This document shows, in pieces, positions 1-64,000 of a stretch of DNA of 64,000 nucleotides. Origin of the DNA: Labia minor (Eukaryota; Arthropoda; Insecta; Dermaptera; Spongiphoridae); contig OY720346.1 in the NCBI GenBank assembly GCA_963082975.1, positions 21,322,720-21,386,719 on the forward strand, given 5' to 3'. Every line of letters starts with the position of its first letter. Within the stretch, counting starts at the first letter, position 1. The notes below the pieces were generated by a model. It ran no database searches and was not told where the DNA came from. It was given only the letters and a program-made list of their open reading frames with translations. A program made the position numbers and the translations under genes.

Positions 1-205
1 AAACGTTGTAGGTAATGATCCTCTTCCGGTTGAGCTACATTTCTCTAATGTTGAAAGAAAACTACGAATTTTGAATAATGCCCGTGTACCAAATTTCATG
101 ATTCTAGCTGAAACCGTTTTTACGTAATCTTGGTTACATACATACATACACACACATACACACATACATACACACACACACAGAGACATTTTTAAGTATG
201 ATTCA
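1..205 (+). repeat. Interspersed repeat, copy 1 (cut by window edge)
   Basis: The first 160 bases closely match 7357-7500, including the shared stretch CTCTTCCGGTTGAGCTACAT and the following AATAATGCCCGTGT. Both copies then run into a (CATA/CACA)n tract and the words GACATTTTT. The left part of this copy lies outside the window. No coding potential is seen. The type is unknown; the 3' simple-sequence tract would fit a non-LTR or SINE tail. Confidence 0.75.
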
Positions 206-361
206 AAATTGTCTCGAAGGAGAACTGAACTTTCGAAATTCGGAATGGATTAAATGGCTTAACAAGGGGACGCTCCATCAGCAATTTTATTTAATTTAGC
301 ATTATAATACGTTTTTAGACAAATCGGGGAGAAATTGAACGAAACCTAAATATGAAAAAAA

Positions 362-1085
362 ATAGGTTACGCGGATAAATTAAATATTATAGGAGTTTGG
401 ACAAATTCGATTAAAGATGCATTAGAAAAATTAATACATGCTGGAAAAGAGGTGTTGCTTGAAAATAATAGTGCTAAAACAAATTATTTAGTATTAACAC
501 ACAAAAACATAAAATATGAAAATATAGAAAAATTTAAATACTTGAAGAATAATAATATTCAAGAAGAATTTAAATCAGGTAACGGCTGTTATCATGCAAT
601 AAAGGTCCTTATCTCATAAAAATTATTATTAACGAAGATCAAAATTAAAATAAAAAATAAAAAATTATTTTTCCGGTTGTTTTATATGGGTGTGAGGCAT
701 GGTCTATGACCCTGAGAGATGAGAGTAGATTTAGAGTATTTGAAAATAGAATTCATTTATGGGTCAAAGAAAGATGAGATCACCGGGGAATGGCGGAGAC
801 TGCATAGCGAGGAATTACATGACCTCTATGCATCTCCAGACGTAGTTAGGTTCATAAATTCAAGAAGGTTTCGATGGGCAGAACACGTAGCAAGAAGACT
901 AGCGAGAAATATATTTTTAGCGAGACCGAATGGAAAGTGAGCAAGAACAATGTAGGAAGGAACGTAAGAGAGATGGGATAAAATAGGAGTTGGATGGATA
1001 TAGCTCAGGATAGGGACACTTAGAGAGATGTGTTTGCCGAGGCCAAAAACTTCAGTAAAGCGACTGAAATAGAGATAGAGATAAT
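362..1085 (+). pseudogene. Non-LTR retrotransposon 3' end (LINE family 1, copy A)
   Basis: This is the C-terminal part of a LINE reverse transcriptase. The RT catalytic region reads GYADKLNIIG, so the second aspartate of the YADD box has become lysine. Further on come NIKYENIEKFKYL and, in other frames, YGCEAW-like and LRVFENRIH-like segments. A 73-codon open piece (719-940) contains the RRFRWAEHVARR segment that typically precedes the 3' end of these elements. Stops and frameshifts break the frame at many points. The 3' end is a degenerate GATA-type tail (about 1065-1085). At least seven related fragments lie in this window. The family resembles the elements often annotated in arthropods as endonuclease-reverse transcriptase; I cannot fix the clade. 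Confidence 0.85.
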
Positions 1086-1089
1086 TATA

Positions 1090-2185
1090 ATAAATTTATA
1101 AAAAATGTAACCATTATAAACACGAAGGCATTAATTAAATAAATAAAATTTTATGTAAAACTAAAATTAAAATTAAAAATATAAAATTTATTAAGAATAA
1201 TATTTAATGATACACTCGGTAAAATAATTAAAAATTATTTTTTTCTTAAGTTTAATTTTAGTTTACATAACACTTTAATATGTTGGAATTAGATCTAGCT
1301 AGATTTATTAATATCATAAATAAACATTTATTTAATACAAATACTATTAATAATTTCTAGAAACTAAGAATTTGAACATTTTACTATAATATAAATATTT
1401 TTATTAATTATTAATACTTACTTCAGAGTCAAATGAAATCGAAAAAACGAACCAAAATTCAGAATTATATTTATCTTGGCTTAGAATAAACATGGAACAA
1501 TAATTTATAAATAACTAATCATAATTTCAGTGAAGTTTGTCGAGTGGAGTTTTGTATTTCTAGTAGGAGAACAAGAGAGACAGGAATAGAAAGTACAATT
1601 CTATTTAAATGTGTCTTTTGCGCGTTTGCTGTTCAAATTTTCTTTTTTTTTAATCTTATGCAAATAGTAAAAAAAAAAAATACAGAGAATTTTAAATGAA
1701 TTCTATTTAATCTCGTGAGCGCTTAAAAAAAAGAAACATGGTTATTTTATTTAAATTGTGATAAATAAGAAAATGTTCGTAAAAATAAATTTAATAAATT
1801 ATGAATATAATACAATTGCATTATAATTTTACTTTTGATTTTGAAATTTCGAAATTTAAACATTAATAACTAATGAAGTTATTTCAAATTCTAAACAATT
1901 CTAATGTTCAGTTGTGAAATACATTTATTTTTTGTTTTTTCTATGCTGAGAAAGTTAATAATAATTTGGAAACTATTAGGGGAGAAGGTGTTAAAGATTT
2001 CAATTGTTATAATTTTTGGTCAAATGCTGCTATTTACTTCTGATATCATAACGGCAGTGCTATCATAATTGTAGTCTCCAACCTTGTTTATTTAATAATC
2101 AAAAATTATAATTTTCTGCTGGTGTTAAAACTTTTTAAATATTCAAAATTTACTATTTTTTTGTTGGATCAACATCATTATTTAA
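1090..2185. other. AT-rich DNA without recognised feature
   Basis: There are long A/T runs and scattered short homopolymers. No reading frame, terminal inverted repeat or tandem array is seen here. Confidence 0.6.
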
Positions 2186-2189
2186 TTTT

Positions 2190-2627
2190 CCAGACATGTG
2201 GTGTTTGCCAAATTTCAAGCAAAACATTTGGAAAACACCGCGGGTGTGGATGGGTTGCTTGCCCTGTGCTTGGTATATGTCGAGCACAAACATTCGGGTG
2301 CTCGCTAGTTCGCTATTCGGTGGTGCTTGTACAAGTTAGGTTAGGTATAAGTAATTAATTTAAGTAATAATAAATATATTTAATATAAATTGCATTGAAT
2401 TTATTTATTAATATAAGTTAATTAGCAATTCGCAACATATATCACAGTTTGGCGAGCACAAGACGAATGAGAATGTTCGGTGTTTAGCATACATTCGGCA
2501 TTTCACGAATGTCTGTATCCTTATGTTCGTTATTAGGCGAACTCCAATACAAGCACCTAAACTTGGAGCTCGGTATTTGGTAAATATTTGTTATTTGACA
2601 AACACCGCATGTGTGGAGCCGGCATAA
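2190..2627. mobile_element. Foldback/MITE-like element with structured ends
   Basis: The left end (2190-2207) and the reverse complement of the right end (2598-2616) agree at about 16 of 18 positions around CATG-GGTGTTTG. Each end also folds on itself. On the left, GGTGTTTGCCAAAT pairs with ATTTGG-AAACACC at 2222-2240. On the right, GGTATTTG pairs with CAAACACC. The interior holds further GTGCTCG/CGAGCAC and GTTCGC/GCGAAC inverted words. The 78-codon frame at 2122-2358 overlaps this structure and has no protein character. The element is non-autonomous and its superfamily is undetermined; no clear target duplication is seen. Confidence 0.6.
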
Positions 2628-2639
2628 GGTTTGGATAAC

Positions 2640-5512
2640 AATAAAGACAATAACGTAATTATAATAAATAAAAATTTTAATTTATTAAAACTAATTACTA
2701 TGTTATTTAATATTTAATCAAAAATTATTATAATTTTATTTAACTAATATAGAAAAAAACTAATAGAAAGGAATAAAATAAATAGTCAAAAAAATTACTT
2801 TAATTAAATATAAAGAAAAAATTAAGGTATTTTGAATGAAACTAAAGGCTATCTAGATAGCTTTTAAGGAAATATTAAATTTTCTTCATTCGGGTAATAA
2901 TGATTTCAATACTAATATTTTAAATGAAATATATAATTAAGAAGTAGCTAAAATATATATTATGATCTGTTATAATGTTATGAAAATAATGTGGTTAATA
3001 TAAAAATGATGTATGTATGTGTTTAGGTATTAGTAGATTAGGATGATTTGGGTAGAATACTGACTTACTGGCTCATTGCTGGCACCGAAGAGGCACGTTA
3101 TTATAGGAGGTGCCTTACTATGCATGCGCGCTCGTGCATCGACTCGGCCTGACTGAACGATAAACAGTAATAGACAAGAGCCCCTGGCATTTAGGCAACC
3201 AGCAACACTTTTAAAATTTTTAAATATTTAAATAATATTTTATTTTTTTATTCATAAATACTTTATTTTGACTTGATATATATATATATATATATTCCAC
3301 TATTCCACTTTTTATTAAACTTATTTAAACAAACAACATTTAAACTTATTTAAACAAATATATTTTTTAAGGTATTCTTTTAAACAGTGAAATACGATTG
3401 TCAATTATAATTGTGATAATTTTTCAGCTACATTTTAATTTTAATTTAAATTTAATTATATTAATCTTATTGTATTAAATATTTTTATCTTAGATAAGAT
3501 TAAGAATCCCTAGATAGGAATTTTAAAATGGGAAGGTCGTCAATTACGAATTTCATTTATAATTTTATTTTCGGTACTGGTATCATTTAGTCCTTCCCTC
3601 AACGGATTGAAAAAAAAATACCAGTGCGTACTTTTTATTATCCTGATTGATTTTTGATTTGAAATATTTTCTGGAAATTTCGTGTTTACGAGAGAACAAT
3701 TAATATAAATTGCATATAAATTGGGGGTGGGGGCGCCATGTTTTGACAGTTATAGTATGACTTATGATCACAAGAGGGCGAAACCTTCACCTTGCCCAGT
3801 AGATAGCGCAATTATATACAATTTGAATTTAAATATATATTAACACAATTTTTTTTTAATTAGTGATAATTGCAAAATTTCCCTAAACATTTATAAAAAT
3901 AAATATACATATGAAATATGTTTTTTTATTTTTTTTTAATATTAAAAAATATTTAATTTGAGATTAATTATATATAAAAAGCTTGGTTGAAGGTATTGGG
4001 GACAATCATTTCTATCTCGGAACCAAGATGTAAATAATTATCAATTTTTTTAATTATCAAGTATGTAAACCAATATTATATACTTGTTTATATCGTTAAT
4101 AATATAATTTATACTTTTATGTAACGTTATTTTGACCTGAAATTAGCTCAATTCAAACTCAAATAACGTGTACAACTTTGATTATGGCAGTTGTAAACTT
4201 GCATGCTATAAGCCCATTATAAATAAATTATAATTGTAAAAAATACCCATTAAGCTTTATAACAAGATTTTTCAGATTAAAGAATTTATTAAAACTAATA
4301 TTTTCACATTTTCTCTGGTTTATAACATATTTACTAGATCAGAATTTTATATCAGTAGCAAAAACGGAATAAATGTCTGAAATGGAATTTGGCAGAAAAT
4401 CGATAGACTGTTGGCGATTTTTTTTTTTTTTTTTGTTAGTCGCGAGTTATAAGATGGGTTGGGGTTAAAAAATATTGAGAGACATCATTTATGATTGAGA
4501 AAATGGTTACCAGAATAAAGAAAGAAATAAAAGACAAATCGCTTCTTTATTAAATGATGAGAAATGCTGATTATGTGATCAAATCGATAATATATGAAAA
4601 AAAAAAATAAAAAGAATTGACGATTGTTTTCTTACTGAATATGAAAAAATGTAAAAATTTGACATGCTCGATAAATGTTTGTAAATGTAGAAAAGAGATT
4701 TTATCGATTTTTGTTATGCAAAAAATTTATATTATATTGCTGACTCCTTCTTGTGCTTAACTAATCATAAGTATAATTATTATAAAATTTGCTATTCTAG
4801 TATTTTTTAGTAAATTATAAAATATTAAGGCATTTTTTTATTAAATAAAAAAATCATATAGGAATAACTAATAACCCATTTATCTATTCCCGATTTTCAC
4901 ATATTTACGTTTATATTATCAGCCCACCGTTGCCCATGCTCTTTCCATTGTTTATTAATTGGTTTCCAGATAAATAAATTTCAAAGTTGCCTTTCTTCGC
5001 CATTTTGAGTCATTTCATAAATTTTAATATGTATAAAGATGTCAAGAGGTCAATATATAATTAAAGTTTTTGAAAAAAGTTCACTTTTATCCAGAAACCA
5101 ATTTATAACATAACCTTCAAGGTTTGAGTTTTTTGTACTTAGTTTTTTTTTGTTTTAATTTTTTAACAGTTGCAAACTACATCTTAGGTCCAAGGGCTTT
5201 AACTTAACTCTCTCAGATCTAAAAAAAAGACAAATTCTTAAAACTTGGAAAAGTTGAGAATATCCTTGTTGAAAATATCAGATAGGTCTACTCACATTTC
5301 TTCCACTCTCACAAATTCAACAATAATTTGTAATTATTTCTGTCATATTTGCAATACTTAGATCTATATATAAAATAATATCTATTTCTTTCAATTATTA
5401 ATCTTAATAGGATTACACTTATTAGGTATATGTATGTAAGGTTATATTCTTTAAATCTTCAAAATTCCACAAACGAAGAATATAATGATTTCAAATTTTT
5501 AATTTAATCTAA
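2640..5512. other. AT-rich DNA, no gene; small patches of unique sequence
   Basis: It holds a (TA)n tract near 3268-3294, a more GC-rich unique patch at 3055-3200 (with GCATGCGCGC), another at 3720-3800 and a T-run at about 4420. No reading frame or complete transposon was found. Confidence 0.6.
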
Positions 5513-5515
5513 TAT

Positions 5516-6376
5516 AGGGTGGACCAAAAGTCTGGTAACATTTGAATCGAGCGCTGCTTCGAATTGCGGGGCGTTACTAAACGCGAGAGCGGATAGTTGG
5601 AATTCAGTGCCATGGCGTCGTTCAGCGGAGCACAACGCGCGTTTTGCGTACGCGAGTACTATCGCAACAAAGATTCTGCAACTGAAGCGCGACGAAAATT
5701 TTGTACACAGTACAACATATGAAATAAAAATCAAGCTCCATCAACTCGTGCAATTAAAAATTGGGTACAGAAGTTCGAGGAGACGGGTTCAACATTAAAT
5801 CAACCACGATCCGGCCGACCTAGGACGTCGAGAGAGCCCGTAAACATAGAGCGCGTACGAGCATCAGTTAGAGAACAACCTGGCCTCTCTACTCGAAAGC
5901 GGTCTAGTGTTTTAAATCTTTAAATCGTATTCTTCACAAGGATTTACATTTACACCCGTATAAAATTCAAATTGAAAAGCAATTAAGGCCAAATGACTAC
6001 ATTTTTTGGGCAAAAAGTCATATCCAAAAGAGGTGACATTAACTGGCCACCCGGCAGCCTGGATTTGTCACCAATGGACTTTTTCCTTTGGGGATACCTC
6101 AAAAGTAAAATTTTTAATAACAACCCTCAGTCTATTGAAGAATTAAAAGAAAATTCAGAACATTTCTCCAAGCACTTGTCGGGCGGGGATGGAAAATTTC
6201 CGCACTAGGTTACAGGGGTGCCAAACTAAACAAGGGGCACATTTGGACGACGTTATTTTTATAAAATAAAACCCTGATTTTTGTACTTTTATAATAAATA
6301 AACATATTTTCTCTCATATCTCTTTTTGTATTTTTTATAACCATTTGAAATGTTACCGGACTTTTGGTCCACCCTG
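5516..6376 (+). mobile_element. Internally deleted mariner element
   Basis: The left end at 5516 and the right end at 6376 are inverted repeats of about 30 bp built on GGGTGGACCAAAAGTC, with one internal mismatch and TATA-type flanks consistent with TA target duplication. The element is about 860 bp, against roughly 1.3 kb for intact mariners. The missing part is the middle of the transposase gene. It codes on the plus strand. Confidence 0.9.
5612..6269 (+). pseudogene. mariner-family transposase, deleted and frameshifted
   Basis: From the ATG at 5612 the frame starts MASFSGAQRAFCVREYYRN, the N-terminal helix-turn-helix region. It continues after a frameshift with RAIKNWVQKFEETGS and the linker SGRPRTSREPVN. 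Near 5900-5990 the sequence jumps from the end of the DNA-binding part to the C-terminal catalytic part. There INWPPGSLDLSPMDFFLWGY carries the last catalytic aspartate of the D,D,D triad. The first two aspartates lie in the lost segment. Another frameshift near 6180 precedes the C-terminus GAHLDDVIFIK and a stop at 6267-6269. The product cannot be active. Confidence 0.9.
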
Positions 6377-6775
6377 TATATCGTTATTAGAAAGCTATAT
6401 ATTGAAGTTCACTAAATTTCAGCGTTCATAATTTTATCAAGACAGAAAACTTGATAGTAATATAAAATAAAATCATCACCTTGAAATTGGTATAAAAAAA
6501 TAAAAATAATTTATCTTTCATTATTGATGAATTTTTCATAAATAAAACAAATTGGTTAAAGAAGTAAAAATATATTTCCAAGTTGAATTTGTCACATTTT
6601 TTTACCTTTTTTTTTGCTAGCAAATATAACTTCATTTCGCACTGGCTAACTCTGTTTTAACCGAATTTACTTTTTTTCTTCCCTACTTCTTTCTAAACCT
6701 AACTTTTACACCCGATTTCGTTTATATATTTCATTCCATTCTTTTCCCCTCAATGAACCGGTGCCAACTATTGAT

Positions 6776-6916
6776 TCTGATCATACACTCGAGAGGAATA
6801 CAGTTTCTCGCTATGACGATTATGAGGGCGGAATTGAAGGAGAGGCTACCCGAAAGAAAATTAGCTGGAGTGTCTCCACTCGACTATCTTGCAATTTGAA
6901 TTGGATTAAATAACAT
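6776..6916. repeat. Unique GC-balanced patch ending in a short dispersed repeat
   Basis: The last 39 bases (6878-6916, ACTCGACTATCTTGCAATTT onward) recur at 63076-63114 with about two differences. The rest is not repeated in the window. This may be the end of an unrecognised element. Confidence 0.45.
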
Positions 6917-6935
6917 AATATATAATATAATTTAA

Positions 6936-7130
6936 TTAATTACAAATTATAAATTTAATTTAATTAAATATAAATTTAATTTAATTAATTATAAATTTAA
7001 TTTAATTAATTATAAATTTAATTTAATTAATTATAAATTTAATTTAATTAATTATAAATTTAATTTAATTAATTATAAATTATAAATTTAATTTGATTAA
7101 TTATAAATTTAATTTAATTAATTATAAATT
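6936..7130. repeat. 21-bp AT-only tandem array
   Basis: There are seven to eight copies of a 21-bp unit made of AAATTTAATTTAATT plus AATTAT, with a few partial or variant units at the ends. The repeat phase is exact at 6972, 6993 and 7014. Confidence 0.9.
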
Positions 7131-7204
7131 AAAATTAATAAATAATATTTATTAAACCATGTTTGGCCCTTTGTTGATGGAAATACGTCACGTGTTGGCG
7201 CGTG

Positions 7205-7670
7205 AGATTTGCAGTGTTAAAAAATTAATTCTGGTACTTTCAGCTATTCAATCAAGCTGAAATTCTTATATAGTAGTTTTATACAATTTTTATTCATGTG
7301 AAAAATTATCAAACATATATCTTTATTTTTACGGTCACTTTAGAGGAAAAAAATCAAAACGTTGTAGATAATAACCCTCTTCCGGTTGAGCTACATTTCT
7401 CAAAAGTTGAAAGAAAACTACGAATTTTGAATAATGCCCGTGTTCCAAATTTCATGATTCTAGCTCAAACCATTTTTGCGTAATCTTGTCTACATACATA
7501 CACACACGCTCAGACATTTTTCTCAACCTTAGTGAAAATGATTCAGGAACTTTCAAAACGTATAAAAACATCAAAATCTCAACATCGAAAATTTTCGTGA
7601 TCGTAATATCTGGCAATATCTGGCGAGATAGTAAAAATGAGGGAAAACATATATATATATATATAAATTA
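7205..7670 (+). repeat. Interspersed repeat, copy 2
   Basis: Positions 7357-7545 match the copy at 1-205. This copy lacks part of the CACA tract but keeps a stretch that copy 1 has lost (around 7525-7545). It ends near a (AT)n tract at 7650-7668. The frames at 7298-7671 on this strand are chance openings in repeat DNA. Confidence 0.7.
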
Positions 7671-7689
7671 AAAATGTGCTAGGGATAAA

Positions 7690-9465
7690 AATTAAAAAAT
7701 AAATAGGTAAATAATTTAATTTTCTTAGATAATAAAAAAAGTCACCTCGACTTTTATTTGACTTTCTGTTCCCAGTTTTGAATGTTTATTTTTAAATTTA
7801 ATTTAAATATTTCAAAACATTATTACAATTTAAACTTAAGAATTTCCATCATAATTATTCATTTTCTATTTTTATATTCCGAAAAAACAAACACTAGTCA
7901 CTTGAATTTCTGACAATTCAAGAAAAGAAAGAATATTTCGTCCTCGATTCGCCTGATCTTTTGCCCTCTTTTTTTGGTTGAAATAACAAACAAAATAATG
8001 TTAGGACGTGTCGGTTCGAAAGCGTGAAGATAATACATTGTAAAAAAAAGTACATCTATTAAAGGAAATTGAAATGTTTTCCGAGTCAAGCTGAAATGCC
8101 CTTCAATGGAATTCAATTTTCTTTGAAATACCTTAAGAATGCTTCCAGCTTCTTGAAGTATTTAATGAAATAAATAAATAAAAAAATACGATTCTTTATT
8201 TCTCCCAGTTGAATAAACAAGTTTTTTTATATAATAAATCATGATTTTGTTATAATTGATTAAAACTCAATTTGATAATTGTTTCGTTTTTTTAATTATT
8301 GGTGAATACTTATATTTTTTTCAATTTTAAAAGTTTTCTTCTTACTCAAATACACAAATTATCTAAATAATTAATTAAGAGTAAAATCAATTAACGATTG
8401 AAATGATTACTTTAGTAATTACCAAGTAAAGATCTCAAATAGCCAGTTTTCTAATATAAAACTAATACTAGTTAACTTAAATAGAAAATCAAGACAAATC
8501 GCAAAAGTAAATAGAGCCCGAAACGAGTTGACGTTCCCTCCCAGTAGAAATCACACCCCCCTGGTTTTACAACCTGCCCCCTCCTCTCACACTACCTTCC
8601 CATAACAAACACCTCCCGAAAGAATCGATCTCCGTTAAAGGCGAATAAATTTAATATTACAAGATTCTAAAAGACATCCATTGTTATATATTCGTTATTC
8701 AATACCAGGTGGGGTTCATATTGAGCACGACGGTTAAAGAATTACATGTCAGTTAAAAGATTCACTCGAATGAATATATAAATAAATAGAAGCGATCGCT
8801 TGATACATATTTAGAGACAACATTTCGCCAGATGCTTTCGTGATTTATTGCCAGCCCCTTTGAATAAATCAAATAAATGAAAAACAAGCCAACAGGGAAG
8901 AAAGCCAGCCACGAAGATCAGAAGAAAACAACAATTCTACTTTATATCTACACGATGCTCATCTATGGAATATAAAGAAAAAAATATACCTATACATATT
9001 ATTAATAACCTTTATTGATTTATTTAAAATCCATTTAAATAAAAATTTGGAATAAATTAAATAAAATCCCTAATTGAATAGATTAATATTCTAAGATATA
9101 AAATAATTAATATTTTATAATCATTGTATCATTTTATTATATTAAGGGATCATAGTCGCATTAACGATTATAGTCGCAACAAATACAAGTTTTGTTACCT
9201 TAATTTGATTTCAATTCTCTCCTAATTCCTTTTGTGAAAATTTTTTATTATTTTTGTTCTGTTATAATTAAAATTTAATCATTTTTCTTTTCATTCAAAA
9301 CAAGTCTCCTTTTCTTGTACTTTTACATTGTTCTTTTAAATTTACTTGATAATAAATTTATCAATTTTAAAAATTTAATTAAATAATGAAAGAATTTTAA
9401 ATAAAATTGTCATTATATTGTTTTTTTTTTAAATGTTTTTATTAGTAATATCTATTGTGAATAGT
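7690..9465. other. Gene-free; AT-rich with one GC-balanced unique island (8500-8960)
   Basis: Most is A/T-rich. The stretch 8500-8960 is of higher complexity, with blocks such as CAGTAGAAATCACACCCCCC and CATTTCGCCAGATGCTTTCG. It has no frame of useful length and does not repeat in the window. A noncoding regulatory element is possible but untested. Confidence 0.5.
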
Positions 9466-9469
9466 TATA

Positions 9470-9965
9470 AGTTATTTCTAGTTGAGGTAATTTAGCAGCA
9501 GGTGTAATTGTTTGGTGGTGGACGTGTAACAATTGTTCAGGATAATATGTAGTTAATTACTAAATGTGGTTAGCACTACAGAGAAGTCATATAACAGTTT
9601 GCTAGGTGTGAGAGACTCAACTCAATTCAAGAGAACTGTCTGGACTGGCTCAAGTGAGAATAATAACCAAAACGGCTGAGTGAGAATCTCCAAATGAGCA
9701 GTAAATTTGTATATTCTTATATGAATGGACGCTAAATTGTAATTTGCCTGAACGCTCAAAACCTTAGAACCGGCCCAGAATTGACAATAAAACAGATATC
9801 TATCTTCCTAATAGAAATATTTAGATTTTTAGTGCATTCTATTAAATAAAAAAATTGTATTGTAACCTTTTATAAAATTATTTACATATTCTGATCAATT
9901 GTTACACGCCCACGACAAAACAATTTCATCAGTAGCTACAGTAGTTCAAGTTTAGTATCATTTAT
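9470..9965. mobile_element. Inverted-repeat element, about 0.5 kb
   Basis: The left arm (about 9470-9560) and the reverse complement of the right arm (about 9880-9965) align over about 85 bases. The core is CGTGTAACAATTG followed by TCAG-ATA, and an outer match contains GAAATTGTTTTGTCGTGGG against GTAATTGTTTGGTGGTGG. The interior has no coding potential. It resembles a non-autonomous DNA transposon with long terminal inverted repeats; superfamily and target duplication are not clear. Confidence 0.65.
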
Positions 9966-10113
9966 AATATTAATAAATCTAATTCAATCAAATTAAAAAA
10001 AAAAAATTCGTTAATAAATCTTATACTTTTACTTTATATATTTACTCTTCTATAAGTTTGATTGTTATTTATATCAATCAATTTAAAATATTCAATATTA
10101 ATATTTTACTTAC

Positions 10114-10180
10114 ATTTTTAGAAGTAGTTCAACGAATCATCCTTACCTGAAACAAACAAAAATAAATTTAATTTTTAAAG
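10114..10180 (-). promoter_or_regulatory. Candidate recursive splice site (ratchet point) 1
   Basis: On the minus strand a pyrimidine-rich run ends TTTTTGTTTGTTTCAG and is followed at once by GTAAGG; the junction is between 10147 and 10146. A branch-point-like TTGAC lies about 35 nt upstream. A second strong 5' splice site, GTAAGT, lies 33 nt downstream at 10108-10113. The site could therefore act as a zero-length exon or define a 33-nt recursive-splicing exon that contains an in-frame stop in one frame. Inference only; RNA evidence would decide. Confidence 0.5.
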
Positions 10181-11582
10181 TCAATAACATTTATCAATAT
10201 ATATTGTACAATATAGATATACTATAGACGGGTATATCAACGTTGATTTTTCAATAGAATATTACCGTATTGAATTTATTGGTTTTATTTTGATAGGACG
10301 AGTATGTTACTCTCAATATTCCATATGTTTTACATTTTTGTTTTTGTTGGTTCTTATTCATACAATAAACAAATAGTTTGTTTTGATGATTTATATAAAT
10401 AATAAAAATATGTATTTGATATTTTATAAAATAAATATATTGAAAATATTTTGCAATTTATTTGTTTTCTCTCATATAGAAAGCAAATTGTGAAACTTGT
10501 TTGAAATTTAAATAAAAAAATTTAATTTAATCAACTTTTATTTGATTATAATTTATCATTATTATTATTATTTGGGACTTTCAAGACATTTTATTTGAAT
10601 ATATATATACCATATATATATATACAACTATATGGTACATAGAAGCGTTTTTATTAAGGTAAATTGCATCCTGGCATTAATAATTTAATTTTAATTTATT
10701 TTTTTTTTCGAGGAATTTGCTAAAAATTATAAGATAATTTTATTGTTAAATGAACAATTTATTAAATATTATCTTTAAACTAAAAACTAATATAACAAAT
10801 AATTATGAGAATATTCTAAATTTATTATTATTATTAATATGATATTACAATTTAATAAATATAAAAAAAAATAGATAATTGTTGATAAGTTTAATTTAGT
10901 TATATTTTAAGAAATTAAATATATAAACAAGATAAATAATAATAAAGTTGAAAATTATTTAAACATTTTATATATTATTCAAAATTCAAAATTAACAAAT
11001 AAAACATAAATATTATTATATAATTCTTTGATTAAAAAAAAATGAGTTATATTCATAAAAATAGACAAAAAAAAATCTAATGGGAAAAAAGAATAAACTT
11101 AAATGTTGGTTCAATTAAACAAATAAATACCAAGTGGTTGAAAGGGTGTTGTATACCAAGAGTATGAGGGGGATGAGAAAACCAGAGGGCCAAGAGCTGG
11201 ATCGATCGTGAGTTCTCGCCAGCCAGGCCGTCCTCTACATCACTTCTATCTATTTCTATATAGAGCATAGGTATATATACATTTGTATTGAAAATATATT
11301 AATATATCTGTATATATTTAGATATATATATATACATTGCCTACATATAGATAATAGATGCGTACCAACACGTGCCTTCTCCGATGAGCTCCAGGTGCAC
11401 AGTTGAAGGGAACTGGGAAGGGCAGGGGGAACTGGAAAACCAAAATCGACTCCGTTGTGTATTCAGATAATTGCAATTGGAAAGGATTGGAGGAAATGAG
11501 CCTAGGGAGCCATTTCGGCCTGAAAACAACAACCAACCACTTGGATCTCATTCACTCGCCAAACCTTTCTATTTCTCCGCGT

Positions 11583-11585
<3 letters not shown>

Positions 11586-11615
<30 letters not shown>
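11586..11615. repeat. (CT)n microsatellite
   Basis: An uninterrupted CT dinucleotide run of about 30 bases. Confidence 0.97.
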
Positions 11616-11616
<1 letters not shown>

Positions 11617-12314
11617 ATTCTATGATACAAAACATATAAATTGAAATAGAAATAGAAATATATTCACATCTCTATATAGGAGAATATTTGATCCAAAGTA
11701 TCCTTTTAATCCTAATCTAATCATATATTTGTTAAATCATTTAAACTTTTGATAGAAAAGAAAATTTTCTCTTCCATAAAAAGTATTTTTTGAGCTTTAA
11801 TAAATACTGAGATCTTTTCTGATCACAAACAAAGATTGGACTTATTTTCCTATCTCTTATTTGAGATTTCTTTCTTTTTATATAAGTTCTAAGTTATCGC
11901 TATGGTATAGGTAAAGACAGACTATCCATAAATGATAGTTGTTTTCATGTTTTAAAAAAAGCTATTTTTTTTTACTGCTTTGAACAAATAAATATTTACA
12001 TAACAAAGTAGAAAAATGTAAAATAGTACATATCAATGAACAGAGAGCAGCACCTAGCAAAAGCTCCTGCAAATTAGGCAATTAGTCATGAATGCATTAC
12101 CTTATTAAATATCATCTTTATAGCTGATTTTGGAGACTTTAAAGACTCAATCAAGCAAAATTACAGATATAAAACTTATATCTATCTGTATCTATATATA
12201 AACAGAATTTACAAGAATTCTCCCTCATTCGGTCTCATTGATTGATTGATTGATTGATTAAGTCGTAACTTATAAATTCATAAATATTTTAAAATATTTC
12301 TAAATCGATTAAAT

Positions 12315-12317
<3 letters not shown>

Positions 12318-12353
<36 letters not shown>
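12318..12353. repeat. (TA)n microsatellite
   Basis: An uninterrupted AT dinucleotide run of about 36 bases. Confidence 0.97.
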
Positions 12354-12357
<4 letters not shown>

Positions 12358-14713
12358 CATTAATTTGTTGTTTTGCTCTTTTAAACAAATTAATTCTATT
12401 TGAATAAATAATTTATTTAATATTATTTAATGACCAAAATTGATTCTATTTTATGGTAACTCGCCTTTTTCTCCTTGTTATTTATTTATTAAACAGGTAT
12501 AGGCGTTAAGTAGAATATTTGACCCACAAATATATAAGAAAATGATAATTAAATAAATCATTTTGTTAAATCGTTCTTTTTGTCGGGTTTAATTATGTTA
12601 AACAAGTAATAAATCAATAAAACCAAAATGTCCTATAAAGGGTGTTGATGAATTATTTACTAAAGAAATACATTTTAAACAGATGACACGATTCTATTCT
12701 ATTTTCAGGTTTAGATATAAAAGGAATCAATACCCCTTTGAATATTTTATTAAGACAAACTGTTTAAATTTTTTTTTTTTTTTTAATTTTATTTTTTTTT
12801 TATTTTTTATTGCTTTTCAACAGAAATTAGATTTAGAAGTGAATAATTTATAAATAATTAATAATTAGTAAGAAAACATGTGAGTATGGTATAGGAATAA
12901 AATATTAATTTAGGTATAAAAAACATGAATATGCAATTATGTCAAAAAAATATTGGACTTATTATTTTAAAAAATTATTTAGTCTTTAATAAATCTATTA
13001 TTATAAAGATTATATTGTATGTACACACATAAATATCATTTATTTTGTTCAAAAATAATATTTAACATAATAATTTCAGTTATCCAAAATATAATTAAAA
13101 AAAAATGTACTAATTTTATATAAACGTAAAAATTATTAGGATAGAAAATAACTCTCAATCTATTTAATAGTTTTATTAAATAAAATTATTTAAATGTAAA
13201 TATTTAAATTTAACAGGTGAATTATTTAAATGGTTAGTATTTTGAAAATTTCATTTAAGATAATGGTTGTTGGTAAATTAAATGCGGGCAATGTTTTTTT
13301 CTGACCAGTTGTCGATTTAACCACTTGGAATCGTGTAACTCCTATATATAGTTCACACACATTAATATATTTGTGAGTGACATTAAAATATTCTTATTAC
13401 ACTTCCGTAAACCTTACACAATTAGATACAATTGTCGAAATAAGATTGCTATATAAATAATCAATAAAGAGATGGAAAATCTAGAAAGAGATTTAAGGAT
13501 TAATTATTGAGAATTAATTTTTTATAAATTTAACAATACTAAAAACGAAATTTTAAAAATAAATTTTTTTATTGATTTTTTTTTTACCCTATTGATATAC
13601 ATATATATATTGGCAAGATACATTTAAAAATATTTACATTTTAATAATAATATAATATTTTAATATTAGAATATATTTTAAAAGGTATTTCTTCCATTGA
13701 AATAAATTCATATTTTTTTTAAATAAAATGAGTAAATAAATATATGAAAAAATAAATAAATAGATTCCTTTACTTTTTTTTTTATTGCGAATAAGCATTA
13801 ATTAGAATACATTTGAAAGTAAATTCCGTAGAAACGAACTCCCTCATCCCTCGTACATATATTCAGATGTTTCAATCCTTTGATCAATTAATATTTACCC
13901 GCAACATTGTAGATATATGACGAGTCAGCGTGGATTTTTTGAATTAGCGAAATAGATTTTTCATTTCAAAGAATTTCAATCAGAATTTATTCAATCCAAA
14001 AATAAATAATCATATAATATTTAATTATTATCTTTTTAAATATTTTTTTTTTTAGAATATTCTTTTGGAAATATAAAAAAGTATAAATATTAATACATTT
14101 TTTATTATATTGTATCCTCTACTAAGATAATAATTTTTTTTTTTTTTAATAAATATAGAATAATTAATATTTTGAGATAGGAAAGTCAGTGTTTGATTTA
14201 TGAAAAATCAACAAAAAAAGGTGGATATCCTTAATCAAGGCCCCATGTTAATGGCATAATAGATAATTAATATAATTCTTTACACAGTCCTTGTTTTTAC
14301 TTTATCTTTTTGAAAATCTCTCGATCCGCTTTGTATAGAGGTGAGTGAATGAGAGTAGAGAGCAAGGAGCTCTTCTCTTAAATAAGCGCAAACAAAAACA
14401 AAGTTGGTAAAGTAAAATATTGTTTCGACGAGATAAGAACAACGAAATTATCCAGAGAAAAAATACGATTCCCAAATGAAACGTTACTTGGGACAACTTT
14501 TATAGACCAATTCGTTATTATCGAATGGATTATTATTTTTCAACTCTAGTAAACAATAATTCAGTTCACTTTAAATCGGTACTAAGAATAAAGTATACAA
14601 TGAAAACGATTGATAAATATTATTTTATATAAATAACCCAAAAAAATATAAAATATTGCTTTTATCTTCAATAAAATAAATATCAATAATTTATATTAAT
14701 CATATATAAAGTA

Positions 14714-15212
14714 CGAGGGGTGTTCAAAGTATTCTCGGTATAGGTATGAAGGAAAATGCAGAAACTTCTAACTAAAATTTATTTTTCAATGTAGTCCCCC
14801 ATAACCTCAATACACTTGTTTGCTCGGGAAACTAACTTTTGAATTCCCTCTAAATAATATTTTTCCTCCTTGTCCTCAAAATGTACGTTAATTGCCACCT
14901 TCAGCTTTTCATCGTCAGAAAAACGTTTTCCACGAAGATTTTTTTTTTTAGGTTGGGGAACAAGAAGTAATCACTGGGGCAAGGTCTGGGCTGTAAGGTG
15001 TATGTTTTATTTCTTCAAAGCATTTTTCTCAACATTGTCGCATCAGTCATTCTGGTCTTCTTACACCAACGATAATTAGATTAGTACTAATGATAAATAA
15101 ATGAAATTTTGAGGTTATGTTCTCAGGGAGTGTCGTTACCAACTGAAATAATTTAAATCCCTTCGTCACTGCTAAATTACCCCGTTACCGAGAATACTTT
15201 GAACACCCCTCG
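14714..15212 (-). mobile_element. mariner-derived MITE with perfect 27-bp terminal inverted repeats
   Basis: Positions 14714-14740 and 15186-15212 are perfect inverted repeats beginning CGAGGGGTGTTCAAAGTATT. TA lies on both sides (14712-14713 and 15213-15214). On the minus strand, next to the left end, the reading GIQKLVSRANKCIEVMGDYI matches the C-terminal tail of mariner transposases. No catalytic region remains, so the element is an internal deletion derivative of about 499 bp. The perfect ends suggest it is younger than its neighbours. Confidence 0.93.
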
Positions 15213-15214
15213 TA

Positions 15215-17426
15215 TATATATAATAATTATAAAAAATGTAATAATATTCCAAATGAAGTTTATAAATATCTGTTTTAAAATTCAAAGATTATTTTTAAAA
15301 ATAGAATGTGTCCGAAAATTTTTTATTAAAATTAAATATTTAGTAGATATTCTTTTTTTAATTTTTTCAAAAATGGCATAAGTCTTTCTGGCATTTATAA
15401 ATTTTTTATTTTATATGAAATAAATATTTTTTATCAAAAAAGAGAGCAGTGATTTGCCAAAAAAAATAATCAAATGGAAAGTAATTAAAATCAGAGAGAA
15501 AAATTATCATATTAGCTTTGATCATAGTATATATGTATACGTACGTATACTATAAATTTGTCAATGTACCTTTTCGACTTATATATCTAATAATTATGCA
15601 TGAATAATATTTAGTTATTTTTGAATATAGTAAACTTATTAGAGGAACAGAATTAGATTATCAATGACAAGAAATATTCTAAATTTGTATTTGTATTCTA
15701 ATAATATATTGAATATGGTATTTATATATTCGTTATAATGAGGATATTTATTTCACATCAATTAATTATATAAATAAATATAAATATATATGTATAGAAT
15801 GAGAGAGAGGATGAAAAATATGGATTTGTGTTTCATTATTATCCATGGAAAATAAAATTTAAGTTTTAAATTAAAGAATTCTTTAAGAAACAAATCTCAC
15901 AAAGTTAATAATTCCCATCTTTACTTTTAAACTGATCTTTTCATTGCTATTTTATCTAAAGAGCAAAGCCATTAGAATGAACCAAAACCATTAGACTGAA
16001 CCATGAAGTAAATAATTAATTGACGTCAAAAAGTGTTATATATTAACCAAACTTTTTCAGGTGGAAAATTCCTTAAAATTTCGAAAAAGCTTTATTGACA
16101 GATGCACTTAAACAAATGGATTGTAATCATTTGGAAATTTTTCGATTTGATGAGTTCAATCAGATGAACCAGGTGGCTCGTTTAAATAAAGCACCTTTCC
16201 TACCACCCCCCTCACTCCCCTGATCTAGCATATTACATTGATGAAAAGCACAATCGTCCATGGATTAACTGTAGACCACATCAATCCAAGAACTTTGTTT
16301 AATATCCGACTCTATATTTCATTAAAGCGACAACGAGCAACAAGGCACGTGGCTGTAATTTTATTATCTACGAGAGGGATGAGAGAATCCAACGTCCAAA
16401 TTGTTAAAGTAATTAGCGATATGAATAATATTTCCTATCAATAGTATTTTATTAAAATCAAACGGATGGAAAAAAATGAATCAAAAATTAGAAAATCAGC
16501 CGGTAGTAATAAAAATTATAACTTCAAAACGTATAAGTACGTTTATTTTATCTAAACTCTTTTCTTATTTGTTTTCAAAGCGTCTCTGGACTTGAAAGAT
16601 TTTGGACCGTATTTCTATCCTGAACAAATATTTTCTTCTCCTGATTTACTTGTCTATCTTTATGAGGTATTATTATCATTTGTAGCTTCAATATAACTCA
16701 AGATAACTCTTGTCTAAAATTTTTCCTCATTAAGTCAGGTATATGCTGGTGCAAAAACCTGAAACTGATTTATTATTTTCAAGTTAAGTAAAATATTTAC
16801 AATTTTATTTTCTTACTTGACTCATCTTATAATTTTTTGCTTCATTATCTATCATTTCATTTTTCCATAAGAAGGTAAAAATTTTATTATTCACATGACT
16901 ATATTAATTGCGGTATAATTGTATTTTTTTAAAAACTAGCATTTGAATAACAACTCTAATTACGATTATTTTTAAACATAAACACGTTTTAAACATAAAT
17001 GTTTGTATGTAGGGATGTATTTGATGCATTTATTCTCTTTGATCATAAGTATAATTATTATAAATTATTATTTTATAAAAATATTAATAAACGTCTACAT
17101 ATTATTTATTCTAAATAATTATTTAATTAAGACCATTCATAATTTATTTGTTCTATTGTTCCTATGATTTTAGCCATTCTATTTAGGGTCAAAACAATAA
17201 TGAGAAAAATGCAACCATTATATATTAAAACTAGATATAATAGTGTATAAACGATTTACATATATACTTATATTATAATTTCGACTAATAATATCATTTT
17301 TTTATAGAATCAGTTAAAAATAAAAATTTATTTAAATTTACTAATTAGAAATTACAACTTAAGTAAAAATAAAGATTTACTTGAACATGCCCTTTATATA
17401 ATGTATATATATAATTCATATAATGT
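15215..17426. other. Gene-free AT-rich stretch
   Basis: It contains the 16-bp perfect palindrome GTATACGTACGTATAC near 15535-15550 and a unique, less AT-rich patch at about 16080-16400. The 60- and 68-codon frames here (15199-15381, 16238-16444) have no recognisable domains. Confidence 0.55.
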
Positions 17427-17729
17427 ATAAAATATATAAGGAGGCAGCTAGCCGAGTGTGTAGCATAACAATTTTCTACACAAGAAGTCGGCGTTCGATT
17501 CCAACTAAGAACAAATTTTTCTAATAAAAATTCAATTTAACATCAGCTGCCTCCGGCTCCAGGAACTGTCAGTTCCTGGTTCTATACATGCGGAAGGCAA
17601 CGGGAAACCACCGCATTAACATTCCCAAGAAAAATTATCATGGCTGGGCGCCTTCTAAGGCTATCCTAGTCATGATGATAGCCAAACTCCGAAACGGAGA
17701 CGGCACCTTAAGAAGAAGATAAAATATAT
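17427..17729 (+). mobile_element. tRNA-derived SINE with 11-bp target duplication
   Basis: The direct repeat ATAAAATATAT occurs at 17427-17437 and 17719-17729. Between them the body starts with a tRNA-like head: A-box-like TAGCCGAGTGTG near 17449 and B-box GCGTTCGATTCC near 17489, the RNA polymerase III internal promoter. The body carries a conserved-looking segment, GAAGGCAACGGGAAACCACC, and ends in a short (AAG)n tail. Length without duplications is about 281 bp, normal for a SINE. It would rely on a LINE for mobility; the partner is not known. Confidence 0.9.
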
Positions 17730-19060
17730 CAAATATAATTTACTGAATATAGTTAGGTGTTGGTTAATTTATTAAATCTTGAATCGAAAAATATAAATAT
17801 TCAATTAGTAAAAATAAATTAAAATATGTAATAAATATAAAAATTTTAAGATTAGATATAATTTATAAACCTGAAAGTGAATGGCGTAGTTAAACAAATA
17901 AGAATTGTGGATTGTTTTGGATAAAGTAAAAGAAAAATATAAGTTGATATCAAAAAAATAGTGATAGAATAAATAGAAATTCTATACAAAGGAGGGATAA
18001 TGTTGCTTTAAACAAACGAAATCAATAGATGTATGGATAAAGCAAATTAAAGCTAAACGACTCATAAATATTTAAGTATTCGTAGTTAGGATAATAAATA
18101 TTATTATCTTTATATGAATCAAATTTATAGTTTTTTTAATCTATTAATTAAAATAATTATTGTTAAAATTGAAAGTGACTTATAAAAATCATCAATATGA
18201 ACCCTTAATACTTGTTAAGAGATATTTTGTGCCAAGATTCTTAGAATGGTTGTAGAGATTAGAAAAATGTCTTTTTTTATTAATATGTTTCTGTTTAAAA
18301 ATATCAACATTGTATAAAAAATATTGTATTTTTAATTTTGAATTTTTAATACTTTTTTTCGTTTTTTATTGAAATATATCTATTTTATTTTATTTAATAG
18401 AGTGTATACTTTAAATAAAAAAAAATTGAGAATGGGAGATAGATTTTTTTTTATCTTTGGTGAAATGATTGTCGATATGCAAATCGGATCCTCAGAGACC
18501 CCGGGCAATGAAACCAAATGAGCTTGCTTTAATAAATTGAAAGCCAACGTAAAGTCGATAATTGAAAATCACATTACAATAACAGCACGGTCCTCCTTTT
18601 TCAAGGGTTGTCGAAGGCCGGAAATGCAATTTGCAAGGGATATCCGCAATTGGTGTTGTCCACTGGAAGACCTGAATCATCGGGTATTCAATTGGCGTTC
18701 AATGACGACTGTTTGCCGACCATCCCCGTTCACTATTCTACTCTTTTTACGACATTGATCTAATCGCGTTCTACCCCACCCACCTCCCACTACGCCACCA
18801 CCTAACATGCTTCAAGAGTAGAAGACCTTTTAGACTTTAATTTTGCCTGCCTGGTTTCGATTGCAACATCGGTAACGTTTCTGGAATTTCCATCGAGTAA
18901 GAAGACCAAGAAGGTTGTTCTTCCCCCTCCTTCCTCACTTTTCATTTCCTACACTTTTAAACGTCCCTTCAAAAGTAATTTGATTTCCTTTAAAACAATG
19001 CTTTCTTATTTCGTTGTGTTAATTAAACTCATTCAATTTCTAAAACAGACATTTCTACAT

Positions 19061-19094
<34 letters not shown>

Positions 19095-20482
19095 AAGTTG
19101 AAATAGAAGTGGTGAAGAATTGGTTTCTACTTCGTCGCTCAAGAAGAATACCTTTAATAAACGAAAATTCTTCAACAATGATCATTAGAAAGAATGATTA
19201 CATTCGTAAAAAAAAAGGAAAAGAAAATGTCAACATGAATTGTAGTAGTAAAGGATTGGTGGAGGATATTTTCAACCCTTTTCAATTCCACGCATCTCCA
19301 CTCTATTCAGTGGATTTATTTCAAGATAATACAATATATAGAGAGATCTCTCGTCCTATCCTTTAAATTCTATTCCAGCATGCATGGAAGCAAAGCGGTG
19401 GCCAAATATGAAATATTAGATTAGATAAATTCTTGAAATATGATACCGTCTATTAAATAAAAGAAATATTTTATCAAATCAAAAACGATATTTATTGTAT
19501 AAAAAAAAATCCTATTTTCTTTACTTTTGGTTGGGGTTAAATCCTTCAGTAAGTTAATTTAAATATTTGATAATAAAATTATCCTCAAATTATTCAAGTT
19601 ATAAAATATTCATACTTTGTTAAATATATATTCATATATTATTATATTATATTCATTAATTTATCTTATAAAAATAATAATTTTCAATTTTTAATAAGAA
19701 TACTTCTTTAGGTATTTTGTATAATAATTAAATAAATCTAAACACATAAATATTGGAATCCAGACTGACTTGACATCAGTCAGTTTACTTTTTTATTCAA
19801 TTTATTTTAATATTTTATTATTTTTTTACATTTTTTTAATGACTAATTGAAATTAGTCCCCCCCCCCCCGGGCTCTCTCAAAGACAAATTTTCATTAAGA
19901 TTTTTTTTTATATTAAATATTTAAAAATGTTTTGTAAATGAAACACTGATTTTACAAAATCTGGCAAAAAAATTTAATTTTGTATTTTATTTACTCGTAT
20001 TCACAGTTTTAGAAAGAAAATATTTTTTTCCAGCTATAAGTAAATTATTTTAGCTTTCCTCATGAAATAAGGATAGCTTATACGATGATCGGAAAATTTT
20101 GAAAATTTTTGCTCCGAGATTCTTTGAGATTTTCACTTTTCAGACGGTTCTGAATCCAAAACTGCAAAAAAATTTTTTGAACCGGCTCGTTACCGAGATT
20201 ACGTCTAAACAAAATGAGATATTGTATTGAAATTTGATATTTAGATGTTTTTTTGGGAATGATGGGCGGGGATTGGATTGTTGTTGGACAAGATCGGACC
20301 ATAAGTAAGGGTAGTTTAAAGATGTGTCAAAGCATATTTTATTGATTTTCTCAATAAATACCGATTTTTATGAGAATTATCATACTATCGTATTAAATTT
20401 ATAGGGATTCGAATTTACTAAAAGTTTCATTATATTCATTTTTACCTAAACTTAATAATAAAGGAGTTATTTATAAAAAACT
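17730..20482. other. Gene-free; GC-balanced unique island at 18480-18960
   Basis: The island at 18480-18960 is open on both strands for 60-70 codons but shows no known domain. Its composition stands out from the AT-rich surroundings, so it may be a conserved noncoding element. The 128-codon frame at 18980-19366 includes IYIYIYIY read through the (TA)n tract at about 19064-19090 and is not credible. A C-run with CCGGG is at 19858-19870. Confidence 0.55.
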
Positions 20483-20483
20483 A

Positions 20484-21669
20484 TTAGGTTGTCCCATAAG
20501 TTTTTTCCGCGTCACGCTATGAATGAATCTAACTGCCTATGTTTATATATATATATATATATATATAAACATGCAGGCTTATCTCTTAGCCGTTTATGGC
20601 ATCTTATTTAATCATCCCAGAGCTTTTTCAGAATTCGTTTCGTTGGTGACAAAGTCTCTTTAAAATTTTTCTACTATGGAGAGCCAAAAGATCATTTGCG
20701 GCAGAAGAGATTTGCACCGTTTACGGGATTGGTGCTTCGACTATTAGGACCGTCCGCAATTGGTTTAAGAAATTTAGAGCTGGCCACCCAGCAACGACGG
20801 ATATTATCAAGACTGTGCATGCTGAAAATCCACGATACAGTGAGCGCGAGATAGCTGGTGAAACTAACATTCCCAAAACAACGGCACATAAGCATTTAAT
20901 CAAAATGGGATATGCGAGTCGATATGAAGCTTGGGTTCCACACCAATTGACGGAGACCGGCCTTATAAAGCGCGTCCCTACGTGCGATTTGCTTCTACAG
21001 CGACACAAAAGAAATCATTTCTTAAAGAGTCTTGTCACTGGAGACGAGACTTGGATTTTGTATCAAAATGTGGATCGAAAACGGATTTGGTCTAAAGAAA
21101 ATAGACCTTCAACTGTTGCGAAGTCTGGGCTTCATCCGAAGAAGGTTCTTTTGTGCATTTGATGGGACTGGAAGGGTGTACTGTACTACGAGCTCCTTCC
21201 TGAAGGTGATATGATCAATGCTGACAAATTTTGCAATCAACTGAATTAACTAAAAACCGCCATAGCAGAAAAACGGCAAGGTGTAGTATTCCATCACGGC
21301 AACGCAAGGCCGCTTATTGTGTTGATCGTAAGGCAAATATTATTACAGTTTGATTGGGACGTTCTACCTCATCCTCCATACTCCCCATACCTTCCTCCAT
21401 CCGATTATTACTTGTTCCTCTCCTTAAAAATCTCTCTCCGTGGTAAATCTTTCAAATCCATAATCGAAATAAAAACGCACCTAAATGAATATTTTGAAAG
21501 TAAGCCTCAATTATTTTGGAAAGAGGGCATAATCAGGCTTCCTGGGAGATGGAAGAAGGTTAGAGAACAGAATGGTTCATACATAACATAATAAATCAAC
21601 CTTAACCAACAAATATCGTGTATTCATTTCGCATCAAAAAAAGCGAAGAAACTTATGGGACACCCCAAG
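20484..21669 (+). mobile_element. Near full-length mariner element (dead)
   Basis: The left end starts TTAGGTTGTCCCATAAGTTT and the right end is its imperfect inverse around 21650-21668 (ACTTATGGGACACC). TA flanks are at 20482-20483 and 21670-21671. At about 1.19 kb it is slightly shorter than the usual 1.3 kb. The transposase gene fills it on the plus strand. Confidence 0.92.
20676..21591 (+). pseudogene. mariner transposase (D,D34D type), inactivated
   Basis: The ATG at 20676 opens MESQKIICG, then a frameshift leads to the helix-turn-helix region EICTVYGIGASTIRTVRNWF and a second HTH region, YSEREIAGETNIPKTTAHKH. The catalytic domain has the first aspartate in VTGDETWILY. At the second site VFHHGNARP has glycine where the family has aspartate (HDNARP). 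The third, PYLPPSDYYLF, is kept. Two in-frame stops follow CI (21159-21161) and QLN (21247-21249). The C-terminus ends VREQNGSYIT at 21591. A missing catalytic residue plus stops make it non-functional. Confidence 0.95.
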
Positions 21670-21788
21670 TACTTTAAGATTTCGAAAGCTTTTCGTCCGC
21701 CCGTAGTGGCAGGATATTTTGAAAGAAATCATGTAAAAATCCCTTAGAAAAAATCCCTAAATAAAAAATTTCCCTAATTTTTTTGTAC

Positions 21789-22480
21789 TTATTTAATAAT
21801 GAAAAGCCGAAGAGACTTGAATGAGGTAGTTATGCTTGGTGTCATCACATCTGTTCCATCTGGTTTTTTAGCGTCCCATTTTTCATGGTTTGCCTTCATT
21901 ATGGTCAGAAGCTCATCATGCGAGTCGCTGAATCTTTTCCTTGGTGGATCAGGCTTCTTACCAAGAACATCACGACAGATTTCCAAAGAGATAAGGTTAT
22001 GCTCAATATGGATTTGCTTAATCAGGTGACCCATACTGATGTCTTATAACCTTCTACTGCATTGTTTGTTCGAGGTAAACCCATCAAAGTGGCATCGTAG
22101 ATGTTCCAATGTTCCAATGTCGAATTCGGGGTTATAAAAGCCAGCCAAAAATTGTTCACTTAGCCAAGTGCGCTCGAAGGAAGAAAAAAGATCACGAAGT
22201 TTTGCCCTGTTGGTCATCCAGCTAATGCTTGTTAGGCTACAATGACTTTTGATGGTGGTACCAAAATCAAAGCTGCAAGAGTTTGTAAATGAGTGGAGTT
22301 GTCAGGATTATCTATATCATTATAGAGCTTCAAAACTTCTGGCATTGATTTGATGTTTCTATAAATGCATTGAGCACAATGAAAAAGACAACCTCTGATG
22401 ATTGTAAATTTCACAAATTGCGTTATATATTCCCTGGTGAAATATACGGTGCAAATGGTGTATTTTGTATTTGGAATCAT
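21789..22480 (-). pseudogene. MULE transposase, C-terminal part, frameshifted
   Basis: On the minus strand the first piece (22480-22232) contains GCLFHCAQCIYRNIKSM, then THLQTLAALILVPPSKVI. These match the MULE transposase pattern GCFFH-Q-IYR followed by ALAFVP. After a frameshift comes ERTWLSEQFLAGFYNPEF, then GLPRTNNAVEGY, a diagnostic motif of MuDR/MULE transposases. The last piece (22034-21789) starts MGHLIKQIHIEHNLISLEIC, the helical C-terminus. The N-terminal catalytic DDE core is absent or unrecognisable. Several frame changes make it a pseudogene. Confidence 0.85.
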
Positions 22481-22770
22481 TAAGCTATTAAAACGTATGC
22501 TAATAAACGAAATTTGAGTAAATTCCCTTTATTTTACATACGAATTTGACACCTCTATTTTTTTGGAAAAATCACGTGTCTGGGCCATATGTATGTATTT
22601 TTTTACCTATTTTTCCCTACTTTCGGTCCAGGCTCGATTACCTCCTTGGGAGGTCGTGTCATGCTCACCTTGTAATTAAATTTTCTTAATCACAATTAAA
22701 ATTAATACAAAAATGAAAAATTTTCTTTTTAGTGATTTTTTCTTTTAGGGATTTTTTCAGTCATGGATAT

Positions 22771-23004
22771 TTTTATTTAGGGATTTTCGGTTTTAAGGAT
22801 TTTTCTTTTTAGGGATATTTGGTTTTAGGGAGAGAGAGTTTTGACTTTTATGGATTTTTTCCTTTAGGGATTTTTACCCGTTTCCATTTTTATTTAGGGA
22901 TTTTCGGTTTTAAGGATTTTTCTTTTTAGGGATATTTGGTTTTAGGGAGAGAGAGTTTTGACTTTTATGGATTTTTTCCTTTAGGGATTTTTACCCGTTT
23001 CCAT
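22771..23004. repeat. 117-bp tandem duplication of AGGGAT-rich sequence
   Basis: Two essentially identical 117-bp units start at 22771 and 22888 (TTTTATTTAGGGATTTTCGG). Inside each unit the shorter word TTTAGGGAT and variants recur every 15-30 bases. It forms the right subterminal region of the MULE remnant. Confidence 0.93.
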
Positions 23005-23324
23005 TTTGAAAAAATTAGTCTTCGCTTCATAATTTTTATGAAATATTTAGAATTTGAATAATATTTTTCTTTAATTTATATTTAAATAATAGTCAAATTG
23101 GAAAATTTCACAATCATCTAGTAATCTTATATTAAGTCTTTTGTTTTTTATGATTTAGGAGAAATAATAAAATAATTTTTTATTTCTTATATTTAATTCT
23201 GTACGAAAAAATAAGCAATTTTTATTTTTGTTAAAATTATTTTAAAATAAAATAAACTTACTTATTATACACTAAATTATACTTTATGAATTATTTTTTT
23301 TTCAAATAAAAAGAAGGATTATAT

Positions 23325-23431
23325 TTTTTCTTTTTTATTTGTAATATAGTACATGATATACAGCAATGTATATTTTTTTCTCTCCTGGGGGGGGTTTTGA
23401 CCCCCAAAACCCCCCCCTGGTTGCGCCACTG
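23325..23431 (-). mobile_element. hAT-like terminus (family with G-run), copy 1
   Basis: Read on the minus strand from 23431 it begins CAGTGGCGCAACCAGGGGGG, then TTTTGGGGG and a C-run, then GAGAGAAAAAAAT. The same order of words occurs on the plus strand from 48857. CAGTGG-type starts are typical of hAT transposons. The other end was not found. Confidence 0.65.
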
Positions 23432-23444
23432 AGTATATCTAAAC

Positions 23445-23475
23445 CAGGGTTTCCCAAAAATTTTCTACTTCGATG
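23445..23475 (+). mobile_element. hAT-like terminus fragment
   Basis: CAGGGTTTCCCAAAAATTTT resembles the terminal inverted repeat of Charlie/Buster-like hAT elements. No partner terminus was seen downstream, so this may be a truncated copy. The following 23475-23990 is plain AT-rich sequence. Confidence 0.4.
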
Positions 23476-24108
23476 CCCTCTTCTCGTTTAATAGAACCCA
23501 ATTTTTTGATGTAGTATGAGTATATATATAAAGTTTAACATAGATCTATGAGTATTTAATTGAGTATATTTTTTCAAAATTTAAACATTTTTATCACATT
23601 AGTAGTATATATATATAGTTGAACTTTAATATTATTTAACAAATGCAATTCAATATTTTATAAAATAATAATTTCATAAACGATTAATAGAAATTTCTAA
23701 CTGAAAAAATTAATATTACGGTTGAAGCTGATGTTTTTTGAAAATGTTTTTGATATCAAGTCAAATTTTGATTAATAATAAATTTCACAACTTTCGAGTA
23801 AAGCGATAATATAGCTAATAAATATTATCAAATATTTAATTATATAAAAATTATTGGAATTAAAACAAATAAATAAAACAATTAAAAAAACTATTTAAAA
23901 GTTAAATGATATTTTATTTAGATTGAAAATTTAAAACGAACATTCCAATGGGAAATTCCATAAAAAATACTTTTAAACTTGGAAGATTATATCTTCTATA
24001 TATATAAAAAAAGGTTTTTGTCTGCACATTGCTCAGAATTTAAAATTTTTTGCATATCTTCGCGTTTCATGACCCCTAGAATCCAAGAGTGACTTTAGAA
24101 TTTTTCAC

Positions 24109-24139
<31 letters not shown>
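24109..24139. repeat. (GTCT)n microsatellite inside the Helitron 5' region
   Basis: Seven to eight perfect tetranucleotide units, a common feature of arthropod Helitron 5' segments. Confidence 0.97.
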
Positions 24140-25429
24140 CGGAAAATTACTATTTTATAGACTCAGAATTGGCTGAACCGATTTCTTTGAAATTACATCA
24201 CAATATTCTTATATACCTCTAGAGTAACATAGGCTATAAATTTTATTAATATCTTATCAATAACCGCAGAAATTAATTTTTTAAAGTTTATATAATTCTC
24301 CGTGTTGTTCATTCAAGAGCAGCTCGCGGCTCACTGTCGGCCTAGCGGAATCATTTCAAACAATGAATTATCATAGCTATTCCCAATCAAAGAATTATTA
24401 TAATATTTCACATTTTATTTTAAATTCTAATATACAAATATCAATTCAATTAAATAATTTATTCTAAAAGTTCTCAATTTAATTAAAATATTTATTAGAT
24501 CATATTTTTATCTTAAATTATTTTTTATTTAATTTAATATTTCTTCTTTTCTATAATATATATATAATATATAAATTTTATCATTGAATAATAAAAAAAA
24601 ATATTATTTAACCTGAATTAAAATGACTGAATTATATTATCTTTGTTTTTTATTTTAATTTAATGACTCTATTATTAATTACTAAATATATATATATATA
24701 TATTATATAAAAATTAAAATATGATGATATAAAGTTGTTTTAAATTTTTGACATTTTTAAATTGGGTATATTTTTTAAATTTATTAAAATGTCTTTTTTA
24801 TTTATTATGTTTCAAAGATTCATTTTTATTATGTGATATTAATAAAAAATAACGATGCTCTGTGCAAGTCGAATCATGTTGCACATAATTAAATAACAAT
24901 TGCCAAACAAAGAATATAATATTTTTTTAAATTCTTATATTTAAATATCATTTCAATTAAATAATTTATTCTAAAAGGTCTCATTTTAATTAATTTAATA
25001 AAATATTTAAATCACCATTCAATTTTTTATTAATAGGCTTCTTTTTTTATTTTTAATTTTTAATAAATTCTCTTTTTTTGATATGATATTAATAAAAAAT
25101 AATATTAAATTGTATATAAATATAAAAATTAGAATATTTGAATTTTTTTAAATTTTAACACATGTAATCAATCATATGCATTAAGAATGGAAAATTTTTA
25201 AAATCAACTTGCTATAAAATTCAGAAAAAAAATACTGATATATAGAATATATAGACTATTCGAATATAATTTAAAACTCTTTCTCTCCTTCTATTTTAAA
25301 TTAAAAAAACGGAGTTTTAAGAAATTTAGATGCCATATGCAACATGGGTGGGTAAATGAATTGGGCTGGAAGAGGAGGCAATTTATAATTTTCTTCTAAT
25401 TCAGATTTAGGACAAATCGTACAACATTA

Positions 25430-27035
25430 TATCAAATCTCGCTAAGAACATACAATATTTTTGTACACAAATTATTCAGAGTATTGGCTAAGCGTATCAC
25501 TCACAATCAGTTTATATTGAAATTTATATAAATTAACAAAGTAAAAATTTTTATTTGTTTAAATTTTATTATAATGAATCAAAAAAAATTAAATATATAG
25601 ATCACATGATTAAGAGAAGCAAAAAACTTGACAGAAAATAACTGTTGGATGGAGGTCGGACATGACAGAAACTGTAAGCGAAATCTTCATATTGCGACTA
25701 ATAATTTTCAAATCCCCTAGCACCACAGAATTAGATAAGTTTCTTTTAAGGGAGGAAATTAACTATGATCTAAAAAAATTAATAAATGATCTTAATAATA
25801 AAAAAACAAATAAATCAATTAATTTAAATTAATACTATTTATGAATGTATATATTGGTAATTTATCTATAGTTTTATACCGTTAATTTTTATAAATTGTC
25901 TCAAGTCTCTATTTTTGCATTTTCTCAAGTTTCATTATAATTAAAAATATTCAATAATAATCTAGCAATGAAAATAAAAAACCAAAATGTAATGATCAAG
26001 AAATATTATACTCTATTTCACTATTATATCATATACAATACTTAAGAACCATAGGCGGAGGAAATATTAGATCTCATTGCTGGTTCAGGCCAAATCGAAC
26101 AACATTAATTAAGATATTTTCATTATGACAGATATTAGGAAAAAAACCGCTAATGCAATATTTCTGTTCACTAATTATTTGTAGACTTTAGTAAAACATA
26201 GGCATGACTCAATAGATTCGGATAAACTTTTTCAAATTTTGATCTTCAAATTTGTCTTGAAGATAGTAAAAAAAGAGTAAGATGCGGAAATCAATTGTAA
26301 AATATTAGGTTACCCAGATGACTTAAATATAATAGGAGATTCGGCAATTGCAATTACAAACAGCGAGGAAAAATTAATGGAGGTTTGAAATTAATAGTGA
26401 TAAGAAAAAATATTTAGTAACAAAGAGGAAGAGTATTAACATACAAAATCTTAATATACAAAATGTAAAATTTGAATATGTAGAAAAATTGAATGTAATC
26501 ACGAAGGATAATAATATTTGAGAAGAATTTAAATCGGGGTTGCAATCGGGAGACGCCTGTTATCTTGCAATAAAGAGGCTTATCTCATCAAAATTATTAT
26601 CAAAGGGAATATATAAAAAAATTATTTTCCTGTTGCATTATATGGGTGGGAGGCATGGTCTATGACCCTTGGAGATGAGAGTAGATTCAGAGTATTTGAG
26701 AATAGGATTCTTCCCTGCATTTATTGGCCAAAGAAAGATGAGGTCACCGGGGAATGGGAGAGACTGCAGAACAAGAAATTGCATGGTCTCTCTGCATCTT
26801 CAGAAATAGTTAGGGTTATAAAAGGGAAAAAGCTGCGATAGGCAGGGCACGTGGCTAGAATGGGAGAGGAAAAGGATATTGGTGGGGAGACCGATTGGAA
26901 AACGTCCGCTTGGAAAACCAATGACGTGTGGGAAGGGACGTAAGAGAGATGGAACAAGGGCTCAGGATAAGGACACTTGGAGAAATGTGGTTGTTGCGGC
27001 TAAGAACTTTCGAGTATCTTTGAGCCACATAGGTA
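25430..27035 (+). pseudogene. LINE family 1 reverse-transcriptase remnant inside Helitron B
   Basis: Pieces in order: ISLRTYNIF...LFRVLAKRIT (about 25437-25500, RT finger region, tentative), then FRPNRTTL (about 26090), LFTNYL and DSIDSDKLFQILI (about 26180-26250, palm motif A region). Then GYPDDLNIIGDSAIAI (about 26315; the YADD box reads YPDD), IQNVKFEYVEKL, YMGGRHGL-like and VFENRILPCIYWPKKDEVTG (about 26690-26750). The end is RWAGHVARM-like sequence and a short TAGATAGATA tail at 27029-27045. Frames change repeatedly. The strongly conserved order shows descent from a LINE RT; the protein is dead. Confidence 0.8.
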
Positions 27036-27204
27036 GATAGATATAACATATACAATAATAATATATATAATTAATATAGTGATTAAATTAAAATATATTT
27101 TTTAAATAAGAACACAAAAAGAAATGAATGTTTTATGTAATATACTGATTGAAACAAAATGGATGAAAACCTTTTACTACTTTCAACCACCAAATACTAT
27201 GTAC

Positions 27205-27274
27205 CACTCGGGGGTACAGGGGGCGGAGCCCCCGTCTAGGTGTGAAGAGCGCCGAAGGCGCTCTGAGCAGCTAG
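27205..27274 (+). other. Helitron 3' terminus with stacked hairpins
   Basis: Within 70 nt there are three potential hairpins. GTACC...GGTAC lies near 27201-27217. GGGGGC-GGA-GCCCCC lies at 27219-27233. The terminal GAGCGCC-GAA-GGCGCTC lies at 27247-27263, seven nt before CTAG. The last is the expected Helitron termination hairpin; the others are extra. Confidence 0.75.
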
Positions 27275-28608
27275 TAAATATATAAAAGTATAATAAATAT
27301 TACTTTAATAAAAATTAATCGTACTTCTATGAGGGACTAGCAGTTCATTGGTAATCGTTCGTATTTACTATTTTATTTAGTTTTTATTTCATAAAGAAAT
27401 ATTTTATAGTAATTGAAAGAGAAAATTTTGCCAGGAAGCCCCAATATCCCTCTCAGATTCTGTAAACCCTATTCAAAGCTCCATAAAGGGTCAATCTGGA
27501 CTCCGTGGGAACCTCTGATCTTTGAACATATACAATTATGTAACTATATATTTAAATTTAATTACACATATACATATATTTTGAAATTACAAAATCGTGA
27601 CTGTGCATTTTTTTTAAATTTACCTTGAGTTTATAAAAAAACAAAACAATTTATTAACTTATAAATTAGTAATTCATAATTATCTTAGCTCAGATCGGAA
27701 AAGAAAATTTGGTGAGAAGCAGAAGAATAGGAAATAAATAAAGAAGACATAAATTAGAAGTAATTGGAGAAGTGTGGTTTCTGCTAACAAGAACTTTTGA
27801 ATCAGTAGCACTAACTATTTATTAGTTAATTTGATTAAATTTAACCAGGATTAATATTTAGGATATAAATAAAATATTTAATTACTTTTAGATATTGAAG
27901 ATTTAAATAAAAAAACAATTTACAAGTAAACCCGACTTGTGTTCAAAATAAGATTTGTCTGCCATTTGGCTCTCGGTTACCCAGGGAACTGGAAAGGAGG
28001 AATCCACTTTCAAGGATTCGTTGGCCTGTGTATGTATGCAACCCGCGCGAGAGCCCCCTACCCATATGTCACTGTTTGCAACCTTTTATCTTTGGCGACT
28101 TATGCTCATAAATTTAAAGACCAAAAGGTATAAGTTATTTTTCATTCAAATTATCAAATACATAAAAAAAATATTGCCGAATAAAAATATTCTATTTTCA
28201 TAATATTCAAAAATAAATTCAAATATTATATAGACAAATTTTTAAATCAGGAAATAAATAAAACAATTTTTATTTATCTTTTCAATGATTGAAACCAATA
28301 CGGATTCAATGAATTAATCTAGTGAAATATTTAATTATTTGATTGTTGTTTAAAATGTGTTAAATAAATCAAAGAACCTATTGATTGTTTAATTATTGTG
28401 AGAGTTTAGATTTTTTAAAAGCTAATTAAAAGTTAATTATTTTTTACAAATTATATTTTAAAAGTTTAATTTATCGAGAATTTTTTTTTAGAAAATTTTA
28501 ATAAATATTTAAATTATTGATTTTAGAGTTAATTCCTAGCTATTTTAGTCATTATAAAATCAAAGAAAAATTTAAATTTAAAATTATAATATCTATAAAT
28601 ATAGTATA
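27275..28608. other. Spacer between two inverted Helitron chimeras; one unique GC island
   Basis: Apart from the LINE scrap at 27690-27805, it is AT-rich. The stretch 27940-28110 is GC-balanced and open on two plus-strand frames (64 and 82 codons). No domain or codon pattern persuades me it is coding. Confidence 0.5.
27690..27805 (+). pseudogene. LINE family 1, short 3' fragment
   Basis: The words GGAGAAGTGTGGTT-CTGCTAA and AAGAACTTTTGA match the 3' end of the family (compare 44452-44480 and 58050-58085). The rest is too decayed to align. Confidence 0.55.
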
Positions 28609-29390
28609 CTAGCTGCTCTTCACACCTAGACGGGGGCTCCGCCCCCTGTACCCCGGAAGGGTACATAGTATTTGGTTGAAAGTAGTAAAAGGTTTTCATC
28701 CATTTTGTTTCAATCAGTATATTACATAAAACATTCATTCTTTTTGTGTCCTTATTTAAAATATATTTTAATTTAATCAGTAAATTAATTATATATATAA
28801 TTATTGTATATGTTATATCTATGTGGCTCATCGATACTCGAAAGTTCTTGGCCGCAACAACTACATTTCTCCAAGTGTCCCTATCCTGAGCCCTTGTCCC
28901 ATCTCTCTTACCTCCCTAATTACGCGTCCTTGGTCTTCAAAGCGGACGTTTTTCGATCGGTCTCCCCACCAATATATTTTTCCTCACCCATTCTAGCCAC
29001 GTGCCCTGCCTATCAGAGCGTTTTCGCTTTTATAACCCTAACTATTTCTGGATATGCATTGAGGTCATGCAATTTCTCGTTATGAAGTCTCCGCCACTCT
29101 TTCTTTACTACCTTCAAGAGAAATTTGAAGATCAAAATTTGAACGAGTTTATCCGGATCTATTGAGTCACATAAGTATGTTTTACTAAAGTTTACAAATA
29201 ATTAGTGAACAGAAATAATGAATTCGCGATTTTTTTTTCTAATATCTGTCATAATGAAAATATCTTAATAAATGTTGATCGATTTGGCCTGAATCCGCAT
29301 TGATATCCTCCTAATATTTCCTAATATGGTTCTTAAGTATTGTATATGTTATAATAGAGTATAATTTTTCTTGATCATTTCATTTTGATA
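28609..29390 (-). mobile_element. Helitron/LINE chimera, copy C (5'-truncated)
   Basis: On the minus strand it ends in CAGCTAG at 28609, followed by T. Sequence 28625-28830 matches the 3' part of Helitron B, including GGGGGCTCCGCCCCC. From 28830 to 29390 it matches the LINE part of B, with a deletion around 29095. The similarity stops at about 29390 without a TC start. The terminal GAGCGCC...GGCGCTC hairpin is missing: 18 nt have been lost between two GAG words. This copy faces copy B tail to tail, 1.3 kb apart. Confidence 0.8.
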
Positions 29391-29879
29391 GTTAATGCCT
29401 TTTAATTAGATATAATCCAATCAAATTTTTCATTTAATTTCTCAATTAAAAATAAATGTCTTGGTGTTGGTCAATTTATTATTAATATGGTAATTTAAAC
29501 ATAGTTTAATTAAGGATAAGATGAATCGATAGTATGAGGCATTTATTTATCTGTATTTAAATAAATATAATTGGGTTAGGTTAGATACGATTGGAAAGGC
29601 ACCTTTGATAGACATTCAAATACAATCAACAAAAATAAAAAAAAAATTTATACAAAAAAAAATGTACAAAAGAAAATAATGTAAATTTGCACAGCTATGA
29701 TTCTGTCATCTCATAAATATTAAAGAGTGAAATTTCAAAGTTTTTAGAAAAAAATTTGACTCAAATATTCGCAGTTTTTCCCTATGACTTCTTGTTCTTT
29801 ATCTATCATAGATCTCATTTTCAAATCACTTCTGTTCTTTAGAGACGAATAACACCAACACCTCATTTTTGCTGCCCTC
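29391..29879. other. AT-rich DNA without recognised feature
   Basis: A short GGTTAGGTTAG word lies at 29576-29587. Nothing else was found. Confidence 0.55.
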
Positions 29880-30307
29880 TTTTGAACAAAATTTCTTGGC
29901 ATTAAGAAAATCCTTTAGCTACCGTTCCGACTGATATGCTCGATGCGGCAAAATATCCCAACCATTTTACGCAATTTTTTTTCTAAAGGGGTTGTCGAGC
30001 GTTTCGATTAATGAAATATGACTTTTCAGTATTTAGTCAGTTCTGGACGACGCTTCATTTTAATTGCATCGACTTCGACAGTTGGCGACAGTAAATTGAG
30101 CCGTAAGGAGCAGCTCATGATACATGATTTAGTCAATTTTTGCGGTGGGGTGTCTACCGAGATAAGGTTCATCTTTAACATCAAAATTTCCAAAACGAAA
30201 GCGACCGAACCACTTTTTACATGTTGGTAATTGTACTGTGTGGGGATCGTAAACTGCACAAATTTGCTTCTTCAATCGATCTCTCTCGATTATAAAATGA
30301 GTAACAT
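29880..30307 (-). pseudogene. mariner transposase, N-terminal fragment
   Basis: On the minus strand ICAVYDPHTVQLPTCKKWFG (about 30270-30200) followed by RFRFGNFDVKDEPYLGRHP matches the first helix-turn-helix and linker of SETMAR-like mariners (family pattern TCRKWF-RFRSGDFD-KD-PRSGRP). The rest toward 29880 is frameshifted and only loosely mariner-like. No terminal inverted repeats were found, and a hAT-like end abuts it at 30308. Confidence 0.75.
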
Positions 30308-30335
30308 CAGTGATTCTCAACCTGTGAGCGCGTGA
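30308..30335 (+). mobile_element. hAT-like terminus fragment
   Basis: CAGTGATTCTCAACCTGTGA is very like the terminal inverted repeat of Charlie/Buster hAT elements (CAGTGGTTCTCAACC). It breaks the mariner fragment. No matching right end was seen in the next kilobases. Confidence 0.5.
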
Positions 30336-30339
30336 CAAT

Positions 30340-33260
30340 ATCCAAGAAAAAAAATATTATTTAGAAAAGTTGGTTAAATGACTGAATGAAAAGGACACAT
30401 ACACAATTTGTTATTTATACATGTTTTTTATATTTAGTTTTATATATTCTCGATTTATTATTTATTTCATTAATAATATAGTTGATAAAACTTCCTCAAT
30501 CTGGATTATTTATTCTTATTTTAATCTTTTATAGTATAGTATCTATTAATTTAATAATATTAACTTTTCTTACAATAATTTTATATCAGAATTAAGTTTG
30601 TTCACTGAATAGGAATGAATTGAAAGGTTGAATCATGACACATTTCATTTCAATCTAATTTATTTTAGTCGATACTCTATCTAATATAAGTAAAGTGTAT
30701 TAAAAAGAGTATATATACCATATATTCTATATATATTCTCTTACGGCGTGCACTCACCCCCTGGTATTAAAATTTACTTAGAGTTACTTAATAAAACATA
30801 TAAATGAATAGTATGAATTTATAGATATTATATGTAAGATTTCATCAAGATCAATATTTTATATTTTTTTTTATTAATTTACCTTAATGCGAAGGTGAAG
30901 AATGATGAGAAATAATGATTTAATTTCATTAATGCAGAACACAAAATCATATTTAAAAAATAAGAACCGATATATACAATATTCGTATATGTCATGATTA
31001 TAAATACCACAAAGCAACTGAAATTTTTTTTATTTTATAAATAAAATAAAAATTATCTATGCACATTTTATTATTTATAAAAGAAAATTCATCTTAAAAA
31101 TATTATTAAATAATTCTATGGAAAATATTTTTTATAACAGATAAGCTTTCAAGAAGAGTTTCTCATAACCCCCACCATCAAAAAAATGTATTACTTTCTT
31201 CATCTAACAATTGTTGTTGTAATTACAAAGAATATTTATAAGTAAAACTAAAAACAAAACTGTTTACCTTGAATGTTTGCCATATATTCATCCATTTTGA
31301 TTTTAATTCTAATTTGTAAGCAACACAAGTCGTTCCTGTCAGGCTTAGTTTAACATGGAATTTTGTAATGGAATAAAGTTTGAAATAGCCCTAAACATCC
31401 CTTGCAATCCATTCATACTTCAAAATCATTTAAGTGTAAATTTAAAATAAATAAAAAAAAATTGTAATTAATATTAATTAATGTTATAATAATAAAAATA
31501 TTCCAAATATTAATGTATAACAAAATTTAATTAAATCCTCATCCTTGTTTTTAATAACTAATGTGTAATAATGATTTTGTTAATATATTAATATATACAG
31601 GATCAGTTGAGAATTTATCTGTATTTCAAAAGTATTTATTCAAATGAAACAAAATATAAATACAATGTATAATATCTTTAATATCTTTTGTTACACCTAT
31701 TTCTATAAAAACAAAATCAATTTTTATGTTACGAAATTAATTTTTACAGTAGTAAAATAAATAAATTAGATACAATTTTTCTTTATATAATTGTTTTGAG
31801 TTAATAATATAAGTACTAACAACTACTAAATAACTTACTATGTATATATGTATATATAAACATTCTAGAATATAAATTATTTTAATAAATTTTTCATCTT
31901 TAGATTTATTTAATGATCTATATATATATATATGTATATATATATACATATATATATATATATAAGTATATATATAAACCTCTTTTGAGAGTAATGTTAA
32001 ATTTTATAGAATGTAAATTTTAGATTGCACATTTTAAGTCTAATAAAAAAAATGAAATATTATTTTAACGATCTCTTCTCCCTGTTGAGTTGATATTACC
32101 TTTATTTCTATTTAACAGTCTTTTTATATTGCAATAAACATAAACATTTCAAATTTTATATAGAGTTGTATAGGTGTATATAAATATAGAAAAAGGGGTG
32201 TTATTTTTGATTTCTTTATAGTTTATCAAAAGATATTTAAATTTTAGAGTTTAAGAGAAAAAGTTGTTGAAACTCTCTTTTCAGATTTGTGATTACTAGA
32301 TTAAATTATAATAAGATGTATTAAGGAGTGTTTTCAAGGTAATAGATAACAAGGCAAAGAAGATAAATTTACTGTAAAGAAATAAATAAGTTTCTTATCG
32401 AACCACGTTCATTTCCAGCAGGTAAAAATTGAAAGAAATCTCCAAAATACAAGTGCCATTAAAAATCCATTTTTATATCTTTTATATAACCCATTTATGT
32501 ATATATTATATATAACTTATACCGTCTAGATAGAATGGTTGGCTTACAAAATTCCAATTATCCTGCAGTGCAAATTTCAGAATAATTTTCTAAATTAATT
32601 AACAGTAATCGTAGAATATGCAGGGAAACATTGAATCTGTATATATATATATATTAGCGAGTTATATCCTTCTCATAATTTCCATTTGGGCTCTTTTAAA
32701 CCGGATGATCTGGTTTTGGATTCTGGATCTGAATGAATTATTATTAATACATATATATATATATATAAAATTTAAGGTTAATTAAATTTCATAGAATTTA
32801 AAGCTGAGCATCTCTACAAGATTAAGGTTCTGAAAAGCTTTCATAATATATTTCTACGTTAGAGACAAGTCCAAAAAATAAAAATGTGGAGAATTAATGT
32901 TTGTTTAATACATTCATTATTAAACAACATATTCAGAAGTTAATAACAAGGCTGTCTGACCTTTAAAAAAAAGGAAAGCACCAAGTAAATCCTTTAATAG
33001 CTAAGTAGGATATTATTTATTCCATTAAAATTAAAAAAAAAATAAATAAATACGAATGGAGTTCTATTAAGAGTGTATTTTTAAATGAAGTAGTTGAATT
33101 TGGCTTGAAATGAAAAAAAGTAATAATCAAATCAATTAAAACTATATTTTCTATGTGAAAGAACTTTTGGTTATAAAAATATTAAAGGATAGTGTAAATA
33201 AAGGTTTTTATTATAATATTTTTTTTTAAATTAGAATATTTTTTGCTAGATGTAAAAATT
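30340..33260. other. Gene-free AT-rich stretch
   Basis: It contains a long mixed (TA)n region at 31915-31975 with GTATATATATATACATATAT-type palindromes and another at 32638-32655. Nothing else is recognised. Confidence 0.6.
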
Positions 33261-33267
33261 ATTTTAA

Positions 33268-33901
33268 AATAAGTTGACCTGTGGCCAGGTCCGAACCGAC
33301 CAACGGTTTGAAGTAAATTAATTTCCAGCTACAGAAACAATTTCAAATAATTTTAATGTCTATTAATGTAATAAAAAACAGATATGGATACATAAATAAT
33401 AAATATAAACATTTTTAATTTTATTTTATTTATAATATATATGCAAGACAAGGCTGTGACGTCATGAATGGCTGGATGACATCATATAATTTTAAATCAA
33501 GAAAAAACTAATAAATATGATTTTTCTCGAGGATAAAACCAATACAAAGTGCATGATTCGTGGTGATATGTAAAAAATCTCCTCATGTGAAATTTGGTGT
33601 GAAAATAACCCTTCCCTTCCTATCGTCGATCGCTAATACTACCACTTCCGGTTTCCGGATTTGCACCAAAAGTTGATCAATTCATCCCACTGATGCATTA
33701 AGTAAATATACCAAATTTCATCAAAATCGGTTGGGCCGTTCAGGCTGTACACATCTATACGGACGGACGGACGGACAGACATCATGCTAAAAATACTTTT
33801 TTCTGTTAAGAAAATGCATGATTCGTGGAGATATGTAAAAATCTCCACATGTGAAATTTGGTGTGAAAACAATACCTCCCTTACTATCGTCGGTCGGTAA
33901 A
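33268..33901 (+). repeat. Dispersed repeat family P, copy 1 (full)
   Basis: It starts AAGTTGACCTGTGGCC and ends near CGTCGGTCGGTAA. It contains two direct copies of a block of about 85 bp (about 33550-33640 and 33818-33901), each with ATGATTCGTGG-GATATGTAAA and GTGAAATTTGGTGTGAAAA. Between them lie ACCAAATTTCATCAAAATCG and a (GGAC)n run (33760-33780). GAACCGACC-ACGG near the start and its inverse near the end suggest inverted subterminal repeats. No protein is coded. Other copies: 34698-35135 and 54998-55606. Confidence 0.9.
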
Positions 33902-34697
33902 AATTATAAGAATAATTCATGGTGAATATATTTAATTTATTTATTTATACAATAAGATTGATTTAATGTCAAAAGTAGAGAAGTAAAAACAGATTTAAAT
34001 AAAATATTCAAGTAAAAAGATAGATATAATTTTTCTTTTTCAATTTTAAAGTAAAGTTAATAAATTATATTTTCTGATTGAGTTCCAGACTTTTTGTCTC
34101 GTTCTCATTTTGAACATACTTATTGATTATGCTGTAGAGTTGTTTTTTAAGCAGCCCCTCTCAAGTGCTCAGAGATACTAATGACGCTAGTAATTATACA
34201 ACTATCGAGAGAAAACAGTGCCAGTAGAGAGTCTCTAATCACAATCTGACAGAACAACGCTTTCAGTTTATAATCAGCATTCGATACGATATGTTACAAA
34301 TGCCTTACGAGTGGGGGAGTGCTCATTGAAAAGCAAGAGGACAAATATATACGTAGATAATGGCTGATTTACATTGTCATCTACTTAAATATTTATAAAA
34401 AGAAGATAAATATATGATTAAAGTTTAAATTTAAATGAAATGATTAAATCAAATTAATTTTTAATTAATTTCAGTTATTAAATAATATTTATTTTTTTCA
34501 ATTAAAATTAATAAATTGTATTTCATGAAATTTTTGTTTTTTTCTTTATTATTGGATTTAGGGAAATTAAAGTTGGGTGGTGTAAGTTAGCATCAATATT
34601 CTAGATAAAATAGCAAAAGATCATCTTCTTTTCTAGATGGTTAAACATTTCTAAACCTTTAAGGATGTTAAAATATTATATATAACTATTATAAAAA
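33902..34697. other. Spacer between two repeat-P copies
   Basis: A GC-balanced unique patch lies at 34085-34330; the rest is AT-rich. No frame or element was recognised. Confidence 0.5.
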
Positions 34698-35135
34698 ATA
34701 AGTTGACCTGTGGCCATGTCCGAACCGACCGACGGTTTGAAGTAAATTAATTTCCAGCTACAGAAACAATTTCAAATAATTTTAATATATCTATTAATGC
34801 AATAAAAAACAGATATGGATATAACATAAATAATTTTAATTTTATTTTATTTATAATATATATGTAAGACCAGGCTGTGACGTCATGAATGGCTGGAAGA
34901 CGTCATATAATTTTAAATTAAGAAAAAACTAATAAAGATGATTTTTCTCGAGGATAAAACCAATACAAAGTGCATGATTCGTGGTGATATGTAAAAAATC
35001 TCCTCATGTGAAATTTGGTGTGAAAATAACCCTTCCCTTCCTATCGTCGATCGCTAATACTACCACTTCCGGTTTCCAGATTTGCACCAAAAGTTGATCA
35101 ATTCATCATACTGATGCATTAAGTAAATATATCAA
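34698..35135 (+). repeat. Dispersed repeat family P, copy 2 (3'-truncated)
   Basis: It matches copy 1 closely from its start up to the block before ACCAAATTTCATC, then stops at about 35135. It lacks the (GGAC)n run and the second 85-bp block. It lies 0.8 kb downstream of copy 1 in the same orientation. Confidence 0.9.
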
Positions 35136-36810
35136 AAATGGATGTAATTAGCTCTCAGGATAATTATATGTATATATGTATATATATCCTAATATAGAGA
35201 GAACATATTTTAACCATAGTTTCTATTTAATACTTATATATATGTTACAGTAAATGTACACTCTTGGGAAATGTAGGCTTTTATCATTGAATGTGTGCAT
35301 ATAGAAATTAAGTAATGGACCAAATATTATTTATTTGAACAAGAATTGCTATTGTGACACTTTTGCACAATATTCCAGCATTTTCACAACTGTAATTTTT
35401 GAGGAACATATTCTTTTGCAGTTGCATCTTTTAAACATTGTCCACTAGTAAGGGGGACTGCATTCCTATAATTTCTCTTACTATTTCTCTACATTTTGAG
35501 GAACATCCTCGTAAAATATAAACTTTTGTTCGCAAGGTTAGGTTGTAAGGTTAGGTCTGCATAAACATAACCTCATAGATCGATTAGTGGCCGTTCCCGA
35601 ATCAATGCTTCGTATGCTCACATTTTTTACCAAAACGGCATGGTCATTGTAAGTTCAGTGTACTTTTCCCTTATTTGAAATCGTAAATGATGGTTGAATG
35701 CACTTTACCTTAATTAATCTTTAATAAAAATTAAAAAAAAATTATTTTTAAGAGAAGGACATATGACCTCGTGAAATAATAAATAATAAATATGTGTATT
35801 CTATTTTATTAGTTCAATTCGGGAAATAAAGGTATTTTAATTGTAAATTTTTCAAAGTAATTTAAAAATTAAAATATAATTGAGAATAACTAATTGTTCT
35901 ATAATATAATCCTGTAACAATATAATTTATAAAATATTTATTAGCTAGTTTCTAAGTTGCGCATTTTAATATGAACATGTTCTCAATGTTCATGTTTTTC
36001 ATTTTGGTTCAGCAGTTGATGAATCTTCCTATATCACATGAAATTAAATTAAAACCCTCCTTCCATATCCCGACTCATTTATTAAGTTATGCACTAACTG
36101 GATGTAATCTAAGAAGGAAGCGCACGCGCATAGTTCTCTGAACTCTGATAAGTAATCTACTCCTTATAAATGATAGTATAATGTTCATGAGCATGATATT
36201 AATCATAGTCGTGTATAAAGTTATGTTCCGTTAATAAAGATCACCAATGAACAAATGTTATAAATTTATTAAGCAACAATATAAATGTTTATTTATTTTT
36301 TTTTATTATTTAGTTGCAGCAGAATCGATCCAATAGAAATTAAAATTGGATTAGAATACTTGGAATAGAAGCCGCCTAATCAATATTACAAGTAATTCTT
36401 AGCTATTTTCATATTTTCTAAAGATCTTTAAAATTGCATCACCGGAAATGGTGTCTTTAATTTTCGAAAATTCTAGGAATAATTTTTTCTTCTTCGTATA
36501 TTAAACTATCCATCGGTTTCAATTATATTTTCAACTGAGTTCGTCAAATTCAATTAGATTGAATTCAGAATCGATATTACTCCCCTCTCTCTAGATTTCC
36601 GCCTTTCTCTTCCTCTCTCTCTCTCATTCTACAGGGTTAGCTGACCTCGAAAAATAGGGACATCGAAACAATCAGAGTAGAAAACCAAGCCAATGTTGAT
36701 GACATCGATTTCTTTAATTACATTTTATAATTTCTTTATTCTAAAAACTAATAATTTTATTACTTAATTTTCATTATTTGATCTTACAACATATTTTCAT
36801 TTATTTAATA
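35136..36810. other. Gene-free stretch
   Basis: It has mixed AT-rich and GC-balanced patches (35540-35650 with GGTTAGGTT words; 36060-36240; 36530-36690 with a CTCT run). No transposon ends or credible frames were seen. Confidence 0.5.
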
Positions 36811-37790
36811 CTAGCTGATCAGAGCGCCTACGGCGCTCTTCTCATCAAGACGGGGGCTCCGCCACCTGTACCCCCGAAGTAATACATAGTATTTCGTTGA
36901 AAGTCTGTATGTAAAAGGTTTTCATCCATTTTGTTGCAATCAGTATATTACATTATATTATCATATCTTTTTGTGTTCTTATATAAAAGATATTTTAATT
37001 TAATCAGTAAATTATATATTACTATTGTATTTGTTATATCAATCTATCTATCCCTGTGGCTCTACGGATCTCGAAAGTAACCCCAAGTCTGAGCTATAAC
37101 CATCCGATATAACTCCTACCCTGTCCCATCTGTCCCACGTCCCTTCCTACATTGCCCACTCACCATGTTCTTGGTCTTCCCAATCACACAGGACGTTGAC
37201 CATTCGGTTTTTCCAAATATATTTCGCCGATCTTTAATCTACCATGACCCCTTCCCATCCCAGCCTTCTCTATTTTATAACCTTAATATCCTTAACTATA
37301 TCTGGAGATGCATAGAGGTCATGCAATTCCTTGTTATGCCATCTCCGCCATACCCCGGTGATCTCATCTTTCTTTGGTCCTTAAATGCTGCAAACAATCC
37401 TAATATCAAATTCTCTAAATCTACTTTCTCCCAAGAACATCGACCACCCATATAATACAACAGGAAAAATAATTATTTTAAATATTTCAATTTTCATCCA
37501 TTTTGATAAAAGTTTTGATGAGTTAAGCCTCTTTACTGTATGTTAACAGACGTTACCCGATTGCGACCTCGATTTAAATTCTTATCCAATATTATTATTC
37601 TTTGTAATTATAGAATCTAAGTATTTAAATTTTTCTACATTTTCAAATTCTACATTTTGTATGTTAAGGCTTTGTGAGTTAATAATGTTTTTCTCTCTTA
37701 CTAAATATTTTGTTTTATCCCTATTAATTTCAATCCCCATCTTATTTCCTGCCTCAATTCCATCATACATTACGTGTATACAAAGTGTCG
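36811..37790 (-). mobile_element. Helitron/LINE chimera, copy D (5'-truncated)
   Basis: On the minus strand it ends GAGCGCCGTAGGCGCTC, TGATCAG, CTAG (36811-36814), then T. The loop differs from copy B (GTA instead of GAA) while the 7-bp stem is kept. The region 36835-37060 matches the Helitron 3' part of B and C. From about 37050 to 37790 it is LINE family 1, including minus-strand GNKMGIEINRDKTKYLV and NIQNVEFENVEKFKYL (37770-37600). Similarity ends near 37790 beside a pair of short direct repeats. No TC start was found. Confidence 0.8.
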
Positions 37791-37882
37791 GTTAAGTAAG
37801 AAATTTTTTTTTGATGTTCAGTTGTTTTTGTTTATAATTCTAAATTACCAAGTGTCGGTTAAGTAAGAAATTTCTTTTTTTT
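37786..37882. repeat. Pair of direct repeats AAGTGTCGGTTAAGTAAG
   Basis: A 24-base word starting AAGTGTCGGTTAAGTAAG occurs at about 37787 and again about 70 bases on, each followed by a T-run. It could be the end of an unidentified DNA transposon inserted twice, or a local duplication at the breakpoint of the neighbouring chimera. Confidence 0.5.
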
Positions 37883-38224
37883 CAGCATAACTAGAATAAC
37901 TAAAATTATATCCATTATACTAGAGTTTCAATCATAATTTTCATATATCCCTTACAATAAAATACATACAATAATAATGTATATTGTATATTTTCGATTC
38001 TGTTTTAAAATTATTTTTAACTAAAGGGTTTTTTATGCGGTTTTTCAATTCTATTAAATAAAATTTTCTCATGAATATTCCCGTACCCCTCTACTATTGT
38101 ACACACGCACCACAGCTTAAGAATCGGTTTATTATTCCTCCGTCTAGTTCTACGAATAAAACATAAATGCTTCCCGTGACCGTAAGAAATCTAGAAAATT
38201 TTTCTTCTAAAAAATATATAGATT

Positions 38225-38365
38225 AATAGTCAGTTGCTCAATGATTTGGAAGGGAATGTATTTGGTTGGACGTAGCTCAGGAAAGGCACAGTTGGAGAAA
38301 TGTGGTTGCTGTGAACTAGAATTTGTGTATAAAATTAGGTAACACCACGTAGACAAATAGATAGC
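38225..38365 (+). pseudogene. LINE family 1, short 3' fragment
   Basis: The reading WLDVAQERHSWRNVVAVN (with V at position 2 or 3 by frame) corresponds to the conserved C-terminal VAQDRDTWRNVVAAAKNF of the family. It is followed by GTAACACCACGTAGACAAAT and a short TAGATAG tail. Confidence 0.65.
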
Positions 38366-39228
38366 TTAGTCATTTCATAATTTATTTTTACTGTAGATAT
38401 TCAATAAATCAATGTTATTATATATAAATATTAATCATTAAATGTCGCTCTAGGTAAAGGCTCATATTTGTATACCATACATTAACGACAATATTAATAT
38501 TCCAATAGACAAGTAAATGAATATGGATTAAAACTTCTATCTAAACAGTTAAATTGTAAATACAATTTCTGGAAAGTTGATTAATTTTTAATTTAAATGT
38601 GGAGAGAATACTACATGGGGAATGGTACATATATGACATAAAAGCCTTCCTTCATTAAAGAGAATCCGATTAGTTCTGTTTTATAAAAATCAAGTAATGG
38701 ATCAATAATAACACTGTAGAATATGTATAATATGTAAAATTGATTAAAATATTCAATTTATTTGAATGAATATTTTTTCTTGATTTATTCATAAGCAAAT
38801 TATCTTTCAAAATTTAGAATGAATTTCTCAATAAAAATCGGTAACAAAAATCGAATCGATTAGATATTATGAGATTAAATATTTGAAGTTTTTACCGTTG
38901 AAATTTTAATTAAAGTTCTCCTGAATAGAAATCAACCATTATTTAATTCATTAAATTATTAGAGAAATAGGTTTAAAAAATGATTATTTTAATTTTTAGA
39001 TTTTTTAGAATATTTTAATACTTACAATAGTGATTTTTCTATTTAAACTTAAACAAATATTAATTTAATAAATAATAATTAAAACCTGTTTTCTTTTCAT
39101 GATATAAAGTTATTATTCTAAATTAATTAAAAATACTTATATTAAAAAGAACCTTTATTAATTAAAATGTTTTAATAAATGGTTATAGGAGGAAGAAACT
39201 GATTGAATAAAGATGCTTGGTGGAATGT

Positions 39229-39686
39229 GTGAGAGCAAGTCAATAAGTTCGTGACTTTTTGAATTTCCCGTTTCGTAAATGAAATGGCAACACTGCTCCG
39301 GTCAGCAGACAACTATAGAAATTTGAACCATCTGGGTCTTTTAGTTTTTGTTTGACATTCATTAATACTAAAATTCCTCGTGATTGGAGAAGAAAATGGA
39401 AAACAGTGAATTTCCATTAAAATCAATTAATTGCTCTCTCATCCGCCCTATTCTCCGGATTTAGCCCCGAGTGACTACAGAAAAAGATTTGACACCAACG
39501 ATGAAATCATCTCACAAACAAATCTATTTTGATGTCCTCGACAAGTCTTATTTTTTGGAAGAGATAAAAAATTGGAGAAACGTTGGACGAAGTAAATAGA
39601 GCTCAAAGGAGAATACTTTGAAAATAAAATAATTTTTTATCCAAAAACCTGTGTTTCCTTCAAAAAGACTTATTGACCTCCCCTCG
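39229..39686 (+). mobile_element. Internally deleted mariner element, about 0.46 kb
   Basis: The ends pair as GTCAATAAGTTCGTGACTTTTTG (left, 39239) against the inverse of CAAAAAGACTTATTGACC (right, 39661-39678), with TA beside the right end. The interior keeps HPPYSPDLAPSDY (about 39440-39478), the third-aspartate motif of mariner transposase. It also keeps a C-terminus reading RRFDEVNRAQRRIL/ELKGEYFE-like sequence before AATAATTTTTT. The N-terminal two thirds of the gene is lost. Confidence 0.8.
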
Positions 39687-39699
39687 TAGTTGTTGCAGA

Positions 39700-39760
39700 C
39701 AATAACTTCCGATTTCCGTGGAGAGAGAGAGAGAGAGAGATGATAGTTTGGGAAGTTATA
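39700..39760. repeat. (GA)n microsatellite
   Basis: A GA run at about 39720-39740. Confidence 0.9.
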
Positions 39761-40130
39761 TAAAATATTTCTTAGATTTTGTTTAAAGTTAAAATTTATA
39801 TTATACTGCTATATATATATATATATATTATCCGAATAAACATTATTAATAAGATTGATTAAGATGTAAAGAGTCTGTAAAAAAATCATTAAAATTATTT
39901 TATTCATTTGCAAAATAAGTTATAAATGTCTCAAGGGAATTATGCCTTTAGAATTCATTAATAGAATCTTAAATATGAGATGACGTGATGAATATAGTTG
40001 TATATAGAAATGAAAATGATTTATGTTATAAAACGAAAATACAATTTGTAAGTTTATTCTATATGAATAAATAGAGGGAAAGTTGATAGTTGATTGATAA
40101 TTTAATTCTCAATGTTATAATGAATTAGAT

Positions 40131-40259
40131 CAGAGGTTCCCAAACTTTTTTGGTATCTTTCCGCGGCTCCCTTAGTCCAGAAAAAGTTTGACCTTTTTTT
40201 TTAGAGACAAAAAATTTCAAGTATTAGGAAATTTTTCGCGGCTCACAGTTTGGGAATCA
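40131..40259. mobile_element. Short hAT-like MITE or deletion remnant
   Basis: The left end CAGAGGTTCCCAAACTTTTT and right end CAGTTTGGGAATCA are inverted over GATTCCCAAAC/GTTTGGGAA. CGCGGCTC occurs near both ends (40163 and 40238). About 130 bp; no target duplication is evident. Confidence 0.6.
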
Positions 40260-40920
40260 TAAGAATATAAGAATTTAATAATTAGATCTATTGGATAATA
40301 TTGTGTAATAATAAATTAACAACAACAAATTAAAAAAGAGAAGTAATTAAATTTTGTGTCAGAAGTTGTTTCTGCAAAAAGTAGAGACGCTAATTATTTT
40401 TACATTCAACCATTTCATGGTTATTAAAATTACATAAGCCCTCGTTTAAAATATGAATAACGTATCAAGGATTCAAATAAAACAAAAATTACAACGAATT
40501 ATTTGTGATTACGTTGGATTAGAGAATAATGAAATTAACTTTTTTATTATTATATTTTTAATTGAAATGATATGTTAATACTATGAACATTTCATATAAA
40601 AATATTATTTTTTTCACGTTGGAAATAATTAATTGCAACACGAAAAAAAAAAGAAATTTATAAAAATCTCGGATGAGTTATGAAAGGCAAGTGACAAGAC
40701 TATTTAGGAATACCAATCGGGAAACGACTAATCGATCGACCAATAGTAGAAAGGACATTTTATAATTAAATCAGATCATTTGGAAGGAAATACGACAATA
40801 TTGGAAATGGAATGTTGTTGGTAAAAGGAGAGGGGCAATTTTGCAACACCTTTGATTTTAAAATGACATTTCTTGGCAGGCAGCACAGACAAAAAACTTA
40901 ATTAATTATTAAACCTTAAA

Positions 40921-41583
40921 TACAGAGTCATCAAAAAAGATGAACGGAATTTCGAAGAGTATTAAAAACCGCAATACAAATGGTAGAATATTTATTTATA
41001 CACCAAAAGAAACAGAAAATCTTAAACATTTTATATATTCTAAAAAGTTTCGATGTATGCTCCCCCCGTCGCATTACAGACATCTAATCAATCTCCCGCC
41101 ACGGGTTTTAAAGCATTCCAGGAGTCACAGTTGCAATGGCTGCGTAAATTTTTCTATAATTTGAAGCGTTTATGAAGAATATTCTGTACAGTTGTTTTAG
41201 CCATACCTAGTTGCATCTTTCTTTATATCAACAGTTTCAGTTTCCTTAAACTGATTAAACCAACGAACAGTAGCTTTGTCGGTAGGTGGATTTTGTCTAT
41301 AAGTCCGCCTAAAATGTGACTGCACTAACACAGGTGATTTAAACTCAGCGTACCACAAAACATACTGCGCTCTCTGTTGTACGGTAGTCATTGCGTCTCT
41401 AAAGTGACTGAACCAGTCGAGCCGCAAGATGGCGACTGCGCATATGCTCACTGACTTCGAGTAAATGCTACTCAAAATATTTATAATGCTACTCAATCTC
41501 TCGTTAATTTCACGTTGATGACGTGTTTATTTATCGAATAGTTGTAAAACAAAATCCTGTCCACGTTTTTTTATGACCTGGAC
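40921..41583 (-). mobile_element. Internally deleted mariner element on the minus strand
   Basis: The ends pair imperfectly: AGAGTCATCAAAAAAGATGA at 40924 against the reverse complement of the right end, AGGTCATAAAAAAACGTGGA (41582 downward). The minus strand carries only the first and last parts of a transposase gene; the catalytic middle is gone. Confidence 0.7.
41040..41451 (-). pseudogene. mariner-family transposase, N- and C-terminal remnants joined
   Basis: The N-terminus reads RAQYVLWYAEFKSPVLVQSH, then RQNPPTDKATVRWFNQFKET (41385-41220). This is the helix-turn-helix region seen in many arthropod mariner-type proteins. The frame then passes over a deletion to C-terminal sequence (about 41165-41040), where a segment resembles the family's final helix and R-T-G-H-I-E pattern. 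No catalytic aspartate region remains. Confidence 0.75.
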
Positions 41584-41589
41584 AATACA

Positions 41590-43784
41590 CATATTGGATG
41601 TCTCTTTCAAGGTCTCAAAAATCCTTTAATTGTGGTAGCGATTATTATAATAAATATTTAACTTAATAATAATCAAGTGGCCAGCAAAAATATAGGATAC
41701 CAATAAAATGTTATTGTAATATTATGTTTTGCGGGTTGCTTATTCTTGCCCTACATAATTGATAACCATTCTGGTTTTTTGACTAATCTTGATGTGTGTG
41801 TGTCATGAAAATATCATGATATTTATCATAATAAAATATAATAGAATAATATAAAAGCAAATAAAATAATATAAAGGTAGATGTTATGATAGAAATTTGA
41901 TGAAGGTGACTCATAATAAACATAGTTAAAGGAATTCATTTTTAATAGTGGAACACAAAAATAAATTTCATTTTAAAAAAAATCAAGCGACGAGGTAATT
42001 AAAATTGGATTCTTTTCCACACTTAAAAAGAAGCCTATCAAAATAACGAAAAGATATGCACTTTGTTTAGTTTATCATTTTCATTTTTCAATTTGGTAAA
42101 ATTTCCAATTATTTGAATAATTTATTAAAAATTAATATAATCATAAAATGTTTTATAACTTTGGGTAATAAACATATCTAATTGTAAAGTTAATGAAGAA
42201 TAATAGTCTAAAATCTAAATTATAATGTCAAAAAGGCATCTCCAATTAATTTTTTCTTTTTAATAATAAAAAATTGTATTCAGTTATGATAACTTTCTGG
42301 TTAATAAATTTAACTACTCGATATTATCAATAAATTATTAAAATTGTTATTTCATTAGCATGACGAAATTTCTTTGAATTACATCATTAAGTGAATACGA
42401 AAATTGGCTTCATTTAAGGAGAATCTTCAAATAAAGCCATAATCAAATATATTGTGGTTGTAAGTAAGACAATATTTAGAATTCTGAAGGTTAATTGAAC
42501 TTTGGATGAAACAAACTTAGTAATTTAATAATAAATTAAATTGGTTCCTGACACAATTTTTTTAAAAATAATAATAATTACTTATCTCTGTAAAATATAT
42601 TTTTTTAATTTAAAAAAAAAGAAAATATACCATAATAATAAGATTGAATATTTTGTAATACAAAAAAGATTATTTACCATGAAATTAAAAAAAGTAAAGA
42701 GTTTATTAGATACAATGGTAAACAACTCTCCTAATGAAAACAGTAAACGTAACAGTAAAATTATATTTTTTATATGAAAAATGTATACACCGGAATTACT
42801 ATTTTCTTTTTCATTTTTTAAAAATCAATTTTATATTTAATAATATTTTTTGTTAATTATATTATGATTGGAAATTTCTTAATTTAAAGAAGTAAAATAA
42901 ATATCTCTTATACTGATTAAAGCAATATAAATAAGCAGAATATTTAGTTTATGAATTTGAAACAATCCTTATGAATATAATAGGGGAGTTAGTTTAGTTT
43001 AACATGAAAAAAAAAATAAACAATTTATTTAAGTGCAAAAATGTTAGCTGAACCAACAGCAAAAGGAACGAAAAAAAAAATACGCGATCGTTTGGTTTTT
43101 AAAAAGGGTCCAGATTCTCCTATCGCTGCCTTTTCAAGATTTAAAAAGAGGCTAAAAAAAGAAAAAAAAAAGAAAAAAAAGAGAGGAAACGAAGGGGCGT
43201 TTTGTTAAGAGTCCGTGGAATGCATCGATTGAAAAGAATCTATGAATGTGATTACCAACCACTGAAATGTCCAATCTTCAGAAATTTCTTTTTCTAAACT
43301 GAATAATGTATTCATTGAAAGTACGTTAAAAATGTAGAAAAGAAATTTGAAAAATGTCAATAAATAAATACAATTGAAAACATTTTATATATATTTATAA
43401 ATATATGTACCTATATATGTTAATTGATTTTATATAAAATCTAAATCTAAATACCTATTCTTTTTAAACTAAACTAAACTAAATTTTAGAAAAATAAATT
43501 TTCAGATGATTCCTATAAGTTTGATTTTTAAAAATAAATATTTGTAAAAAAGAGGGCCTAGAAAAAAATAATATTTTCAGAGAGTGAATTGTAATTATTA
43601 GCCAATTTGTGATACATGAGTTTTTTATCCTATAACACAACAAAAAGGGGTTTACAATAATGTATACATTTGATTGGTTACTCTTGGTCATAAATAGTAT
43701 ACAGTTACATTTTTATTATTAGATTGTCTTATATTATTTACATTATACTTATTTTGAAATAATCTTTATATGACTTACTGACTC
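41590..43784. other. Gene-free AT-rich stretch
   Basis: A-rich runs (43070-43085, 43155-43190) and plain AT-rich DNA. Frames at 42541-42777 and 43479-43691 are low-complexity K/I/N/F openings. Confidence 0.6.
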
Positions 43785-44512
43785 AGGAATTAGGTTACGC
43801 AGACGTCTTAAATATAATAGGAGATTTGGCATTTGGAATTAAAGATAGCGTAGAAAAATTAATCGAAGCTGGATATTAATATTTCTAAGACAAAATATTT
43901 AGTAACAGAGAGGAATAGTATTAACACCCAAAGCCTTAACATACAAAATGTAGAATTCGAAAATGTAGAAAAATTTAAATTCTTAGGATCTGTAATCATG
44001 AAGGATAATAATATTCGAGAAGAATTTAAATCGAGGTTGCAATCGGGAAAAGCCTGTTATCATGCAATAAAGGGGCTTATCGCGTCAAAATTATTATCAA
44101 AGGGGATCAAAATTAAAATATATAAAAAAATCATTTTGCCAATTGTATTATATGGGTGTGAGGCATGGACTATGACCTTGTTAGAGGAGAGTAAATTTAG
44201 AGTGTTTGAGAATAGGATTCCTTGCAGCATTTATGGGCCAAAGAAAAAAAAGGTCACCAGGGAATGGTGCATAACGAAGAATTGCATGACCTCTATGTAT
44301 CAATGGGAGAGGAAAGATTGGCGAAAAAAGTATTGGTGGCGAGACTGAGTGGGAAGACCAAGGAAGCGTTGGGTGAAAAATGTAGGAAGGAAGGTGAGAG
44401 AGATGGGAGAGGGTAGGGATTGAATGGTTGTGGCTCAGAATAGGGATACTTGGAGAAGTGTGGTTGCTGCAGCCAAGAACTTTCGAGTTCCATAGAGCCA
44501 GATATGATATAT
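43785..44512 (+). pseudogene. LINE family 1 3' end, copy E (best preserved)
   Basis: It starts LGYADVLNIIGD (YADD box reads YADV), then NIQNVEFENVEKFKFLGSVI. A 116-codon open piece (43998-44348) reads NNIREEFKSRLQSGKACYHA, IKIKIYKKIILPIVLYGCEA and ESKFRVFENRIPCSIYGPKK. This is the thumb and connection region after the RT active site. A frameshift near 44260 leads to NEELHDLYVSMGEERLAKKV in the overlapping 44222-44416 frame. The 3' end is CTTTCGAGTTCCATAGAGCC and a weak GATA tail. The family's endonuclease and most of the RT are absent, as in 5'-truncated LINE insertions. Confidence 0.9.
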
Positions 44513-44819
44513 AACTTACTGACTAGGAAAAAGTTACTTATATATAAAGAAAAAACTAGTCTATATATTGGTGGGGAATGGCGGGAAATATTTATGGGGG
44601 GAATTGCGATACAATATTTTTTTTTATATTTCATACATTTTTTCTATTTATAATATACACATTAATTATTGGTATGTTGACACTATCTGTTAACTACCAA
44701 CATTTGCTGGGCATTTTGATTCTATCTATTTTATCTATATTTGGAATATAATTTCTATATTTTAACATTTTTATAGATATATTTTTGTTTAAGGAGGGTT
44801 CATAGTTTATTTATTTATA

Positions 44820-45330
44820 ATTTTTGTTACGTTTGATATGATAAATTAATGTAATCCCAATATATTCCTAGATTTAACCTTTTCTGTTTAGGTATATAAA
44901 TGCTTCTGGAGGAATGAAGCCTGTTTCTAGAGTTTTTACTCCAACGGAATTTTCCTAGGCATGCCCGAATACATTTGCTTTCGATTATTCTAATTGCCTC
45001 TATTGTAAAAGCATTTATGGTGAAGAAAATGTTACATCCATATGTGATGATAGGGCAAATGAGGAGAGGGTAACATATTATTTTAATCGTGGGGTTAATG
45101 ATCTTGTTGAAGAATAATGCCTTTGCTTTTGATAATTGATTGACTATATGGCTGTTAAAATATAGATAATTATCCAGGTGTATCCATAGGTATTTTACTA
45201 GGGGTTTCTTTGGAATTTTTACATTATTGAATTTTAGTTAGAATTTTTTTTCAGTTTTTTTTTTGAGGCTCTAATTTCCTTTGTTTATTGTTGATCTAAA
45301 TAAAATGGTTTCTCATTTGTTTGTATTAAT
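44820..45330 (-). pseudogene. Second LINE family (Jockey/I-like), RT C-terminal remnant
   Basis: On the minus strand, from about 45240 down: PLVKYLWIHLDNYLYFNSHI, then NQLSKAKALFFNKIINPTIK, ICPIITYGCNIFF and IRIIESKCIRACLGKFRW. The order (KYLG-HLD, K-LF, P-I-YGC-IW, CLR) is that of Jockey or I-type non-LTR reverse transcriptases after the active site. It is frame-disrupted at the 5' side (polypurine slip near 45240). It is unrelated in detail to LINE family 1, so a second retrotransposon lineage is present. Confidence 0.8.
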
Positions 45331-45339
45331 TTCATTAAC

Positions 45340-46843
45340 TCCCAAGGTACATGACGTCTTAATACTATATCATTTTAACATATTAGGTTTACATTGTAGA
45401 ATAAACCCAAAACATAGGATTCTGAAGCCATATCAAAAGAGATAATTTGACATATTTCTATTTTTAAAATGTAGCCTATTCAAATGGTTCAAGATATTGC
45501 CAAATATTTTATTGGAGTGAATTTACATTTACTCGAAAATAATTTTGAATAGGTTTCATAATTTTAATTTTTTTTTTTCCTAGAGAAAATATAATTCTAA
45601 ACTTTTCAATAAAAAAAATAATTTTATTCATTCTTTAGGTTAAGATATATATAAATGTATAAAAAGAAAATATATTGAAAGAAAGTAAAAAAGTTAAAAG
45701 AGAGATGAAAAAAAATTTAATTTAGAAGTTATTACTTGGTGATTAATTTTGCAATTCCTTTTTTTACGCACTTTTGAACATCAAAGTTCACATATATATA
45801 TATATATATATAAAAGATATGTCAATATCAGTACTCCATATTCTGTATGACCTTCCCTTATGTTATTTTAATATAAAAATGGAAAAATTATGGAGTAAGA
45901 ATGAAGAATAATCTCTAGAATATTACTTAATTATTATTCCTTATTAATGATTATCTCAATATATAATAAATTATACATTAGCATTCAGGATTATACAATA
46001 AATATAATAAATTATTTACCTATAATAATATGTTAATAATACAATTAATTCCAATTAAAAGTAACTAAAACACTTCCCTTTAAGCATACAATTCCTCTTG
46101 TGCTCCACCTTTTTCCTTAAAACTTTACCTATTATTAGGTCGAAAAGTTTATATAATAATAAGAAGAAGAATTTCCATATTAGTTATATCATGACATGCA
46201 ACATTCTAATTAATCTTGTCTTAAAAGTGTAAGAGCTACAGTCTAAGGTCTATAATTTAATAAATATTCATATCATATAATGTAACCGGGTGTGTTCCCC
46301 AATTGAAATAAATCCTTACTTAAAATAATCAAGGTAATTTTTTTTAAAAAATAAAAAAAAAAATCATTATATGAGAATAAATTATCATTTAATATTAAGT
46401 GTTATGTATGAGTAATAGTTTTATATCTTTTTATAGGACAAAAGTAGAATATGTTTTTATTTTTGTTTATTAATGATTATATATACGAGTAAATATACGT
46501 ATAAGATAAAGATCTCAAATAAAATTTTGAAGGGAGGGGGGTGTAATTTTGTAGTGGGGATTTAAGTGCACAAATTACAGCTTAGAAATACTCAGTTGTA
46601 TGATAATTAGTTACTTAAAACTTTAAATGATTTCCAATTAATGTTTTTAACTTTTATTAAAAATATATATTAAAAAAAAAATTAATAAAATTTAGAATAC
46701 TGTTAATTAATTACTATTAATTGTTTTCTGAATACACGATGGGGTGCGATGATATTCGGGGTTGAAAAAGCATTTTACCACTTTGAACGCACACTCCTCT
46801 CTACTCCACTCCATTATTGTAAATAAACTAATTCAAAAAACAA

Positions 46844-46879
<36 letters not shown>

Positions 46880-47172
46880 TGAAACTGCAATAATTCAAAT
46901 GCGTATAACCCCAATTTCCAAGGATCAACCGGTGTTGTGTGAAATGCGTTTCAAAAAAATAAGTTACCACGTCATATCCCCTCTATAATTTCCAAATAAT
47001 TATATAATACACTAAATCTAAACACAAAACAAATAGATGTGTTAGGTAGACATAAAACATTTGGATCATTGTGTGTTCATCATATCGTAGTAATTAAAGT
47101 AATTACATATCTAGATGCCACTATTTCACATTTGAAAATCCACTTTTCATACACAAGTTAACCTGTAACCTT
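45340..47172. other. Gene-free AT-rich stretch with (AAT)n
   Basis: It contains a (TA)n run near 45790-45812 and the (AAT)n run at 46844-46879; otherwise featureless. Confidence 0.6.
46844..46879. repeat. (AAT)n microsatellite
   Basis: About twelve uninterrupted trinucleotide units. Confidence 0.97.
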
Positions 47173-47193
47173 GAAAAACTAATCAAATAAATA

Positions 47194-47354
47194 CATTGGC
47201 GCAAAAAGTCCAAACGCTAAAAGATAAGTTATTAGGGAATGAAATTTAGGCAAAGAATTTGCCTACTTAAACTATTTATTTGATTAGTTTTTCAAATGGT
47301 TTATGTTTACCAAACACAACTCCTTCTAGGTGTTTAGATTTTTTTCCGCCAGTG
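47194..47354. mobile_element. Short MITE with TA flanks
   Basis: The ends are CATTGGCGCAAAAAGTCCAA (left) and the inverse of GATTTTTTTCCGCCAGTG (right), flanked by TA at 47192-47193 and 47355-47356. That pattern fits Tc1/mariner MITEs. A 21-nt segment just outside and including the left TA (47173-47193) recurs inverted inside the element at 47273-47293. Confidence 0.65.
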
Positions 47355-47356
47355 TA

Positions 47357-48591
47357 TTTAAAGCTTTAAAATAATATAAATCAATTTTAAGTAAAAGGAA
47401 AAATCTTAATCAAGTTTGATTTCTTACATTTACTTTTGTTTTAATTTTATTGTAACTTTTTGAAAACGAATAACAACAACAAAAACAACAAGAAAAGAGA
47501 CAATCTAAGACAAAGAACAACTAAAATGGAATGATTCTAATCCAATTTCAATTAAGAAAGATGTTTTATTTTTGCTATCGTTTTATATTTAATTAGATTC
47601 TTAATTTTCTTATTCGCATCTGTTTTTGTTTAAAGGAAAGTTTTTAAGCCAATTGCTGCGGCAGATTTTACTTTTCCTACTCCTTTTTACTTATTTAAAA
47701 TGATATTTTAACCCAGAAGTGGAGGAACAATGTGAAAAGAGAGAAAAATTACAGAAACGACTAATAATTAATTAAAGGGTTAATTTGTTAAAACGGCTTT
47801 CTTAAAGCAAATGGAGCTCCATCTATAAAAACAAGAGGCAAGACAAGAACAAGGGTGACTTCGTCTCTTCTTTGAGATTTTCTTTTCTAAATAATTTTTC
47901 TTAATATAAATAATAATCCGTAGATTGTTAGTAATTTCTATGTACTTACAATTTATTGGATGATTTGTTTACTTTTCAATTTTTTTCAAGCAATCAAGTA
48001 AACGAGTGGTACTCACCTGAAACAAATAAAATGGAATTAAGAATGAAAGGATTTTATTTAATATTGATTAGGCAATCAAGAGTCGAAATGGTAAGCCCGG
48101 TGAGATTTCCCTTGGAGCTGTAGTTTAAATGGTAATCATTATCAACATGTTGAAGCTTTTTAGCTTATGAAATCAATGTATACCACGGGTAAATAATTTT
48201 AATGAGGGATTGTATGAATTATTTAACAAGTGAGATAAACATTTATAAAGAGAATTGGAACAATACAAATTAAAAATGTTAATAAAAATTTACTTATATG
48301 ATTAATAACATTTTTTTTAATCTCTAATTTTGGATCTCATTTATTATTATGATCGTTATGCAGTATATTTTAATATATTGCAATTGTGCATAATTAAATA
48401 AGTAATAATTTAAAATTATGAACATCCTCCCAATGTGATTTGGTTAATATTTAAAAAAGATTCTTTTATTATTAATATAAGTAACTAAAAATCTCTAAAA
48501 ATATAAAAATGTATAGATATATTATAATTTATAATAAATTAATGATTGAGGATAAAAGAGAGCCCTTTTGCTGTTTTTATTAAGATAATTT
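47357..48591. other. Gene-free stretch around recursive splice candidate 2
   Basis: AT-rich, with a slightly richer patch at 47800-47880. Its only notable site is the splice-like motif at 48011-48040. Confidence 0.55.
48011..48070 (-). promoter_or_regulatory. Candidate recursive splice site (ratchet point) 2
   Basis: On the minus strand CCATTTTATTTGTTTCAG is followed directly by GTGAGTACC; the junction is between 48017 and 48016. Branch-point-like CTTAAT and CCTAATC lie about 22 and 53 nt upstream. It has the same strand and the same TTTGTTTCAG-GT core as the site at 10146/10147, about 37.9 kb away. This fits a zero-length exon in a long intron. Inference from sequence only. Confidence 0.5.
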
Positions 48592-48683
48592 AGCAAGATA
48601 ATTTAAATTACGTTATGTAGGTAGCAAGATAATTTAAATTACGTTATGTGGGTAGCAAGATAATTTAAATTACGTTATGTGGT
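48592..48683. repeat. 31-bp minisatellite, three units
   Basis: Units begin AGCAAGATAATTTAAATTAC at 48592, 48623 and 48654. They differ at one base (TGTAGG against TGTGGG). No spacers separate them, so it is a tandem array. Confidence 0.95.
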
Positions 48684-48856
48684 TCATATTTCACACAAGG
48701 TATAAGAAAATAAACTTAAAAGAGACAAAATATAAAATATTAGTTCATATTTTTTTTCGTAAATTATTTGATGTGATTTAGAAACTTATTATTATTATTA
48801 TTATTATAAATTTTAATATTATCTTATCTTATTATACTAGCAAAAATTGTATATAT

Positions 48857-48975
48857 CAGTGCCGCAACTAGGGGGGGTTTTAGGGTATTAACCCCCCCCC
48901 CCCAAGAGAGAAAAAAATTCAAATTTCTATATATTGTGTACAGTGTACAGTACAAATAATGTACTATATTAGGGT
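48857..48975 (+). mobile_element. hAT-like terminus (family with G-run), copy 2
   Basis: It begins CAGTGCCGCAACTAGGGGGG, TTTTAGGGT, C-run, AGAGAGAAAAAAATT, and continues to GTACTATATT. This matches in order the minus-strand copy ending at 23431. It is cut by another hAT-like end at 48970. Confidence 0.65.
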
Positions 48976-48998
48976 GACCAAACGTCCCGTTTTATATG
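48970..48998 (+). mobile_element. hAT-like terminus fragment
   Basis: TAGGGTGACCAAACGTCCCG resembles the common hAT end CAGGGTGACCA-ACGTCCCG. It directly follows the previous fragment. No right end was found; 49000-49870 is AT-rich with nothing else recognised. Confidence 0.5.
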
Positions 48999-49870
48999 TA
49001 AATAAATTTTAACATTTATTTATTTAGGGTTCCCAATCAAGAAATAAAATGAGTATCAATCACAAAAAATAACAGAAATAAATAAAATACATAAAATTAT
49101 TATATATTAGTACTATGATGCTATTTTAATTATATTATTATTATTTTGATGCAAAGCCAAAAATTATGAACAAATCCATATTTTAGAATGTTTCACTTTT
49201 CCAAACCATTTCATTTATATAGGTTGACTATTTATTAATCTGATTCAATTGTATTTTCTAAATAAATAATTTACCCTACCATCCAATATTATTTATATAA
49301 TATAGTATAATTAGTTTTACTTCATAAAACCAATCTTTTTTTTATTTATTTTTTTATGTGATACCCTTTTTTTGTTATCTTGAATTCTAATTAAATATTT
49401 ATTTATTTATTTTATTATTATTGCTATATATATGATTAATTGAAGGTAAAAGAAAAACTATGAAAATATTTCATTCTTTTTTTTTGCTTGCCTATTGAGA
49501 AATAAATCAAGAGAATCTGTGGGAAGAAATATGTGTTGATTTTCTTGGCAGAATTGCCGTAGAAGCTTCCCCCTCCACTTTCACAAGCCCAAGTTACAAG
49601 GATATTAAGATTTAAAGCCGGTTGTTTGAATTTCCCAGGATTTCAAAAGTGAACAACAAGTAAAAGAGAAAAAAAACCGAGAGCCTATATAAGCAACTTA
49701 ACTTACGATGTTTTTTTAGAAAAATAATTCCAAATTCTACCGATTTTGATTAAAATTACCTAAAATATTAAGGCTTAGAAATGGTCGGGATAAATGAGAC
49801 AATTTATTTGTTAACACTTATTTGTATTTATTTATTTATTTATTTTATTCTTGGATATATCAAATACATC

Positions 49871-49878
49871 ATCTTAAG
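49871..49878. repeat. Target-site duplication, left (ATCTTAAG)
   Basis: Identical to 53435-53442 on the other side of the hAT element. Eight bases with T at position 2 and A at position 7, the Ac-type hAT preference. Confidence 0.95.
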
Positions 49879-50197
49879 CAGTGCTCCGCAACCGGTGTGC
49901 CACGGCACACCGGTGTGCCGCAGCTGAAACACAGGTGTGCCGCCGCTTGAAATTACACAACATATTTATTTTAATGCAATGTACTCTAATACAAATTTAC
50001 AATTTATAAAAACGAATTGTATATACTTACTAAATTGTTTTTATTTTATTTTTTATTAATATTATAACTCGAATTTATTTGGATTACCTTTGTGGTTGGT
50101 GGATATCGAAAAGGAATTTTTAACAATTAATACAATTTTGCACTCTTTCTAATCATTAAGGTACCTCCTAAAACTAATAGAGAAAAAAAAAATAAAC

Positions 50198-51073
50198 TTA
50201 TATTATAATATGCCGAAATAAAACAAATTTATACAATTTAAATTTAAATTTTGTCCACGCCCGTCTTAAATGATATTTCCATTTCTTTGATCTCTTTCTC
50301 CTTATCTTATTAATGTGTGGAGAAAGTGACGGGGCTATTTGCCATGATCTAATATAATTTACTAACCCAATATGATATTTAATTTTGCAAACAACTACTA
50401 ATTGATTTCTATAAAAAAGCTTGGGACGGGTGCCTTGCTTCGAATGTCTCGAAATATGCGACGTCTTGTTTTTATTGTATTTTACTAAAATTGTATTCGA
50501 TATAACTCCCGGGTATTTCCTATAGGAGATAAATAAGGAATTATTTTTATTATTTACCCTAATATGAATGGGCCTAAGGGGGGTGTGGGTTTTAACTTTA
50601 TCAATTGTCTTACTTGTCCTTTTCATTTTTAGTTTCATTTTTATTTCATTGCTTACCGGAACAATAGGCATCTCTTTAACTTTATCAATTGTATTGCAGG
50701 CACGTTTCATTTTTAATGTCCTCTGCTTTTCACTACCTGACACTACACCTAAGAAGACAATAGGCATGTCTATCCATTACCTTACCTCTGTGGGCTCCTT
50801 AGAATTTATTTTGACTGGGTCCATCGGTATATTTTTCCTTTTTGTTTCTATTTCTTTATTGTTATTATTATTTGGACTTTTTGCAATTTGAATATTGTTA
50901 ATAGACATTGCCTCCGGGGCCTGGTCAATTCTTTCTTTTAAATTCACTATTTCTGGTACCTGCTCTATTATTTCACTTTCTCTATTTTCCAATCCATTAT
51001 TTATTTCTTTAATTTCATCTGTCGGTATATTGTTCCTTTTTAAATTCTCTACTTGAAATTGAATACTTATATA
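50198..51073 (-). pseudogene. Unidentified antisense reading frame inside the hAT element
   Basis: On the minus strand a frame is open from 51073 to 50780 (98 codons). It meets one TAA (50777-50779) and continues in the same frame for 193 codons to a stop at 50198. The first part is E/N/I/K-rich (ENRESEIIEQVPEIVNLKER). The middle has an internal repeat, LKMKR-x3-TIDKVK, occurring twice with MPIV before each linker. The last 130 residues are basic and less simple (NSLFISYRKYPGVISN, LVNYIRSWQIAPSLSPHINK, KIRRKRSKKWKYHLRRAW). I do not recognise it. It is not part of the usual hAT gene set, so it may be a captured or nested gene fragment. Confidence 0.5.
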
Positions 51074-51341
51074 TTACAACATATATAATTTATATATTAT
51101 TTTAAACAAATTTGTAACTTATATTTATATATATATACAACTTTGTTTAAAATATTGCAATACGAACTGTTTTATAAATTGTAATCTCTAACATAAAATA
51201 TATATTTATTATATTATATTGTCAGTGTTAGATACGAATTTCTACTGGACACATACACCCCTATAAATTAAATCGCAGAAGTTTATAAATTAACCATTCG
51301 TGTTTGTTATTAACGTGATTTATTTTTGTGCCCATTTCAAT

Positions 51342-53198
51342 ATGGATAAATTTTTATTTGGAAAACAATCTACTTCTCGGGCAGAAGATGATGAACCTTG
51401 CACAAGCAGTATTGCTAAGAAAAGAAAGATTGTGAATAGAAAATACTTCGAAGACTACATTCGTTATGGCTTTTATTGGTGCGGCGATGAAGCGGCTCCA
51501 AAACCGTTATGTGTAATTTGCAACGAACAATTAACAAACGACTCAATGGTGCCCAGTAAACTAAATCGCCATCTAACTTCAAAACATCCGAATTGTGCTA
51601 AAAAGGATATATCATATTTTCAAAGGATTTTGGCTCAAAATTTAAAACAAAAAAAATTTATGATGTCGACCGTATCTGTTTCCGATAAAGCATTAGAAGC
51701 TAGCTATTACATTGCAAGATTAATAGCTCGTGAAAAGAAACCTCATACTATTGGAGAAAAACTTATTAAACCAGCATGTATGGAAATTGTGCGAGTTATG
51801 CTTGGACCTAAAGAGGTTCAGGAAGTGAGTAAGGTTTCACTGTCAGCTGAAACTATTAAAAGACGTATTGGCGACATGTCAACAGATATTTTGAACACGC
51901 TTATTTTGAAATTGATCGCAGCTAACAATTTTGCTCTTCAAATTGACGAGTCAACGGATATTAAAAATCAAGCACAATTAATTGCAATTGTACGTTTTGT
52001 TGGCGAAGATTGCATAAAAGAAAATTTTTTATTTTGTAAAAAACTTTCCGAACGAACTACTGGAGAGGATATTTTTCGAGTAACTGATGATTTCTTCAAA
52101 ATACATAATCTACAATGGAGTAACTGCATGAGTATTTGTACTGATGGCGCCGCAGCAATGACTGGTAACATAAAGGGTTTTGTTGCCTTTGTAAAACAAC
52201 AAAATCCGGCAATACAATTTACACATTGCTGCATACATCGGGAAGTATTGATGGTGAAGAATTTACCAGAACAACTTTTAAAAACTATGAATGAATGCAT
52301 CAAAATTATAAATTTTATTAAATCAAGAGCTTTAAATACAAGAATTTTCGAAATTCTTTGTGAAGAAATGGGTTCAGAACATAAATCTTTATTATTTTAT
52401 ACTGAAGTACGTTGGTTATCCCGAGGAAAAGTGTTGGCTAGATTGTTTGAACTTCGCTGTGAAGTGCATCAGTTTTTACTAAATCAAAATATGCCCGAAC
52501 TCGGCCAGCACTTCGAAGATAACAGTTGGATCGCCAAACTTGCATATATGGCTGACATTTTCGACCATCTTAATGAACTTAATAGAAAAATGCAAGGTCC
52601 GAATGAAAACTTATTAACCTGTTCCGACAAATTGCAAGGGTTCAAAAATAAACTGGAACTTTGGCAGAATGAACTAAGTAACAACTCTTTAGAAATGTTT
52701 CAAAGGGTTCATAATACAATAATTGAAAATAGGCAATTAATTATCGATCTGGCCCAATCCCATTTAACAACACTGGAAAATAATTTCGACTACTATTTTC
52801 ATTCGATTAAAAGTGAAGAATATGATTGGATTCGCAATCCTTTTGCAACTAATGCAAAAAAATCTGTTGAAGCATTTTCTCTTAAATTTAAAGAAGAGTT
52901 TATTGAACTGAGTAACGACGGGACGTTAAAACTTACTTTTGGAGAAGTTCCATTGGATGTTTTCTGGATTTCGGCTAAGAATGAATATCCTCAAATTTCA
53001 AAACAGGCTATTTCAATTTTAATCCCCTTTTCAACGACATATTCATGCGAACAAAGCTTTTCGACACTTCTTTTAATTAAAAATGATAAGCGGTCTTGCT
53101 TAAAAAATCTCGATCAAGAACTTCGAGTTGCACTATCAAATATCGAGCCCAATATAAAATACTTGTGTTCCTTGAAACAAGCTCAAGTATCACATTAA
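51342..53198 (+). CDS. hAT transposase, ZBED/Buster-like, intact (618 aa)
   Basis: DDE transposase that would cut and paste this element by binding its subterminal repeats. I place the start at the ATG at 51342; the 14 codons upstream lack an ATG. The N-terminus has a basic, likely nuclear-localising stretch, KKRKIVNRK (26-34), and a BED zinc finger with C57, C60, H77 and H82. The catalytic triad is visible: D202 in LQIDESTDI, D268 in CTDGAAAMTG and E570 in YSCEQSFSTL. The conserved VRWLSRGKVLARLFEL (356-371) and the C-terminal hATC dimerisation region (about 535-605) are present. Length is typical for ZBED5/FAM200-like hAT proteins. No stop or frameshift interrupts it. A polyadenylation signal AATAAA lies at 53284. 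The chief uncertainty is whether an upstream exon exists. Confidence 0.97.
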   Translation: MDKFLFGKQSTSRAEDDEPCTSSIAKKRKIVNRKYFEDYIRYGFYWCGDEAAPKPLCVICNEQLTNDSMVPSKLNRHLTSKHPNCAKKDISYFQRILAQNLKQKKFMMSTVSVSDKALEASYYIARLIAREKKPHTIGEKLIKPACMEIVRVMLGPKEVQEVSKVSLSAETIKRRIGDMSTDILNTLILKLIAANNFALQIDESTDIKNQAQLIAIVRFVGEDCIKENFLFCKKLSERTTGEDIFRVTDDFFKIHNLQWSNCMSICTDGAAAMTGNIKGFVAFVKQQNPAIQFTHCCIHREVLMVKNLPEQLLKTMNECIKIINFIKSRALNTRIFEILCEEMGSEHKSLLFYTEVRWLSRGKVLARLFELRCEVHQFLLNQNMPELGQHFEDNSWIAKLAYMADIFDHLNELNRKMQGPNENLLTCSDKLQGFKNKLELWQNELSNNSLEMFQRVHNTIIENRQLIIDLAQSHLTTLENNFDYYFHSIKSEEYDWIRNPFATNAKKSVEAFSLKFKEEFIELSNDGTLKLTFGEVPLDVFWISAKNEYPQISKQAISILIPFSTTYSCEQSFSTLLLIKNDKRSCLKNLDQELRVALSNIEPNIKYLCSLKQAQVSH

Positions 53199-53434
53199 TT
53201 ACCCTTTTTGCCTATTTTTTGTATTATTGTAGTTTTGTAATTAATTATATATGTTATGTACATATAATACCGTAAATATGTAAAATAAAACGAATTAAAA
53301 TATTAATTAATGTATTATTTTCTGATGTGTATACGTGTTGTTTTATTATATTTATACCTATTAAATTTGGTGTACCGTGAAAACCAGAAAAAGCTTTTGG
53401 TGTGCCACGAATAAAAAAACGTTGCGGAGCACTG

Positions 53435-53442
53435 ATCTTAAG
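53435..53442. repeat. Target-site duplication, right (ATCTTAAG)
   Basis: Matches 49871-49878 exactly. Confidence 0.95.
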
Positions 53443-54997
53443 TAATATTTCAATAATATTCCATCACTTCAAAAAAATTATACTTATTCCTATGCGTACA
53501 AAACTAAAATTTTATGTGGATAGGAAAACAGTTTTTAAACATTGAATGCCTCATTTACTCGCTTGGGAATTTTTGACATAGATTTTTTTTTTTTTGTGAT
53601 ATACAAATGAAATAGGCTAATTAGAATTTGTCATGAGTTATGATTGAGAGATAATAAGAGCAATTAGCATAAGTAAACATTTTTATATTCACGAAATACA
53701 TATACAAAAAAATAAATAATATAATTTTTATAGGAGGATTTGAAAATATCCGGCTGGGCGCGTTTTCAAGATAACCTGTTAAAAAATACTGTTATAATGT
53801 TTATCTATTTTGTACTATAAAATATTAAAACAAAAAATATGAATAAAAATTTCCACGCGACGAGTGGAATATTACCTTTTAATTTTATTTATTACAGTAA
53901 AATATATATACTATATAATTAAAATTAAATATAGGTATATATATATTATATGCAAATAATATATTATTTAGTTTTGTATATGAATAAAATTGAAATCTAA
54001 ATAATGAGATAAAATATGAATTCTCAATTTAGCTTGTTTAATAACAATAAGTGCCTTATTATAAGCTAATTCATATAATAAAAGCCTTTTGTTTATTACA
54101 GATGCAAGATATGTCGAGCAGCTATGTTTTCAAGAGTCAAGCCTATTGAAAGCCTGTCAGCCCCTTTAAAATAAAATAAAACTAAAATAATTAATACAAA
54201 GATAAACCGAAAATAAAAAGAAAATGAGATTTATAAAAATATGTAATAAACCTCCTCGTTTAATGAAGAACAATATATCGTAAAGAATATATTATTAATT
54301 ATAATTAGAAATTTGAAAACAGTAGAATTTTTGAAAATTTATGGAAATATTATTTTTATTTACCTCTATTGTATGTGTTGTTGCATGTTTCAAAAGAGTT
54401 TCTTATATTCATTGAAACGTAATGTTAATTTCCTAATTATACCATCTAACTCTTGGTAAAGAATTAAATATATATTTTTCGCGAAACATTTTCTCTCTTT
54501 ATGTTGTACATCTTGGCGAATGATAAGAATGAGATAAAAGGGCCCTCTTTGCGATCCAAAGAGATGTAAATTAATCAAGGCATTTGCAAATCGTTCTCTT
54601 TTGGAATCCCAATTTGCCTCTGGTTGGAGACAAGAGAGCAGCTCGTTATCGGCATTGTCTTATTCGCATCTTTACAGGGATCAGAGGAGCCGAGGAAGTT
54701 GAAGACAAGTGGAAGGGTAGAGAAAGCGTGGAGATGGAGTCTCCTTTAAACAGCACACAACTATTTAGGCGGCAGTCTCATCTAAAAGAGAAGAGTCTGG
54801 CATCCCAAGCACAACAACCCCGGGCTAATTTCCCACCTGTTTTTTATTCATTCACCACTCTTATTTCTACCTCAGTAATTGTTAATTAAACAGTGAGAAT
54901 TTTTTACATTCCAGGTGTTATTAAATTATTTTAATAAAATTTATTAGATAACCAATCATAAGTAAGAGAATATTTAAAATAGAATACCAATATAAAA
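53443..54997. other. Gene-free; GC-balanced unique island at 54480-54870
   Basis: The island contains plus-strand (101 codons, 54584-54889) and minus-strand frames without domains. A plus-strand splice-acceptor-like TTTTGTTTATTACAG ends at about 54101. It is followed by ATGCAAGATATGTCGAGCAG and a stop 15 codons on, with AATAAA-like sequence nearby; I consider this weak. Confidence 0.45.
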
Positions 54998-55606
54998 ATA
55001 AATTGACCTGTGGTCAGGCGCAGAACCGACCGACGGTCTGAAATAAATTAATTTCCAGCTACAGAAACAATTTCAAATTATTTTAATGTATCTATTGATG
55101 CAATAAAAAACAGATATGGATATAACATAAATATTTTTAATTTTATTTTATTTAAAATATATAAGTAGGAGCTGATTGTGACGGCATGAAAGGCTGGATG
55201 ACGTCATATAATTTTAAATTAAGAAAAAACTAATGAAGATGATTTTCCCGAAGATAAAACCAATACTAAGTGCATGATTTGTGGAGATATATAAAAAAAT
55301 CTCCTCATGTGAAATTTGGTGTTTCTATTACTATCGTCGATCGGTAATACTACCTCTTCCGGTTTCCAGAATACACCAAAAGTTGATCAATTCATCATAC
55401 TGATGCATTAAGGAAATATACCAAATTTCATCAAAATCCGTTGAGCCATTCAAGCTGTACACATCTATACGGTCGGACGGACAGATATCATGCTAAAAAT
55501 ACTTTTTTATGTTAAGAAAATGTATGGATTCGTGGAGAATGTAAAAATCTCCACATGTGAAATTTGGTGTGAAAACAATACCTCCCTTACTATCGTCAGT
55601 TGGTAA
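54998..55606 (+). repeat. Dispersed repeat family P, copy 3
   Basis: It matches copy 1 (33268-33901) end to end with more differences and small deletions, for example after GAAATTTGGTG at 55320. Both internal 85-bp blocks are present but diverged. It starts AATTGACCTGTGGTCAGG and ends near CGTCAGTTGGTAA. The first block is shortened compared with copy 1. Confidence 0.88.
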
Positions 55607-57815
55607 TTATAAAATTAATTGATTTTTTTTAAAAAAGATAAATTGGGAAACGAAAAATCCGATATGGAAGCTTGACAATATATAATGTGTTAGGAGAAAA
55701 TGGGGAGAGAATAGGAATTAGAAAAAGGGCTCAGGATAAGAATGGAATTCATTAGAATATTAATGAAAAAGAGATAATAATTATAGTTATATTTTTAACA
55801 AAAGTATGTAAAGAAAATTGTCGATAAATTTTTTTAAAAATTCAATAATAATTAATTTTCATTTTCAATTACTTCTATATTTTACTATTAATATGTATAA
55901 TACTATAATATTTAATTTTAATATTTTTAAGAGTTGGCCAATTTAGTATTAAACGCTTATCCATAAATTTTAAAATAAAATTTTCATATTAAAAAACATT
56001 ATTAGGTTAAAGATTTAAAATTATTTTGAAGTGATTTATTTATTCATAAAATATTAAAAAAAAAAAATAAATAAATTAAAAGAATGATATTTGTTTAATA
56101 AATATTATTCAAATTATTTTAATGTATATTAATTATAACTTTTGATTAAAAATTTAAAAAATATTATAATTTTATTATTTAAAGTAAATTCTTAATTAAT
56201 ATAAAATGATTTTATCTCTAATAGTTATTTGGTGGATTTGATAATATATTTTTTTAAAAAACACTACTCAAATTTATATTTGAGTGTTTGCTTAGCTGCT
56301 CTAGAAATGATCTGTAGTAAGCTAGATATCAAACAAACATGTATATAAATAAATAACAAGGTTGTGAAATAATGTCCGAGCTAAACTTACCTTTTCCTTT
56401 TTTACCCTCCCCAGAGATCCTGTACCTTTATTTTTTAAAGTAATGTTAATAATAATAATAAAATATATTGTATAACAGGAAAACAAGACTCATTGCACGG
56501 ACGATGTTTGTATCTATAAAGTCTTGTCCCTCCGCTATGCTTGTTCCTTACCCCCCATTAGAATTATGCTTTATTTGAGGAAAATAAGGAAATATTTAAC
56601 CAAATTTATTCCTCGACCTTCGTACTCAGCTGGAGAAAATTTATCCTTTCCTAGGCGACAATTTACATAAATTTAGACACTCGGTTAAGGAATGATTTAA
56701 GGGATGCTTAAAATTAGGTACTAAATATATGTTACGCGTAGGTAATTTTAGGGAGAATAGATTAAACCAACTTAGAAAACCCAGTCAAAATACTTTTTGA
56801 AAGGAATAAAAAAAAGACATAGTAAATTTTCATTTTATATATACTTAGGTAGTATTGTGTTTATACAATGGTATCGAGAATCCTTTGAGAGATTGAAGAG
56901 GGGGGGGGGGCAATGAGGTTGTATATAAATCACGCAGCCTCTCGAGCAGAAGATAGTAGAGTAAAAATCGGCGAACAGGTCAGGCACCATTACCTTCCTT
57001 TATGGTCATGAGTTGTTTTTTAAAGAAATCTTGTTAGAAAACAACACTACAGAGAATAAAAAAAATCAATTTTGTTCTTGTAAAAAAAAAAAAATAAAAT
57101 TGGATTGTAAATCCAAGACATAATCGCTTTTGGTCAATGGTGATATTTTTCGAACTAATGATCCTATACGACCTCTAAGCCATTTCATTAAAATTGAATT
57201 AAATAAATTTCAAACTTGTTTTTTTTTATTGTTTAAAGGCTTAATGTAATTAATTTCATTCTTCTTAGAGATCAAAGGGAAGGTAGAAGAGTTATTAAGA
57301 AGGAATAGTATTTTTTGTATTACAAAGGATATTTAATTTTTACAGTTATGTACTAATGACGTGATATTTCATTTTTAATTTTTTTTTTGTTTGTTTCTAT
57401 TATAATAGTAATAATATATAATGACAATCAGATATGTATAAATATGCGTTGGCGCTTTGATAGTTTTTTTTTACTTGGTTTTTAAAGTTTATAATTATTT
57501 TTAAAAATTTCTATTCCAATTATTTTTATTCGGTTTGGAGGTAAAAAATATCCTTTATTTATAATTATAAAAGATTTCAAATTAATTTCAATGAAGAAAA
57601 TAATTTTCCTACTCGAATAAAAATATAAAAAGGTTACAATTTGTTTGCATTTATTCTTAATAGAGTGCCTGTATATTTTCATATATCATAGGTCAAAAAA
57701 GTTGATTTTTGATACCAAAAATCAAAATTGGACTAAAAATTTAAATCTTTGTATTTTGTTGTAATTAATAACAGAAATGAATTATTTCAATTTGACAAAA
57801 AATGAATTTGGAAAT
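55607..57815. other. Gene-free stretch; possible LINE scrap at 55670-55745
   Basis: Around 55690-55740 the words GGAGAGAATAGGAATTAG and GGGCTCAGGATAAG recall LINE family 1. A minus-strand 5' splice-like GGTAAGTTTAG lies near 56381-56391 and a G-run near 56900. 56470-56640 and 56880-57000 are GC-balanced and unique. No gene was recognised. Confidence 0.45.
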
Positions 57816-57819
57816 GTAA

Positions 57820-58115
57820 AAAAATTTAATTGACCTCCATGCATCTCCAGATATAGTTAGAATTATAAAATCGAGAAGGCTGCGATGGACAGGGCACGTG
57901 GATAGAATGGGAGAGGAAAGAATGGCGAAAAATATATTGGTGGGGAAACCGAGTGGGAAATGTCCGCTTGGAAGACCAAGGAAGCGGTGGGTGGATAATG
58001 TGGGAAGGGAGGTGAGAGAGATGGGAGAGTAGTGGTTCAAAATTTGAATACTTGGAGAAGTGTGGTTGCTGCGGCCAAGAACTTTCGAGTTCCGTAGAGC
58101 CACAGAGATAGATAG
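57820..58115 (+). pseudogene. LINE family 1, 3' end, copy F
   Basis: It reads LHASPDIVRIIKSRRLRWTG (57835-57890), then HVDRMGEERMAKNILVGKPS, then RPRKRWVDNVGREVREMGE and the final NTWRSVVAAAKNFRVP-like end, followed by a TAGATAGATAG tail (58104-58118). About 100 codons are nearly continuous in two frames. It represents a severely 5'-truncated LINE insertion and is the cleanest view of the family's C-terminus. Confidence 0.88.
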
Positions 58116-58214
58116 ATAAAAATTTAATAAATAGTATCCTTGATCAGATCAAAGATAATAAGAACTTAAATATAGCGCCTATTATATGTTTCTAAATTTC
58201 TAAATTTTTAATTG

Positions 58215-58600
58215 TCCTAGATGTAATAAACAGGCATGGTCCAATACTTTAAAAGACGATATTTCAGGGTATTTCAAAACAGAATTCTACATTTATGTTT
58301 CAAAAAAAAAAGTAAACACAGATGGATGGCATAGATTACATATCAAGCAATTGCATGATCTCTATCCATTTTTAAACAGAGTTTCAGACAAACACATATT
58401 TTAATTGGGCAAAGTAAGATTAACGATCATTTTTTTATTTTTTTGTGGGATGTTTTGTAGGTATACCAAGATGAGGGTAAACAATATGAAATTGTGGGAA
58501 GATTGTAAGGGCCATCCTCGGTTTAGGAACAGTTGGGGAAATGTGAATGATACAGACATGAAATTCCGAGTTAAGTAAAGCTGCATAGGTAGATTCGTGT
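58215..58600 (+). pseudogene. LINE family 1 relative, highly decayed 3' end
   Basis: Sequence around DGWHRL-IKQLHDLYPFLNR (58322-58385, several frames) and CGAGTTAAGTAAAGCTGCAT with AGGTAGATTCG (58568-58595) follows the order of the family's last domain and tail. It is older than copy F, which lies directly upstream. Confidence 0.6.
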
Positions 58601-60487
58601 TTGGAGCGAAAAAGTAAGAAATATTATTAATTTGTTATAATAAATATATCTTTATTTAAGCAAAACAGTCATCATCTTATCATTAATATCATATTTAATA
58701 TTATTAATTCAATTAATTCACATTGACAGTTTCTTTCCGTCAACATAAAAGAAAAATATAACAACAAAAAATAAATATTTTCTTAAATGAAATGGATGGA
58801 AAAAATTTAAAAGAAATACCGGTGAACGCAATTGATTCACTGACAGCTGCTTGATATATTATTTCAGTTTTGTGTGTGACAAAGATGTGGACGTATAGGA
58901 GAATGGGGGAGGAGGTGTCGTGATGACGAAGGGTACGCCAAAATTAATTCCACGAGACGGAGATGTCACCTCCGTGACGATTCTCATATGAGTGTGCTTG
59001 GTTATCTTTTCATCTGAACTCGAGATCTCGGTTCACCTCAACGCAACCCTCTCAGGACGGGATATCAATAATTTAAGCGTCCTTTAGCAGTGGTGGCACA
59101 TTATTCATGACGAGGACTTCCCGTCCAGGCCTGCGCCCTTCTTTAATTCATCGTTGCGGCAGCCTCAGCGCAGATTCTTTTTTTTCTCCGGTTCAAATAA
59201 ATGCCACATTGAATAGACTTTCAATTTCTAAAATATTAACAAATAGTAATGAGGAATCAGGAAACTCAGAGCAATTAAGTTCGATTCGTGAACCTTTTAA
59301 TTAGAAACTCCAATGAGTGTCAAAACACTGTTTTAATGTGAAATAATTAAATTTTAATACAAGTGGAAGCATTTAAAATGCAATAAATCTCAAAATTTAA
59401 ATTAAATTAAAATGTTAAATATATGTAGGTATACGAGTATAATATATATATATATAATGTTCAATGTTCAGCTTAGAACAGAGTACAAATTTTCTTATTG
59501 ACTATTTAATTTGAGGTCGATAAAAATTATTGGAAAGTACACTTTGAAATAAAAGTTTTTGGCAAGAGGGATAATGGTGTAACTACCAAAATGCTCTTAA
59601 AACACATAAATAAGTTAAAAATAAAAACAAATATTTCAATGAGTACCTGAAGTCGAATCAATTAAGTTTTTATTATTATTATCATTAATTATCATGAGGT
59701 ATTAGTTTTATTAATCAAATATTAAAAATAAATAATGCAGATAAACTGGTTTAGTAAAAAATAAAACATTTTTCAAATTAAATAGAAATAATTTTTTTTA
59801 CGAGTTAGCAATGCCCATTTCGATTCCCTTGAATGTCGCTCGCATGATTTTGCACTGAAATTCAGTCGTATTTAATGTTTCACTGTTTTAAATTCGATAT
59901 CAGAATATGAAATGGGGAAAAACAAAATTCTGAATTATGCCCTTAAAATATGTCTATCTGTTGAGAATTTAAATGATAACAAGTTTTGAAATCCATCTGT
60001 CAAAGTTCACTTATTAACTGACACGAGGGGAAAGGGTGGAGAGATAGAAAGAGTAGGATGGAGGATGTATGGCTACCGGAATGAATTAATAAAATCCACA
60101 AGTGAACCTCCCATGAGCAAATGCGAATCCTTTTCTCTCTTGAATTGAAGATCATATACAACGATGAAAGACAATGAGATAAGACTCCTGAAGAAATCGG
60201 AGGGTGAGCTGTAGGAAGGGTTTAAATAATGAATCACATCAACATTTATTCAAGTGACTTATTCACTTGAATTGAGCAATCAAATCGACTATTTTTTTTT
60301 ATAAATTATCTCTAGATAAGATTGATAATAATTTCAGACTAAAATAAATAAATATTATTAATTACAAATCACACAGGAGTGTGAAATGTTACTTGTAATG
60401 GCCGAAATTAAAGAAATAACTAAATAATATGTATTATGCTTGCTTATAATGTTAATTATTCTTTTATTAATCAAATTAAATAATATA
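58601..60487. other. Gene-free; GC-balanced unique islands (58840-59300, 59800-60240)
   Basis: The islands differ clearly from the AT-rich surroundings (for example TGACAGCTGCTTGATATATT at 58841 and GACTTCCCGTCCAGGCCTGC at 59113). A 65-codon frame at 59107-59304 has no known domain. They could be conserved regulatory DNA in an intron. A (TA)n tract lies at 59440-59456. Confidence 0.5.
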
Positions 60488-61400
60488 CACCCTCCATTCC
60501 AAAAGAAACCGAACCTTTTAAAAAAACAAAAAACAAACAATGTACATTTTGGAATAAATCATTTTTATTAATCAATGTATTCTCCTTCTGCATCGATAAA
60601 CAAATTTGCACGCTCCAACATGCAAACGGCTTCTCCATGTCCTTTATTGGAATGGTCTTTAGGACGTCGGTCGTCGCCTTCTCAATGGCTTCAATCGATG
60701 AGTGCCACTTTCCTTTCATCGCCAAATGCAGTTTAGAGAACAGATAGAAGTCGCACGGAGCCAGATCTGGTGAATAGGGCGAATGATGCAAAGGAATAAC
60801 GAGATTTTTAACAGAAAATTCAGTTACAAGTCGTGAACGATGTGATGGTGCTTTATCGTGCAAAAGAGTTCAACTGCCAATTTCTCAATATTCTGGCCGA
60901 ATACCACGAATTCTTGCCAGCAAACGCTTCATGACGCGTAAGTAAAACTCTCCAGTGACTGTCTGGTCGGGTGGAACAAATTCTTTGTGGATAATTCCTT
61001 TTGAATCGTAAAAATCCGGTTCTGGGACGGCCTGATCTTTCGTCATCATCAAGCGTCTCTCTACCCGATTTGAATCGCCCGAACCACTCGTAAACTTGCG
61101 TACGGGATAGACAATCATCACTATATGCATTTTGTAGCATTTGGTGCGTTTCATTAAAAGTTTTACCAAGTTTAACACAAAAATCAATTGCAGCTCTTTG
61201 TTTGAAACTCATTTTCCGACCGATGTACAAAACACACTGACATTTGAAACGCAATAACTTTTGTTGTATGCATCCAAATGTCATGAAATTATACCAGTTG
61301 TCAATGAGGGACTAAGCCATCTATGGGTAAAATATTACAACAGATGGCATTAGTGGTACTATTTTTTTTTAAAGTTCGGTTTCTTTTGAAATGGAGAGTG
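60488..61400 (-). mobile_element. Internally deleted mariner element on the minus strand
   Basis: The inverted ends CACCCTCCATTCCAAAAGAA (60488) and, on the other strand, CACTCTCCATTTCAAAAGAA (from 61400) continue to about 28-35 bp with two differences. TA flanks lie at 60486-60487 and 61401-61402. The element is 913 bp and codes for a transposase remnant. Confidence 0.92.
60568..61212 (-). pseudogene. mariner transposase, deleted and read in several frames
   Basis: From the ATG at 61212: MSFKQRAAIDFCVKLGKTF, then the helix-turn-helix and LSRTQVYEWFGRFKSGRETL and SGRPRT. A deletion here removes the region with the first catalytic aspartate. In another frame follows DSKGIIHKEFVPPDQTVTGE, then LLARIRGIRPEY. 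A third frame gives LLHDKAPSHRS (second aspartate) and HHSPYSPDLAPCDFYLFSKL (third aspartate). The C-terminus is LERANLFIDAEGEYID with the stop at 60568-60570. Two of three catalytic residues remain but the gene is not translatable. Confidence 0.93.
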
Positions 61401-61404
61401 TATG

Positions 61405-63070
61405 AGTTAATTTTAAAGATAAGTATGCAGATGTTGACAAAAACAATACAAAATTTGAAAATAATCAATAGAATAAAACATAATTATTATTAATAGGTAT
61501 TATTTTTTATAGAATTATAATTAAAATTAATTTAGAAAAAATATAATGAAATTAAAATCATATTGTTTTAAAATTGTTTTATAATATTTCTAACTGTAAT
61601 ATTGGTCCAGAAAGCAATTTTTAGCTAAAAATAATAACAAAAAAACAAAACCTAATTAACAGTTAAAAACACCCACGCCAGTGGAAAAATTACTTTTTTG
61701 GAACTTTTCAGAATGTCTTGAGGTGATATATGTGAAAAATATAAACAATAAAAATATAAATAAAAAACCGAAGATAGATCGTTATTATATATATTTTACT
61801 ATCGAAAAACTTAAATTGAATAACCAGTAAACAAAAATTTATTTACTAAATATTTAATATAATCATATTGGAACAGATAATTCGATGGACAACATAATTT
61901 GTAAAAAATAAAGCTAAGAATTATTCTCTTAATAGAAAAAGCGGTATTCGAAAAATAGATAAATATAAAAAAATAAAATGAAATAATAAAATAATGAAAT
62001 ATATTCAATTAAATAATCATACATTTTCCATTATAATTTAAGTAAATACAAAAAAGTAAATATTATTTTTTTATTATTATTAATGGTAAACTTTATTAAA
62101 AAATAAAATTGTTTTAAGTACATTAATAAAAATATAAATATTTGTTGATGAGTAATGTAAATATTTAATATCGTTAGTGAAAATTTCCATTTCGAAACTT
62201 AATTTTATCCCTCTAAAAAAACTTTAAAAAACCTCGGTTGTTTATTTATTTTATTTTTTTTTTTAATATAGTAATATTTTCAATTAATTTTTTTTTTGTT
62301 TGATAGAAAAATAAGTGTTAGTGGAAGATTCATGAGGTGTGGATTTTATTTAAATATTTATTTATTCCTCCATTCAATATTCCATTGACAATTCAAATTT
62401 TCAATTTTACTCCTAGTTTAAAAAACTGACTGACCATTTCCATATGTAGAAAAATAAACAAAACTAAAATAAATATTCAATATTTTAAATTCGATTTTAT
62501 GATACAAAGCAAAATATTTAGGTTGCACAATTTCTATACAGGTATGAGTTGATTTTATGACGTTATGCAAATAGTTAATTTTAGGAAATTAAGTTATAAT
62601 AAATAAATAATTAATTTAATGAATTATATGAGAGAATATTATTTTTTTCATTTATTTCAATATTTATTATTATTATATATTTTTATATAAAAAAAATTAT
62701 AAATAAACGTTATTTTTCGAAATTTTAATGGAAATAAATATATTGGGGGTGTAGAATTGAAAATTGTTTTTTAGTATCTGGTGTAGGTATATATATATAT
62801 ATATATATATATATTTAGTACGATTATAGCAAAAACAAGCGTTAAAATTTTATTTTACAAGTGTTATCTTTTTATTTTATATTCATATTATGATAATGGT
62901 GTATTAAAAATAAATTAAATGAATTTTTATTTACCCTTTATAATTTGTGTAAGAAATAAAACAATTAATTAAAATTAATCTCAATGTGTGTTGTATAATA
63001 TATTCACACTAATGTAAGTGGTTAAAATATTAGTCACATCTAGTAATCATTAAGTTTCTAAGAAAAAAAA
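61405..63070. other. Gene-free AT-rich stretch
   Basis: A (TA)n tract lies at 62786-62813. No credible reading frame or element ends were found. Confidence 0.6.
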
Positions 63071-63075
63071 AATTA

Positions 63076-63114
63076 ACTCGACTATCTCGCAATTTAAATT
63101 GGATTAAATAACAT
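63076..63114. repeat. Short dispersed repeat
   Basis: Matches 6878-6916 (ACTCGACTATCT-GCAATTT and GGATTAAATAACAT) with about two differences. Confidence 0.7.
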
Positions 63115-63124
63115 CTAAACAAAA

Positions 63125-63150
63125 ACATACCTGTTAAAAAGGGGGCCAAG
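63125..63150 (-). promoter_or_regulatory. Weaker recursive-splice-like site 3
   Basis: On the minus strand CCCCCTTTTTAACAG is followed directly by GTATGTTTTT; the junction is between 63131 and 63130. The polypyrimidine tract is good and the 5' site acceptable. It lies next to repeat-derived DNA, so chance is likelier than for the other two sites. Confidence 0.25.
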
Positions 63151-63220
63151 TTCCTATCGGCTATTTGTTTGCCTAAAAAAGGGTTCAAATCCATCCCAAT
63201 GCCAAGTTTAGATGCACTTC

Positions 63221-64000
63221 AAAATCATTCTTAATCATTTTTATCAACAGCCTGATCCACTGATAAACATTTGGCATTCCAAAGAATCGCCACCACACCC
63301 AGTCCTCCGCCTCCTGCATCCAGGCACGCCACTTTATTCACGTCAACGGTCCATCTGGCCGAAATTCACTTTACCATACACCCAACTTAAAATATGGTAT
63401 AGTTGTTAAAATACGTAGGTACATGGTTTAAAATATCTAAAATTATAATACTTAGAAATTTGAACTTGGCAGGTTTTCGTGCTGTACAAAACACTCAGTC
63501 CCACACCAAGTCCTCCGCCTCCTGCATCCAGGCACACTACACGCCACTTAATTCACGTCAACGGTTCATCTGGCCGAAATTCACTTTACCATATACCCAA
63601 CTTAAAATATGGTATAGTTGTTAAAATACGTAGGTACTTGGTTTAAAATATCTACAATTTTAATACTTAGAATTAGCAGGTTAATTTATATATTTAAATA
63701 ATAAATATAATTATACAATTAATCTAGTGTTACGTACAGTACGAAAACCTGCCAAGTTCAAATTTCTAAGTATTATAATTTTAGATATTTTAAACCATGT
63801 ACCTACGTATTTTAACAACTATACCATATTTTAAGTTGGGTGTATGGTAAAGTGAATTTCGGCCAGATGGACCGTTGACGTGAATAAAGTGGCGTGCCTG
63901 GATGCAGGAGGCGGAGGACTGGGTGTGGTGGCGATTCTTTGGAATGCCAAATGTTTATCAGTGGATCAGGCTGTTGATAAAAATGATTAAGAATGATTTT
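63221..64000. repeat. Near-perfect inverted repeat with a third internal direct copy
   Basis: 63221-63487 and 63734-64000 are reverse complements over 267 bases with a single difference (63481/63740). The axis is at 63610.5 and the repeat continues past the window edge. The 246-base spacer holds a third, direct-oriented copy of the inner part (about 63510-63680) that differs from the arms at several positions and has an insertion near 63534. The arms include TCCGCCTCCTGCATCCAGGC. No transposase is seen. It may be a foldback element, a segmental inversion-duplication or an assembly fold-over. Confidence 0.9.

Follow-up and report, generated by a model that had tools for sequence, protein, structure and literature searches.

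The question raised by this locus is how a LINE reverse-transcriptase fragment came to lie within what resembles a Helitron, and whether both have been copied jointly. In the window, i.e. the whole stretch of 64,000 nucleotides of Labia minor DNA that was analysed, the first-pass annotation had described three copies with the same order of LINE coding sequence, GATA-like tail, common noncoding sequence, hairpin and CTAG followed by T. This order was confirmed, since alignments of the tail of copy 1 (27030-27276, 247 bp) covered 214 columns in copy 2, with 93.9% matching (E 5e-90), and 253 columns in copy 3, with 83.4% matching (E 4e-72), and CTAG was present at 27271-27274 (plus), 28609-28612 (minus) and 36811-36814 (minus), with T next on its own strand in each case. 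The hairpin reported before CTAG in all three copies was found in copy 1, but in copy 2 the terminal hairpin is deleted and only the upstream one is left. Eight copies were found in 144 contiguous kb, all of them with a LINE 3' end and its GATA-type tail joined to the shared tail at the identical place; they comprise copies 1 to 3 (c1, c2 and c3) and L018a, L018b, L019b, L022a and L022b at further loci. We consider it quite probable that the c1 family represents non-autonomous Helitrons whose ends are canonical (TC after A; hairpin and CTAG before T) and which carry, close to the 3' end, a 5'-truncated piece of a LINE, most likely acquired through LINE retrotransposition, and that a helper presumably drove their spread. 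The features are listed in Table 1; the host genome is AT-rich.

Table 1. Features of the putative Helitron-LINE chimera and comparison LINE copies in the window.
Feature	Position	Strand	Basis or relation
Copy 1 (c1): whole chimeric, probably non-autonomous Helitron, A/TC ... CTAG/T	23992..27274	+	sequence; 5' end common with L018b, 3' end with other copies
Helitron 5' terminus and subterminal (CTGT)n at 24109-24139	23992..24139	+	related 5' ends at L018:8070, L006:1911-2037, L008:1660
AT-rich Helitron body (mid1), common to L018b, partly to L022a and L022b	24240..25405	+	
mid2, partly common to L022a, its end to copy 2	25406..26045	+	
Decayed 5'-truncated LINE fragment from the reverse-transcriptase region to the C-terminus	26046..27036	+	similarity to LINE copies; translations
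GATA-type LINE tail, joins X at 27045/27046	27030..27045	+	BLAST/alignment of 8 copies
Module X	27046..27153	+	also within a different dispersed repeat
Module C: Helitron 3' terminus	27153..27274	+	diverged relative at L015:216-341
Upstream hairpin	27219..27233	+	DNA fold of last 70 nt
Terminal hairpin, 6 nt 5' of CTAG	27246..27264	+	DNA fold
Copy 2 (c2): LINE + X + C, CTAG/T, terminal hairpin deleted, upstream hairpin kept; 5' end not recognised	28609..29387	-	
Copy 3 (c3): LINE + X + C, CTAG/T; 5' end not recognised	36811..37790	-	
Comparison LINE copy without X or C	357..1052	+	
Comparison LINE copy without X or C	43785..44512	+	
Comparison LINE copy without X or C	57820..58118	+	

The LINE fragment of c1, in which part of the region 5' of 26304 is missing, is 80.2% similar to the LINE copy at 43785-44512 and 72-80% to L014; a second, weak LINE-like match is present at 25395-25547 of c1. 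When a relative, L003:1899-2090, was compared with Pfam, it gave a sub-threshold match to RVT_1 (E 3.4e-5; 24.1 bits versus a cut-off of 29.6) and a weak one to UPF0270, and Pfam gave no family for the LINE pieces of c1 and L018b, for the LINE pieces other than L003 or for P0001. The PDB matches were weak (E 0.015 to 0.11), LINE-1 ORF2 and R2 being among them.

With regard to the origin of the shared tail, 21 LINE 3' ends were found in 314 kb, and 13 of them lack the tail (no X), which indicates that it is not LINE sequence; four of these 13 were detected by only one of six end queries. The X-likeness of the 13 flanks, evaluated against 200 shuffles each, was marginal for L003 (3/200) and for window position 27800 (12/200) and ordinary for the other eleven (45/200 or more shuffles). 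The LINE itself, then, does not normally end in the 240-bp CTAG tail in these 314 kb, and the comparison of 3' ends agreed with the earlier statement that the window LINE copies at 362, 43785 and 57820 lack it. The approximately 200 bp that had been taken as one common noncoding sequence are indeed shared among the copies but do not form a single unit, being composed of modules X and C. X also forms part of another dispersed repeat, which is about 270 bp long and occurs twice at L001 and once at L003, without LINE or C. Likewise, the diverged relative of C at L015 ends in CTAG followed by T and is preceded by 215 bp with neither LINE nor X; its match to C gave E values of 4e-5 to 7e-9 in pairwise BLAST and of 6.9e-32 in nhmmer with a profile that included L015, and it was absent among the matches at E 1e-5 when C alone was the query. 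That X and C belong to a LINE lineage as its 3' end, and that the copies spread by retrotransposition, was rejected because X is missing from 13 of the 21 LINE ends, and we regard it as highly improbable: several copies do vary in their 5' truncation while their 3' end is constant, as LINE retrotransposition would give, but a relative of C exists without LINE, three copies have Helitron-type 5' ends, and CTAG precedes T at every intact end.

The ends were evaluated by the canonical Helitron criteria, namely TC after A, CTRR then T, a 3' hairpin, independent sites and Rep/helicase in autonomous members. CTAG followed by T was observed at 7/7 intact ends (seven of the eight copies) and in L015, whereas L019b ends inside the first hairpin, before CTAG, as does L019a, which has X and C without LINE. 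Together with the LINE ends that lack the tail, these termini uphold the initial assignment of the 3' part to a Helitron rather than to the LINE. The 3' folds were more stable than shuffles with z values of -4.0 to -5.1 in five of the eight ends and of -2.5 and -2.0 in two; for the last 70 nt of c1, folded as DNA, z was -4.53 and 0/200 shuffles were equally stable, and the L015 end folded no better than shuffles (z 0.75). At the 5' side, a TC start preceded by A was found in c1, L018b and L022a (3/8 copies). Copies c1 and L018b have a common 5' end (97.4% over 39 bp), body and 3' end; L022a has a different type of 5' end, L022b a related but altered one, and a Helitron 5' end was not recognised in c2, c3, L018a and L019b (4/8 copies). 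The TC of c1 lies at 23992, after A at 23991, and since the stretch aligning with L018:8070 begins three bases on, at about 23995 and after T, the exact 5' base of c1 is not certain. The (CTGT)n repeat of c1 had been absent from the first-pass annotation. Two helicase motif patterns had no match in the six frames of the window, which suggests that the copies seen are non-autonomous, and a complete helicase of this family was not found with motif patterns in the window and in L001-L017.

When 600 bp of 3' flank were compared among seven copies (with the end of c2 set two bases short), no mutual match was obtained at E 1e-5, which indicates that these seven copies are separate insertions and not duplications. 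In agreement with the 7/7 CTAG ends, the amplification proposed earlier was therefore borne out as copying to separate sites: the chimera is present at at least seven of them, presumably moved by a helper enzyme. A stretch of 63 kb contains all eight copies, and uniform placement equalled this clustering in 3 of 200,000 draws, a figure that overstates it because the region was extended where copies lay. Such proximity might suggest that one locus was duplicated segmentally or in tandem, but this was rejected on the tested flanks, and it is also at odds with the mixed orientations (two minus, six plus) and with the wide range of divergence between copies, so that we consider it extremely improbable.

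As to how the LINE was acquired, one junction with X is common to 8/8 copies. BLAST extends to LINE position 746 directly before X in six of them, and in c3 and L022a the junction was established by alignment; L022a lacks about 19 bases just 5' of the GATA-type tail. At the junction with X the LINE runs to its natural 3' end, which in the free copies L006, L020 and 57820 reads GAGCCACAGAGATAGATAGATA, and the cargo shows the fixed 3' end with repeat tail and the truncated 5' ends of a LINE. Because a randomly placed capture would seldom yield this junction, insertion of the LINE into the Helitron fits better, and the earlier view that the Helitron had captured the LINE was not supported. Uptake of foreign DNA by end bypass or filler DNA is a Helitron behaviour described in PMC4778049 and PMC6544945, and the internal position of the LINE agrees with the filler-DNA model; nevertheless, a capture at the DNA level, with no retrotransposition into the Helitron, would have no reason to stop at the natural LINE 3' end, GATA-type tail included, at 8/8 downstream junctions, and we judge it a rather unlikely origin, though not a negligible one. 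According to the preferred reading of retrotransposition into the Helitron, a (GATA)n-tailed LINE would have inserted between the body and module X of a Helitron copy, leaving the Helitron end (X and C) intact 3' of the LINE. Since this end stayed intact downstream, Helitron and LINE could be copied jointly, and a Rep/helicase supplied in trans by a putative helper would carry both to new sites by rolling-circle transposition.

The LINE had also been proposed to have been acquired once. In the best LINE tree, c1, c2, L018b, L019b and L022a are placed with a LINE piece from L001 on one branch (support 100/99), and c3, L018a and L022b form one side of another (97/94). The two groups stay apart in this tree, but the forks that place free LINEs between them are unsupported, and a single clade of all eight chimeras, with the L001 piece kept inside, was not rejected (AU p 0.217). 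A single acquisition is supported for the first five copies; it was not established for c3, L018a and L022b, and for all eight copies it is undecided. In favour of the preferred reading, LINE and X diverge about in proportion, both within the main group (means of 0.110 and 0.063, respectively) and between the groups (0.249 and 0.139); against it, the values from c3 to L018a/L022b are 0.248 and 0.203, a different proportion. The tree bears on the possibility that the GATA microsatellite of X is a repeated landing site at which LINEs inserted more than once, the two groups being separate. Their separately supported branches with free LINEs in between are what such landings would produce, and at L001 (about 5930-5950) the repeat that contains X includes a GATA run, with no LINE present. 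The lack of support for the intervening forks and the AU result, however, weaken this explanation, and L022b, a member of the smaller group, carries the common Helitron body 5' of its LINE (76.7% over 159 columns); we consider it unlikely.

The L001 piece comes from an unlinked locus (L001:5150-5320, minus), at which a helicase motif (QGQTLKCCGIHLQSPCFSHGQLYIAC), the one match in a motif search of L001-L017, runs in frame into LINE sequence (EYVITQIGKK). This helicase scrap matches Helraiser residues 1426-1455 (E 5e-4). It might derive from an autonomous Helitron with the C-terminal part of a LINE reverse transcriptase right after its helicase, translated as a Rep/helicase-reverse transcriptase fusion, which we regard as very unlikely. 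If the junction recurs in other copies, the origin of Helentron-like fusions, with a LINE part on a Helitron helicase, would be directly testable.

The chimera provides a clear natural example of one mobile element spreading the sequence of another, and the junction kept in eight copies of differing divergence allows the order of events to be reconstructed. Among the matches listed, in their titles and the beginnings of their abstracts, no published Helitron family with a LINE reverse-transcriptase fragment was recognised. The acquisition resembles self-insertion of a LINE with subsequent hitchhiking, and surveys that discard cargo derived from transposable elements would overlook such a route. 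The silkworm survey, as described in PMC3789558, reports 3724 captured gene fragments and new Helitrons that arose through combination or the gain of a new 5' or 3' end, and it dropped proteins related to transposable elements from its capture list, so that LINE-type cargo would go uncounted there. By their terminal features alone, the c1 copies resemble the non-autonomous insect Hel-2 elements (BmHel-2 and OnHel-2), for which PMC4344730 describes 5'-TC, subterminal (CTGT)n, a 3' hairpin, CTAG and A/T flanks; they differ from these in the LINE reverse-transcriptase fragment inside. With the bat Helitrons Helraiser and Helibat, described in PMC4778049 as having TC/CTAG ends, a 3' hairpin terminator, new 3' ends and foreign sequence, they share the TC/CTAG ends, the 3' hairpin and foreign cargo, whereas what they carry is part of a LINE, attached through that element's own 3' end, and no complete helicase was found in the searches above. 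Helentrons, in which a CR1-like endonuclease is attached C-terminally to the helicase (PMC4067079), offer a precedent for a Helitron relative acquiring a piece of a LINE. In contrast, the LINE piece of the c1 family extends from the reverse transcriptase to the C-terminal end and is not an endonuclease, and the element ends in CTAG followed by T without intact coding sequence, whereas at L001 a helicase end joins a reverse transcriptase.

Copy 1 opens with a 5' end of Helitron type, in which (CTGT)n occurs, followed by an AT-rich body, a decayed LINE fragment spanning the reverse transcriptase to the C terminus, a GATA-type tail and two noncoding modules, X and C. As the first-pass annotation had described, the same order of LINE and noncoding tail is found in the three window copies (copies 1, 2 and 3), all of which contain LINE, X and C. 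The noncoding sequence is indeed shared, but it is not the single unit described there, since X also lies within a different dispersed repeat, twice in L001 and once in L003, with other sequence on both flanks. C is the Helitron end: a diverged relative, likewise ending in CTAG followed by T, stands at L015:216-341 with neither LINE nor X in the preceding 215 bp examined; this relative was too weak to appear in the E 1e-5 search with C. Directly beside the X repeat of L003, the stretch L003:6290-6560 (-) is open under the invertebrate mitochondrial code; it looks COX1-like and is probably nuclear mitochondrial DNA. Together with the types of repeat present, this stretch marks the genome as probably that of an animal.

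The genome measures 604 Mb in 71 contigs, and all counts relate to 314 kb of it (a contiguous 144 kb plus 170 kb from other places), comprising the window (C4:21322720-21386719; 27% GC), adjoining stretches L018-L025, and L001-L017, 17 spaced 10-kb samples of contigs C1, C2 and C4. Five further LINE-X-C copies were detected, all downstream of the window and no more than 24 kb from its end. The LINE-X junction has an identical position in all eight LINE-bearing copies: in six, BLAST matches end on one and the same LINE base, and for copy 3 and L022a the alignment gives the position. About 19 bases are missing immediately before the tail in L022a, and L018a and L022b have degenerate GATA tails. 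The junction was not found in the 17 spaced samples, nor in L020, L021 and L023-L025. At L019:3817 and L019:6452, two copies break off within the first hairpin, and in both ATAAAAAAATA begins no more than one base further on; this could reflect termination that came too early, or a coincidence in AT-rich sequence.

Coordinates of the chimeric copies, their modules and the X-bearing repeat
Feature	Position	Strand	Remarks
Copy 1	23992-27274	+	start TC preceded by A; end CTAG followed by T
Module X	27046-27153	+	in copy 1
Module C	27153-27274	+	in copy 1; two hairpins
Copy 2	28609-29387	-	
Copy 3	36811-37790	-	
L018a	L018:6141-6473		LINE-X-C
L018b	L018:8070-9783		both ends present; 1.7 kb
L019a	L019:3645-3817		X and C without LINE; truncated at both ends
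L019b	L019:5977-6452		LINE-X-C
L022a	L019:9544 to L022:1315		LINE-X-C
L022b	about L022:1845 to L022:3167		LINE-X-C
Dispersed repeat	L001:5864-6122, L001:6317-6474, L003:6540-6810		about 270 bp; shares X; unlike flanks on both sides

To which element the 3' part belongs was examined with six LINE end queries, which detected 21 LINE 3' ends in the 314 kb. X and C came next in 8 and were absent in 13, 4 of the latter resting on a single query. When the 13 flanks lacking X were scored against X with 200 shuffles each, no clear likeness was observed, two being marginal; in every one of the eight chimeras, none of the 200 shuffles reached the score. X and C were therefore rejected as the LINE's own 3' end. 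All seven intact 3' ends have CTAG followed by T, and the assignment of the 3' part to the Helitron, made in the first-pass annotation, is upheld.

The same annotation had the LINE acquired by the Helitron, on the premise that Helitrons capture foreign sequence, and the chimera then amplified. Amplification is supported by the seven CTAG ends and by their flanks, among which no mutual match was found at E 1e-5 over 600 bp (the end of copy 2 being placed two bases short). Capture fares less well. Three free LINE copies (in L006, in L020 and at 57820) end in GAGCCACAGAGATAGATAGATA, others end similarly, and the chimeras meet X at this point. Target-primed reverse transcription naturally stops at the LINE end, whereas DNA-level capture by a Helitron seldom would. 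We thus prefer a route, its insertion step being one that we infer, in which a 5'-truncated LINE would have inserted into a Helitron by target-primed reverse transcription and rolling-circle copying would then have spread the whole Helitron with its LINE. The pre-insertion site was not found in the 314 kb; one X repeat of L001 carries a run of GATA units but no LINE, and the LINE could have used a target of this kind.

In the LINE tree, copies 1 and 2, L018b, L019b, L022a and a LINE piece of L001 fall on one side of a branch (100/99), and copy 3, L018a and L022b on one side of another (97/94). The best tree sets free LINEs between the two groups, but the forks there are open, and a tree that joins all chimeras was not rejected (p 0.217). 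Among members of the main group, mean distances are 0.110 (LINE), 0.063 (X) and 0.061 (C); from one group to the other they are 0.249, 0.139 and 0.079. LINE and X are proportional here, as one acquisition predicts, and C is more conserved, as predicted for a functional end. The smaller group is off this proportion (copy 3 to L018a/L022b: LINE 0.248, X 0.203). L022b also has Helitron body upstream of the LINE. One acquisition, as claimed earlier, is supported for the five main-group copies, and we lean towards extending it to the other three.

An unbroken 634-aa frame at 51294-53198 (+) of the window, with a hAT dimerisation domain (E 1.2e-7), possibly encodes an intact hAT-type transposase. 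Broken frames at 20650-21591 (+) and 60471-61311 (-) are, from their translations, presumably mariner-like. An inverted repeat of 275 nt (63221-63495 and 63726-64000; 99% complementary) reaches the window edge. Tandem repeats occupy 6885-7168 and 22769-23002, respectively of units of about 21 bp and of a 117-bp unit that is present twice without a difference.

Copy 1 and L018b have a common 5' end, body and 3' end, copy 1 starting three bases earlier; L022a has a different TC 5' end type, with (GTAT)n, of which L022b is an altered form. Members of the family thus seem to have exchanged 5' ends, a process that section 4.6 of PMC3789558 describes in other Helitrons. Besides the 5' end of copy 1, two Helitron-like types were seen, one carrying (GTAT)n (L019:9544 and L022:1845) and one in which (CTGT)n lies near the start (L005:5572 (-), L005:7121 and L018:4677). 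All eight LINE-bearing copies lie within 63 kb, a clustering reached in 3 of 200,000 draws of uniform placement over the 314 kb, a figure biased by the choice of region. Such clustering is not new, since a review citing Yang and Bennetzen 2009 (PMC12477314) reports that plant Helitrons prefer insertion sites close to existing Helitrons.

At L001:5150-5320 (-), a helicase end continues in frame into LINE reverse transcriptase. This LINE piece falls in the clade of copy 1, with which it shares 92.5% identity across 308 bp; shortly past the junction the frame runs into a stop, and no X or C follows. The simplest reading is a deletion within an element with helicase upstream and LINE downstream; a bold possibility, for this one locus, is that it might be a working helicase-reverse transcriptase fusion. 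The helicase scrap matches residues 1426-1455 of the bat Helitron Helraiser (E 5e-4).
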